Part shown: piece after piece, positions 1 to 64,000 of the stretch | Layout of the letters: every line of letters starts with the position of its first letter | Numbering within the stretch: the stretch's first letter is position 1 | From: Ischnura elegans | Taxonomy: Eukaryota > Arthropoda > Insecta > Odonata > Coenagrionidae | NCBI RefSeq assembly: GCF_921293095.1 | Contig: NC_060254.1 | Span: forward strand, 109,826,917 to 109,890,916 | Direction of reading: 5' to 3' | DNA: 64,000 nt | Made by a program: the position numbers and the translations under genes | Notes under the pieces: model-generated | Databases searched by the model: none | What the model saw: the letters and a program-made list of their open reading frames with translations, nothing else | Told to the model about the DNA's origin: nothing

Positions 1-3000
1 TCGGAAAAAAGCGTCGCTGTAAACCATTACCTATTCCGATTCCCGCACTACTCCTCGGCCAAAGCGCGCTCAAAATTTTCATAATATTTTAAGGTCAGAA
101 TGAAATTGTGTAAACATAACGGAAACTGCTCAATTCAGCGTTGGCAATTAATACCAGAAACTAAGGTTTTCCCCCAGTTTTCCATCATAAATACATGCAT
201 GTTCGACTAAAAAATAAAGGTAACACATAATAGCAGCAAATATTGTTCTCTCATTGGCGAATGTAAGCGGTAAATGCATTAGGTCATTTGTGAATAAAAA
301 GATATATCATATAAAATTCTTACGGGCATTAATACTCCTTCATAACTCAGTACCGGCAATTGATACTCAGAAATTAGAGAGCAAAACACAAAATAATCTT
401 TCCAGAGAAAGATCCTGTCCTGATGTTCATGGAATTTTCCTAAATTTAACAGCTTGAGGCATAACAGCGTGGAAAGGCCAACAAATGGCAGACATTTAAA
501 TGAAAAAATGAAAAGGGCATCGTTTGTGTTTCATTTCAAGCCTGCCGCGTGAACGAAGGTGAAATTCACATTAATCACCAAGAGAAAAAATTCCCAACAC
601 CGGGAATCGAACCACCAATCAGTCCACTACGCCATCCAGGTTCTTAACTTCCCATGGCATTTTACCGAAGGAGCTGAGGACGTAGAAGGATGGAGAGGGA
701 GGGAGCCGAGCAGCATGGCGTTATGTAGAGGCCGTCGCCGCCGGTGGGGCGCATCTAAAAACCGAAGACATGTACGGGAAAGATTGCAGGCGTTACGTAG
801 AACGCACGAGGCAAGATCGACCCCAGCCCACGGCGATCAAACTATAAAACTGCAGCTAAACAGCCGGAGCGATCGGGGCATGAGAGGCGCATTTGCCTCG
901 ACCGAACAGGCGGAACGATTTCCATGCCATTCACGATAAGTCCACGAAGCGGAGGAAGGATGCTCAAGTGATCCACCACAAGAGGAAACCATTCTAGTCG
1001 GGGTGTCCCCTCCACCGCCCCAATGCGAAAAAATTAAAGTGTCAGGCAAAGCCTAATAAAATGTCACATGATTCAATTCACAACGCCCCCCACCCGAAGG
1101 GTCTTCTCATTGACAGTTCAGTTACTTAGTTGATTCTTTTACTCAAAATTCCGATTAGAGGAAAAAATGTAGGGAGACCGGGGCTAGATCGGTACAGGGG
1201 TTTGTTCGCACTCTGTGACAGTCACTTATGAAACCGATCGAGAGAACGAGCTACAACTGGAACACTTATGTTGAAGCCGCCAACCCTCTTCACTCCACGC
1301 CCGGTCAGTTACCAAGGAATGGATGATTAAATATGACGATGTAATGCGGGTTAATCTCATTGATACTTTTATTTGGCTGACATTTAACTTTTTTTTAATG
1401 AATATAACTTCAATATCGACAGCGGTGGTTTTAACTAAACAGAAAAAGGCGCGATGGGGCTAGTTCGATCATTTTACACGGGGTTAGTTCTTACAGCTCA
1501 ATGGGTGTTCAATTTACAGGCTAGTTGTTCATTTATTATATATCTCTCTTCACACGACGACTTCAAAAAGGGTACTGCCACTATTTCATTGAGACTCGTA
1601 GTTCTGCGAGTAATTCTCGATTCAAAGAGGCTTAATTTGAAACGGTATTTTGACAAGGAAACCAAGTGAAGAGCAAATCATATTTTAGAATAATTAAAAA
1701 ATGAAGAAAAATAATGTTAAAGCCTTATAACAACAAACTTGCCTGCTTATTTCTGTCCCAATCACATTACTCCTCTTTTAAAATAATTGCCACAGAAAGA
1801 AGAAAATTAGGAATGGTAGATATTCCACCAAGTGATTGCAGTTCATAACCATCTTATACAATATTCAACTGTTCTCTCTTCACATTAATATGGTAACTTG
1901 GAATACAACATAATTGCAGGTAATCTACTACACCGCACACGAAATGAAGTTTCAAATTAAAAAATTGCTTCAGAATATAAAGTAATGTGATTCGCAACGG
2001 TTCAGTAATAATTTTGAAATTTAAAATTAAATCGAAATTCTATTTAAATGCAGAGGGAATCAATTGGAGAAGACTAAGCTGTCCACCTAGCAACGCTACT
2101 ATTAAATGCACTGCTATTTATAAAGAAAACGTGAACATTCCATGATTTTCCACTTCTTTAAATACATGTATAGATTCGTCATTCCGAGAATTAAGCAAAA
2201 GTACTGGCCGCTGCTGAAAACATCAACACGAAAGACATAAACAAAAAACAATCGCCAATAGAAAGCAATAAGTCACAGAAATCGACTATTGTTCTCTGCG
2301 TGCGCTGACGTCAAGTTATCACATCAGAGTGGCGATGCGCATGGATGTATTCAAAAGCGCAGACCGAAGGAGGCGCAGGCGTCGCGGCGGGCAGTGAGGT
2401 AACTGAAGGATCACAAAATAACTACTCGCTCGCGAAGGTGACCAACAAACGCTGCGAGGAGTGGGCTACGACTGCAAACGGGCAATGGAGTGGGCTGCAC
2501 ACTCGTTTAATACGTCCATGTGGATTCCGGAGGGCGCTTCGTGACCTTAGCAGCCCAAGGTCGAGCACAGGCAGTGCGGCAAAACGGAATCAACACACTG
2601 GGCCGGCTACATTGGTGATGAGACGAGACTTAAAAAGTAACGAGAAGGACTGAAGTGACAACAGCGCCTTCTTGGGAGACACTAAAAAGAGCGCCTGCAC
2701 GAGTTCTTTTTCGGCTACCTCACTTGAGGGCACGGCGATATCTATGGAGATTGGGCGACAGGATTAGGCATTCACCACATTTGCCTAAAATCGCACATTT
2801 GGTGCTGAGTGAGGTTGTAAAAAGACATCGACTAGAACATCAAACAACTCTGCGAACTTTCGCAGAATGATAAGCGGTCTGCAGAGTGATATAACATGTA
2901 CTATCATATCCAACGGCTTCAGGTCCACTTCGTTTAAGTAGATATCATTCATTTCAGCATAATTATGCAGTCGTCAACAATTTACAAATTAACATTAAAA

Positions 3001-4785
3001 ACAATAAAAAATAAACAAAAAAATGTTGAAGACAAAAAAATTGTGTTGTAAAATAAATGATATTGTACAATTGTTACCAAAACTCCCGTATTCGCATAAG
3101 TAAGTGTTACCATTTCAGAATCAATCGTCGCAGAGAGACTGAAAAAAGCCTGAAAAAATTCGGCACAGGTATGGTAGGATTGTATATTATGGGGAGGTTT
3201 CTTTGAACGACTTTACCATCGTAACCCTCTAACATTTCGGGCGGGGGGGTTGAATTGAGAATACGGTCATACATTGGTTATATATGGACTAATTAAGGAC
3301 CGGCTGTAGTGTCCCTTTCCACCAACACCCACATGGGGAGACTATTTACTAAGGTATGATTGGAATAAAATGGTTAACACAGAAAAATAACTCGGAGAGG
3401 TGGTATCCAAAGAAAGTCATTCATGACAGTGCACTTGTGATTTGATGCCGGACTTTTAAGGCATGATTTGGGAAGGAAGAGGTCATAAGGATAGAGTGCG
3501 TGCCTACTGACAGGAAAGGACTGGGTTTTTGAAGGTTTAAGTAAAGCCCACTGGCACCCTCACAACTGGCTCATTACCCTAAATGCGCAAAATCAACACG
3601 CCAGTCGATTAGTCCCGGTAGAGCTCAAACCTCACCCATTCAAACTAACCCTCGTTACGATCCCATGACTGAGTGAGTTACAATACTAAGAGAACCAAAG
3701 AGTGTGTTATGCATTATAAAGGATATATTTCATGGAATAATATACCCCAATATGCACGTACACACAACTGTAAAATCAAGACGTACTCTATCACAAAAAC
3801 ACAATTGTCTCACGAAATTGATTAAAAAATATCAATCAAGGAAGTGGCCCAATCCCAGAAAACAATCCCTAGAAGTGCGTTACAGAATTTAAAATGCCGT
3901 ACAGCTTCCTCATCATTCATAATGCCAGAAATTAATAACGAGAGATATGAAAATTAATAGTAAAATGGCTATATTTTAACACAAAAAAGTATATTAACCC
4001 GAGCACACTCTAAATCTCAACTAATAAAATCAAATTACCACTTATAGCAATAAAAACAAAAAGCATACATTCCGCACATGAATGTTATTTTCTAAAGCAC
4101 ACAACCTTGGAGCGGAGCTGTCCCTTACCCTAAATAGGATGAATTCACCTGAGGTCTGGGGTAAGCTCTACCCTATGCCATACAAACCAATTTTCGGGGT
4201 TAAACACTGATAGTATGTGAATGTGAACAAATTTTCCCTTTAGACATTCCCATCTACACTCACATTAAAAGCTAGATCGGCTTGAAAAAATAACCCGTTT
4301 CCCCCATTAATGTTTACAGACAATGTCCTCGCTTAATAAGAATCCAGTTTATATTCTAAGTGACTCAATCACTCGGAATCACAGATGGATAATAATTTTT
4401 TACATGTTAATTCGAACATCACATTATCACCCCTGTGGAAACACCCTTCTTCGATTGTGACCACACAGGTTCTTATATCGCTTTTAAACACGCGATACTC
4501 CATCACTGTCACTACTCAAGCAATAATAACGTGCTATTTCACATTACAAATACTGCGAACTGGGTGAATGCTTACTTCATTGACATTACGATTCATTAAA
4601 CGGCGTTCATTTCCTGAGCAAAAGATTGAGCATTAAATTAGAACTAAAACTTTCCACACTATTCCATGCACACATAGTTTTATTTTTATCATTATATTGA
4701 TACTTCCCGTTTCCCCAACATTCCTAGTAACAGAAACTTCGAAGAAACTTCACGCCCAATTACACTTACGATTCCTAGCGGGGTA
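1..4785. other. Gene-poor stretch, no gene recognised apart from a SINE head
   Basis: AT-rich sequence with only short open frames that look random. The longest (102 codons at 2345-2653, plus) lies in a locally GC-richer stretch with no recognisable domain or splice context. A tRNA-derived SINE head is listed separately near 590-650. It may be the intron or downstream part of the CLASP gene, whose later exons should lie on the minus strand to the left, but no TOG-domain exon was recognised here. Confidence 0.5.
592..650 (-). repeat. tRNA-derived SINE head (fragment)
   Basis: Read on the minus strand, a Pol III A-box-like stretch (TGGCGTAGTGG) is followed closely by a near-consensus B box (GGTTCGATTCCC). 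The spacing is too short for an intact tRNA, which points to a degraded tRNA-derived SINE or tRNA pseudogene. Element ends are not defined. Confidence 0.5.
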
Positions 4786-5026
4786 TAAAGGCCTAGTTAC
4801 ACGATACATTAACACGTAAGGGTTAATGTCTAAATGTATGAACGCGAGAATGAACGCCAAAATGCACCGTGTAACCACCCAACTTGTACGAACGCATGCA
4901 CAGAAAATAGAACATGTTCTAATTTGGTTAATGCATTCGTACATGTTCCTTTCCGGTCCACCAAAATCATTCACGCAAACAGACATTAACTTGTACGTGT
5001 TAATATACCGTGTAACCAGGCCTTTA
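4786..5026. mobile_element. Foldback MITE, family 1, copy 1 (241 bp)
   Basis: Terminal inverted repeats beginning TAAAGGCCTAGTTACACG enclose subterminal arms containing TTAACACGTA-type palindromes, so the whole element can fold on itself. An equally long copy in the opposite orientation lies at 11122-11362. No coding capacity. Two mirror-image short open frames are by-products of the palindromic structure. The mobilising transposase is not identifiable. Confidence 0.8.
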
Positions 5027-7196
5027 AAGTCATTCAAAGGCAAAGAAGAAATCACGACTTTAAGTTACCAAAATTACCATATTTCGCCACTCGATACTTG
5101 GGGGGAAACACAAGTTGGCACACGAATCGAGAATCCTTATGCAGGGAATCAGGGGCTCACTCGCTAACGCGGACGCCGGACTCCTGACGACAGGGTTCAT
5201 TGACACAGTACCCTGAGAAACACCCCCAAGTCTTTGCGGCAAGCAAAATTGTTTGCGATTCGCCTGATTTCACGAACCACATCAACCATCCCCAAGAAGC
5301 TGAGAACTACACACACGTCTGGTTGGAGGAGGAGAGTGGGTTGAAATGAGTGAAAAACGACAGGACTTAGGGCGATGCGGTACGATGCAGGCAAACCAGA
5401 CGAGTAGGAACGTATTCTACGACGACGGTGGGCTGGGTTGACCGCGAGAAAAGGCGTGGGCGAGTTGCTTTTCACCACGACAGCACTAGCTCAAAATCAA
5501 GCCAAGAATTTTGAACATACGAATTTTTTTGGGATACGAATACGCCCTCGAGTTCGCTGAACACTTCTTCTTCTGCATTAACTAAACATTGGTGGACAGA
5601 AAATAATTTTCGGGCAATGTGTGGAGACTATCATTAAGTAGACTATAAATGCGTGTTTACACGATTGATGCGAAAACACATTCATCGCAAAAATTACACG
5701 GTGTAAATGCCTGAAATTGTGCAACTGCATGAATGCGGGGCCAGAAAATCGGAAGGGTAAATGAACCGTGACGACACGATTTAAAACTCAATCATAAATT
5801 AAAAGCATTGACATTTTCCCCTATATCCCCGAAACAATGACTACACGGCGGTCTATTCAATCATAAATATACTAGAATCGAATATTTAAAAGTACTTCCA
5901 AAGTCACGAAGTGTTATCATTGCGAATACTTCCATACTTAGAACATGATCCAATAACTGGTTTCAACCTAATGGTGCAATGAACGCCAAATAATCACCTG
6001 AAAATATAATTTAAGTTCCAGTAGTTTCAATTAAACGTTGTGAACTGCCCACAAGAATATGCGAAATTTTACTATTCAAGTCGTCGCTGACAGTGGCGTC
6101 GAACAAGGGATACTGAGTGCAATGGGTAAACTGAATAACCAGGTAAACATGGAGCCCACAATAAATACAAATCGTGAAAGAGGGATGCTGGCCACAGACA
6201 ATAATAACAACTTACAGCTGGACTGAGATTAAATGAATAATGGCCGTTCATCTGAATTACAAGGATAATTATTAAACAATGTAACATACGAATTAAGATA
6301 ACCGATAGACGGATGCCTTTAAAAATGACATTCATGCCATCTTTGCAGCACAGGCTGATATGCAACAAGAAACAATAACACAACTGTTTACTTTATCAAT
6401 AGTCTAACACGATGCAAGAAAAAGCTACCAATTACATGTTCATAACATCTGAGAGAAAAAATGAAGGGTTAAAGCCGAAATAACGAAATGTAAAACTGAA
6501 TAATGAAGAAGAGATATCACAATATTAGATTTCTCAGATAAAAGAATAGAATTACAAAATCCATTGACCTATTGAAGTAAAAATAACTGACTACGATAAA
6601 ACAATAAATTAGATTGGTTTTTGGAAAACACAGACCAGACTTGTTATACGCGTAAAACACCATGAAGTATAATCTACCAATATAGGTGGACCCAAGTTAT
6701 GACAATTATTTCACCCATGGTGATAATGGAAATAATGATAGTCAGGGAAATAATGCACAATAAAATTCAAAGGCAACCTATACGTTAAACATTAATTATA
6801 CTATAATCCAAAAGATATTTAAGAACAGTCGAACTGAAGGGCACCGCACACTTAGCGAAGAAATGATTCTCGAGTATTTATTGGTTTCACACGCAAACAC
6901 ATTATACAAGATAATTCCAACACTGCCCTCACACACCCTGTAATTATCACTGCGGTCATACGTAGTTCTTCCAGCACACTACGAAACCAGATTCCCACGC
7001 TTGGATGACAACTTCCATATCGAGATAATTTTGGGATTAACAGCAACACAACCGGCTTCGTGTAAAATAAAACTTCAACTGAACACCAGCACTTGAGGAT
7101 AATTCCTACATTCTGTTGTAGATATCCGTTAGGGCTTGCACTAAAGATCTCCACCGGCATTATTCAAAACTAGAAACACACGACTGATACACCTAC
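5027..7196. other. Non-coding stretch, probable CLASP intron
   Basis: No gene recognised. A short patch at 5640-5750 resembles MITE termini (tttacacg and its complement cgtgtaaa facing each other) and may be a decayed foldback element. The rest is AT-rich unique-looking sequence downstream (minus strand) of the first CLASP coding exon. Confidence 0.45.
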
Positions 7197-7458
7197 CTTA
7201 AAGTTGCAGCTCTGCACCCAAGGTATTAAACCATCGATGAACTGTCCAATATCCGCGCATTCGATGGGTTGATCAGGGTTTCCTAAGACAGTAGTTACAG
7301 CAGATCCTATAGCAAGTTTCTTCTTTGTGTCGGTGGTCGACAGTAACGGCATTAAAGTATCCAAAGTAATTTGAGTTCCAGGAGGGATCCCAATGGACAC
7401 AGCCAACTGGCGGAGGGAAGGATGAGGGGCAGATGCCATCGTGGGGGTGATAAAAACA
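7197..7458 (-). CDS. CLASP: CLASP/MAST/Orbit, first coding exon (partial gene)
   Basis: CLIP-associating protein: a microtubule plus-end binding factor that promotes rescue and stabilises spindle and cortical microtubules through TOG domains. Seen here: a 3' splice site (ccttgacag) ahead of 19 nt of 5'UTR, ATG at 7439-7437, 81 codons, then an AAG/GTAGGT donor at 7197 in phase 0. The stretch CADIGQFIDGLIPWVQ near residues 60-76 matches the start of the TOG1 domain of insect Orbit/MAST, where a similar IDGLMPW segment occurs. The N-terminal 50 residues are family-variable. Remaining exons were not found and should lie to the left on the same strand. Identity rests on this one conserved block. 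Confidence 0.75.
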
Positions 7459-8543
7459 CTGTCAAGGAAAATGGAGAAAAATTAAAACATGTCAACCAAT
7501 TCAACTTGATAGTCGATAACAAAATTTACATGAACGTGCTGCATTTCATCTGCAGGCTTACTAGAGCAAAACAGAAACACACAAAAATCATTTATTTAGA
7601 TAAAATTACTTGCCGTACTTCAATAATTAATAATTGCCTCCCCGCACTAAAAAGATAGTAAAACCAAGAACACACCAAAATAAATTACCAACACGTTAAA
7701 ATCTCCAAATCAGAACAAAATTGATTATTAAACGCCTCAATCGAAAATTATGTCACATAACATCTGTAAACACTGGTTGAATCTTGGTCACATGAACACA
7801 TGAGATAATACATATACACCAGAACCTGGAATACTACAAGAAATCCTCTAATAACAATGTATCACCTAAAAAGTAAGAAGCCAGGTGAAGACATGCTTTC
7901 ATTTTATTGGAACTGTTATGTCGGTATGTTAACCAAAGCAACAAAAATATCAACCACCAACATCAAGTAATGATGAGCAAATTCAAATTAGTAGTATCTT
8001 ACACGCACAAATATTAGTGAGTAATACGAACAAACATGCATTCACCAGGTTTCTGCTACACGGAAAGCAAACCAATCATTTTAACGATTTTAAGTGAATA
8101 TCAGAGTTGCTCAAATGTGAAACCCTTCACGAGTGAAATTACAAGAGAACTATAAGGAAAGGACCCCAAGACTATACAAATGGGAAACCAGCATCTCTTA
8201 TTCACCTCTCGTACTTAAGCATAACTTATTCCCCCTTCACCTGCTTTACTTCCTTCACCAGCAACTATACTAAAGAAATAACACGATGGCATATAGAGGA
8301 CCATTTCTGAAACATATATGGTCCAGGTGTGCCAAAACTTAAAGAGCCAAAACAAATTTCAGTATTCAGCATTGGAATCAACACTAAGAAAACAATACAG
8401 CCTATTGTTCTGAGCACTTTCACGCCGATTTTGAATGTGGTCTGAGGGTCGATACCATAATGTACTGAAATTCTCCGCACACACTGATATACTTGCAAAT
8501 ATTAAACGAAACGGAAATTGGAGGGAATTAAAATCTCACAAAC
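7459..8543 (-). other. First intron of the CLASP gene (inferred)
   Basis: Lies between the candidate 5'UTR exon (donor at 8543/8542) and the acceptor at 7459-7460. A 77-codon open frame at 8265-8498 on the minus strand has a hydrophobic middle, but no start context or family match was recognised. It could be an unused frame or an alternative 5' exon. Confidence 0.4.
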
Positions 8544-8680
8544 CTCTTAAATTCTCCAAAAGAGGCATTCACTAAACGGAACGAGGCCACAGAAATGCAT
8601 CAACTTCTTCTCATGTCCGCCATGTTCCTCAACTGTAGAAGACTCGCGCCTCTAGGTTATCATTTGTGAAACACAGGCAA
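8544..8680 (-). other. Candidate first, non-coding exon of CLASP
   Basis: On the minus strand a GAG/GTTTGT donor-like site closes a stretch that contains a YY1-like AACATGGCGG motif (8617-8626), common at animal housekeeping transcription starts. The exon limit on the 5' side is a guess. It would splice to the acceptor at 7459-7460. The motif contains ATG, so a short upstream open frame is possible. Confidence 0.35.
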
Positions 8681-8706
8681 GCTGGATGTGACGTCATGGT
8701 CACGTG
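8617..8706 (-). promoter_or_regulatory. Candidate housekeeping promoter of CLASP
   Basis: Clustered within 90 bp: a YY1-like ATGGCGG (8617-8626, minus), a perfect CRE palindrome TGACGTCA (8689-8696) and an E-box palindrome CACGTG (8701-8706). Position just upstream of the CLASP 5' exon fits a promoter. Inferred from motifs only. Confidence 0.4.
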
Positions 8707-9930
8707 ACAAAACCATATTTGGAAAACTTAATGTTTCATAAAATTATAGAAATTAGAGTTTTAATCCTGTTTAAATATATTTAAAAAATTTATTTTGATT
8801 TTTTAACCCTAATTAATATAAAAAGGTATTATAAACAGCACAACTATTTTTGCTTTGACTTATATATTGCACGCGGGACGATGAATGCTGGGGAGTATTA
8901 TTTAGTTAGAGCTTTAATTGTATTTATTTGTGATTATACGTCATGGTGCCCAGTAACGGATGAAAAAGACGTGCTTTATTTGAGTGAACATCATTTTAGC
9001 AACATGGCTCTATTTTTCTGAACTAAAAGGTAAAATATTTGTGATAAATTTATCTTAATTTAGATTCAGCCAATCGACATGGAAATCAAACTCATTCGTC
9101 GTCTTTTAAGAGACTAATCTTAGAGTTTTTCTCAAATAAATTTTCCAGAATTGGTTTTACTTTGACTTAGGAGTGAATTTCAACATGCTTTCGGCAAGAC
9201 CAATCCGTAATAACCCACAATGTCTTTGATATAAAATCCATTTTACAATGTGTGCAATCACGGTAGATTTGGCATCAATTATGTTTATTCATTCCCTTCA
9301 AATGACGACATAGTTACATTTACCTACCTTAGGATCAATAGTGACTGTTAGCTTATGTAATTAATTGCTGTACTCCAATTGTATGATGAGATTTGCTCCA
9401 TTAGCTATGGTAAGCAATAATTGACATAATATGTATTAACCCTGTATTAATTACATTTTCGCCATAGTATATCATAAAATTGCGATATCTGTTTCTTACC
9501 CTACAATTTTATGATCATTGTGGTTTAATTCATGTGGCTTATGACTTTCATTGGTGGTAATCAGTAATCCTTAGTAAATTGCCTGTTGTGGTCGGGAACA
9601 ATAACTTTTTTTGCCAGATGTACTTTTTTCAATCGCCAGAAAGTAGTGCGTCCAATAATTTAAATATCTTTGATTGACTCCCCATAGCTTTATCTTTTCA
9701 TGCCATTGGGGTCATGAACTGAACTACATACAATCCTATGATTCAGGTGTGCTTGTTTTCCATCTTTCATGGATCCAGATTGTTTTCAAAAGTATCATTT
9801 TGGCACACCATTTCTTGTTCATTGGAATTAAAGTTCCTCTTGTATACAAATTATAATTTCAAGCTTCAATATAATTGATACCTCTTTTAGTATTAAACAC
9901 AGCGAAAGTAGGAGGGTAAAGCCAGGAGTC
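8707..9930. other. Intergenic, nothing recognised
   Basis: AT-rich sequence with no convincing open frame, RNA gene or repeat ends. Confidence 0.5.
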
Positions 9931-11000
9931 AATCAGTTTATTTGTCATTAAATGATGTAAATCACAATGGACATCGTCAAAAGGTACATACAGACATAAA
10001 AGGAAAAAACAATATGAAACAACTTCGATACAAACATTATGTATAAGTCAGGTATTACAATAATAATAATTGACCCTTTAATCCTAGACCTCTTCATCAC
10101 AGAGGCCTTTTAGATCCCCGGACATGTATTCATCAATTGAATACAGGGGTTTCCTGCACAACCATTTCTGGGACATTTTTTGAAACTTAGTTTTGTCTTT
10201 TACTTTCATCGCCGCTGGCAGTATGTTATATGCCCTTATGGCCATGTTTTTATAACTATTTTTTTTGTCTTTGTCAGTCTCCGGAATGGTATATCCAGGT
10301 CATCTTTGTGCCTGGTGTGGTATGTGTGTACCTTAGACCTACATGTCAAATTTGCCAAGTTTTCTTTGGCATATTTAGGTAACTCATATATGTAGAGGGA
10401 ATACACAGTCATTATGCCTTATTTAAGGAAGAGAGGTTTGCAGTAATCCATATGCTTCAAAGTAAATAGTGTCCTTATGGCTTTCTTTTGCAACAACAGC
10501 ACCTTACTTGCTAAATTGCAACATGTCATGCTGTACCATGTCGAAGGCTATACTAAGGTTGCCCTGTACCATTGCAGTATATTCATTTGTTTCGAAACCT
10601 TCTATAATTTTAGCACAAATACTTTCCACAGCATGAGTGGTAGCCTTACCATGTCTGAAACCATATTAACTAGGTGTTAGAAACTTATTATACTCGATTT
10701 AGGCCATCAGTTGATTTTTCAATGTTGTTTCTATTATTTTGGACATGACAGGTACTATGGACACTGGTCTATAGTTGCCTGGATCTGTTTTAGTGCCTTT
10801 CTTATAAATGGGTATTATTTTTGATAGTTTAAGTATGTGTGGAAATTTGCCTTGAGAGAGACAGCTGTTTATGAAAAATGTCAAAGGTATTGCAATTACA
10901 TCAATCATTTGCTTTATTAGATTATTAGAGAAACCCAAGTTGTCCCTAATGGTTGAGGATTAGAATCTTTTGACTAAATTGATAACTTCTTGTGGTTCAA
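9930..11000 (-). pseudogene. Non-LTR retrotransposon remnant (CR1/Jockey-like RT)
   Basis: On the minus strand, 10938-10699 encodes a clear reverse-transcriptase N-terminal block (motif GNYRPVSIVPVMSKIIE, preceded by KLSKIIPIYKKG). Downstream frames continue with VSICAKIIEGFE and IAFDMVQHDML-type motifs. After an apparent internal deletion the typical C-terminal tail follows (IRAYNILPAAMK ... LYSIDEYMSGD) near 10200-10090. The element ends in an ATT-rich 3' tail around 10060. Frameshifts, stops and the loss of the catalytic YxDD region show it is dead. Confidence 0.8.
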
Positions 11001-11121
11001 CAAGTTTCCATTGAGACTTAATTTTGTTGTATGTAGTATGGTAGTAAACAGTGTAACAAATTTTGCACCTTAATTTAGGTGTTTCAGAAGTTTTTAACTA
11101 ATTGGCAGCGCGATATTTGGC

Positions 11122-11362
11122 TAAAGGCCTGTTTACACGATACATTAACACATACGTGTTAATGTCTGTTTGCGTGAATGATTTTTGTGGACTGGAACGG
11201 AACTTGTACGAATGCATGAACCAAATTATAGCAGGTTCTATTTTCTGTGCATGCATTCGTACAAGTTGGGTGGTTACATGGTGCATTTTGGCATTCATTC
11301 TCGCATTCATACATTTTGACATTAACCCGTACGTGTTAATGTACCTTGTAAACAGGCCTTTA
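11122..11362. mobile_element. Foldback MITE, family 1, copy 2 (241 bp)
   Basis: Same family and length as 4786-5026, inserted in the opposite orientation. Begins TAAAGGCCTGTTTACACG and ends with its inverted complement. Inner arms carry TTAACACGTACGTGTTAA-like palindromes. Non-coding. Confidence 0.85.
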
Positions 11363-11576
11363 TACATGAATGCATATTTACCTTGAGCTTACTCTCATCA
11401 TGCAATAACATTATTTGCTATTATTTAATTCTTAATGAATTGGTGATGGGCACTGATTTTTCTGTATACTAATATTTCCATAGAATCAATCTAAGTAAAT
11501 AAGTTTTAAAACTGTACTATTTTATCACTCTTAATTTTCCTTGCCATAATTGAACTGCAATCATTATCGATAAGAT

Positions 11577-11630
11577 AAGAAAAATTAAGAATACCAATTG
11601 AGATCTCAATTGGTATTCTTAATTTTTCTT
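11577..11630. repeat. 54-bp perfect palindrome without spacer
   Basis: Two 27-nt arms meet at an AGATCT centre and are exact inverse complements. No coding context. It lies in AT-rich DNA close to a MITE. Confidence 0.9.
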
Positions 11631-12439
11631 CCTAATGCATGTCCAAATTTCAAATTGATGTATTTGGATTCATTCATACTTGGAGTCTGATTTTTTCATG
11701 ATTTAATTTTAAATTGTATCTCATGTACAATTGAAAATTCTTTTATTATCTTAAGACTTAAATTACCCAATTTTTTTGTTTTCTAAAATTATCGGATTCA
11801 TCATTGCTAACCTACCCGTGGCCCTAGGTCCATTGAGTGGTGAGAACTATTTATTCCACAGCTTGATAGCTTGGACCACTATCTAGCTCAGCCAACCCCA
11901 CTTCCTCCTAAATCCTATAAAGAATTATTTAAAAAGTACTTTGATTCATAATGTTCTACAAATCAACTTCCTCTTCCTCTGATTATTTTTATGTGTCTAT
12001 TAAGATATCAAAGAGCTATATTTTTATTTGAATCATGAAGTAGCAATAGCTCTTCATCCATTCTTATTGATATTTATATGAAATAAGTTATTAAATTTCT
12101 TCTATTTAAACTCTCCCTAAAGTACAATTTATGATCTCATCCTTGTACTCATTTTTCAATTTTCCCAGAATGCAAAATGTTGAGCATTATCTTCAAATTT
12201 CTTCCTAACTATAAAATCTTTCCTCATTTCTGGTTAGCAAGCTTTGAAAAGGTGTGAAGAACAAGGCTGGATGATATATGCTGTTAGAAAATAAATGGAT
12301 TTGAAAAGATGACTTCGGAGCCACAAGTGATGAAATGGTGGTTATTGAAGCTGTGTTTGTTGCATGACTGACTCTGATGTGTCCTCTTCTGAGAATTTTG
12401 ATAATCTTGAGCATATTTACTGTTTTTTATGAATGCCAT

Positions 12440-13335
12440 TGCAGAGCAGATATGGTACTCTATATTTAGATGTTATGGACAACCTGGCGGATGCTCTCAG
12501 TTACTTCAAGCTCAGTGGCAAGCCAATCAACAAAAAGAAAACTGAGGCACATGTTATGTAATGTGCAACACAAGAGAGAAAGCTGGGACAAACATTAATG
12601 AGGAAAACAAAACTTGAAGCAGTTAAATAACTTTGTTTCTTGAGAAGCCAAACAACTAACAATGGCTGATACGAGATATGTATAAATAGTCAGTAGAATA
12701 GTGCAAGTGAGGAGTGCTTCCTGCAAAAAGAAGTATCTACTAAAAGCTGAGAATACAGGTATAGAAGTACAGGGACAATTCATCAGATGCTGCACGTGCA
12801 GCATGTCTATCTACATGAGCGAGGCTTGGATGTTGACAGTTGCAGAAAATTCAAGAATGGAAGCATTTTAAATGTGGCACAACAGAAGAATGATGAAGAT
12901 AAAATGCATTTACTTGGTTAGAAATGAGGAACTGCTTAAACGAGGGGAAGTTGAAGAGTTTTCTTAAAAACTCTGAGAGGAAGGCAAGATAACTTAGATG
13001 GCCACATTATGAGGAAAGTACCGTATTTCTCCGAATATAGTCCCCCCCCCCTAATTTTGAGGCTTCAGTTTCGGAAAAAGTTATTTAAAATGCGCTTGAA
13101 TATAGCCCTTTACTTTTACCACAGGCATTTTCGGAAAAAAAGGGGGGGACTATATTCAGACATATACAGTAATCATAGGAAAGGAAGAAGGACAAGGGAT
13201 TATTCTGAATGAATTATATAGGACAGGTAATTAAGGATGTTAAAGAGAAGATATTCGTCACTATGAATAGGCTACTTGATAGGAAAGTGGGATGGAGAGC
13301 TGTATTTGACCAGTCGTTGCATTATTAAGTTATGA
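12440..13335 (+). pseudogene. LINE 3' half (endonuclease-RT type), broken, plus strand
   Basis: Degenerate frames show the C-terminal half of an insect non-LTR element: a block with KPINKKKTEAHVM, a cysteine-containing segment, then GRQDNLDGHIMRK and the typical end (IIEGK.EGQGD ... IGQVIKDVK ... RKVGWRAVFDQS-like). Many stops. A 153-bp MITE (13019-13171) interrupts the frame just after GHIMRK. The 3' end is near 13335. The 5' part (RT core) is missing. Confidence 0.7.
13019..13171. mobile_element. MITE (153 bp) inserted in the LINE fragment
   Basis: Imperfect terminal inverted repeats (TACCGTATTTCTCCGAATA on the left, TACTGTATATGTCTGAATA read from the right) followed by runs of C and G. TA flanks both ends, as expected of Tc1/mariner-mobilised MITEs. 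It splits the LINE reading frame. Confidence 0.75.
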
Positions 13336-13739
13336 TGATGGATTACCTTATATTTGCACAGTCGAATTGTCATTATTCCACTGTTTGGAGTCTAGGAATG
13401 ACGATTGTTGTAATGCATCATCAAACTTTCCCTCATTATTATTGATTATTTTATCTTCCATGAATAATGTCTACTACCTTTTGATGTAATCAGTGGAGTA
13501 ATATTACCCTGTGAGGATTATCTTATCCCTCTCAGTCATCAGGGGTATTACAGTGGTGATTAGTTGGCCAGGTAACATTTCATCTTCAATTAACATTCTG
13601 CGTACTTGAAAATTTAAAGAAAAAGTTAGGAAGTTATGAACAGAGTTCTTCATGAAAAGCTGTCTGTCTGTTTTTTATAGCTTGTATTTCATCCTATCAA
13701 AAATCATCCCCCCTGCAGTATTTGACTGCAATTGAAAGC

Positions 13740-15130
13740 ATTGTGAAAAGGATGTCACTCTGCCTTAAGCCTCACTAAATGTCAGTCCTCTGAAGTTGTT
13801 TTGTCAATCATCACCACACAGGAGTTTTTGAGTGTCATTCTCAGCACTTTTCTTATTTTGCTTGGGATTCCCTTATTCTGCATAGCTTCCATTAGATTTC
13901 CTTGAAACTTGATTGTTTCTGGCTTTACTTTGTGAAAATCCATTCTTAATAATAAAACGTTATTGTACTTTTCCACACGATTTAATTAATACGACCGGTT
14001 TCGTCGCAGAGGCGACATCATCAGATTATAATGGATTCTGTACCTGATGATGTCGCCTCTGCGACGAAACCGGTCGTATTAATTAAATCGTGTGGAAAAG
14101 TACAATAACGTTTCCTTGAAACGTTGAATCACAGACTTGCTTAATATCTATGTACATAAATCTGATATTTAACCGTATTAAACTCATTTGACTTTTACAG
14201 AATTTGCATTTAAGTAAAAATCTGACGTTTAGTTGTGCAGCACTGTGAATCCTATTTACTTAATTCCTTCACACAGCACTATCTTTCTTTTCATGCGTGG
14301 TCCCAGTGTCCATTCCTCTTGAATATCCTCTGATTTCCATACCTCCACAATCAGTTCATGTAACTCACCTCCATTTTTAAGTAGTTATACCATAACTGTA
14401 TATGTATATTCCTAGGGCCTTATTGTTATGCAATTCATTAATAATGTTTCTGGGCTCTGAAAGCATTTTTTTCTTTTATGTATTTTTACTCCTCTTAATT
14501 CCTGATGGTTATTTCTTCATCTTAGCAATGTGTAATTCTTGGTTGGAAGCCTTGCCTTTCATATTTCACATTTTTGTGTAATTCTTTGACTTCACCACCT
14601 CCTACTCCATTTTCTATTTCATCTAACATTCTTCTCTGCTTTTCCTTTTATTGTTTCCTACGCACGCTGTCTGCCACTCCTCTTTTGTCCTGGTATTTTT
14701 GCAGGGATTTCAGCATATTCTGCAAAACATTTTATTCCTTGCTTCAATGCTAACAGCCATGACTTTCTCACATTTCCCATCCAACCTTTCCACTTTCTTC
14801 GTTTACTCAACTACCTCCATGACAGCTGTGATCAGCACTTGCTTCACCTCCCTCCACTTTTCTTCCACACCCTTCTTTGTCAAAAACCGTTCCTCCATTG
14901 GAATGTGCTCATTTATTCTTTTTTCATCTTTCTTTTGCATCCCTCCTTCCTTAAACTTATCCAATTCATAACTCTTTTGATAGCTTTTTAGTCTTCTTTT
15001 ATTTGGCATGTTCCAAATAATCATCGCTGTTTACATGAGCCCCGCTGCAATATCCTAATGCCATCTCATCAGATAAGTGCCTTCTTTTCACTAACACGTC
15101 AATCACACCTTGAGAATGAAAGCAAAGTGA
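13740..15130 (-). pseudogene. RTE-like LINE remnant, minus strand
   Basis: Read on the minus strand: an endonuclease tail (15130-15030, with a degraded GSDHYLV-like end), a linker near 15024-14800 (RRLKSYQKSYELDKFK ... GVEEKWREVKQVL), then RT motifs near 14150 (FIDIKQVCDS) continuing at 13900-13782 (LMEAMQNKGIPSKIRK, then TLKNSCVVMIDKTTSED). The RT frame is split by a 202-bp hairpin element (13909-14110) flanked by 12-bp duplications. Removing the insert rejoins the frame, so the LINE was there first. Confidence 0.75.
13909..14110. mobile_element. Hairpin element (Penelope-type terminal repeat) in the LINE
   Basis: Inserted at 13909-14110 between two copies of TTTCCTTGAAAC (13897-13908 and 14111-14122). 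Most of it is a perfect inverted repeat: arms 13955-14024 and 14044-14113 (70 nt each, running 3 nt into the right duplication) around a 19-nt loop. Each arm carries the motif CTGATGAT, a GTCGC/GCGAC hairpin and GAAACCGGTC, characteristic of Penelope-like element ends. No coding capacity. Confidence 0.75.
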
Positions 15131-17790
15131 TCTAATGCAAGGGTTTCAAAGCCAATCATATGTTGCTTTCTGAATTACAATTAGGATCTTGTAGTGACAT
15201 TGTTTTATCCTACCATCATGCTTGTTTATGTCTCCCTAATTCTTTGTAAATTAAGAGGTATTAATACATATATCAATGGGCAGATTATGATTAACTTTTT
15301 TATAATTTTTGTATTCCTTCAAGATTTTTTTCCAGCATTTTATAATGAAATAATAAAATAAGTCTTCATTCTTGAAAATTTCTAAGTAGCTACATATTTT
15401 CAAATATTTTGAAATTCTAGATGAAAATTTTCTCATCTAATTTATGATTCTTCAGGTATACTCGCTGCATGAAAATGAGAAGTAATTGTGAATTTTTATT
15501 TTTCTGGTTCTTCCTTGTTGGTGATACATATGACCTGTAGGAACATCATTCAAATAATTCAGTCTGGATAAAACCTGTGTTGGACCTATGATATTTTCGA
15601 ATCATGTATTTACTGAAACTCAGTCATGCATTTATTTCTCTGAATAAGAAGTTGAGTGAGTTGACTCATATTTTTAAGCATAAGCTCTATATCTCCAGTT
15701 TTGATTTTTCATTTTGGACTCAAATGTTTGGCTTGGTTGGCCAAAATGCTGAGCCTGCTAGTTAGCCAACCCCAGTTCTTCTGAAGCTAGATTCCCTGAG
15801 CTGACATTAATTTCCCTAATTTTTTCGGAGAAGAGTTTGGTGGGGTTTCCCATCCCCATTCCAACAGTTTTCTTCATGTGATATTGTAAGTAGACTGCCT
15901 TTCACCTGGTTATTACCCTTCTACCTATGACTGTCGCTAGACATTCTGGGAGCATCAAAAATACCCCAGCAATCCTACCAGTCCAGTTCATGGGACAGCT
16001 CAATGAAGTTATTAGTATCATTGATAGCTAATATGTATAAGTAATTGCAGTGGCTGATTAGTAGTGGAATGAATGGAATATAGTGGAGGTAGTGGATTAT
16101 AGTGGAAGTATTACTGATGCATATAAAAATATGAACAATATGTGGTGGTTGGTATCACCCAGTGGTGTAGAGTAGGGGGAGGGGCCACCCCAGTCATTGC
16201 GTCAAAGAGGGCATCACGCTGTAATTTTTTAAACAGAAATATATCTCATTGATATATCTTTCCTTGATCGTTATTCAAAATTGAAGTATAGATACAATTA
16301 AATTAATTATAACAATACTTCCAGGCAAAAAAATGGACGTACAATTCCTTGGCCTGCTATCATGACTTTTGGGGGGGGGCTTCAATAGCCACGTCTGTTC
16401 CGGACATCAAAATTCCACACTAAGCCACTAGTATCATGTGGCCACCCTTCACCAGCGCTTATTTCAAACTCATGTCATTTATCAGTGTTGTCACCCATAA
16501 AGTGTTACAACAGAGAACTCATCTCATTAACCAAAGTGGTGGCCCTGAAATTAGTGGTAAACAGTTATGAAGATGAAAGTTATCCAATGAAGGACTGTCT
16601 CTTTTTCTGCTTTTCACCATGCAGCCTGACAAGGACGTCATCAGTGTAGTGAACATCAACCACTTTACTGAGCACATCCCCAAATTTTGGGCTAGTTCAA
16701 GTGGGAAGAAGTGCAGTTGTAGTTTTGTTTGGCAAATATTACCTACAATGTTACCAAATTTTCACATGTGGTGGCCCTGTTGGGTAGTCGATTTATTGAG
16801 CAGGTCAAAGATATTATCATGGATCCCCCTGCGATTGGACAATAGGAACCCATCAAAGTAGCATTATCAGTAATTTTTCCACGTCATCTGACCAGTGTAT
16901 ACATCAATGTTGGAGCAGGAAGAATTGGGGAGTAGGAAACCTTCGGAATTCCTTGATTCTTTTGACTGCTGGGCAGCACTTCCGTACCTAATTCTTGTAA
17001 GGAAAGTCTTGCCCAAGCAACATTGCTAACTCCCACATGACCCATCACTACCAATTTACACCAATGGCTCAGACTTATCCATTGGTGCTACCCGTCAACA
17101 ACACACCAATGACTGTAAGCACCCATATGCCTTAACATAAGGAAATTATCACTGCTTACTTAAGCTAATGGTATGATGTTTACTGTCATATGCCTTCCCT
17201 GTTGTCAGCAATCTTGTAACCCACGATCCCCTTGGGGTGCTCACAAAATTCTTGAACCTCTCCCAAACTCAGAATGGGAATATGGAGAGTCTCTCAACCA
17301 TTGCTTCCCTTACTGTCCGTAATGGTGCAAATGATCTCAGCTGTTGATTGCCTCCTCCAAATTCAAGTACCATACAGTACCTGGGGTGGAAATTGGTACA
17401 TTTACATATACAAGTGAATATAATCAGCAAGGAATCTTGGTGATGAGTTATATTAGTTGGTGCTGCCTTTCACGAATGGGCCCTTGGCTTTACTATGAAT
17501 ATTCTGGGATAGCTCTTTGTTGCGTGCATTGATGTTTCTGTGGTAGTTTCACCTGTGGCGACATTGGCTACTTAGAGTAGGTTCAACTTCAGTTATTTTG
17601 TAGATTTCTTTAGCTTGGGTGTGGAGAGCACTGCAGCCTAAAAGAGTGGCTGATTAAACATGGGAGGACGACTCCTTATTACTCCTGGAAAAACAGGAAA
17701 ATGGTAATCAGTAATGTGGTTTTCAATTAAACGTACTCAAACTATGTATACGAATGTGAAATGTGCGAAAATTTGAAACTACACCTGTGA
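15131..17790. other. Intergenic, one small G-rich element only
   Basis: No gene recognised. Open frames of 62-80 codons (16619, 17344) show no family features. A small element at 16160-16431 is listed separately. Confidence 0.45.
16160..16431. mobile_element. Small G-rich-ended element (CAGTGG... family)
   Basis: Begins CAGTGGTGTAGAGTAGGGG and ends in the approximate complement (cactaagccactag). Non-coding, with a G run near one end. Resembles the elements at 47421, 58661 and 62236, whose termini also read GTGGC plus a G/C run. Ends approximate. Confidence 0.5.
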
Positions 17791-18280
17791 GTATTTAAAC
17801 TTTTCTCGAGATTCCGAGTGGGTAAAATTTTCTAAGAGCACCGACGTTTCGTGTTCTGACTTGTTACCCATTCTCACGGCTACTGAATGAATATTTGAAG
17901 TGACCGTTGAAGCTCAGCATCAGGAGGGGTGGGATTGGTCGAGCCCCGATTGTTGTCTTGGAAGACCGTGGACCAGCGTAGATTTAGCTCTGGCAATCAT
18001 AATTCTTTAAAGAGTTCTATTCCAAGAGCTGCTGATCGAATATCTGGTGTTTCTGTTGACATTTTTATTCTCAAGTTTTATTTGAATAGCCTCACTAGTT
18101 AAACGATCCCAATATTGGTTTGATCGCCATAAAACTCTGGTATCATCTCACCTTATTTTATGGTCCTCATTTAGGATATGCTCGACTGTGGCTGATTTTT
18201 CCGGTTGGTCAGAACCCGAAACGTTGGCACCCTTAGAAAATTTTACCCACGCGAAATCCTGAGAAAAGTTTAAATATTCT
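17791..18280 (-). pseudogene. Penelope-like element remnant with inverted terminal repeats
   Basis: Inverted repeats of about 75 bp (gtatttaaacttttctc ... at the left, its complement at the right) carry an ACGTTTCG / CGAAACGT motif facing inwards. Between them the minus strand encodes a decayed C-terminus of the Penelope GIY-YIG endonuclease region: motif ADHILNEDHNIRW-like, then RVLWRSNQYWDRLTSEAI and LENKNVNRNTRY. The copy is 5'-truncated with one terminal repeat inverted, a known arrangement for this class. Confidence 0.75.
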
Positions 18281-18863
18281 GTTTGCTAGGAAAGTGTAAA
18301 ATCTTGCATACACCTTTGAGTGCTTATTTTTTATACCTTCTATTCTATAATTATGAAATAGGATATCTGTCCGCTATTAATTTCAATGCGGCTGCATGGA
18401 TTGCAACTGAAGTCAGTCTGTAGGTTCATCTCATGCTCCCAAATGAGGAACTTGCATGGGTCGTAGATTGCTCTAAAAACTATTTTGAATAAGTCAAATG
18501 GATACATCAGGTCGCAAAAATACCTTCAGTTTCTCCATTCAACATCAAAAGAAATAAAAAAATTGCATTTAAAATCGAGAAAAATTTCTCTGACCCGACC
18601 ACTGCGCGAAGACACCTGAGCGTTGCCGAGGCCAGGCGTGACGTCATAGGTGCCTAAACAACCGTAGGGAGTTGGGAAATACGCTGAGCGCATGGTGTAA
18701 AATTTGTTTTGAGGGAGTATTTAGCCGCTCATCGTCACTTTATTTTGTTCTGTTATTCTTGGGCAAGTTTTTCTATTGCTATTGTGCCTAAATTATTACT
18801 TGGGATATTAATAATGCGTCATTGGGATGATGAAGTACAAGCGTTTCACTTCGTATGTTTTAG

Positions 18864-18926
18864 CATAGAGTAAGTATATATATATATATACTTACTTATA
18901 TAATATAAGAATATACTTACTCTATG
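18864..18926. mobile_element. 63-bp micro-transposon
   Basis: 16-nt inverted repeats CATAGAGTAAGTATAT close a 63-bp unit made largely of TA dinucleotides. Exact 7-bp direct repeats GTTTTAG flank it (18857-18863, 18927-18933). The CATAG start and 7-bp duplication match the larger P/THAP-like elements at 20.6-26.7 kb. Confidence 0.7.
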
Positions 18927-18987
18927 GTTTTAGTAATCAGAAAAATGGATGATAACGTTGCCACTCGTTCGAATAGTACACCTGAAA

Positions 18988-19065
18988 TTCATCTACATCT
19001 ACATGATACCCCGCAAGCCGCCTAAAAGGCGTGTGGCATGGGGTGTTAGGACACCAGCCTTTTTT
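18988..19065 (+). repeat. Dispersed insect repeat fragment (CTACATCTACAT... type)
   Basis: Contains catctacatctacatgata followed by ccccgcaagccgcc and ggcgtgtggcatgggg, a signature I recognise from repeats scattered in many insect genomes. Parent element not determined. Confidence 0.45.
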
Positions 19066-20865
19066 TAGGCCACCAAAAATTGATGCCACGACCCTCATGG
19101 AATTTATTAAGACAAATTATTGCTATACGTCGGCGGCAAATCGAGATGTAAAAGAAACATGTAATACTGGAGGATAACGATCGTAAGCTGTGCTGTTGAC
19201 ATTAGAGTAAGCTGTGCTGTTGAATTTGGCAACGCCGAATTAGTGGAGAAGGTAGTCCTATCCGTCCTATGGTACGAATTCACAGCAAAACAGTCTGCAC
19301 ACATTCCACATGTGAGATCGCGAATCGGTTCCGCTGCCAACACACACACAAGCTACAACCTATTTCAATAATATAGGTAAATTCATAAACAATATACTAG
19401 CATATACCATAAAAATATAGTGGGAAATAGGCAAATACTCTTATCAAAAACTGGAAGTCACTGTCACATTCTTATATTCATCACGTACAACTTACAATAA
19501 CAGTACTCGTTATGATGAAAACAACTATTTATTCACTGATTTAAACCCTTAAATTAGCCCACACAATTGACACCGGTGACTTTTCTCACTACTATTCGTT
19601 GAAATAATGGAATAACTAACTTCACCCACAGTTTTTATTTCAATAGCGTGATCGTGAAATGTCATATATACGGTGAACAACGGAGATTAGTACGCCACTG
19701 ACAATTTTTACACTACTGTTAGACATTTATCGATAGCGTAATAGCACCTTTTACAATTCAATCACGATGGAACACAGATAACTCTTGGCCGATATTTTTC
19801 AACCTTGTCAAACTTTGTGCATTACAACCATTGGCACTGTGATTATTAGCAGCAGCTTAACGGGAGATGTCACGTTGAAAATAACACTATTTTGGCACAA
19901 AAATGTTCCTAGATGTCTCCAATCAGCGAGCAAAAGTTGGATTGACTGGAATTCACCCCCTAATACAAGCACAGACAGTCCTAAACGACGAATTCTCCGG
20001 TACCTACGAATAAACGGATGAATTTATTGTATATAAAAGCTAAGCGGACATTAGTAAACATCAAAATCGTTCTAATTACATACTTAAATGAATGATATGC
20101 CGTCGATAACATAAACTTACAATTAACGTATCCCCCTTCCAATGGCCGTGGCTCAGACTCCTACAACGATGTTATTTAGGTATTATAAAATTTTTGGTTT
20201 AACTGCTCCAGTTTTATATTTTATGCCCTTACTCAGATATTAATATTATAAATACCTAATGCAAAATATGAGGGCTTCCAAGCCTCTATCGTCGGATATT
20301 TATCTTTAAATATAAAATAATCAACACGTCTAACAAACGAAGCTTTCACAACTGCTGGCAACTAACAAACAATCACAACAATAGCTTCGCGCGATGTTTA
20401 GGCACCTTTGACGTCATCGAGGCTTCGTCGGCAGTGGCTTTGGGGGGTGAGGGAGTTTTTCCCGCGCTCTAAAATTCGTTATATTTATCATTAAATATCT
20501 CGCGAAGGAAAACTCAGATATACATGTGGTTTTCTTTGTTGTATTCAGAAAATAATTTTCTGTCCGCCTAAGAAATAAAAAAAATTCATGCAAGTTCCCC
20601 ATTACTTCTGCTTCTTGTTGTATTCGACCATAGCACGGCCGTCTTTAAACAGGCCGGAGGGATGATATTTGGCAACAACGCGGAGGAGGCCTGTTTATTA
20701 TTTGTTTATCATTCTACAACAGTGGACTCGTGGTGAATAAGATACTCGACATGACTCGTTTGAAGTAAATTTTCTTCCTCTAAACACTATTTTTGCAGGA
20801 GATGACGTTAGAAGATTCATTTTTAAACCTATCATCTTAGCTGTAGTCGAAGGTAAGTTATTTAT

Positions 20866-21081
20866 TTGAAAGTTGAAGCGTTGGAAGATGATGAGCTCAT
20901 ACTCAATCAGTTCGACCTCCTGGAAATTATGAGCAAACCAATAATATTAATCACTGCCGAGGAATATTCAGGTCTCAATTACGTTTGTGGGTATGCTGTC
21001 AGGAAGGCATTGCAGCACTTAACCATTGATATATGTGCATGTTCATGTATTTCAAATGAGGGTAGTGAAGATGCCTATTTC
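20866..21081 (+). pseudogene. Transposase C-terminal fragment (P/THAP9-like)
   Basis: An open frame with LNYVCGYAVRKALQ followed by CACSC resembles the conserved YVAGY.VRK ... C..C block near the C-terminus of P-element/THAP9-type transposases. It is preceded by a splice-acceptor-like tttttgcag at about 20798. The frame is cut by a MITE whose duplication TATTTC ends on a codon boundary. On the far side (23484) the same frame stays open for about 17 codons with further Cys residues. The N-terminal THAP, leucine-zipper and catalytic regions are absent. Family assignment is by motif only. Confidence 0.5.
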
Positions 21082-23477
21082 AAAGACTTTACACAGAATT
21101 GCGCAATCTGACGTACGTGCGAAGGCGCAATCAAAATTGCGTCGTGTAAAGCGGTGAATTGCTAGAACACATGCGAGAATGCGTGGACGCGAGACGGCAA
21201 AATAGCCCCTGTTCTAACGAAAATAGAACGTGGGCTATTTTGCCGTCTCTACTTAATACTTCCTCGGCATCACAGCCCGGTATGGGCTTTGGCCTCCGTC
21301 AAGACGCCTGTCCATTCTCTCCTGTTCTGCACTTTCTCCCACCATCTGACAATCCTCATATCCTTTATGTCTTCTTCCACATCCTGCATCCATCTTTTCC
21401 TCGGTCTTCCTCTTTTTCTCTTTCCATCCATATTTACATGTAGAATCTTCTTAGGCATCCTTTCTTCACTCATTCTTTTTACATGACCTAGCAAAACTAG
21501 CCGTTGGGTCTACACAAACCTCACTATGTCTTCGCCTCGGATAATATTTTCTATTTCCTTGTCTGTTCTTATCCTCCAAGTTACCCCATCTGTCACGGGA
21601 CCATATATCTTTCGCAAAACCTTCCGTTCAAATATCCGCAGAGCTTGCACGTTTCCAGCGAAGATGCTACACGTTTCTGCTACATATTTCACGACCGGTC
21701 TGATAAGTGTCTTATAGATCTTGAATTTCATCTCCTTAGATAGAAGAGTTGACTTCAGGAGCTTAATATTAGCAAAGTAAGCCCTATTTGCAGCCATTAT
21801 CCTCTTGTTGATCTCTTCTGTCATTGAGTTCTTACAGTTTAAATTAGTACTGAGGTAGCTGAATTATTTTACATTTTCAAAGTTGTACTGCCCAAATGTA
21901 ACGTTTTGAGTCCATCTTCTGTCTTCCGTGGTCGACATTTTCATGTATTTCGTTTTTCTCTCATTGGTTCTGAGCCCTATATTCTTACTCTTCTGTTCTA
22001 AGATTTTGAATATTTCTTTCAGAGAATCCATATTCCGTGCCTATTAGAACTATGTCGTCGGCATATGCATATGCCTGAGTAGATTTATGCACAATTGTCC
22101 CCTCTAACCCCAGTTCTTTCATGGCTTCATGTAGACACAGATTAAATAGTACTGCTGATAGAGAATCTCCTTGTCTTACTCCAGTTGTTATCTTAAAGGC
22201 TTCACTAGTCCTGCCCCCGATATAGGCCTTAGCTTGAGATCCTTCCATGGTCATATTTACCAACTTAATTAGTTTTTTTTGGTATTCCAAATCCCTCCAA
22301 TGCCTTCAACATTTTTCTTCTATTGACACTATCAAAAGCTTGCTGGAAATCAATGAAAAGCATATGTAGGTCAATGTTGTACTCATAACATTTCTCCATG
22401 CATGCATGTCTCATTACAAAGATTTGGTCGGTGGTCCCTCTTCCCGGCCTCAAGCCACATTGGTATTCACAAGGATTACTTCATCATACGTGTTAAGTCT
22501 CCTCTGCAGTATACAAGAAAGTATCTTATAAGTGACATTTAGTAATGTGATTCCCCTATAGTTGCTGCATTGCAATTTTTCTCCCTTCTTGAATATAGGG
22601 AAAATTAAACCAATCTTCCATTTCTCAGGCATCTCTTCTTTCTCCCATATTTCACATATCAGTCTATGTAGGTTCTTTGGTAATTTTTTTCCTCCATACT
22701 TGATTAACTCCGGTACAATTTGATCTTCCCCTGGAGCTCTCCCATTCCGCTGCCGTTTTAACTACTCCTCCACCTCCTCAATTGATGGCCTACTAATACT
22801 GGTGTCCACCCTCATGTCCAACATTTCTCCATCCTCCTCATCTATCTCATTGACATTCAGCAATTCCTGAAAGTACTCGGCCCATCTTCCCATTACTTCT
22901 TCCTCTGTTCCAACCAACCTTCCATTCTTATCCTTACATGCGTTTGTTCTTGGTTGAAATTTATTTGTCATCTGTTTGATTGCCTGGTATAACTTTCTAC
23001 TTTCATTTTGTGTGTTCAGTTCCTCAATCTTTTCCACATACCCTTTTAAGTACTGTATTTTTCTTTATTCGCAGTATTTTATTTGCTTGTCTTCTGCTTT
23101 CTTTATATCTTTCGACATTTTGTCTTGTCTCTTTCTGGATGGTGTTCCTTCGATCTATATTCTTCCTTTTTATAGCTTTTCTGCACTCATTATCAAACGA
23201 TTCTTCATTCATTGTTCTCTTTCTTTCTCCTATGGTCTCCTCTGCAGCCTCTTCCATAGCCTTCTTTATATTAAGCCATTTTCTCTCTACCGAGTCATTT
23301 ACACTCAGGTTCTCTGCTCCTTCTTCTAGTTTCTTACCCAGGATTTTCTGGTATTGGGCTACAATTTTGCCGTCTCGCATCTGTTCTAGCAATTCACCGC
23401 TTTACACGACGCAATTTTGATTGCGCCTTCGCACGTACGTCAGATTGCGCAATTCCGTGTACCGTGTAAAACGGACT
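21082..23477. mobile_element. Foldback MITE, family 2, inserted in element A (split by a LINE)
   Basis: Ends AAAGACTTTACACAG and the complement of AGTCCGTTTTACACGG. Duplicated target TATTTC at 21076-21081 and 23478-23483. Arms repeat GCGCAATCTGACGTACG and GAGACGGCAAAATAGCCC in inverse orientation. An intact relative is at 34264-34494. Without the LINE it is about 270 bp. Confidence 0.8.
21250..23363 (-). pseudogene. 5'-truncated RTE-like LINE inserted in the MITE
   Basis: Minus-strand frames give, in order: linker (23392-23024, ERKWLNIKKAMEEAAEETIG ...), pre-RT segment (FQPRTNACKDKNGRLVG ... WAEYFQELLN), RT fingers (EKWKIGLIFPIFKKGEKL, NYRGITLLN), palm ([15 protein letters not shown]), catalytic YADD in AYAYADDIVLIG (about 22060), and the C-terminal GKRKRGRPRKRW ... 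EAKAHTGL (about 21290). At least five frame changes show it is dead. Target duplications ATTTTGCCGTCTC lie at 21237-21249 and 23364-23376. The 2,114-bp copy lacks ORF1 and most of the endonuclease. The 3'UTR is only about 20 bp, with no poly(A), as in RTE-like families. Confidence 0.9.
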
Positions 23478-24323
23478 TATTTCTCCTATGTCTGTAATAA
23501 GTGTTGGTCTTCATGCACTGGCCATTATGACTCTAGCAGAACCCAAGTATGAGGCTACATTTCATATCTTCCTTGACGATAATTTAAGAGGAATTTATTA
23601 AGACAGCTGTTTTCAGTGCAATGTACCGAACAGTTATTTTTTGCAAGATTTATTAAAACTCTGACAAATGTATTTCTAAATAATTATACTAAAGTGAGGA
23701 ATAACAGACTGGATGTCGCTAGACACACTTCCAATAAGAGAAAATACTCGACAATTATGCGACTGCTTTCAATTCGGTGACTATATATTTCAATAAAATC
23801 ATCTGTTTTATACATGACTAATTTGTATCATTCCTGTCTGCTCCTGCTTCACAATCAGCAATGGATGCACGATTATCCCGTGGTAAGTAAAACAGCAGTT
23901 TTTTAGTGGATTTCTTTGCCGCAAAGCAATTTCTTTTGCCAATATTCTACGCCGAAACAATAGACTTGGTCGCAGGTGAGAGGAATCCCGCAGGCCTCCT
24001 AGATGACGGGCGCGCGACGTTGCCACATCGGTCACTCCGGCCTGTTTAAAGACGGCCGTGACCATAGCCACCTAGAGAGAAGGCCCGATCACAAGCGACG
24101 GCTGAGGCTCTGACGTCACCACGAGAAGTGCTCTGTTGTTCCGGCTGCCGTTGGAGACCAGTTTGTTTACGAGTGTGTTTACGTTACGTTCTACCACATT
24201 TTATGGATTTTTGTGGTGTTATTTGGTGGAAATTGAAGTTTCTGAGGATAGTGAAGTTTCCTTTATTCTTGAATTTCATTCGCTGGGCTTAAGAAACGTA
24301 TTTGTTAGGCATTTTTGTTAAAA

Positions 24324-25470
24324 GTTCCTTTCGCGTGTGTAGTGCCGGGATGCGAAAAAAACTTCAGGAGTGGACCCGAAGTTCAAGTTTTTAGCTTTCC
24401 AGAAGATCCTGAGTTGAAGAAGGAGTGCATTTGAGGGATGAGAAGAGACAACTTCACCTCCACGAAAAACAGTAAGGTATGTACCCTTTCTCGCTGTGAT
24501 GTAATTTCTAGCTAGATGTGGCTTGGGGATGTTGACAGTCCTGAAAGTGGCGATTTAAATATAGAAGCGACAATTCAATAGGAAATTCTTGTATTTTAGC
24601 TGTATTTTTTGTATTATTTTGTTCAGTAAACGTGAGGTTGAAGGAGTTTCTGGGAATTATAATATAGAAGCCAAGTTTATAGTAACGATTAGTCTTCCTT
24701 ATATTGCCCTCTGCTGTGCTATGCGTCTGAAACTCATTGTCAGTGAAACAGTGCTTATTTAACTATACTTTTTCAACTTAGAGTTGAAAAGCAATTTGAA
24801 TTATTTACGCGATATGTTATGTACTTGGGTATTTTCGATAAAACTACCAGTCTTTTATTTTTGCCGTACGTAGTACCTTATATTACGGGGGAAAACACAT
24901 AAATTTATAGGATTCTTGAGTTCAAATTAATTTCAGCTTATGTATAATTTCGTAAGACCAACGATATTTACTTTATTAATTTCATGGAAAGCATCTAATC
25001 ACGAGATTTTCATGAGTCTCGTCAGAAAAGTATATAGTATGTTATTTGTGTGTATGAACCACCGTGAATGAAAATATGCGTTTTTCTCTTACAATTGGTG
25101 CAATGAACCGTAATTTATCTGTGCCCGGCTTTCATCATCTAAAATTAACTTATGGTCTAGTTTTAAATAAAAAATTAAAAAAAGGTATATAATGATCTCC
25201 TATATTCACTGGCCTTGTCATTAGATATATTTCTCATGCAGAAATGCCTGAAATTGGGAATGAAATAACTACGTAGTAATTTATATGGTATTTTCTTATT
25301 TATTAATTTTAGGCGTGTGAGCTTCACTTCACAGCGAGTGACATCAGGAAAGAATCTGTGGCCTTGCCGGAGAAGATGGGGAAGATAATTCGTGTTGAAT
25401 TAAAGGTGCCCAGATGGCGAGGAGGGTGCCACTTCTTCATAATTACCGAACTATCATCTAGAAGACAGAA
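24324..25470 (+). pseudogene. THAP zinc-finger domain, two exons, inactivated
   Basis: Exon 1 (about 24324-24476) encodes VPFACVVPGCEKNF ... FSFPEDPELKKECI, a TGA stop at 24432-24434, then MRRDNFTSTKNSK. An AAG/GTATGT donor and an aatttttag acceptor (25312) join in phase to exon 2, starting ACELHFTASDIRK. Together these supply the THAP C2CH ligands (C-x4-C and C-x2-H in CELHF) and the FSFP and RRDNF positions. After the domain the usual GAVP-like box is recognisable only in a shifted frame. The stop may be a CGA-to-TGA transition. It sits inside element B and is probably the DNA-binding half of its transposase. Confidence 0.8.
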
Positions 25471-26777
25471 TAACATAGTGGTTGAAGTGACATATAGGAT
25501 TATGGTGGATTTGTTTTTTATAAGTGGATGATGTGACAGTGGAAATTCGTCGGAAAAACTATTGAAGATAGTTATTGTGACTTCTGCCAGTGCTCTTTTA
25601 AATAATTTTTGTTCAAAAGAGGTTACCAGTATTTTTTTCATCAAATTAGTTCATGGTAATTAGAGAAAATTGCCGGTATTATTGTGATTGACTAATGAAA
25701 ATACAAAATATTTTTATTTTATTTCTGTGTTTTTTTCTTTCCTGCCACCAAAATTCCTTGTGGTGATTACTTCATGCATGTAAAGTAAGATCTGAGGTGT
25801 GATTTAAGAGATGTCGTGTTCTTTATACAAATGTTTATGCTGGTGATTTGGCAGGACTTTCAGATTTTTTATTAGATTGATACATCTACTGAAGTGAAAT
25901 TGAAACTTTTGCTCATCCCAAATAATTTTTCAAATACTTAAGCGCCTAGGACGAGTGCGTTTTATTAGCTGAGGCTGGACTATACGTAAATTTTGCTGGC
26001 ATTTTGATGTATTCGAGCGTAATAATAGCAGAAGTGTCAAAGAATTATATTTCACAAGTAACTATCATTGAAAATCTTATTTCGTCAGGCTCTAAGGTAA
26101 GATTTTCATAGCCCATGGGCATATCTAATTCAGTGTCAAAATAAATAAGAATTCACTCTTAATTAATAGATCCATTTGGGACCTTGTGTGAACACCTTTT
26201 ACTCTGCCAGAAAGAAATTATTTATCCAAGGAAAGTATATGGACTGCAACCAGGTTTAATCAAATACTTGACATTACCACTTAATGCTATCGACTTTCGA
26301 GACGCTTTTGTGTAGAAGAATAAATTCTCTTTGGATGCAAAGAGCCTTTTCTAGATAGTTATTTCAGATTTTAATCTTGTTATGTAGTACTTAAAGTTCA
26401 CAACAACAGTTTAAGAATCAGTTATAAATAGTTTTTTTCTGGAGAGCGGCGAAGTTATATGGTACGTGGATTAGACGCAATATTAACGAATAGCTTCAGA
26501 TTGAAAATTTTTTATGCGCGTCAGTATTTTCTCGGAACCCGCTGACTATTTTCTTATTGGCTGAGTAAATTAGGTATCAATTATCTTTTAATTACGGAGG
26601 CTAAACCACCGTCGCAGACAGAACCACGACTACTTCCATTATGCCATGCTCTCTCTGGCGGTAGCACTACAATGAGTGACGTCACACGCCTGTGAACAGG
26701 CCTTTTCTCTAGGTGGCTGTGATTCGACCCACCCTTTCCGTTGTTTACTCATTACCGTTTGTTACCGTACGTCACAT
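25471..26777. other. 3' part of element B, no coding recognised
   Basis: AT-rich sequence between the THAP remnant and the right inverted repeat. No catalytic transposase motif found, so an internal deletion of the original element is likely. Confidence 0.5.
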
Positions 26778-27003
26778 GGGTGTACCCAGCAGGGGGGGGG
26801 CTGCCCTCCCCCCAGAAGCAAAAATTGCAAAAGTCTTTAAGCAAAACCAGTACTGAATTAAAACGAAAGCATTCAACATATTTTCTTTAAAACCACGAAA
26901 AATGATTTGTATAAGTGTAAGATATGTAACTAAAATAAAACTAATTTTTCAAGGAAATAATCCCATCAACTGATGTCACAACTTGGTTTGCCCCCCCCAA
27001 CAT
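26778..27003 (+). mobile_element. GGG(C/T)GTACCCAG element, copy 1 (right-truncated)
   Basis: Begins GGGTGTACCCAGC with a G run, then shares aagcaaaa, cagtactgaatt and aaacgaaag blocks with the copy starting at 27238. Ends in a C run. Non-coding. Confidence 0.7.
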
Positions 27004-27237
27004 ATGAAACATTAGCAATGTCTAATCTTGAACATGCACTGCAATATGGAATCTATTTCATGTGAGGTATGCTGATTCTAGCGAGAGTCAAATATATATT
27101 CCTACAAATGGTGGTTTTCCTATTTCCTACCCAAAACGAAAAAGGTTCTCACGATGAATTAAATGAAATTACACACTTTAAAATCATTATCTACAAGATG
27201 GAAGCAGTTAGGACTACTATTTTCATATTTGTTGCAT

Positions 27238-27566
27238 GGGCGTACCCAGCGAGGGGGAGGGGCAGCTGCCCCCCCTAGAAGCAAAAATCGCCTAAGTTTT
27301 TAAGTAAAATCAGTACTGAATTGAAACGAAAGTATTCCACTAATTTTCTATAAACCCACTAAAAATGATATGTATTAGTAAAAGATAGGTAACTAAAATA
27401 AAACTATTTTTTCAAGGAAATAATCTCATAAACTAAATTAAGCGCTGTTACAATTTTCTTTAAATATTGGTTTCATACACCTTTTCCATGCTAAAATGTC
27501 ACAACTTGGCTTGCCCCCCACTTAACCATAGCTTGACCCCCCCCCGTTATGATCCTGGGTACGCCC
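27238..27566 (+). mobile_element. GGGCGTACCCAG element, copy 2 (329 bp)
   Basis: Inverted ends GGGCGTACCCAG and CTGGGTACGCCC, with G and C runs just inside each end. Direct repeat of the copy 460 bp to the left. Non-coding MITE-like unit. No target duplication seen. Confidence 0.75.
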
Positions 27567-28089
27567 TTGGCGTACGTCATACAATTTCCGTAGTTGGACA
27601 TCCTGCTTGTTAGGCACACATCTTGGTACTACGCTCGAAGGGAAAACAGAACTATAATAAAGGGTTCTACACTTAATTATTTTCCTCCTCTCGGTGCAAA
27701 CCTTTTTGATAGGGTATGCGTTCGCACCGCGTTTTCGGTCTACGCACGTATGGACACACCCAACGATCAATGTTGTGGAGCAGGGCTCATCCCTAATTGG
27801 TCCCTGCCGTCGTCTATGATGTTTTTCAATTATACCTCTCATAAAATTTAGGTACGATGTATTAAAATTTTGAGACTATCATTACCGGCATCGTGAAGGA
27901 GTGTAGATCATTTATATGTTAGAATGAAATTCGTTGAGAACAATATTATTAGTGTTATGTTATTCATATTTATTTATTGATATTTCTTGAATCATATGCT
28001 GTATTTTTTTAAACGATCTTCCTTTGGAGTGCAGTTATCTTTAAGTAAAGCAAAACCTCACCACGAATCGTTTTCTGGCTGTTTCCGTG

Positions 28090-28323
28090 TAAACAGCTGG
28101 ATATAAACGCATCCCCGTATTCTCATCGCATTTGGTCCGGACTTCCGATCCGATTCGACTCAATGGCTCCATCTCGATGGGAAGATATCAACTACGATAC
28201 GTCCACTGCCGCTGCTCAATCTCTCAAATGAAATTTCCCTCTAGCGCTCTAGCCGTGAGCTCCACCAGTACGCATTAGACTGTCGACGAGGCTAGCCGCT
28301 GTCGCCGTTATTCCATTCTTCCG
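28090..28323 (+). promoter_or_regulatory. Candidate promoter and 5'UTR exon with splice donor
   Basis: Locally GC- and CpG-richer sequence than its surroundings, free of repeats, ends in a strong donor (TCTTCCG/GTGAGT, GT at 28324). It could be the untranslated first exon of a plus-strand transcript. HYKK is the next plus-strand gene and its first coding exon begins with a 3' splice site (38018), so it needs such an upstream exon. The link is inference. Confidence 0.25.
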
Positions 28324-31300
28324 GTGAGTGTTATTATTTTTTTAATTCCAGTGTGTTCTTCGAGGCCGGCGTTCTCTTTATTCCATTCATTGTTGCATAG
28401 GATATTTTTCCTCAGATACATATTTTTCATTTCGCAACGTTAGCCTGTATAAAATTGCTGCCTGCGTACGATTTTGTGGGAAGTTTAATGCTTGCTCATC
28501 GAAGTCCTAATTTCATGTAAGGTCATTCCATGATAACCATAACTGATGGAATATCTAACATGATTAGTGCTTTTATCGCAAGCCATAGCTACAAAAATAT
28601 GCTCTTTAGTCCTCCAAGTGTGTTTGTTTATCGTTTATCCGTGTCCAAAATAAATTAAAGCTCTTCACCGCACCAACGTTTACCTCTGCAATGGACGGCC
28701 TTATTGTCGAAGTTCCCCGATTATTTCCATAATCAGCACAGCCTAAATTTATCTTTATTGCTCCCGTTCCAATGTTTGTCGTGGATTAGGGGTCACGTGA
28801 GAGTGTTTATCAATCTCCCGATAACCAGTTCGGATAATTTCTTTTACCTTGTGGATTTGATGTTTTCATTCATCATCAAACCCTTCGAAATATTCTAGCG
28901 ATGAGAGTGATGATATTCATCTAATAGTGGCACTCTTCGGAAGAAGATTAAGGGGTAATTAATAGTGAATTGTTAGAAAGGGAATCGAAACTGTGGTGTA
29001 TGATATATTTTTCACAGTAGCGTCTTTGAGGAGAGAGTCCTAGATACATGTAAGGATTGGTTGAGTAGTTTTAAATAAAAACTCCCCATTTTTTGTGTTT
29101 TTAAAATATATGGTAACAGTTGAGGAAGTACAATATTACTGATGCATGTATAGGAAGTACTACGATAGCTCTAACCGGCGAGCAATAGACAGCTTGAACG
29201 CTGAACTTCTTCCTCCTCTCCGGGGGGCCTCTGACCCCCTGCCCCTCTTGTCAAACTCTACTTCGTAATTCGGACCCAGCCTATCTCTTATCGCCACGAG
29301 CTCTTGAACTAATTAAGTTACAGCACTGCCTTTCTCCACGACGAGTTTCACTAGACCTTCAAAGTAACTCCATATCCTCACGAGGTACCGTTATTTTGTG
29401 GCCTTTCATCTTTTCGCGGTTAGCCACGTGTAGTTCTAAGAATTTTCACTCCAAGCAATGATTATAACCGTACTTGAATGCATAAATCCAAAAAACGACT
29501 CGAGTCCATTTGACAACAATTTGGAATAAATGTTTGGCATATCCTTGGATGCAATACAGCTGTTGATTCAATTTTGATTCTACTTATGGCTATCACATTG
29601 TTAAACATATCTTTACATGGAGAGAAGTTGAAGTGACAGCTTTGGTTGTTTTGTAGATGGCTGGAGAAAGTGGTCTATTTCAAAATTCGTATGATGCACT
29701 TACACCGCTTTGGAATTGGCGGTTTCAATTTTCCTCCATTCGTTTTCCCTCGGTCCCCTTCAATAGTCTGAGGAGAGAGGAGGAGGGGGAATTTCAAAAA
29801 GATCAGAGGTCGAAACAGTGTTTGCTGTACTGTTACAGAAGATGAGGGGACATGTTTATGGAGTTGCCATTTAGTTACGCAAGGCCAAAAGTAATTACAA
29901 GCTGATGTAATTTAAGAGCTGTCTTAACAAATTCGGTTCAAATATATTTTCACAATTTTTTAATAAAATCTGCGTGATTTTTAGCTGAATAGGGTGGTTT
30001 CCTATTATTTTTTTATTGCCTAAATCGAAAGATTATTACTCCTGGAGTACGTATTTCGCGCTTTTAGATTTTTAAATGACGATATCTATTTTTCGCGATT
30101 AAATGAAAAGTGAAAAATTTCAAGCGCGCAAAAACGCGACGCGTAAGTAGGAAAGTCCGTGCGACGCATTTCTGGTTCCCCCTCTCTCCTTGTGAAGTGA
30201 CCTTGATCGAGGCTCTGAGCGCTGATAGGACACAGGATGCTAGCGGATAGCTGAGTACCTTGCTGAATGGTAGCGCTTGGCTTAAAAAAGGTTTATTAAT
30301 ACCTTATCAAACGAAGAAAACTTTCCGACCTTAGCCAGTTTTAATAGGTGATTATTAAGACATGCTTCCCTGAGCTCTGTGCCTCATGCATGCATTGGTA
30401 ACCTCAGACGATGTATAACTCCTATCCTCTCGTGTAGAAACTAGGTCCCTGTGACGTCACGCGGAGTGGAATCGCATGGGCGCCAATCTGGCCTTTTTCA
30501 AATGAGGATAAAATTTGACCCTTGCCATTCGCGTGAACCGGTATTTCAAAAACCAAATAATTTGTGTATTATGAATACACTAATGGTGGGTAACGAATCG
30601 CAATCAATGCCTTTCGTTTTCTTTGATGAAGGAAACTACCCTATTGTAATGATGATGTTATGAATCGAAAGCGGTGACTTCACATAAATTGTTTGAAAAA
30701 TCAGGAGGATATATTGAGTTTGTCGTCACGATTCGACGAAGAATACACGCCAACCATCCTGCATATACATGTGGTAGGTTATATCTCATTTGAAATGCTG
30801 CTTTCGTCCTCGGTCAAGGTCGATTGCCGCACCGATGCCCCGACCAATCTATCCTGACGACCGCAGCACTGTGGTCAACACGCGTTGGTGGGGTGTTGTG
30901 AAAGAGTCGCCATGCTAAGCCAAATTATCGAAAGCCTGGGTAGATAATGTGGACTCTTCCATATCTTCTAGATTCTTTATGTACACAAAGAAGCTTGCGG
31001 AAAACGCTAATAGATTAAAACACAGAAAAAGGGACATTCACAATTCTTTTCCAGACGTTTTACTGGGATTGCCCACTATTCTTGATGAGAGAGAATGGCT
31101 CCTCTCTCACTACTCGAGTCATTCTCTTCTTTGTATTTGAGTGTGTATATTTGCCAAAGGCGATCTGCATGAATGCGAATTTGAGATTGTGTAACTAGAA
31201 TGGTTATTTCTTATTGCTGGGATCGGCGCTCCTCGAAGCGCCTTATCTATCCTAATGTCTGTGTGAGTGTGCGAATCATTCATTTCATTTCCCCTTCTGC

Positions 31301-31450
31301 GTGTAATTCTTCCCTGGTGGCTGGAACCATTACCAAGGCCATCTCTTGGCCAATACCTTGGGCCACATCTGGGGCAATCGGTTGCATAAATCCCTGCTGA
31401 ATACACCGGTGATAAGAGTGAGCTCGCTAGCTTGGTGGTCTGCTTATGCA
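28324..31450. other. Non-coding, no gene recognised (one MITE)
   Basis: Unique-looking sequence, with the MITE at 29988-30645 listed separately. Short frames only. Confidence 0.45.
29988..30645 (+). mobile_element. AATAGGGTGGTTTCC MITE, copy a (658 bp)
   Basis: Inverted ends AATAGGGTGGTTTCC and GGAAACTACCCTATT. Three copies in the window (also 40496-41074 and, reversed, 55390-56051). Interior non-coding, with shared blocks such as gatatctatttttcgcg and gtgacgtcacg. No convincing target duplication beyond a possible TA within the ends. Confidence 0.85.
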
Positions 31451-31452
31451 TA

Positions 31453-32385
31453 CCGGGTGCGTTCCGAAAGTAATGCAATTGAATTTCTTGCACCGCTTCT
31501 ATTGGTCGGAGTGGGATCAAACCACTTGGAGTAGTTGGGGTAAATGCTAATCTTTACAACGAAACCGGTTTATGTGTTCTCCAAGCTGTGGAAGCTGCAG
31601 ATCGACAGTTATTGCAAACCTCTCCGCGTCGCCCGAGTCACGAAAAAAATGGAATCGACGATGGGGCAAAGAGTAACACTTGTGCCTAACTGAAAAAAAA
31701 ACTCCTGAGTAAACTAGCAAAATGATTCATGAGGCTCATGGAAACTCTGTTCTGTCTTACTCACAAGTTTTGAGATGGTAAAAGGACTTAAAGAAGGGCC
31801 GGGAAGAGGTGAATCCCCAAAATGACTAGAAGGAGCAAATCAAAAGTGAAATAAGAGCTCGTTGTCTTTGTAGACAGCAAAGGAGTGGTCTATAAGGAAT
31901 TTGCTTCTCAAAGAAAGATAGTTAATGCTGCCTATCACATGTAAGTGCTGGAAAGACTCAGAAGAAGGGTCATCAGGACGAGAAAAGACATCTCCGCTAC
32001 CTGGCTACTCCGTCTCGACACAGCGCCATGCGACAACGCTCTTCGAGTACTCGAGTTCCTGGCAAAACACGAAGTTCAAACGCTGTCCCAGCCCCTAAAG
32101 TCCTAAAGTTGCCCCAACAGACTTCTTCCTATTACCTCAGACGAAAGTAGTCCTGAAATGAACCCAATTTTTTTCGTCCTTAGCAGAGAGACAGTCAGTC
32201 GTGACAAGGCCTCAGCGAGAGGTCCCCGAAGAAGCCTTCCTGGGCGCCTAACGGTCATTGCACACTCGCTGGAAAATATATATTGAACCCCAAGGGAAGC
32301 ACCTAATTTGAAGAATTTAAAGTATTTGTGCAAATATGTTCAATGAATTTCTAAACAAATTTTAGTAATTTCAGAACGCACCTTG
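31453..32385 (+). pseudogene. Mariner-like element, decayed (933 bp)
   Basis: Inverted ends CCGGGTGCGTTCCGAAA and, read from the right, CAAGGTGCGTTCTGAAA, each next to TA. Interior plus-strand frames with many stops show remnants of a mariner transposase C-terminal half: a degraded LEFLAKHEV block, then KVAPTDFFLLPQTKVVLKG near 32100-32160, equivalent to the SPDLAPCDFFLFP signature. Inactive. Confidence 0.75.
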
Positions 32386-33117
32386 TATTCTGAAAATCGT
32401 CTATAATATTATACAAGTTTTTAGCGTCATTAAATTTGGGATTTTGTAGTACTGCTGTTGCGTTCGTATAGGAAACTAAATTATGACAACTAAATAAACT
32501 AAAATCTTATTTATGCAGAAAAAGAAATCAGCACTTTCGGTAGAAATAATTTTTTGTGAGTCAAATTCTCACAATTTTCCTGATAAGAAATGAGTTTTAC
32601 ATAGAAGTAGTTTCAAAACTCCCCGGCCAGCCACCGCTCCCATTTTTACTGTTTAATTCCGTCAGATTGCGATTCTTTCTATCCGTGATTGAGTTTCCTC
32701 TCTCTGCTGCGCTTGCGCACCATCCTATATCCGCGTGTTTATGAACTTCAGTTTTTTACCCATGAAAATCATCATGGTATTTTCCAACTCTGAGCTATGA
32801 ATATCCTTGTCAGGAAAAATAGCTTTGGGGGTTTTGTGGATTGGAGTTACTTCTCCACAGCGCGTGCCTCCGTTCATTGCCTCTCCTCTCCTGAGGACAT
32901 ACGCACTCCTTTCGCTCGGCCTATCCGCTCCAACATGTGCCGCCGAATCCCATCTGTCTTCAAGTTTCTTCACTCAATAGATCATTCCGCTGCACTGATC
33001 TCCTTTCCTCCTCCTCACTGCGCATCCCAGCCTCATCTACGGAAGTACCGTAGGATTTTTCTTCTTCATAGGAAAATCTTTCCCCTTTGTAGTTAAATCA
33101 AATTATGGTTTCGCTAA

Positions 33118-33770
33118 TGGTGGCCCACGTCGCCCTAATGACGGCGTGGGATTCCTCCATCCCTATCCTTACCCTGGAGGCGTCGTTGGGCTTGCATCGC
33201 GGCGGCGCTTCCGTTCCCATTCTTTCCTTCCTCCTTATTTATACCCTTCTCCCGAAGTGACTGCGCGAATGAGGTGAACTACTTGGTTCCCGGCCCTCGT
33301 GGTTGTAGAGGCCCTCCTTGGGTCTCCATCCGCTGCGCATCACAACCCGCAACTTCACACCAACCTAAATTCAGTCAATTGTTAATAACCCTTAAGGGTA
33401 TTTAACAATAAGTAGTTTACCGCTCACCTTCTTCCCTTTTCAACGCCTCTCCCTGTCAATACCCCTTCCGCCCTTGAAATATCTGACTCACACCTATCTC
33501 ATTGATGGCACCTTTCCTTGTAATTAATCCCCGTTGTTTTGTTATTTATAGAAAATTATTGTTTCTACAATTGTTATTTGATGTTTATCAATTTTTTACT
33601 GACCCAATTTAGCGGCCTCGGTGCTGTTTTTCGCGTTGATTAAATAATTTTCGGGGGATTCATTTGAATGAAGGAACTTGTTAAGGTATATCTCCCACAC
33701 TTTTGGGGGAGGGAGGGAAAGTTAAACCCCTTGATTCCTCACACCGCTCGCTACCCTTGTATTTAGCGTC
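33118..33770. other. GC-richer intergenic stretch
   Basis: No open frame, tRNA or repeat ends recognised. Confidence 0.4.
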
Positions 33771-33777
33771 GTCAGTC

Positions 33778-33930
33778 ATGACCATCAAGGAAGACCTCGA
33801 ACAATATATATGGAGCAGGTAAAGAAGGATGTGGAGAAGAAATTCGTAGGTGTGAAAATATCAGCTGATAGGAGAACTGAGTGGAGAGCTGCATCAAACC
33901 AATCTGATTGTTGACCAGTGATGATGAATC
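33778..33930 (+). pseudogene. LINE 3'-end fragment
   Basis: Encodes GRPRTIYMEQVKKDVEK ... ADRRTEWRAASNQSDC then a stop, the typical C-terminus of insect endonuclease-RT non-LTR elements, related to the tail at 13180-13335. Only this tail is present. Confidence 0.75.
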
Positions 33931-34263
33931 ATGACTCTCTCGCCCAAATTGATCGTACGCTGTGAAATATTCTCCCAAAACTCGATTCCTCTACCTGAAC
34001 TCTATCCACACTCAGGGTCGCCGACTATTTAATTATGGGCATCTCCTTTCCTCGATCGTTTACTTTTATTTGGCTTCCTGCCATATAACTTAATCATAAC
34101 TAATGTTTTAATTGTCTGAACTTCAGGGTATATTCAGAGGACCCTTATCCATAATCTGTATCTCTTGGATTAGGATTTTACCCCTGAATCCTATTTTTTT
34201 TACTCGGTAGTTGTTACCTGTACATTTTACTGAGATAAAATTTTCATATTTGATTTGCAGGTC

Positions 34264-34494
34264 TAAAGGCCGTTTTACACGGGGCACGAAATTGCGCAGA
34301 TTAGAGCTGCATTAATTTCTAAAATGGCGTGGAATTGCGCGAATGCATGAACGAAATTAGAACAGGGGCTATTTCGCCGTCTCGCATCCACGCATGTGTT
34401 CTAGCAATTCACCGCTTTACACGACGCAGTTTTGATTGTGCCTTCGCACGTACGTCAGATTGCGCAATTCCGCGTACCGTGTAAATCGGCCTTA
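34264..34494. mobile_element. Foldback MITE, family 2 (231 bp), intact
   Basis: Ends TAAAGGCCGTTTTACACGG and the complement of TAAGGCCGATTTACACGG. The inner arms match the LINE-split copy at 21082-23477 (gcgcaatctgacgtacg, gagacggc). Its first bases are shared with family 1, though the interior differs. Confidence 0.85.
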
Positions 34495-35809
34495 AAATAT
34501 GTACCATGAAATCAATAAGGCGATTGCGGGGTTATTCCGTCTCCCTTTTGTCTGTTGACTCTTGATCTCAGATATTGACTTAAATATTTTCTAATGTTTA
34601 CCTTCACAAATAAAAGTAGAATTTGAAGCGTTTTGCGAAAAACGCGAGAATCGTACAAAAATAACTGGATAACGCATACTTTCGTGATGGAGGTTGTTTT
34701 CACTTGCGTAAAATTTTCGTCGTCTATTTCACGGCCTTGGCCCTTATATACCGTCAGAATATAAGGACCGCGTTCACAGCAATGAATCTGCTTTAAAAGA
34801 TGGTCGATGCCTTATTTGCATTCTTTATTCTATGAAAAATCCGAGTAAATAGCAAAAATATTATTTAAAAAAACGGAAATTGGTTTCCGTTGAAAATATT
34901 TCATGCAATCTATTTTAAGCAATTAAATCATGATTAAAAGTAACATATTTTGATTATAGTAATTTTTATTTCTCATTTTGTGTATCACCTTTTACTATTA
35001 AGCATAGCATGACAAAAAAATCGAGGAGCGTGTCATGCCATTCAAGATAGAAATTTTGAATGTAGCGTACTTGCTTCGACCTAGGTCGCCTCGCGTTCAT
35101 CTGTCTTCCTTCATCTGAATCATTCGCTCCCCTCCTCCCGAGGACGAATCGGCCCTCGAGTGTAAAATCGGGTCACCCGTGGGGATCCGCGGCTCTTTAG
35201 GCCTGACGCAATCCTTAATTATTTCCTTCTGAAAGGGATCCTTGGGTCTGGCGAATGAGAGCCGTTTTTGTTAAGACGTGAGGTGGGTGCACCATTGTCG
35301 TCAGAATGAGATCGTAACTCGATGAGTGTCGGCCGATTTACCTTCAATCTATCATTCGCGGAATCAACTACCATATTTTGCTTGCGTAAAAGTCTTTTTT
35401 GCAGACATGGTGCTAAACATACCGAAGCATATTTAAATCATATCACTTCCATATTATATCTGGGGGATGGAGGCGAATAAGTTGCAACGGTGATATGAAA
35501 TTTATATGTATTTGATGTAAAAATGACATATTGCGTAATTACGTAATAATATTACCCATTACGTTGCAGGAATATAATCCTACCATGAAATTGGTCATTA
35601 TCTTTTCAGTGGGTTGGGATCAAAAAGTAGAATGACCGAATTAATTTAAATTTTTGATTTAACTAATCGGTGTAAATCCTTAGTATTCCTTAAAATAGCA
35701 CCCTTTTACTTCGAAACAATGCGTATAAGGCGATTCCCACAGCGCGTAAGCCACCGGGAACTCGCTTTCCGGCATCCCTTGCGGAGATGCTGCCATGGCC
35801 CCTTAGACG

Positions 35810-36181
35810 TCATCTACGGAGCTGTATCTGTTTCCCTTGAAGTCTCGCTTGAGCCGAGGAAAGAGGAAGAAGTATGGTGGTACCAGATCTAGACTTTAGT
35901 TGGGGGGGGGGGGGGGGAGAGGCAACGTGGAAACTCTGTGCTTTGCCAGAAACTCCCTCGCCAGTAGCGCGCTGCATTGTCGTGGTGAAGCTTCCAACAT
36001 TCGCCGATTGGTTGCAGAGGACATGTTCGCGCAGCCTGTCAAGCACCTCGACGTAAGAACATACATTCACTGTCGATCCAGAGGTTACGAACTCCCTGTG
36101 AACCACACCACGCCTTTCATTTGGCCATATTTCCCTCAGTCCTTGAATTTGACTGGCGACCGGCAAGCTGGTCGTCTTCAA
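35810..36181 (-). pseudogene. Mariner-like transposase fragment
   Basis: Minus-strand frame starts LREIWPNERRGVVHREFV, continues TVNVCSYVEVLDRLRE (mariner HREFVP.G.TVN..YY..VL.RL block), and, in a shifted frame, LLAREFLAKHRV and FFLFPRLK-like remnants. The catalytic HDNA region is garbled. A homopolymeric C/G run lies where the PPYSPDLAP motif would be. Ends of the element were not found. Confidence 0.65.
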
Positions 36182-36664
36182 CGAGCTCCCTCCCCTCCCC
36201 CAACATCATATTTGACTTGAATAATGTTGAACAGCTCGTGGAAGTATCCCCGTAGGCTTCCTTAATCATTCCGTCGCCTTGTAACAGAGTTTGACGCAGA
36301 ATTTGATGGCATAGTGCTGCTCAAGAATTTTCTCCATCCTGTATCGCGTCCGCACTTCTAAACGGAGGTTCTCGGAAACCTACGTGCTTACTCTCCGCTT
36401 GTTTGCAGGCGACTGGAAAAAATGTCGAACTCTTAGGAATGCTCCCCACTATCAGGCCCAGGTGGTCCTATCCCACTCCACCGTTCCGTTTGCGCAACAT
36501 AAATTCAGTCCCACTACTTTTTAATCCTACCCTGTAAGTCCGTATTGTTATGATCTCAATGGCGGTTTTTATTCAGACCGAAACCTAGGCCTAAAGAAAA
36601 GATATTTAGAAATTTATTGACAAAAAAAATACCGACCAGTCCCTGACAGCGTTAAAGTTATTAA

Positions 36665-36974
36665 TCCTTTTACTGCCAGCCCATTTCAGGTGGAATGTAC
36701 GAAGACTGCCAAGGCTATTTTCCGGAATTTGCAACATTTCAGATTTTAAAATTTTTCAGCTACTTAATTTTATTTAATACGTCTATATTTTTTCCCAGTT
36801 CTTAACATATATTTCTATCTTATAACCATAGATAGATTAAGGGGGTTTACATGAATTACAGCCGTTGAAAAAGCCACAATCACGAAAAAAAAGTGAAATA
36901 ATTCAGACCGATAAATCGGCCCCTGGCAGTTTTCGCTCAACAGGCGATACATCGGCCCGGTGGCAGTAAGAGGG
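36665..36974. mobile_element. piggyBac-type MITE (310 bp) at TTAA
   Basis: TTAA at both edges (36661-36664, 36975-36978). Ends TCCTTTTACTGCCA and, read from the right, CCCTCTTACTGCCA, the CCYTTTNACTGCCA signature of insect piggyBac families. Non-coding. Confidence 0.85.
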
Positions 36975-38033
36975 TTAATGTAAAAACACCACAGCTATTA
37001 ATTAATTCGCGCCTTTAGTGAAATGAGTGTAGAATAGCCCGCGGTAAACGTGCATGGAGTCTCCCTCAACGGCGCAAAAGGTATCCAAAAATGACTTTGT
37101 GCATAAATCAACTGCTTTGCTCGGGATTTGATGGACGGAAGTTAAATTTCGTGCCTTGTTCGCGCTATTGCTGTGAATCAACAGTGTTAGATCTTTATTC
37201 ACGAAATAAAATGCGGTAAAAATGTTCATGATGAACCCGCTGAGGGGGCCGTGCGAATATGACGAACCATCTCTCCATGCTGCTGCTCCCTATCTTCCGT
37301 CTGTTCTCTCATCCCACAACCCCAACACAACTATTTGCGAAGATATCTGTCGAAAATGGATTTTTGTTGGTTTCTGATGATGAGTGTATAACAATTGAAA
37401 CACCTGTAGTACTCTGTTAATAAAATTGTGGGCAATACGATATCTTCGTTGATCATTATCTCCCCTGCGTCGCTATCCTTGATGTGCCGCAACACACAAA
37501 ACGCACTGTCTAAATTCCATCCGAGTATGAGTAGGTCTATCGTTCAAACATTGACACCAAATTTAATGCTGAAAATTTATTGAGAGAAAATATATTTTTC
37601 ACGAATCGGGCGAGTTAATTTAAAACATCTTCCGTGTCTTAGTATTTCTTTGACTTTATTTTGGTTCATAATTTACCATTTTTTGTGCAGAAAATCTGTA
37701 GCCTGTATTTAAGCACAAAATACTTCTGCAATTTTGCTACCAATTACTTGCGATACTTATATGAGAAATTGAGATTTATCCGTTGTAGTTTGAATTAAAC
37801 AGTTTACTCCACTGAAATTTTAACATGACAATTTTAAACATTGCAAGCCTCAGCTAACTTCAATTACACCTCCGTTAAAAATTTATGAAGACTGTTAGGT
37901 CCCCTAAAATTTTGGTAATTTAATTCCACTATCTTAAAGTACAGTATTTTTGTCTTGTTCCTTTAATTTTATCATACATTTAAGTGTTTTGTATGAATTT
38001 TCTCTCTTATTGTTTCAGGCTATACAGAGTTAT

Positions 38034-41000
38034 ATGAAGATGAATAATAATGGTGGAGGTGACAGCAATGAAAATCTTCTTCAGCCAGGACAACAAATCA
38101 CCCCCATAATTAGCATTGAATTAGCCAAAGACCTGGTGCAGAAACTGTTTGGCGTGAAGACTAAAGAGATACATGAACTTAATGCATATGATGACAAAAA
38201 TTTCCATGTGCTGGTAAGTAAGTAAGTAAAATGAATAATGCATTTAGTTTTTTAATCAAACTTTTCTATTCATTTCCTCATCACATATTTCTTACTTTCA
38301 TAACTTGCAGGCTGATGGTATTGAAAATCCTAACATAGTTAAGGGAGCTGAACATGGATATGTATTTAAAGTTATGAACTCTTTGGATTCTAAGAATGTA
38401 TCTTTAGTTGATGGGCAGAAAGAAATAATGCTCTTTCTTGGTAAGTAAAACATGATAAAATATTGGTGGAATAAATGATAAAAGTCATGCAGTCAAACAA
38501 AGTTAATACTTTCAACTATTTGAATTTTACAGTTAACCATGAGATAATGTGCCCAAAACCTGTGCCAACTTTGCAGAATGAATACCATTCGATTATCGAA
38601 CTACCAGTACCTGAAGGTAAGGAAATATTCCATTGGTGATGCAATCTAATTTTTTTACTATTATGTATTATTATTAATAAGGTAAAAAAGCTCATAAAGT
38701 TACAATAAAGCTAATTTTGATTTGTGACGTTCCATTTCTCAGTCGAGAGAATCATTTCAATAGCCAAGAATTCACTTTCAATTACAATACCTAATAATAA
38801 TTTGTCATGCTTCAATGACATTGGGACTAGGAAGTCCCTTCTTCCATCTAATCCCTCAGTGAGGATCTAACCCTTTAATCAGCATGTCAGAAGTGCTGTG
38901 CAGAAGGGCTTAGGCTTATCAATGATAAGATTTCAAATTTCATCAGCCAGCAAGTTATGAAAATAATTTTTATGGACACAATCTCAAAAAATTCTCTCAA
39001 AAAGAGAGTTTGGCATCTTTCTCTTTGGCATCAAAGTTTCCTCCAAGCGATTTTATTGCTATATCCGAACCCTAGCACCTTTAGTATTTAGATAGAGGTT
39101 TTATTTGAATGGATGCATTTTAAAAATGCTAAGCATGAATTTGGTATCAGACAGGTTAAGCTAGGAAATGATATTTTGAAAATTCATGTGTGAGGTACCT
39201 AGTTTACATGAATTTGCCTATCTTTGCTCTTTAAGCACAGAGCATATCCACTGTAAAAAGCTTACCACTGTCCACTTAAATATGCATTTCCATTTGCTCT
39301 CCTTCATAAACCCCTTTCAACTGGCTGTATTACTTGATGAAACTCCTACTTGATAATGCTAAATTAAAACTTACTGGCAATTTTCCACAAATATATATGT
39401 ATGTACTTAAATTTTATTTACATGACCAGTTTCAATACCTTTTGTATTATCATCAGGTGACCAAGATTTAATGATTTACTAATATTATAGAATTCCACAG
39501 TATGAAGCCTAAAGCATCTATGTATACTCCCACTTGAGCTAAATTTCAATGAGTAAAAGCAGAAAGTGATGTGATGAAATGGTAAATCAAACTTCATAGG
39601 TTGATGCGAGAGTGCAACGAAATTAAAAGGAACACACACATGAATGCAATTAATGCACCACAATCTCAAAACTTGTCTAATCACTCTGTGGTATCAGCAG
39701 TGCTGCTCACAGATTAGTTTTCAACTTTAATCACTATAGCTAGTTAAATTTGTGTGGATATGGATTTCACTGGGGCACTACTTATTTCTCAACCTGCATT
39801 TTGAATCACTCCTAGCTCCACCTGGACATCCACCTGGAAAACATCTTGTCAGACTTTTGGAATACCAGCCTGGAACTCTCTTTTGTAATGTTCCGTCTTC
39901 TCGAGAACTATTTATTGATGCTGGGATGTATGTAGCTAAATTGGACAATATCCTCAAGGTATCAGAAATGCAAGTACGGAAAAGGGCTGAAGTTTTTTAA
40001 ATTCATTGTGTGACAGTTTGTGTTTTCCTGATTTAGGATTTTAGCCATCCAGTCTATGCATCTCACAAATCTCTCTGGAGTCTATCCTCAGTGCCTGAAC
40101 TGAAAAAGTTTCTCTTTGCTGTGAAGAGTCTTGATGATAGAGAGATGGTTGGTCGAATAATTGATTGTTTTGAGAGGGAGGTGTCACCATCCATGGAATC
40201 TTTGGAGAAAGGTATGCATTTCAAATGTACAATCAGATAAGGTTGAAAAAGTATCAAATACCATATTCACCGTGCCCTCCCTCCCCCTAATGTATAGCAC
40301 TCCATTCACACCCTCTCGTCATCTCGTCGTGCATTTTTTGCACCCTCATGTCTCACACTTCCTCATTCCTTTTCCTCTCCATCCTTATCAACTTCTCCAT
40401 TCTTTTCCTTTTGTCTTGAGCACCTCCGCAGTCTATTGCGATAGAGTTTGAAAAGTAGAGATTATCCTTTTTATCTGTTGCCTACTTCTCGGGCTAATAG
40501 GGTGGTTTCCTATTATTTTTTTATTGCCTAAATCGAAAGATTATTACTCCTGGAGAACGTATTTCACGCTTTTAGATTTTTAAATGACGATATCTATTTT
40601 TCGCGATTAAATGAGAAGTGAAAATTTTCAAGCGCGCGAAAACGCGACGCGTATGAATGCCGGGAAATCTCTCCGTGTGACGTATTTCTGGTTCCCGCTG
40701 CCGCAAGTGAGGTGACCTTGAGGCGAGGCTTAGCGCTGATACGACGCAGGCTGCTAGCGGGTAGCTGAGTACCCTGCTGGCTGGTAGCGCTTGGCTTAAA
40801 TAAGGATTATTAATACCTTATCAAATGAAGAAAACTTTCCGACCTTAGCCAGTTTTAATAAGTGATTATTAAGACGTGTTTCCCTGAGCTCTGCGCCTCA
40901 TGCATGCAATGGTAACCTCAGACGATGTATAACTCCTATCTTCTCGTATAGAAACTAGGTCCCTGTGATGTCACGTGGAGTGGCATCACATGGGCGCCAA

Positions 41001-41672
41001 TGTGGCCCTTTTCAAATAAGGATAAAAATGGACCATTGCCTTTCGTTTTCTTTGATGAAGGAAACTACCCTATTGAAGTGAAAAATCTACAGCCATTTCC
41101 GTCTATGTCTTGTCCTTGAATTTAAAATTTCAGGCATGGTGCATGGAGACTTCAATGAGCAGAATATACTGTGTGCCCAAATGCCAGAGGGAGAATGGAG
41201 GGTTTCAGCTATATTGGACTTTGGAGACTCCCATTTTTCTTGTTACATTTTTGAACTGGCCATTGCTATGTGCTACATGATGCTTCAGTGTAAACATATG
41301 GATCAGCTTGAAGCGGGCGCATGCTTTTTGGCTGGATACACCTCTGTACGGCAACTTCCTGAATCAGAGATGAAAATTTTGAGGGTAATTCTTCAATCTA
41401 AGATAATTTTCTATTATTATTTTGTGTTGCAAAAGCTTACGAAAACTTTTCTCAACTATTTTTTTCAGACATGCATTGCAGCAAGATATGCTCAGAGCTT
41501 AATTTTAGGTGCTTATTCCTACTCACTTAATCCCACAAATGATTACGTGATGACCACAGCAAAATTGGGATGGAAGCAGCTGAAGCACTTTTGGGCCACA
41601 ACATCCGAATCACTCCACTCAGTGTGGGATAAGGAAATAAAGAATGTTGCAAATGAATCAGTTTCCAGGTGA
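38034..41672 (+). CDS. HYKK: Hydroxylysine kinase, complete seven-exon gene
   Basis: Phosphorylates 5-hydroxy-L-lysine, using GTP in the characterised enzyme, in the lysine/collagen breakdown route. An aminoglycoside-phosphotransferase-fold kinase (AGPHD1). Exons: 38034-38213, 38311-38440, 38533-38616, 39816-39958, 40037-40211, 41134-41384, 41469-41672. All junctions are GT-AG with compatible phases and give 388 aa, close to the vertebrate enzyme (about 373). Seen: N-lobe LNAYDDKNFHVL (50-60) and HGYVFKVMN; C-lobe catalytic HGDFNEQN at 241-248 (Asp243 base, Asn248 metal ligand) and LDFGD with Asp266. A splice acceptor (38018) precedes the first exon, so a 5'UTR exon exists upstream; ATGAAGATG offers two starts. 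An AATAAA lies at 42070-42075. A MITE sits in intron 5. No disruption seen. Confidence 0.93.
39410..39466 (-). repeat. Penelope-type hairpin motif in HYKK intron 3
   Basis: On the minus strand: CTGATGAT, an AATAC/GTATT hairpin with AAAA loop, then GAAACTGGTC and ATGTAAATAAA. Same layout as in the 13.9-kb hairpin element but with a different stem sequence. Probably a solo Penelope terminal-repeat remnant. Confidence 0.55.
40496..41074 (+). mobile_element. AATAGGGTGGTTTCC MITE, copy b, in HYKK intron 5 (579 bp)
   Basis: Same family and orientation as 29988-30645, with about 80 bp missing near the right end. Lies wholly within intron 5, ending 60 bp before the exon 6 acceptor, in the same strand sense as the gene. 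Confidence 0.85.
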
Positions 41673-42069
41673 TTGAATGCATTAAAAAAATCTATTCTGA
41701 AATTGTTTATGAAAATAGTTGATAGGAGGATAGTAATAGTACCTTTTTGTATAAATATTAGTCATTTCCATTTGATGGAGATGCTGTTACTTATGAATTT
41801 ATCCACCATCACTTGCGGATTAATCCATTTCATTTATGACACATTTTTCTTTTGCACTATTATGTCAAGTGAAAAAGAAAGGGTTTACAATATTCATCTG
41901 GATTCATTTTGATAGTTTTGACCGTCCTTTCATAGTTAAAAAAAAGTTATACCTTGAAGCAATAATTGTGATTAGTGTAAAAAGATGGATTTTTGGTAGG
42001 TTTTTTGTAAAATATGAAAACATTGTTATTCCTGTGTGATTTTGTAATATTTACAGCAATCTCTGTAGC

Positions 42070-42075
42070 AATAAA
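42070..42075 (+). terminator. Candidate HYKK polyadenylation signal
   Basis: AATAAA about 400 nt after the HYKK stop. An ATTAAA at 41681-41686 is an alternative but lies only 9 nt after the stop. Confidence 0.4.
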
Positions 42076-42467
42076 TTTGGCAATAATGATAAACCAACAA
42101 TTATATTCTATTTTAAGTTTAGTGGCAGAAAAAATTAACGCACAGCTCCTTGCCATCTAAAAGCAGCATATTCAGGATTTGGTCGCTTTCAGACACCAAA
42201 TCCAAATCGGCCATCTTCCAAAATTTTGCCTTCGTAATATTCTCATACAACCGGGAATTTAAAAATCTATGTGCCCCTTATACCTGGGAAGTTATCATAT
42301 CCGTCGCATTATGAGAACGCACAGAAGATCCAGCTCCGAATTCTTCCCCATATTCTCCGAAGTATGCTTTGCCCACGACTCACCTAAGAAAGGCGTTTAC
42401 TCTTGTCGTGACATCAGCCAACACAGCCAACATATTGGACATTGAGGCTGCCTTAGGGCACAATTGT

Positions 42468-42545
42468 TCCGGTGGTGTAGTGGGTAAAGTATCATGCAAC
42501 GATATCCAAGGTTCCACAGATCAAGTCTCAGTGATGGATGATTAG
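42468..42545 (+). repeat. Possible tRNA-derived SINE fragment
   Basis: TGGTGTAGTGGGTAAAG resembles an A box and agatcaagtctc a decayed B box at roughly tRNA spacing. Weak. Confidence 0.35.
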
Positions 42546-43044
42546 ATTCTGCACACACACTGTGGACATTTTTCTGATCTTAAAACTTCACAAAACCTGT
42601 CACGAGGTCCAGAAGATGTTGCATGGCTACTGAATTCTAATGCGCTTATTTATTTGCTGAAACTCAACTCCTCCTAAAAGTATACCAGGACTAGCCACAG
42701 TGATTACTTTACGGAGTCTCCCACATGCACAAATGTATGATCGAATCCCAGTCAAGGAGAATGATTTATTTATCTGCAGAATTTTGCATATTTCTAATCT
42801 AGCTATTTGGAAAAAAAACGATCCTTAAGAAACAAACGGCAAGGAAAAATTGTAAGAAATGGCAGGGTGACCATAAAACACTGCATGCCTTTTCTGGGGG
42901 GCAGAGACCCCCAACGAGTGAAAGCGAGAACAACTCAATAATCCAGCTCAGCAAACATCCAATGTAAAAACTCAAGTATAAAATAGTTACAATCCACATG
43001 AAGCAGTGATAAATAATTACTCAATGTAGCATGCGTAGCAAGGT

Positions 43045-43510
43045 TTTTGACGTCCGTGCCATTTCATCTCCATGACGACAGTTTCGCCGGCATTGCAGCT
43101 GGCGTCTTTAGGTTCAAAGTGTTTGTTGCAGGTTTTTGCCCGTCTCACATAGGCCTTGGTTTGGGCTAGGTGTGTTCTGATTGGTCCGTTTGGGTAAGAG
43201 TCTCTTCCAGGTGTTTTCGAGCAAATAGCTGTCCTCCCTGTTGAATGTGAATGTTTTTGCTATTTCGACAGCCTCTCGTATGAGTCAGGGAAAGTAATGC
43301 TTTTCTCTAGCGATGATTTTTGCATTTTCAAAGTCCACATTGTGTGTTGGTCCTCCCCATACGTGCTCGACAATGGCGGGATGGCGTAGAGAATCAAACA
43401 TTTCGAACCTGAAGATGCCAGCTGCAACGCCGGCAAAACTGTCGTCATGAAGATGAAACGACACAGAGGTCAACCCAAAAACCTTGCTAAGCATGCTGCA
43501 CCACCCCACG
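43045..43510 (-). pseudogene. Penelope-like element remnant, endonuclease C-terminus plus terminal repeats
   Basis: Minus strand 43395-43165 encodes EHVWGGPTHNVDFENAKI, then REKHYFP, an in-frame stop, REAVEIAKTFTFNREDSY and LENTWKRLLPK: the C-terminal part of a Penelope GIY-YIG region. On both sides lie inverse copies of a terminal repeat (43060-43110 minus; 43405-43500 plus) with CTGAAGAT, a GCCAGC/GCCGGC stem and (G/A)AAACTGTCGTC. Same layout as at 17.8 kb. Confidence 0.7.
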
Positions 43511-43979
43511 AAAGTCTCCATCAACAATTACTCAATGTAACCTGCTCAGCAGTAATTTAGAAGAAATCTCAGTGCGCATGCGACTTGGGATAGTGAGATC
43601 TGATAAGCAAGACTGATGGCTGAGCATATGGAAGGAGGCGAGCTCCAACAAAACACGGATTCAGTCGCAGCTATTTACGTATTCTCCATAGGTGTTTGTC
43701 TACAAAATAAGCCTTTATTTGAAATTTTAGCCCTCAGGCAAGAGTGGCAAATAATATGTTATTTTGAAAAAAAATTACGATGTAAGACCCTGATATGAGC
43801 AGTTAACTTTCCTGCATAGGACAAATTTGATCCCGAAAAGAAAGACACTTATAGGCCCAAAAATGTATCACATTTTTTTAACGCTCTGTACACGTATCCT
43901 GTGACGTAGATAAAAATCGAGTATGTTATGCGTTGCGGGTGTCTTGCCCACAAGGGGTTAAGACGAATGAATCAAATAG

Positions 43980-45390
43980 TAGTAGATTCCGGTAAATGTG
44001 TCCACCGGTTATTTGGGGCAGCCGCTTGGGCAGATCTTGGAGAACAGAACCCAATCGTAAAATATGCTAGAGTTTTCTCCACTTAACTGGGATTGCATGC
44101 CGCTTTATTGGGCCATGAGTCGGCGACATAGACTATACCTGCGATGAAATTAAAAATTTTTCATATCATAATATGTACTTTTTTTTAAAAACATTCTACT
44201 CTTTTAATTTAGTTGTATTTTTCACAAGGGTACATACCTATTTCTGCCTTATTCTCAAAGCTCCTGTAGTTATACTGTCCATGAGAGGATTCGGATTCAG
44301 TTTCCCGACCACGAGACCTCATTCAATGTAATGTTTTTTTTTTTAAAGAGGAGAGGACTCCTGTGACGGCAGTTTGGCTGTAGATGATAGAATAAACCTG
44401 GGATAATGATAAAGAAGTGGTGACACCCATGCTGAGGGTTCACGATACAACCGGGTACAAGCCAAATTATAGAGATTACTCGCCGATGTCGAGCAGACTG
44501 GTCGAGATAAACAATGTTGCTCACCTAGAGCTTTGTGTTTGTGACATCTTGCCCAAAATTCAACTGACTCGTGGTCTATCCCCTCTCCCACTTTCCACTA
44601 TATAACTGAGCTATCACCATTAGAAGATTATAACATTTCTTTTTTCCATCCCCATGTCAGCAGTTGTTGTATTCCCAGAAGTAATTTTTCTCTCCACTGA
44701 CAATTAGTCAACTTAGAACCAACAGTCTAAAACCAGTGTCTGCAGTGCGCATGTTTGGTGAGATTTATCTTCTGTTCTACGATCTAAGTGAACCCTCAAT
44801 AAGTTATATTGTTTTAGTGGTGAGAGTTCAATAACACTGCTTTTCTCGAGTAATATGCCACGTAAGGACCTTTTACTTGCTGAAAAAATTCCAATGCAGT
44901 TGTCAACATTCCAGCAGAACCTTAAAGTGAATTCAACTGGAAACAGCACCAAGTAACAAGCCATGAAGAGTTCGATAATATGGACTGCAATTTGGACTGC
45001 TATGGCACAAACGAAAACTGTGAAGATGATACTGTTGAAACTACATGTATTATGCAGGCACACGAGGTGAAGCTGAAGGCGAGGATAGAGATGAAATCGC
45101 ACCTAAGTGTAGCCGAGTGACATCTCAAGATGCAAGGAGGTTTGTTGAGGGGGTACGACTCTTCTTTATGCAAGAGGGCTATGAAGGCAGCCCAATGTAT
45201 TCATTGGATGTCTGCGCCGACTTTGTTCGTGCGACAAGGATGACGAGAATACAGCAGGGTACATTAGACAAATTCCTCAGACGAGGAGATAAGATTTAAA
45301 TGGTAAGTACTTGCAGGTTTATAAGTGAAAGAGATATTTAGGAATCACATATTCTTAACCAAGTAAACGTGAATATTTCTTTTATAGCAA
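43980..45390 (+). mobile_element. Tigger/pogo element, internally deleted, right end lost
   Basis: Left end AGTAGATTCCGGTAAAT matches the inverted repeat of the 47.9-50.7-kb element. The 5' region (43980-44780) parallels that element. The transposase frame starts at 44855 (MPRKDLLLAEKI) and jumps after about 15 codons to the C-terminal tail (44890-45300, ending SSDEEIRFK-like), so the HTH and DDE core are deleted. Similarity stops around 45390 and no right inverted repeat follows. Confidence 0.75.
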
Positions 45391-46370
45391 TTATAAAACA
45401 AATCTTTTGATGTCCTTATCACAAAATAACTTACAAAGAAGGTAGAAAAGACTGCTTTGCAACAAAAAAACTAAGTATGTATTTTTAGCCACGCACTACC
45501 ATTAATCAGTGGGTATTGGAATGCATCTATTGGAACTATCTTATTGATTCGATTCAAACAATGAAAGGAAATGATAGTTGGGTCTGCTGTGTACGGACTC
45601 CATTTTGTAGAAGTGTAACTTCCTCACATCCTTTGGCCCATCACTGTCTCACTGATGCTGAAACTGATTTCCTGAGAGGTCTTGGCAGTTAACATTGTTC
45701 TTGGATCATTCTCACCGTATCTCCCAAGACATCTGTTGAGGTGTTGCTTCGATTATACCTTGGCATATCTAGCGACATCAGCCATTAAATATGTATAAAA
45801 AATTAAGGACATTACATTACGCAAATGGCATTTGGTTGGGAAAATCCCAAGGTTTCAATTAAAATTTTGTATTAATTTCCAGAAAATGTATTCAATTTGG
45901 TCCTTAAAAAACACAAGTTGAAAATATAATCAAGAATCAGGTAGGGAAAAGCATAGTAATGCAATGATTACAGAAAGTGAGATTCAGGTGTGAACCTTTA
46001 ATAAGGGGTAACATTTGGTTGTCCTGAACTATTACACACAATTTCGGTTATCTACAATTAACTGTGAAAAAATAATATCACATAAGCATGACTAAAAACA
46101 ATAGCTCATAAGCATGACCTAAGGTAAACTAAGGAATTTCAGCCACAACAAATACATATATAATTCTGAGAAAAGGGAGAGACTTATCTCTCTGACTGAG
46201 GAAGTTTCACTACCAAAAATGTTCCTTTCCTCCACAAGAGAGCTTTTACTTGAATAATTGAATAACCTACAAAATCTTTCTATTTTTCCACTCCTAAAAA
46301 ACCCAATCATGTTTTGATGATGTGTAGCATTATTTTCAGTGAATTTCATTAAATCCTAAAATGCTTAAAT
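45391..46370. other. Intergenic, nothing recognised
   Basis: Short frames only. No repeat ends noticed. Confidence 0.45.
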
Positions 46371-47007
46371 CAGGGTTCCCACACACACAATCTAAATTAT
46401 AAAATTCACGGTTTTTCCAGGTTTTCACGGTCTAAATGTCTTCAAATTCACGGTTTGTAGATAAACCATTTTAGGCAGAAATATTGATCACATAACAATC
46501 ATTGGCTCACGTTCACTAAAAATTTAACAAACTCGACAGACACCGTGAATGCCAACGTAGCAATCAAAGCGGTATCTCTTCTGACGTCACATAACGTTTG
46601 CAAAATTCAGCTCTGGCGAATGGTTGTGAGTGAGAAAATGGTGAGACCACGGTGCCAGGGAAATTAAGAAGAGTCTGAATTTTTGCAAGTGTTCATGAAC
46701 ATTTTGGTTACCAGTCTTTGGTACAGGCTTAAGGTCAATGTGTCATCACGGCACACGGACAAATAATTGCGCTTCGAATATCCGTGTGCAGATGAATCCG
46801 TGGCCATGTCTGCGCGTGACTGACCTTGAAATATGATCGAAATATCCATTTTTATTTTAATACGTCAATCGTAGTTGTACGATCGTAAAATCAAGATTGA
46901 GATATTTTGAAGGTTTTATGATGAAATTCACGGCTATTTCCAGGTTTTTTCACGGTATACGAAATTCACGGCTTATTCATGGTTTTCAAGGTTGAGTGGG
47001 AACCCAG
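46371..47007. mobile_element. hAT-like MITE (637 bp)
   Basis: Ends CAGGGTTCCCACAC and, read from the right, CTGGGTTCCCACTC, typical of hAT families. TTAAAT directly abuts both ends (46365-46370, 47008-47013), possibly a decayed 8-bp duplication. Subterminal repeats of ttcacgg / ccgtgaa occur many times. Non-coding. Confidence 0.7.
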
Positions 47008-47420
47008 TTAAATGTAATCTAATGGTGCATTAATAGCATATTTAATCACTGTTAAACATCTTGAAATTTATTCAGTGTTGGATAATTTAATTATCACTGT
47101 TTCCTCTACCATTCCAATGACTCCGATATTATTAATATGTAGTTATCTAGTAAAATATAAATTACACACAAGCAGGCCACTTGGGAGAGTCCCCACAGTA
47201 GGGGGAAACATGAACCTTGGAATTCATGTCCACAGAGCAGAAATTTTATGTTTACTCCTTGAGCACGTCAAGAGGTATGCCCTCCCAGGAATATGCCTTC
47301 CCTGTCCAACCACAGAAGTTGTATGACGTGAAATAAAAAAAGGTAATGAGGAAACAACGCAATAGAAGCAAACAAAAGTAGCACTATAGGGTTTGGGAAC
47401 ATGAGATACACCTATGTATG

Positions 47421-47773
47421 CAGTGGCACCGACTCTATGGGGCCTGAGGGGGCCCGAGCCCCCTCAAAGATTCGTTTGGGGGGGCGGAGCCCCCTCAATA
47501 TTTCAAGAAAATAATTAAGTTATATTATGCTTTGTGAAATCACAAAAATATATTGGTAATTTTTATTTCCCATGTTTGACGATAGTTACCTTTTAAAATA
47601 AATTCAACAATGTGTTAAAACAAATAATTATAAGGTGAAGCAGGTTGACTGAATCAGGTGGTGTGAATCATGATAGTGTTTCGGTGCTACGACACACTTT
47701 GAATTTAACCTCTTCCCGGGGCAAGACCTCGGATATGGGCCCCCCCAATATTTTTTATGAGTCGTCGCCCCTG
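47421..47773. mobile_element. Small G-rich-ended MITE (353 bp)
   Basis: Ends CAGTGGCACCGACTC and, read from the right, CAGGGGCGACGACTC. G and C runs just inside (ggggcctgagggggccc, gggcccccccaa). Non-coding. Confidence 0.65.
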
Positions 47774-47933
47774 TATATATGTAATAACTTTAGTCGCAAT
47801 CCATGCAGTCGTACGGAAACACATGGTGACAGACAAATAGACTTCCTGTTTTACATACATGGATATGTGTAATTTCAAATTGGAATAACCAGCATGAGAG
47901 GAAAGGCCATCCTCTTCCATATACAGTAGATTC

Positions 47934-50684
47934 CGGTTAATTGGGACACATCGGGACAGGCACACTTTGCCCCAATTAAGCGGCTGCCCCAATTAAGCGA
48001 ACTATCCCATTCATGTACATAAACAAACTTTGAAATGATAGAAAGAAGACTAAAGAATGGTTATAATGCAAACAATGTTTATTAAACTATTAATTTGTTT
48101 AATATATCAGCGAGATTAGTTCATTTATTAGCATTTTTAAGAATGATAGTAATCTTTGTTGAAAACATTTATCACAGTCTCAGGCGATGCTGGATGAATG
48201 TCATTTACTAACTCCTATTGAAGAAAAATTCACGATTAATTAGATAATAATATGTGATTCCTTAAATTCCTAAACATGCAAGTACTTTCATTTCAAATCG
48301 TATCTCCTCGTCCAAGGAATTTTTTCTAATGTTCTCTGCAGCATTCTCGTCATCCTTGTCGTACGACCCAAGTTGGCACAGAAATCCAATGACGACCTTG
48401 GGCTATCTTCATTGCCTTTCACATGAAGAAGAGTCGTAAACCCTCAATGAACCTCCTTGCATCCAGAGGTATCACTTAGCTACGTTCAGGTGCGATTTCA
48501 TCTCCATCACCATCCTCACCTTCAGCTTCACTGTTGCCTGTGTAATATGGTTTCAGCAATATCAAGCTCACAGTTTTCATTGGTCCAAATTGCAGTGAAT
48601 ATTATCGAGCTCTTCATGGCTTGTTATGTGGCACAGTTTGGAGTTGAATACATTTTCAGATTCTGCTGTAATGTTGTACACTGCACTGAAACTTTAGAAA
48701 TCGCAATGAAAAAACAATTTTGAATTTTTTTGACATTTGACATCAGGCCAGCTTTTAGCCAGAAACAATATTGCTTGCTGAATGTTCACCTTTGAGCTTA
48801 GCCCGTTGGCGGTGGATGATGATATCAGAAGGTTATCTTCTATAGATTCTAGAATATTATCTACTTATTTCCCACGGTAAAGTGTTCACAAATTTTTAAT
48901 GATCCCCATATCCATTGGTTGCTCCAAGGACGTTATGTTTCCAAGCAGAAATTCCAACTGGTAATTTTTTAACACACATTTTGGCAATTAGCATGTGCCA
49001 TACCATTGTCAAGTACAAGAAGAACCTTTCTGATTTCCATGCTAATTCTATATCCCCACTGGTCAATCATTGCGTAAAGAGGCTCACTGTCATCGCTACC
49101 TTGCTATTGGCTTGGTACTCTGATGGTAAACTGCTTATAAAGCAATAGCACTTTCCAGAATTGCCAAAAGAGTTTTTCGTCAGTTCCCGAAACATTTAAA
49201 CAATATTAAACAGTGATGCGATCCAACGATTTTTTTAAGCCCGTTGGTCTTACATGACTGCAATAAAAAGAGTCATTTGGTGTTGCTCGGTATTACAGTC
49301 CCGTTTCATTGGCATTGTAAATGCCATCAGCGCAAAAATTCACGAGTAACTTGGGCAGTTTGTTCAATTTCCAATCGTCTGCACTCACGGCATCAGCACT
49401 TTTTTCTCCGTTAGCTCTCTTGAATTTTATTTCGTTTCTGGTCTTCCATCGAGATGCCAACCATCTGTTGCCTTAAAATGGTCATGACTAAGTTTCAAAG
49501 CTAGTTCCTCCGACTTCTTATTTAACATTGGACCGCTTACACAAATCCCTCGATCGTTTACAATGGAATACCATTGATTTAAATCGCCCTCAACATCTGG
49601 ATCCTTGCGTTGACGCTTGCGTTTCATAGACGATGCTTGCTTTCCTTTTTGACTCCATTCCTCTCTTAGTTTATCCTGTTGCTTCAATAAATGAGCTATC
49701 GTCAATTTCGGCATCCCGGTAATCTCAGCCAAACGGAGATGACTGGATTGAGGATAATCTTTATTTTTGTCGAGTATAGCAAATTTTAGCGAGTAAAAGG
49801 TCTTAAAGCGGCATATTATTCAAGAAATGGAGCCTCACTGAATCTCAGACTTAAAACAATATCACTTATCCTAGGTTCACTTAGATCGTAGAGCACGAGA
49901 TAAATCCCACCAAATATGCGCACCATTTAAACTGGTTTTAGACTGCTAGTTCACAGATGACTAGGTACAAGTGAAGAGGAAAATGTCTTTTGTGCATGCA
50001 TAGACTACTGGGAGAGTGATGGGGAAAAGAGAAAGGAACGAAGAAACTTAATTCTCCAATAGTGACTACTCAGTTGTGTAGAGGAAAAGGAATTAAAAGG
50101 ATAGATTTCATGAGTAAGTTGAATTTTGTTCAACATGCTGCAAAAAAAAGCTCTTTGCAAGCGAAATTGTTCGCCTCGTACCGTCTCCTCTGTTCAAAAT
50201 CAGCCTGTAATTCCTAGAAATTGGCCCGTACTCGCTCTTACACCCTCACCACGGGTGTCATCAGTTCTTTCTAACTATCCCGGGCTCATTCTACCACCTA
50301 TAGCCTGCCACAGGAGTCCTCTCCTCTTGAACACATCACTACGTTGAATGAGGTCTCATGGTCGGGAAACGGAATCCGATTCCTCACACGGATGATATAA
50401 GAACAAGAGTTTTAAGATTAAGGCAGAATAGGTACACTTGAGAAGAATAAGACTAAATGAAAGAAGGAAAATATAAAAAACAGTATTCTGATACGTAAAA
50501 ATTTTAATTTCGTCGCGAGCATAGAGTCAATGTCGCCGACTCATGGCCCAATAAAGCGGCATGCTGTCCCAATTAAGCGGAGAAAACTCTGGGATATTCT
50601 TCAATTGGATTCGGTTCTTCAATATTTGCCCCAATTAAGCGGCTGCCCCAAGTAACCGGTGGACCCATTAACCGGAATCTACTG
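47934..50684 (-). mobile_element. Tigger/pogo-type DNA transposon, full length (2.75 kb)
   Basis: Inverted ends CAGTAGATTCCGGTTAAT with TA on both sides, followed by repeated CCCAATTAAGCGG subterminal motifs at both ends. Contains a decayed transposase on the minus strand (48290-49814). A deleted relative lies at 43980-45390 in the opposite direction. Confidence 0.9.
48290..49814 (-). pseudogene. Tigger (CENP-B/pogo-type) transposase, inactivated
   Basis: Start codon at 49814 followed within three codons by a stop, where the sister copy has an intact MPRKDLL. Then DKNKDYPQSS and the HTH block LAEITGMPKLTIAHLLKQQD, the linker KLREEWSQKGK, and CENP-B-type DNA-binding region WYSIVNDRGICVSGPMLNKK up to KATDGW (49450). 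After a frameshift come the DDE landmarks YNANETGL (first Asp changed to Asn) and VLLVLDNGMAHA near 49000, then a C-terminal tail matching 45050-45300. Multiple stops: no functional protein. Confidence 0.85.
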
Positions 50685-51126
50685 TACATATATACTAAGA
50701 GCTATCAATATGTAGAAAAATAATTATTTTTGCAAATGTCACTAGTTTGAGTATTCATATTTGATCTCTCTCCCACTTTTTGCTACGATCTATAAAATCA
50801 ACAGCAGAAAAAAATTAATGGTTAGCCAAAATTGGAATCGATCGACATATTACATTATGACAAAGCCTATGTCTACATTATGTATGACCAAACAGGTGAA
50901 TAAAATATTATTATTATTATAGGGAGCATCAGGACAAATAGAATTTTCAAGATAAATCATTGATAATTAAAATTGAGAGACTGCACTCTTGGGGCTGAAT
51001 GTAAAAATATCGTAACTGGAGAATTTCCATACACACATGCTCCCTCTGATTCACTCAAAAATGATACAGACAAGAAAAAGATGTGAAGGTGCACTTCCTA
51101 CCAGAAACTGCTCATATTCCACTAAC
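50685..51126. other. Non-coding, likely intron of the 51-kb minus-strand gene
   Basis: No next exon was recognised. AT-rich, with a short ATT-repeat near 50915. Confidence 0.4.
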
Positions 51127-51903
51127 CTTAAGATGATCCCATTCCTTACAAGCAACACGAACGGTTTTGTCACTGAATTCCATAGACAGTTGTTTTTGGC
51201 TTAGTCCTGGAATAATTATGTCAACTATGTTAGGCAACAAACAGAGTGATTTCCTATTTTTACAAATATGCATGAGGTATTTTGGCAAGAAAGAAAATTC
51301 CTTTAAAAATCATTTCAGCGAGTCAGGCATTAATTGCATAAATTCCTTCTGAAAATTCTTTACGAAAATGGGTTAAAATTCTTACCAGCAGGCAAATATT
51401 AAGGGCAAGATGCCCTACAAAAAATCGTAAATGAGCAAAAATAAAATGATAGAATTACCCAAAGGAATAGAGTAAACTGACAAACATGTAGACAATTTAG
51501 AGCCTTAAAAGAACAGTCATGCTCAAAAACGTACCACCTGCCCAAATTGCACATTTTTTGCTTCCAATAAAGGTAAATCCTTGCATGCAATTTGCCAAAA
51601 GTCATCAGCATCCTTGTTGCATGGCAGCAGTATGATTCATGATTCGCAGCAGCCACAGCAAGAAGTGACAACAGGACAAGAGAGAAACATTCCCGATAGA
51701 AGACTTGTCTCCAGGAGGAAATTTTTTGTGGAAGGAATGCCACTGCATTGCGAAATAGGAACTCAGTGTTCTTCCCTTGAAAATATTTGAATAATGGCAC
51801 TAAATATTTTTGACAAGGGAGAGAGCTCAATTTTTGACACATTCGTGCAAGCCTTCGGTGATTGTTAAAGCTGAAGGCATTCTGGATGTTATCACATCTC
51901 AAA
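51127..51903 (-). CDS. Four internal exons of an unidentified, probably helical-repeat protein
   Basis: Not recognised as a known family. Four candidate exons join in phase on the minus strand: 51903-51705 (66 codons: NAFSFNNHRRLARMCQKL, then YLVPLFKYFQGKN, FRNAVAFLPQKISSW), 51612-51538 (DADDFWQIACKDLPLLEAK), 51414-51386 (29-nt microexon, GILPLIFAC) and 51253-51127 (WKSLCLLPNIVDIIIPGL, then FSDKTVRVACKEWDHLK). Alternating hydrophobics suggest HEAT/ARM-like helices. The last three introns have reasonable sites (CAG/GTGG, gtag/GG, CTG/GTAAG, atag/G, AAG/GTTAGT), but the first donor (CAA/GTCTTC) and the aacaag acceptor are weak. The start, the end and more exons are missing. The alternative is a fortuitous series of open frames. 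Confidence 0.4.
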
Positions 51904-52327
51904 CTGTAAGCGGTTCATTAAAAGGTGTGGCGAATACGACAGGCTTAGATTAGTTAGAAATTACTTAGCGATAATTTTCATCAAATAATAAGGTATCTTA
52001 TCTGTTTTGATGCTTTTCAAAAAAATTATAGTCCAAAAACGAAGAATTATCTAACACTTAAAATGTAATCATGCTCATTTTTTGTAACAATTTCACAACT
52101 ACAGCCGAACTGAGATGCAATGAATCCATGACCAAATACATATTTTTTTAAATGTCATGTCATTTTTTCTCATGTTGTCTTTCAAGTGTGATGCATGAAT
52201 AGCCCTTGAGAGCACTGACTGAACTAATTGCTGGAACAGAATCAGTGAAGGAGCGGGTGACGGCAATAAGTTGTGCATACTTGTTTTACGATTTGATAAT
52301 TTTCTTCAATTGAAATATATAATTTCC

Positions 52328-52686
52328 TACACCAAAGGATGAAGTTCGCCATGAAAAAATACATATTTGACTTAGCTGGGATTCAAACCCGGATCTCCCG
52401 ATTGCCGGTCAGGCGTGTCAGCCAGTTACACCACCAAGCCATTTCCTCGGAGCGAACTTCGGGATGGGTTTTACCGAACAAGATGTTGGTGTCACAAGTC
52501 CACACTGTGGCACATGTGGCGAGGGTCATGCTTACTAAGCCACTGTCGGGAGAAAAACCCTCATTTTGTCGCTGGTCTGCGACGACGAATTTCAAAGCAC
52601 TGCAGCAACAAGTGACTTTGTATGCAGTCACGTGCACGGGTGCAAAGTCAAATATTTTTTCATGGCGAACTCCATCCTTTGGTGTA
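52328..52686. mobile_element. Inverted-repeat element containing a tRNA-like Pol III head (359 bp)
   Basis: Ends TACACCAAAGGATGAAGTTC and, read from the right, TACACCAAAGGATGGAGTTC, continuing as GCCATGAAAAAATA, so about 40 bp of inverted repeat. Inside, the minus strand has A-box TGGCTTGGTGGTG and B-box GGTTTGAATCC about 50 nt apart (52378-52440). Long open frames across it on both strands are by-products. Confidence 0.65.
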
Positions 52687-53357
52687 TTTAACTTTGTACT
52701 CGTATGCGTGACTGCGTACAAAGTCACTGGTTCCTGCAGTACTATGTAATTTCCTTCCGCAACTGTCGTCGTGCCATCACGTAAGATTTTGCCGCCCGAC
52801 AGATATCCTCAAAGCTGCAGGAATCAAAATGGTTTACCAATATTCAAACTTCCACATTAAACATGACTTCAGAAAAAAGTCTGAGTTGGACCTTGCCCCC
52901 AGACTATTACATACCTGGACAGGCCCATTTTATGAAAAATGCTTTGCAATCTGGCTTCAACAGGTGCTACAAGAAAGAGACTTGGGCAGGCAGGTGAGTG
53001 AAGGCAAATAGCAGCAAGAAGTACACAGGAATATGCACAATATTTCCTGTTATCAAGATAAACAATGCACCAACAAAATCTGGGGACACATACCACAAAT
53101 TTCTGCTGGGACCATGGTTGATGTTAGGCGAGCATATGAATACTGAATAAGAGCCACTGCTGTAAATTTCACTGACTCATTTTTAAACGTGTGGTATTCC
53201 ATTTTACGGCTTCTTGGTTGGATAAATTTTACTTATATTACTTCTTTTAAATTTCACTGGATCAGAAAAAAGTGCACTCACACATACAAAGTAAAACCAA
53301 CTTAAATGCAAATCTCAATTTACATGAAATCAAGCAATAGGAAACAAAACAAATTAT

Positions 53358-53363
53358 TTTATT
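53358..53363 (-). terminator. Polyadenylation signal of the 66-aa gene
   Basis: AATAAA on the minus strand about 100 nt downstream of the stop codon at 53466-53468. Confidence 0.55.
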
Positions 53364-53465
53364 AGTATACTTCACTACAGAAACATCTAAGATGGAAAAA
53401 AAATCCAACAGCTATTTTCATTGCACAAAAACTGCATCAGCTTTCCATACTTCACCCATTGTTCA

Positions 53466-53669
53466 TTAATCTGATTTCTCTTGCTTAGCTTTTAACAATT
53501 GGTTTACATAATTTTCTGACTGTTGATATCTCCTCCGCTCTAGGAATGGCTGTACCACAAATCTCCACCCAGCAATAATAGCAGTGGTCCCAACTATTGC
53601 ACCCATAAATAGCACCATGGGACTACCACTTTTTGAGGCCATTTTTGATCCACGACTCACAGACATTTC
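53466..53669 (-). CDS. 66-aa single-pass membrane microprotein
   Basis: One coding exon: acceptor ttcattctag (minus strand) followed by GAA and ATG, so the 5'UTR is split by an intron, then 66 codons and TAA. Layout: short polar, basic start (MSVSRGSKMASKSGS), one hydrophobic helix at about 17-40 (VLFMGAIVGTTAIIAGW then F.V), then an amphipathic, charged tail from about residue 43 (FLERRRYQQSENYVNQLL). This matches small tail-exposed integral membrane proteins of mitochondria or the secretory membranes, but I cannot assign a family. A poly(A) signal follows. Codon use and the clean intron/UTR context favour a real gene. Confidence 0.65.
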   Translation of the reverse strand, partial: EMSVSRGSKMASKSGSPMVLFMGAIVGTTAIIAGWRFVVQPFLERRRYQQSENYVNQLLKAKQEKSD

Positions 53670-55136
53670 CTAGAATGAAAAAAATATTGTTCATAAAGAA
53701 AAGTCAACGACACATATGCTTTGAAAGAACTCTCTCTTTAAGTCGCCATTAATTTGATGTAGAATTATCTGATATCTCAGAGCAACATATAGTAATTGGC
53801 CAAAACATGCCCATAATAGAAAGGACCTCAGGGGAAGAAAATTGAGGGTAGAACAAGATATTTTTCAGAGAGCAGGAATGAAAGCTAAGCAATGGTTAAA
53901 AGGTCAGCCACTGATTTGGAAAGAACATCTGAAAATTCTAAACGCTACAGTTAGGAAAAGAAAAGATATCCACAAAAAATGATGACTAAAGGCAGGGAAT
54001 GACCCAAAAATAGTATCCTGTCAATTTCCACAGGATTCCGCTATGCTTGATTGATGGATATTTGGTACCAATGAGCTACAACAGTGTAAGCCCACATAAA
54101 TCATCAGGCTGTTATTCAGATGGTGCAAATATTTTTTAAATACATTACAAATTGGAATAGATGGTCTTCTATGGTTGAACCCCAAACAGGATGTTTCATC
54201 CTTCTGTAGTCATGGATGCTAAGATAAAAATCTCTAATAGGGCATGTAAAACTTTCCGCAGGTTCAAAGATTTTATAAAGAATAATATATCTTTTTTAAG
54301 CCTTAACTTTTCTCCAGCAACAATGACGTGCTACCACTCTTTATACCACTTTGGTGATTGATGCAAATCAATTTTTATGGTATGTATATCATAGCCTTCA
54401 ACTTTTGATATTTGATTATTGTAAATGGATTTCAAATTCTTGAATGGTGAGCAATTATAACTGTTATTGGCAACCAGAGCACACTTTTAAGAGACTTCAA
54501 GAAGCTAATGCAGACCATTTCTAGAGGCAGGTGGCCTGGAAGGACTCCTAAGATATATGTAGCTGGCTGGCAGATGAAGCTACAATGTGGTCAGGATGCA
54601 ACCAGGAAGGAGGCAGTGTCCTCACAAAGATAAGATGTGATGGAGAGTCAGGTATCACATTGCCGTCACGACGTCACTGGACTGTGAGCCTCTTGAGCAT
54701 TTATTTGTTGATTCTGGTCCTGATGGTCTTGTTCACCAATTTGCTTTTATTTCTCATAGCAATGAACTCTGAAAAATGGTTATCTATTACATTCCATTTT
54801 TCAATCCATCATTTTTCTTCTTCTCAAACAAATTAATGTGAAAATTCAATACCTAAACCCTTCTGTGATTTAGTTGAAGACATCATGTGCTCCTGATAAG
54901 TGGGTAAACACTCCTCAGACATCCTCTCCTCCTCGCATCCACCTCAAGTGGTTCTTCGTGGTTTACACTCTCTTGACCATTTACAGCCCTTCCATCAACT
55001 GAATTCATTTAATGAATTGCTTTAGTCTGAGTAAATGACCCCAAACTACGCGATGTCTGCCTCCTCCTCACCCTCACTTCTGTACATACATGCCACTCTT
55101 CCGATCCTATTCCCTGCACTCCTAGATTGATGAGCA
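53670..55136. other. Intergenic or intronic, nothing recognised
   Basis: Should contain the upstream 5'UTR exon of the 66-aa gene. None could be fixed. Short frames only. Confidence 0.4.
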
Positions 55137-55320
55137 GGTGACCTGGTCATAATGCGTGTGGTATATTGATGTAGTTTATGCCACAGCCAGGAAATGGTAC
55201 ATAGAATTTATAAAGGCATGAGCACGCAGTTCAACTCCAGCCATGGTCTAAAGTGTGATGCGTGTCTATCATTCCTCCCGTGATCTGCCCCGACTGGGAA
55301 TATTGCAATGGTGAAGAGTA
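55137..55320 (+). repeat. Dispersed repeat, copy 1
   Basis: Shares blocks (agtatattgac/gtatattgatg, ttataaaggcatgagca, attcctc.cgt.atctgcc, gaatatt.caatg) with 57060-57240 in the same orientation, about 1.9 kb apart. Identity of the parent element unknown. Confidence 0.6.
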
Positions 55321-55389
55321 TAAGAAGAAAATCTGTAAGTGTCATTAATGAGTAATAGGAAAGTTCAAGGGACGAGCAACCATTAAAAC

Positions 55390-56051
55390 AATAGGGTAGT
55401 TTCTTTCATCAAAGAAAACGAAAGGCATTGATTGCGATTCGTTACCCACCATTAGTGCATTCATTATATACAAATTATTTGGTTTTAGAAATCCCAGTTC
55501 AGACAAATGTTAATTGTCAATTTTAACCTCATTTGAAAAAGGGCAGATTGACACCCATGGGATACCACTCCACGTGACGTCACAGGGACCTAGTTTCTAT
55601 ACGAGTAGATAGGAGTTTTACATCATCTGAGATTACCAACGCATGAGGCACAGAGCTCAGGGAAACATCTCTTAATAATCACCTATTAAAAGTGCCTAAG
55701 GTTGGAAAGTTTCCTACATTTGATAGGTTATAATAATCCTTATTTAAGCTATGCACTACCTTCTAGCTGGTTACTCTGCTACCTGCTAGCAGCCTGCATC
55801 GAAGCGGTGCTCAAAGCCTTGCCCCAAGGTCACCTCACACGGCAAAATAGGGAACAAGAAATACGTCCCACAGTCTTTTCCCAGCATTCATACTTAGCCG
55901 TCGTGTTTTCGCGCGCTTGAAATTTTTCACCTTTCATTTAATCGCGAAAAATAGATATTGTCATTTAAAAATCTAAGAGCGTGAAATGCATACTCCAGGA
56001 GTAATAATCTTTTGATTTAGGCAATAAAAAATAATAGGAAACCAACCTATT
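55390..56051 (-). mobile_element. AATAGGGTGGTTTCC MITE, copy c (662 bp), reversed
   Basis: Starts AATAGGGTAGTTTC and ends with the complement (ggaaaccaacctatt). Opposite orientation to copies a and b. Retains the segment missing from copy b. Inserted between recognisable repeats and a Penelope fragment. Confidence 0.85.
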
Positions 56052-56149
56052 AAATGTGTTTCGAGGTAATGCAACCGTCAGGAAACAATGGAAGAGATGG
56101 AGGAGTTTAGCACTCTTTGCGGTGTTCATAGGCATCACGAATGTACCCA

Positions 56150-56350
56150 AGAATAGGAGGTTGTTGTAAATGCAGTGGCAAGAGCCAGAATACCATATGT
56201 GTTAACGGTTTTCGGAAAAATATCCAGAATTTTGAAAAGAAATGGAATTGAATCCTTCTTCCGGCCATGCATTAAACTTCAGGACCTACTAGTCAGAGCA
56301 AAGGATCTCTGTGGCCTCGCAAGACCCAGAATATACCAGATTTCCTGTTA
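56150..56350 (+). pseudogene. Penelope-like element fragment
   Basis: Plus-strand frame RIPYVLTVFGKISRILKRNGI ... CIKLQDLLVRAKDL ... ARPRIYQISC corresponds to the stretch between RT and the GIY-YIG domain in Penelope-like elements (usual pattern: LRKHG, K..DLLR..KD, GVY.IPC). The catalytic parts are not present. Confidence 0.6.
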
Positions 56351-57059
56351 GTATGAAGATGTTTTCAGTCATGTTACTTATTTCAGTGATGTTACAAGTA
56401 TGCTCTAACTGTATTTTCAGTGTTAGACATGAATGATGCATTCAACCAACATGAGTTCAAAGAGCAATTTTGGAGAATCTAGGCATTTGCCACTTATAAG
56501 GGTGGAAAGAGGTTTACCCAGTTGTTATTAGGGCTCAAATGTGCTGCCGGATTTTTCCAAAGAGAGATACATAAAGAGAGTAATTGCCCCTTGCAATGAT
56601 GTAACAAAATACAATTAACATTTAATGGAATATAGTGGTAACGAAGACACCTAAAGAGAAGCTGATAGTGCAATATATGTAGCTCCTTTGTAACAATGAA
56701 ACAGGTACCATTGCAACCAGCCAATGATGAATTAAAAGAACCAGTAACCAGATTCCCTTCATCTCCCAATGACCACCCATGAAAGAGAGCAACCCCATTG
56801 AAGACCGATGGTCACTTTGCGTGCAGAAGGGCCCAGCCTTCTACAGTGATTATGATTGATGATTACAATAACATCTTTGCTATCTAAAAGTTTGAAAGCA
56901 ACAATTGATGTAGTATTTTTTTCCTCTTCACTGCTATTTTCCCTTGTGGTATTGCATTCAAATATTTTTTTGTTTTGAGGAACAGATTGAGTTGAACGGT
57001 TTTTAGGATTATGGAAGCCTGATTGATTTACTTTTTGGATGGGGCAATAGTGTAAAACT

Positions 57060-57240
57060 AAAGGGTGAGGTAATGTAGTATATTGACGTATTTTATGACA
57101 TAACCAGGAGATAGCTTGGAGATTTAATAAAGGCATGAGCAGGTAGATGAACTCTGGTCGTGCTCCAGTGATGCAAGTGCCTCATTCCTCTCGTAATCTG
57201 CCCTAATTAGGAATATTACAATGTGTATGATTTTCACCAT
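57060..57240 (+). repeat. Dispersed repeat, copy 2
   Basis: Direct repeat of 55137-55320. Confidence 0.6.
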
Positions 57241-57974
57241 GTGATATGAGGGAATCATCAACCCTCCTAAAAGTATTTACCCCTAATCCCCTAAAACATT
57301 CTCTCAATGAGAAAATGGAACTCATAACCCTCTTCGAAATCGTGCCCAGTACTTTCTTTTTCGCTATTTTTTCGATTTCCATGATCTAGGATCACCATTA
57401 GAGGTAGGATAGCTTGCCCAAATGGGTTTCCATTTGGTTTCGGTTTTTTGGTTTACAATTCCCAGTCTACCCCTGCCAAGAACTTTTTCAACATTTTCTA
57501 GAATTGCAGAGCACACGAAAATATTTGTTTTTTAACAGATAATCATCAGGAGCATACAGGAGGGAGGAGCCTTGAACCCTACAAAAATGAAGAATTAATT
57601 AAGAACCACAGTCTTAATAATCTATGATAACAAATGATTTGGGAGGGCAAAGCTGCAGCATAAATTTTTTGTCTCATCATAGATATCCAGCCTATTTAAA
57701 TATAAAATATCATTGGGTGTTGCCTACTTAAAATAAGTTGACCTAACTTTACACTACAATTGATTAATCATATTAATATATTGCAAAGTACTACTAGCCC
57801 AGGTGCAATGAAGATAGGAAGAAATATCCCTGGATAGGAAAAACCAAAGGGCTGAAATCACTTCACTGATTCAGACAGATGCTACTTGTGACCCTGACAA
57901 AAATAAACTCCACCATGGTGGGTACAGGAAGGGTGGCATCCTTCATGGTGGGTAGTTACCCTTGCACAACCCAC

Positions 57975-58490
57975 GCCCTACCCACCATTAAGGGAAGGAG
58001 AGAAAAATCCTTCGTGTACCCTTCCTTGGAACTCCTTCCCTTACCATCCGTGTACCCTTCCTCTACCCACCATTAAGGGTAAGGGAAGGAGAGAAAAATC
58101 CTTCGTGTACCCTTCCTTGGAACTCCTTCCCTTACCATCCGTGTACCCTTCCTCAACCCACCATTAAGGGTAAGGGAAGGAGAGAAAAATCCTTCGTGTA
58201 CCCTTCCTTGGAACTCCTTCCCTTACCATCCGTGTACCCTTCCTCTACCCACCATTAAGGGTAAGGGAAGGAGAGAAAAATCCTTCGTGTACCCTTCCTT
58301 GGAACTCCTTCCCTTACCATCCGTGTACCCTTCCTCTACCCACCATTAAGGGTAAGGGAAGGAGAGAAAAATCCTTCGTGTACCCTTCCTTGGAACTCCT
58401 TCCCTTACCATCCGTCAACCCTTCCTCTACCCACCATTAAGGGTAAGGGAAGGAGAGAAAAATCCTTCGTTTACCCTTCCTTGGGACTTA
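57975..58490 (+). repeat. 91-bp minisatellite, about 5.7 copies
   Basis: Unit contains cccaccattaagggtaaggg, aggagagaaaaatccttcg and tgtacccttccttggaactc. Equivalent points fall at 58001, 58092, 58183, 58274, 58365 and 58456, exactly 91 bp apart. Copies are nearly identical, implying recent amplification. The first unit lacks 6 bp. Confidence 0.95.
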
Positions 58491-58660
58491 GCATTTATAA
58501 CTGAAGAAAACATATCCTGAAAGAGTCTCCTTAGCTACTTTCACCTGCTAAAGAGTATTGAGTTCCGTACAAGAACGTAAGCAGTCTTAGAAAGCAAAGA
58601 TAGACGGGCTACACAACTAATCTTTAAAATTTCCTTAAGGAAAACAATAATATACATATT

Positions 58661-58935
58661 CAGTGGCATATCCAGGGGTGGGGTCCGGAGGGTTCGGACC
58701 CTCCGCCCCTCCGAAGTATAAAAACACAATCATTTTCCTTCATAATAGAAATCAAAATATTGAAAAATAATGAATTTAAAAAATATTTCTTTGACTATTG
58801 AAGTTTTTTCGATTATGAAAAGTGTTTGAATAAGTTGAATTCCAATACTTACTATCCTGTTTTTCAAAACTTTTCCCAACTGGTTTTGGACCCCCCCCCC
58901 CCCCCCCCCAAACGAAATTCCTGACTACGCCACTG
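58661..58935. mobile_element. Small G-rich-ended MITE (275 bp)
   Basis: Ends CAGTGGCATATCCAGG and, read from the right, CAGTGGCGTAGTCAGG, with a G-rich run inside the left end and about 20 consecutive C inside the right. Inserted in the minisatellite carrier. Confidence 0.75.
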
Positions 58936-59194
58936 TACACAATAGTTTCTGTAATTGTGTGAAAAAAGCTCATTTAGAAGTTCTTCCATTCACGTTTTAG
59001 GATGTAACCTATTTGTGTGGCTGACAATGAGACATCGCTAGAGTGATGTTCAGTATTAGAATGCCGATCTTATTTTCTGAAAGGAAATAGGCGTGGTAGA
59101 AAAAAGTCACAGCTTTCTTCCACATAGGCCCGGGTGCGATTCTCATCTTAAGATTTTGTAGTATAAGTTCCGTTGAGAAACATTTCCTGTCAAG

Positions 59195-59276
59195 TACCTC
59201 GATAGCCGAGGTTGTTTAATACCTAGTTCGTGATCCTGTAATATGTAGGTCCTGGGTTCAAGACCACGAGAAGGCT
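59195..59276 (+). tRNA. tRNA-like sequence (SINE head or tRNA pseudogene)
   Basis: A box TAGCCGAGGTTG and B box GGTTCAAGACC at tRNA spacing, with CTCG/CGAG able to pair at the ends. Mismatches and an AT-rich tail suggest a tRNA-derived SINE rather than a working tRNA. Confidence 0.4.
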
Positions 59277-59399
59277 AATTTTTTTATGCCCTATAACTTT
59301 AGAAATCACTGTTGCAACTCATCCCCATTCGTTTAATTTAGTTTATTAGCGATTTTTAAAATTTTTATGTTAATTTATGGATTTTTAGTTTTAATTTTA

Positions 59400-59730
59400 T
59401 CCAACCCTTCCTGTACCCTTCATTGAGGCTGGCCAAACCCTTCCCGTACCCTCCAGGAAGGAGAGGGCGTACCCACCAATGTTCTAAAATACCCTTCGTG
59501 TACCCTTGCTGAAGGGTACACCTATCCTTCCTGTACCCTTGCTGAAGGGTACAGGAAGGGTACACTTATCCTTCCTGTACCCTTCATCGAGGCTGGCCAA
59601 ACCCTTCCCGTACCCTCCAGGAAGGAGAGGGCGTACCCACCAATGTTCTAAAATACCCTTCGTGTACCCTTGCTGAAGGGTACACCTATCCTTCCTGTAC
59701 CCTCAATGGAGGGTAAACCTCTCCTTATTG
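59400..59730 (+). repeat. Second tandem array, unit about 160-165 bp, two copies
   Basis: Blocks gaggctggccaaacccttcc, aggaaggagagggcgtaccc and accaatgttctaaaataccc each occur twice at about 163-bp spacing. Built from the same gggta/taccc words as the 91-bp array. Confidence 0.85.
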
Positions 59731-60020
59731 GAGGAGTTTATTTTTATCAGGGGATCTCCTCAGATAGGTATGACCACCACATGTCACGGAGGTTAAGCTT
59801 TGCATCGGGATCAAACAAATGTTTACAGACACCAATGGTAGTCCACTCGAGGGCCAATATTACAGCCACCCTTGAAATAAGGATCAATGCACGACACTGC
59901 TTTATTTTTATTTTATTTTCAAACCACCGGATACAGCTCTTATTGGCCATTTTACACCGGGGTATTCCACAAATGTAACAATTAAACGTACACAAACAAC
60001 CATGCCCTGGACCGGGGAAA

Positions 60021-60096
60021 CCGACCCAGGCGGGACTCGAACCCATGACCTCTTGTTTGACAGGCAAGGACGTTACCCCACCGCCACCAAGGCCGG
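60021..60096 (-). tRNA. tRNA-Asp-derived SINE head or pseudogene
   Basis: Minus strand: GGTGGCGGTGGGGTAACG as D-arm/A box, loop CTGTCAA giving a GTC (Asp) anticodon flanked by CTTG/CAAG, and B box GGTTCGAGTCC. The acceptor stem pairs poorly, so a SINE or pseudogene is likelier than a functional tRNA. Confidence 0.5.
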
Positions 60097-60181
60097 TAAA
60101 TTCGGCCTTTATATCCATGATTTCAATAGCAATTTTTAAGGAAGAGTTTTGAGAAATGATCAAGTGTGAAAGATACATTTT

Positions 60182-62235
60182 TGATGAGTTGCCTTTGTTA
60201 TTGTAATAGTAACCGTTGAAACAAGTACCAATATCCTATAATCATAATTTAGGCTGAATTTAATGCTGTTCAAGAAGGTTCATTTGCAAACGTGACATCC
60301 TTGATCACAAAATTTAATACAAGGCTCATACATATCAAGCTCTCGAATTAGTGGAGTGGCAAAGAAGGCTTTCAGTGGTCAAAAGAAAGAGCTGTAGATT
60401 TACTGTAAAATGCTATTATAGTCAGGAAAGGGATTTCAGGAAGAATACAGTTAAGTTATAACGTACGACTTGGGATTTTAGGGGAAAGGCAATAGGTTAC
60501 AGGTCAGGAAAAGTCAAAACAATAGGAAAACAGGATAATAAGGATGGTATAGGGAGAAAGTTAAGGACAGGATCATCAAGCTTTGCACATTTAGCAGTAA
60601 CCTATGCTTCTGAACACACAATGCCACAGAACAGCAAGTTTATGGCCACAGCACTGAGGTCAAAGCCAGACTCTTGGTGCTAAGAAACTGGCCGGTTTTT
60701 TTTTTGTTAACAGATCAGTAATTGCAAACTACACTTTTACAGAGACTCCCTTAAGAGCAAAAATTATACTTAATGGTTTATACCACTTTGGCAGTGGAAA
60801 CACTAAACACCTTTTCCTTAAAAATTTTGCTTGTAAAAGGAAGCTCCTATGGGTTTAGCACATCAGAGCGCACAACGCCCAATGGCATGATTCACACATG
60901 GCACCACATCAATTGACGTCTCCTCCCCTTCAGCAACATGCGAACATTCCCTGCTTTCACTCCTCCACTCATTCAGCTAGCCCAAGAGCATGCCTTTGAC
61001 TTTCAATGGGAATCCTTTCTCCACAGTGAGGAATCTGTTTTGTGACAGATCTCAGCGGGAATCTCTACCAGTTTCAGATTCGCGAAATAAAATAAGAATC
61101 ATATTTTTCAAGAGTTCAAAAATCATGTCCAACATTGAGTGTTTTTATTGCTCAGGGTACCCACGGACCAGGCACAGGGCGGGCGAACTGTTGACAGCAT
61201 GCGACACCCGCCGTTTGGCAAGTGTGCGCTTGAACTAACGCTATGGTTTTGTAAGATAGTTTTGATTAATAAAAGTTATTGCGTAAAAAATTATTTCATA
61301 ACTTGTATAATTTCACTCAGTTGGTATCTTTAATAATAAATAGGAAATATGAAATATGTGTGCTTCCTGTCTCACCCATTGACCAATCATGGATAGGCCA
61401 ATGAAATTTCGTCTCCTCATTTCGAAAGTTTTGATCGTTATGAAAACATCTACTTACTATGGACCGGTTAGATCTTGTGTTCTCGCGATGTACGGTTTTA
61501 GGCGTTGTTTGTATGTAGTTGTTGATTCTATTTTAGTTTAATTCTCTCCACATCAAGTTCTTAAGCCTCCATGTGGTGTGTGAAGTGGTTGACAACATTA
61601 TATTTTCGAAAAAGTAGTCACGTATATTCAGCCCATTAACGCTTGTATGGTGATCTTGATTTTGCTTACGAATTTGTGTGTTTCAACAATCAATAATCTC
61701 ATATTCAGTGCAGTGAAGTGGCCACTGGTAAGGGAATTTTCTTTGTGGTGTTCTTATCCCGTAATTTGTGATGACACTGAGGAATGATAGTTCGCTGTGT
61801 GTGTGGGTGCGAGGACTTATGCGTGCACAAGTGAGGCATGGAGAGATGCTAGTCAGGCTTTCGCCATCCTGTGTTTAGTGTTTATTAATTTACTAATTCA
61901 AATCATTGTACTTGGCAGCTGAGTGACTTTTTTATGTGAACTTTTATAAAATAAATTGGCATTTGCTTTGTACATTTTGTGATTTTATTTCAATGATATC
62001 CCGCATAGTATCCCTACAGCATGCAACACGCAAAGCAAGAATAAAAGTGGAATGGGGACTGGAGGGGAGGGAAAGCGGTAGGGGAGGGTGCCAGTTTATG
62101 GAAAACCTCCGCCGAATGCGCTGCAGTCGCCCCAGCTGTTGTCCGCTACGCTATCTATACTTTTTAACATTGAATGTCATATCTATGAGGGTACCTGGCA
62201 CTACTTCGAGGATCCTGGTTTGAACCCATGTCAAC
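60182..62235. other. Intergenic; possible promoter/5' exon near 61.5-61.7 kb
   Basis: No coding exon recognised. A repeat-free stretch ends in a good splice donor (CCACTG/GTAAGG at about 61728), which could close a 5'UTR exon of a plus-strand transcript leaving the window. Evidence is thin. Confidence 0.25.
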
Positions 62236-62537
62236 AGGTGCACAGCTAGGAATTAAGGCTGGGGGGGGGGGTTTTAGGAGCAACTAATACGGGGGGGTAT
62301 AGAATACGGGAGGTGCGTGTGCCCTACCCCAGAAATTAAAAAAAAAAAAAAATGGTTCAAAATGGTGAGTTTTACAGCTTTCTGAGGGATATTTTATTGA
62401 TCCTTAAACTATTCTATAAGTAATATTTACCCATTTAAGTAAAATGGATTAAATTTTAAAATTTCTCTGAGTTTGGGGGGGAATGGGGGTAGGGGGTTTA
62501 TCCCTCAAAACACCCCCCCCCTCGCTGCGCCACTGCA
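62236..62537. mobile_element. Small G-rich-ended element
   Basis: Left part with gctggggggggggttt, right end cacccccccccctcgctgcgccactgc, the complement of the GTGGCGCAGCGAGGGGG end used by related elements here. The left terminus is decayed. Confidence 0.5.
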
Positions 62538-63142
62538 TGTCATGGCGGCAAATTATTTTCTTTCAATGACATTTTACCACTACCAGATGACTGCATTAAG
62601 GGTATAATACTGGCAATGATTTTCTTTCACATGAGATGGAAAAAATAAATCTCGCAGTTTAATTGTTTAATTATCCCCTAAGCAAACTTAAGATTATCAA
62701 GCAATTGTAGTGAAAATATACTTAGTGATACAGTCATTCAGGTACTAATCAGTTCAGAAATACTAGACTTGGACCGATGCCACTTTTTCCGATACCTCGA
62801 TACCGGCGGTGGATACCGATAGTATTATTTGCCGATACCTTACTTATTTCTGAATAATTACTTACCTATTTCTGGTATACAAAATCATGAGGAAAGAGGA
62901 TGGAGAATCGACTCACTAGTACTGACATTGAAAAATGTATCAGACTTTTGAGCTGTTTTTAAGAACACACTTAAAAACATATCTTCCTCTTATGATACAT
63001 TAATATTAATTATGTAAGTGCGAATTCATAAAATAATATCAACTGACATAAAAATGACACATTTTCAAATACATATAAGTTCTTAGCACGTAAATTGCTG
63101 ATAGGATATTGAATAAAACACAGAAATTAAAATAAAAAACAT
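62538..63142. other. Intergenic, downstream of the coiled-coil gene
   Basis: AT-rich; contains CCGATACC-type short repeats near 62785-62840. Nothing else recognised. Confidence 0.4.
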
Positions 63143-63147
63143 TTATT
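63142..63147 (-). terminator. Poly(A) signal overlapping the stop codon
   Basis: Minus strand reads CAATAAATG: the AATAAA hexamer contains the TAA stop (63145-63143). No other AATAAA was seen close downstream, so the 3'UTR may be very short. Confidence 0.5.
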
Positions 63148-63740
63148 GTTTGTTAAAGCTTTGAGAAATACTTTTGATAGCATCAACTGCCTGCCCTAAT
63201 AATTCTAGTTTTCTTTTATAATAATCCTCTTTCACTTGGACCACTCTTGCTTTAAGTTTCAATTGTTCCTCCTGAATTCTGAGAGATTCCCTAGCAGCCT
63301 CTTCAGTCCTTCCAAGTATTCCTCGCATTTGAAAAATTACCCTTCTGAATGGCTTAACTTTTCCTGCAACAGGTCAAATCATGGATATAAATACAGCAAT
63401 AATTCCTAATGTAATTCAAAGACGTCAATACAGGATTCCACACTGCAGAGGTAGATGAAAAGTAGATGTTGTACTCACTCCTTTTGCTAGGCTCATTTTG
63501 CCTAGTGTCAATTTTTGGATGACTGGATGAGGGAGGGGCGGATGTCTCTATCACAGGATGCTCATTTGAGGGGATCTCCTCACGATGCTCAGTATCGCAT
63601 GAAGACTGATACGAGAATGGGAACTCTGGGTGTACAGGGGAGATATATGTCTGTGATGAGGAAGTAGGGATAGGTGGGGCAGGCATACAGATGTCTGGGC
63701 CACTTTCATGTTTTCCTATGTCATCAAATGCCATATATTC
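63143..63740 (-). CDS. C-terminal two exons of a coiled-coil, probably nuclear protein
   Basis: Unrecognised. Exons 63740-63479 (acceptor tttttgcag, donor A/GTGAGT) and 63363-63143 (acceptor gttgcag) join in phase 1 across a 115-nt intron. The first encodes a Pro/Ser-rich disordered stretch (AFDDIGKHESGPDICMPAP, PPSSSHPKIDTRQNEPSKR). The join makes a basic patch SKRRKVKPFRR, a possible nuclear localisation signal, followed by a predicted coiled coil (EEAARESLRIQEEQLKLKAR ... EDYYKRKLELLGQAV). This disordered-basic-coiled-coil ending is common in Myb/SANT-like and MADF DNA-binding proteins, whose domain would lie upstream, outside the window. The stop codon TAA overlaps an AATAAA signal. Confidence 0.6.
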
Positions 63741-64000
63741 CTGCAAAAATAACAAATTGATTTATATTCACCTTAGTATTGACTCCATAGCCATGTATAA
63801 CCAATAGCAAATTTCAATAAATAAACAAGATATATTTTATGCATATAGGAAAAGTTTCACAGCATCCATTTTGATTTCGAGCTTTCACCCAATATTTGTT
63901 CTATTATAAAAACTCATCCCAAATCTTAAGCTTTCTTAATATTCAGATGGGAGGAAAACTTCAAATTTCATACCATAGATGACTATTTTTGATTCTCTTT
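63741..64000 (-). other. Intron of the coiled-coil gene, runs off the window
   Basis: Sequence upstream of the acceptor at 63741-63742 with no further exon recognised before the window edge. Confidence 0.5.

Follow-up and report, generated by a model that had tools for sequence, protein, structure and literature searches.

Elements of the P superfamily (P, 1360 and Galileo) are the closest described relatives of the locus analyzed here. Target duplications of 8 bp are described for Drosophila P, zebrafish P-like and Anopheles P elements, and internally deleted P-like copies are described in zebrafish (PMC7776569). Galileo duplications are typically 7 bp, with three copies at 8 bp and a consensus of GTANTAC or GTATTAC, and the same report describes fragments of other elements (P, Mar and 1360) built into the ends of transposing D. 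willistoni copies (PMC4168063). Nests of one element in another are the basis of TinT and interruption analyses, which are described as ordering the activity of families by such insertions (PMC3014933; PMC2517846). In D. melanogaster, nests of jockey2 in Cr1a are discussed as possibly moved or duplicated after their formation (PMC1794594).

The window is a stretch of 64,000 nucleotides from the damselfly Ischnura elegans (contig NC_060254.1, positions 109,826,917 to 109,890,916), in which we focused on an element (B) that contains a second element (A), a foldback MITE and a LINE. The sequence-only reading had described four transposons nested one inside another. In the window we confirmed the physical nesting (B > A > MITE > LINE) of four separate mobile-element layers and each of the four short-repeat pairs; A indeed lies in B's left tip and has a 7-bp duplication of its own. 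The features are as follows.

20622..20628, no strand: left target duplication of B, ATTCGAC; other B copies have 7-bp duplications.
20627..20633, no strand: left target duplication of composite A, ACCATAG, spanning B's duplication and B's tip.
20629..20633, + strand: first 5 bp of B, CATAG, severed from the rest of B by A (nine other B copies; B/A junction once in the genome).
20634..24060, + strand: composite of 3427 bp, a P-superfamily deletion derivative carrying MITE and LINE; its exact LINE/MITE junction has 72 occurrences in the genome, this one included.
20634..21089, + strand: left part of A, ending at ~21087-21089, including a remnant coding for the transposase C-terminus; internal deletion junction as in copies L052, L055 and L016.
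21076..21081, no strand: left TATTTC, preexisting transposase-coding sequence and no duplication (MITE-free relatives).
21090..23474, + strand: MITE in palindromic form with the LINE inside; right edge ~23472-23474, duplication most likely TTA, trimmed here.
21237..21249, no strand: 13-bp repeat, left flank of the LINE.
21250..23363, - strand: LINE, 5'-truncated and frame-broken, with reverse transcriptase pieces (Pfam RVT_1).
23364..23376, no strand: 13-bp repeat, right flank of the LINE.
23475..24060, + strand: right part of A with the terminal inverted repeat.
23478..23483, no strand: right TATTTC, preexisting; a small deletion common to most composites read has placed it next to the MITE edge.
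24061..24067, no strand: ACCATAG to the right of composite A, the second copy of its target duplication; the CATAG within it is B's start again.
24068..26721, + strand: main part of B, which forms a separate family with the end style CA...TG as in A and 7-bp duplications.
24336..24472, + strand: first piece of the THAP domain of B (Pfam), with one internal stop; second piece starting at 25313, probably beyond an intron.
26722..26728, no strand: right target duplication of B, ATTCGAC.
34267..34493, - strand: another member of the MITE family, the second in the window; it is asymmetric, lacks the LINE and has TAA on both sides if its ends are read as AGGCCG...CGGCCT.

The ends of A are perfect 26-bp inverted repeats (CACGGCCG...), with ACCATAG immediately outside. 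A 7-bp repeat abutting 16-bp inverted ends (≤1 mismatch) was found once in the window, at A, and once after the removal of A, at B, and never in 60 first-order resamples of the window. Readings with 8-bp duplications (GACCATAG for A and ATTCGACC for B) were rejected because they need one end base shifted and the family copies have 7 bp, except the relative L056 (8 bp).

Sister copies of A were collected from the window's own 1.72-Gb genome (20 fetched of 40 scored). MITE and LINE were at the same place in all 20 other copies fetched, and in 19 the right-hand parts of A also lay within the stretch. A perfect 7-bp duplication, each different, was present in 17 of the 19 composite copies with both ends in view, the two exceptions being L023, with a match at 6/7 positions, and L011, which adjoins a second copy. 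All 17 perfect duplications have G as the first letter, which the window's ACCATAG and ATTCGAC do not. Variants were also seen, with L027 and L028 lacking the first 22 LINE bases and L021 having a different right MITE edge. The exact LINE/MITE junction was detected at 72 places in the genome (0 in the backward-read control), 70 of them within 3.6 kb of a listed A piece, counted regardless of strand; the 71st (L063) has the right part of A, and the stretch of L062 ends before that part could show. The B/A junction, by comparison, had one occurrence in the genome at ≤1 mismatch. This co-occurrence and the contrast in junction counts indicate that A, MITE and LINE form a single composite element of the P superfamily, which multiplied as a unit and of which one copy hopped into B (probability about 0.94). 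The absent G in the window's duplications and the variants L027, L028 and L021 count against it.

A protein search with the A halves, in which 150 of 237 candidates were scored, gave 50 pairs, with 35 left and 9 right halves unpaired, and a LINE-sized gap was missing in just two of the 50 pairs listed. This count speaks against gene conversion, in which A copies scattered first and MITE and LINE spread among them later, a history that we regard as improbable. The A copies are many and alike, as it would require, and the pairwise distances of A and LINE are only moderately correlated (Spearman 0.34; 18 fetched copies and the window, L011 and L027 excluded), for which reason some exchange between copies may have taken place. 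However, the trees of A and of the LINE give the same clades, that of the window with L009, L010 and L012 included (support of 0.998 and 1.0). In addition, L016 and L019 have the same sequence throughout 3433 bp, A parts included, although their contigs and duplications differ and their flanks are dissimilar (54/193 bases alike).

The family of A was identified through L056, a full-length relative of 3,388 bp whose transposase frame of 922 aa is open (Pfam hits to THAP, 2.5e-15, and TNP-like_RNaseH_N, 4.9e-14; PDB 6p5a, E 1.1e-4) and with which A shares its ends and flanking coding sequence. The identification goes through this copy only, because the A fragment of the window gave PF12596 (E 0.24) as its sole Pfam hit and no match in PDB. 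The 143-aa frame of the relative L041 had no Pfam match, and no relatives of A were found in phage records. The THAP and TNP-like RNase H domains of L056, together with the 7-/8-bp duplications, place the A family in the P superfamily. L056 retains ~2.3 kb at the site of A's internal deletion, the junction of which is common to L052, L055, L016 and the window. L052 is A without the MITE (1095 bp) and L055 is A with the MITE and without the LINE, each form appearing once among the 50 paired copies listed; the LINE-bearing form measures 3.38-3.65 kb in 18 of the 19 copies measured. The target duplications match over 8 bp in L056 and at 6/7 positions in L052. One genome thus still holds kin of the successive forms, that is, full-length, deleted, with MITE, and with MITE and LINE.

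Six MITE-free relatives (L056, L051, L052, L053, L054 and L041) were read at the MITE site. TATTTC, which had been proposed as the target duplication of the MITE, was rejected as such because it is already present twice in L056, L051 and L052, where the pair flanks AAAGACTTAGACAATGGAGGACT (one base different in L051); a small deletion is therefore able to mimic a target duplication. L053 and L054 have diverged at these letters, and the stretch is lost in L041, whose single TATTTC was rejected as the ancestral state because L041 has its own deletion there. In L055, the MITE lies between ...AAAGACTTA and TTAGACA..., and comparison with MITE-free L056, L051 and L052 makes the 3-bp TTA the most likely real duplication, although the left MITE tip in L055 is damaged. 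At the one other MITE site considered, the second MITE of the window, TAA is present under the reading of its ends given above. A 3-bp TWA duplication is a hallmark of Harbinger elements, and the MITE may be of PIF/Harbinger type, with TTA or TAA adjoining it at these two sites.

The MITE of L055 is asymmetric and has lost its right tip, whereas those of the window and L016, the two composites with a whole MITE that were compared with it, are palindromic; L055 is therefore no simple direct ancestor. A search for a palindromic MITE without the LINE (69 places at ≤3 mismatches) found none of the same palindromic form: most places run into LINE letters, five are left arms from the window's clade, read in reverse, and another seven carry no LINE and differ in their first four or five letters. 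The palindromic form was seen only together with the LINE. The LINE matches Pfam RVT_1 (E 1.7e-9 for 21985-22305) and its frames are interrupted by stops; neither LINE nor MITE relatives were found in viral and bacterial collections. Its 13-bp flanking repeat is real, is single in LINE-free MITE arms and is probably the LINE's own target duplication, although no LINE-free MITE of the same palindromic form was found to confirm it. The claim that each layer has its own target duplication consequently stands for A (ACCATAG) and B (ATTCGAC), both confirmed by family copies, is likely for the LINE and does not hold for the MITE.

The history originally proposed has B arriving first, A inserting into B, the MITE into A and the LINE into the MITE, all at this locus with their own duplications. 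It accounts for the nesting and the four direct-repeat pairs where they were described, and is nevertheless very improbable given the 20 sister copies, the 72 LINE/MITE junctions against one B/A junction, and the doubled TATTTC in three relatives without the MITE. Since sister copies of A elsewhere carry MITE and LINE as conserved internal parts, the insertion of A into B is later than both inner insertions. The supposedly unambiguous order is thereby reversed, and the supposed duplications of the MITE and LINE layers belong to the conserved internal sequence of one larger element. The relative clock for the families also fails, because a cut-and-paste element takes its cargo along when it moves.

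There is as little chance that MITE and LINE entered A inside B and that the other composites were copied out from this locus, which is compatible with the nesting alone. The window copy is instead a derived tip with L009, L010 and L012 (branch ~0.018). Its clade has an altered MITE loop, whereas in L016 the loop letters have stayed as in L055 and the second MITE, and TTG after the right TATTTC is missing in this clade but kept in other composites and in L056. Moreover, only in the window copy are 8 bp missing from the left end of the MITE.

The ends of B are CATAGCCACCTAGAGA / CACAGCCACCTAGAGA, with ATTCGAC directly outside after the removal of A; its left end without A would read ATTCGAC-CATAGCCACC. 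A perfect 7-bp duplication was present in four of the five B copies tried, the right end of the fifth being outside the stretch. Nine other B copies whose left end was read begin with CATAGCC and have unrelated left flanks and no A, and A is absent from all 11 other B loci. A four-layer unit including B was rejected on the basis of these loci and the unique B/A junction. The coding remnant of B matches Pfam THAP (E 3.1e-9, two pieces joined, X at the stop), and B has both the THAP remnant and the 7-/8-bp duplications of the P superfamily. The least credible alternative, with hardly any probability left, is that A is no transposon in itself and that the A and B sequences together make up a single large, internally repeated element. 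In its favor, A lies at B's very tip, and the two share CA...TG ends and duplications of 7 bp; against it, A copies occur at many sites with other flanks, B copies occur without A, and the junction is unique.

In the composite history, a full-length P-superfamily transposon similar to L056 lost ~2.3 kb to give a short non-autonomous A (as in L052), and a MITE inserted into what remained of the transposase coding sequence in one A copy (as in L055). A truncated LINE later lodged in the MITE, which in that lineage became a near-perfect palindrome; we infer that palindrome and LINE originated in one lineage. The composite, keeping both A ends, moved as one cut-and-paste unit to dozens of sites, presumably with the transposase of full-length relatives as a helper. 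One composite inserted 5 bp within B's left end. The ends of the two are of the same style, and the insertion split the terminal repeat of B and probably ended B's mobility.

Nesting depth thus gives the wrong chronology here: according to the sister copies, the innermost LINE is older than the outermost nesting event, and the nesting of cut-and-paste elements is no clock unless sister copies are examined. A non-LTR retrotransposon fragment has come to occupy 72 places via the cut-and-paste movement of its carrier, and in DNA-transposon-rich genomes a nest-based clock could register a single old LINE insertion dozens of times over. A tentative and rather doubtful idea is that the cargo made the element successful, with restored length or end spacing, or a contribution of the LINE or palindrome, letting a crippled P derivative multiply; it is prompted by the length of L056, the rarity of the short forms among the listed pairs, and the similar length of the form found at 72 junctions.

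The element was not found in the literature searched on nests and composites, which is no proof of its being unpublished. Like P, 1360 and Galileo, its full-length relative L056 has THAP and TNP-like RNase H domains and a match to a P-transposase structure. The 7-bp duplications of the composites agree with those of Galileo and differ from the 8 bp of Drosophila, zebrafish and Anopheles P elements, although L056 matches over 8. Carrying MITE and LINE as permanent cargo is a difference from the P superfamily, and the Galileo cargo lies in long terminal repeats whereas that of the composite is a LINE-bearing MITE in the former coding region. TinT, as described in the reports cited above, counts retroposon nests, and a DNA-transposon composite would make it count one old event repeatedly. 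For jockey2 in Cr1a, four related nests are described and the mechanism is unsettled, whereas the dozens of nests here, 17 of the 19 with both ends read having target duplications of their own, indicate that the nest itself was transposed.

The nest at 20622-26729 was described in the sequence-only reading as four elements, each with its own target duplication. All four repeat pairs were found at their places, but the pair TATTTC is not the duplication of the MITE, as it also occurs twice in three relatives that lack the MITE. Element A (a P-superfamily deletion derivative) has 26 identical bases at both ends, with ACCATAG directly outside, and element B, from a separate family, has the ends CATAGCCACCTAGAGA and CACAGCCACCTAGAGA, with ATTCGAC outside after the removal of A. 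With one mismatch allowed, a 7-bp repeat outside 16-bp inverted ends was detected once in the window and once more with A removed, and in 0 of 60 first-order resamples. The weight rests on these long ends, because shorter ones (10 bp, 1 mismatch) gave a mean of 2.2 in the resamples against 4 in the window. Among 400,000 random position pairs, chance matches at fixed positions numbered 42 for 7 bp and 141 for 6 bp. Other repeats and features of the window are as follows.

4783-5026 and 11122-11365, inverted repeat pair, 90% identity (self-match in the other orientation, 69%)
26775-26971 and 27235-27434, a further repeat immediately to the right of B, in two copies (85%); GGGCGTACCCAG opens the second, and CTGGGTACGCCC follows at about 27556
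29988-30531, 40496-41045 and 55388-56051, dispersed repeat, three copies at 84-89% identity
34267-34493, second copy of the MITE, TAA on its flanks
52368-52440 (-) and 60022-60093 (-), two tRNA-like matches, possibly heads of SINEs and not genes
57989-58488 (91-bp unit) and 59406-59726 (164 + 33 bp units), tandem arrays rich in CCTTC/GAAGG

The 1.72 Gb genome, in which the window lies on contig C9, was searched with the left part of A, and 40 of 119 candidate matches were scored (97-100% identity). A, MITE and LINE follow one another uninterrupted in eight returned loci (seven and the window's own), and longer stretches were taken for the 20 places ranking next after the window's, the seven included. 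In all 20, the left part of A is followed by the MITE and then the LINE, in the same order and place, and the right parts of the MITE and of A also lay within the stretch in 19, the exception (L027) being interrupted by other DNA. The first 22 LINE bases are absent from L027 and L028, and the right MITE edge differs in L021. Sizes of the composites are 3375-3651 bp, and 6217 bp in L011, which has an extra insert. Both ends were in view in 19 composites. Perfect 7-bp duplications flank 17 of these, no two alike, starting with G in 17/17 and ending with C in 14/17; L023 matches at 6/7 bases and L011 adjoins a second copy. The exact LINE/MITE junction occurs at 72 places genome-wide (backward-read control, 0), with 70 of them at most 3.6 kb from a listed piece of A, strand disregarded. 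The right part of A is present at one remaining place (L063), and at the other (L062) the MITE arm is split by other DNA and the stretch ends short of that part. Because the sister copies carry the same parts at the same place and the junction recurs at 72 places, A, MITE and LINE are one composite element, whose inner "duplications" are inherited internal sequence.

Some copies have features of their own. L013, L014 and L015 share an extra insert of ~210 bp in the LINE, largely palindromic, which is a further layer inherited by this subclade. In L011, the second copy of A begins at 6818, one base past the first and head to tail with it; the LINE of the first holds another insert, of 2.7 kb. 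The duplication of the window composite is without the G.....C pattern seen in other copies.

We compared 18 fetched composites and the window copy, leaving out L011 and L027. The mean pairwise difference was 2.6% for A, 4.6% for the MITE and 3.3% for the LINE, and the copies nearest to the window's (L012, L010 and L009) differed from it by 1.0-1.5% in A and LINE. The A and LINE trees recovered the same small clades, and the part-to-part distance correlation was moderate (Spearman 0.34-0.63), leaving room for some exchange among copies. Two composites, L016 and L019, are identical over 3433 bp on different contigs, with different duplications and unlike flanks, so they moved recently, barring an error of assembly. 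In the tree, the window copy sits at a derived tip; the MITE loop is altered in its clade, while L016 has the same loop as L055 (A with the MITE but without the LINE), and the clade is without three bases present in L056 (a MITE-free relative) and other composites. It was thus rejected as the founder, which means that neither the MITE nor the LINE entered A here.

The genome retains relatives of each successive form. L056 spans 3388 bp and shares its ends with A; it has an 8-bp duplication (GTTTGGTA) and an open 922-aa frame, which matches Pfam THAP (2.5e-15) and TNP-like_RNaseH_N (4.9e-14) as well as 6p5a, a structure of P transposase (1.1e-4). L052 is A without the MITE (1095 bp, duplication 6/7), and L055 is truncated by a few bases at its right tip. 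The internal deletion junction is common to L052, L055, the window copy and L016, and is not in L056. A protein search with the 143-aa frame of L041, another MITE-free relative, gave 237 candidates, of which 150 were scored, and led to L056; among the scored matches, 50 pairs of A halves were formed, with gaps of 5 bp (L052), 212 bp (L055), 2.0-3.04 kb (44 pairs) and 5.9-10.7 kb (four pairs, which are further inserts or mispairings). Beyond the pairs, six hits span the site, and 35 left and 9 right halves were unpaired.

The MITE site was read in six MITE-free relatives (L056, L051, L052, L053, L054 and L041). TATTTC occurs twice, 23 bp apart, around AAAGACTTAGACAATGGAGGACT in the first three (one base different in L051), and is therefore excluded as the target duplication; the letters have diverged in L053 and L054, and the stretch is lost in L041. 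The MITE of L055 is bordered by AAAGACTTA and TTAGACA, and from this copy the duplication is most likely TTA. Because the left tip of the MITE is damaged in L055 and the composites, some letters of the left TTA could belong to the MITE itself. The stretch from the right MITE end to the second TATTTC is lost in the window and in 18 of the 19 further composites where it could be seen, which sets TATTTC against the MITE and mimics a 6-bp duplication; L021 has a larger loss there, and L013-L015 have TATTCC. The 13-bp repeat flanking the LINE is single in the LINE-free MITE arms of L055 and 34267-34493 (one base changed in the latter) and conserved in the composites, some of which differ at one or two bases, and is thus probably a true target duplication. 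The genome search for a palindromic MITE of this form lacking the LINE, which would prove it, came up empty; seven LINE-free places had other upstream letters.

Of 1027 candidates for the B family, 40 were scored: the window's own and 39 others, which are 89-95% identical to its B. Eleven other B loci were taken, nine of them read at the left end (L033 and L034 at an inner place); these nine all start at CATAG with unrelated flanks, and A was seen in none of the 11. Perfect 7-bp duplications were found in four of five B copies tried (GCCATTC, GCTAGGG, GCTGTGC and GCTATAC); in the fifth, L036, the stretch did not reach the right end. The B/A junction of the window occurs once in the genome, allowing at most one mismatch, and the nesting of A in B is private to this locus. 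The composite's target (20627-20633) straddles the very tip of B. The order B, A, MITE, LINE, earlier taken as unambiguous, is overturned by the inner layers being at the same place in 20/20 sister copies and by this single B/A junction. The results allow the order deletion, MITE, LINE in one A lineage away from the window locus, followed at this locus by insertion of the composite into B, which was there before it.

Galileo, of the P superfamily, is described as typically making 7-bp duplications, and its repeats can hold fragments of other TEs (PMC4168063); duplications of 8 bp are described for P elements of Drosophila and Anopheles (PMC7776569, PMC1562414). Nested-insertion clocks exist for retroposons (PMC3014933), and nests possibly moved as units have been discussed for D. 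melanogaster (PMC1794594). The composite here is a variant of these: a cut-and-paste unit that carries as cargo a MITE with a LINE inside it.
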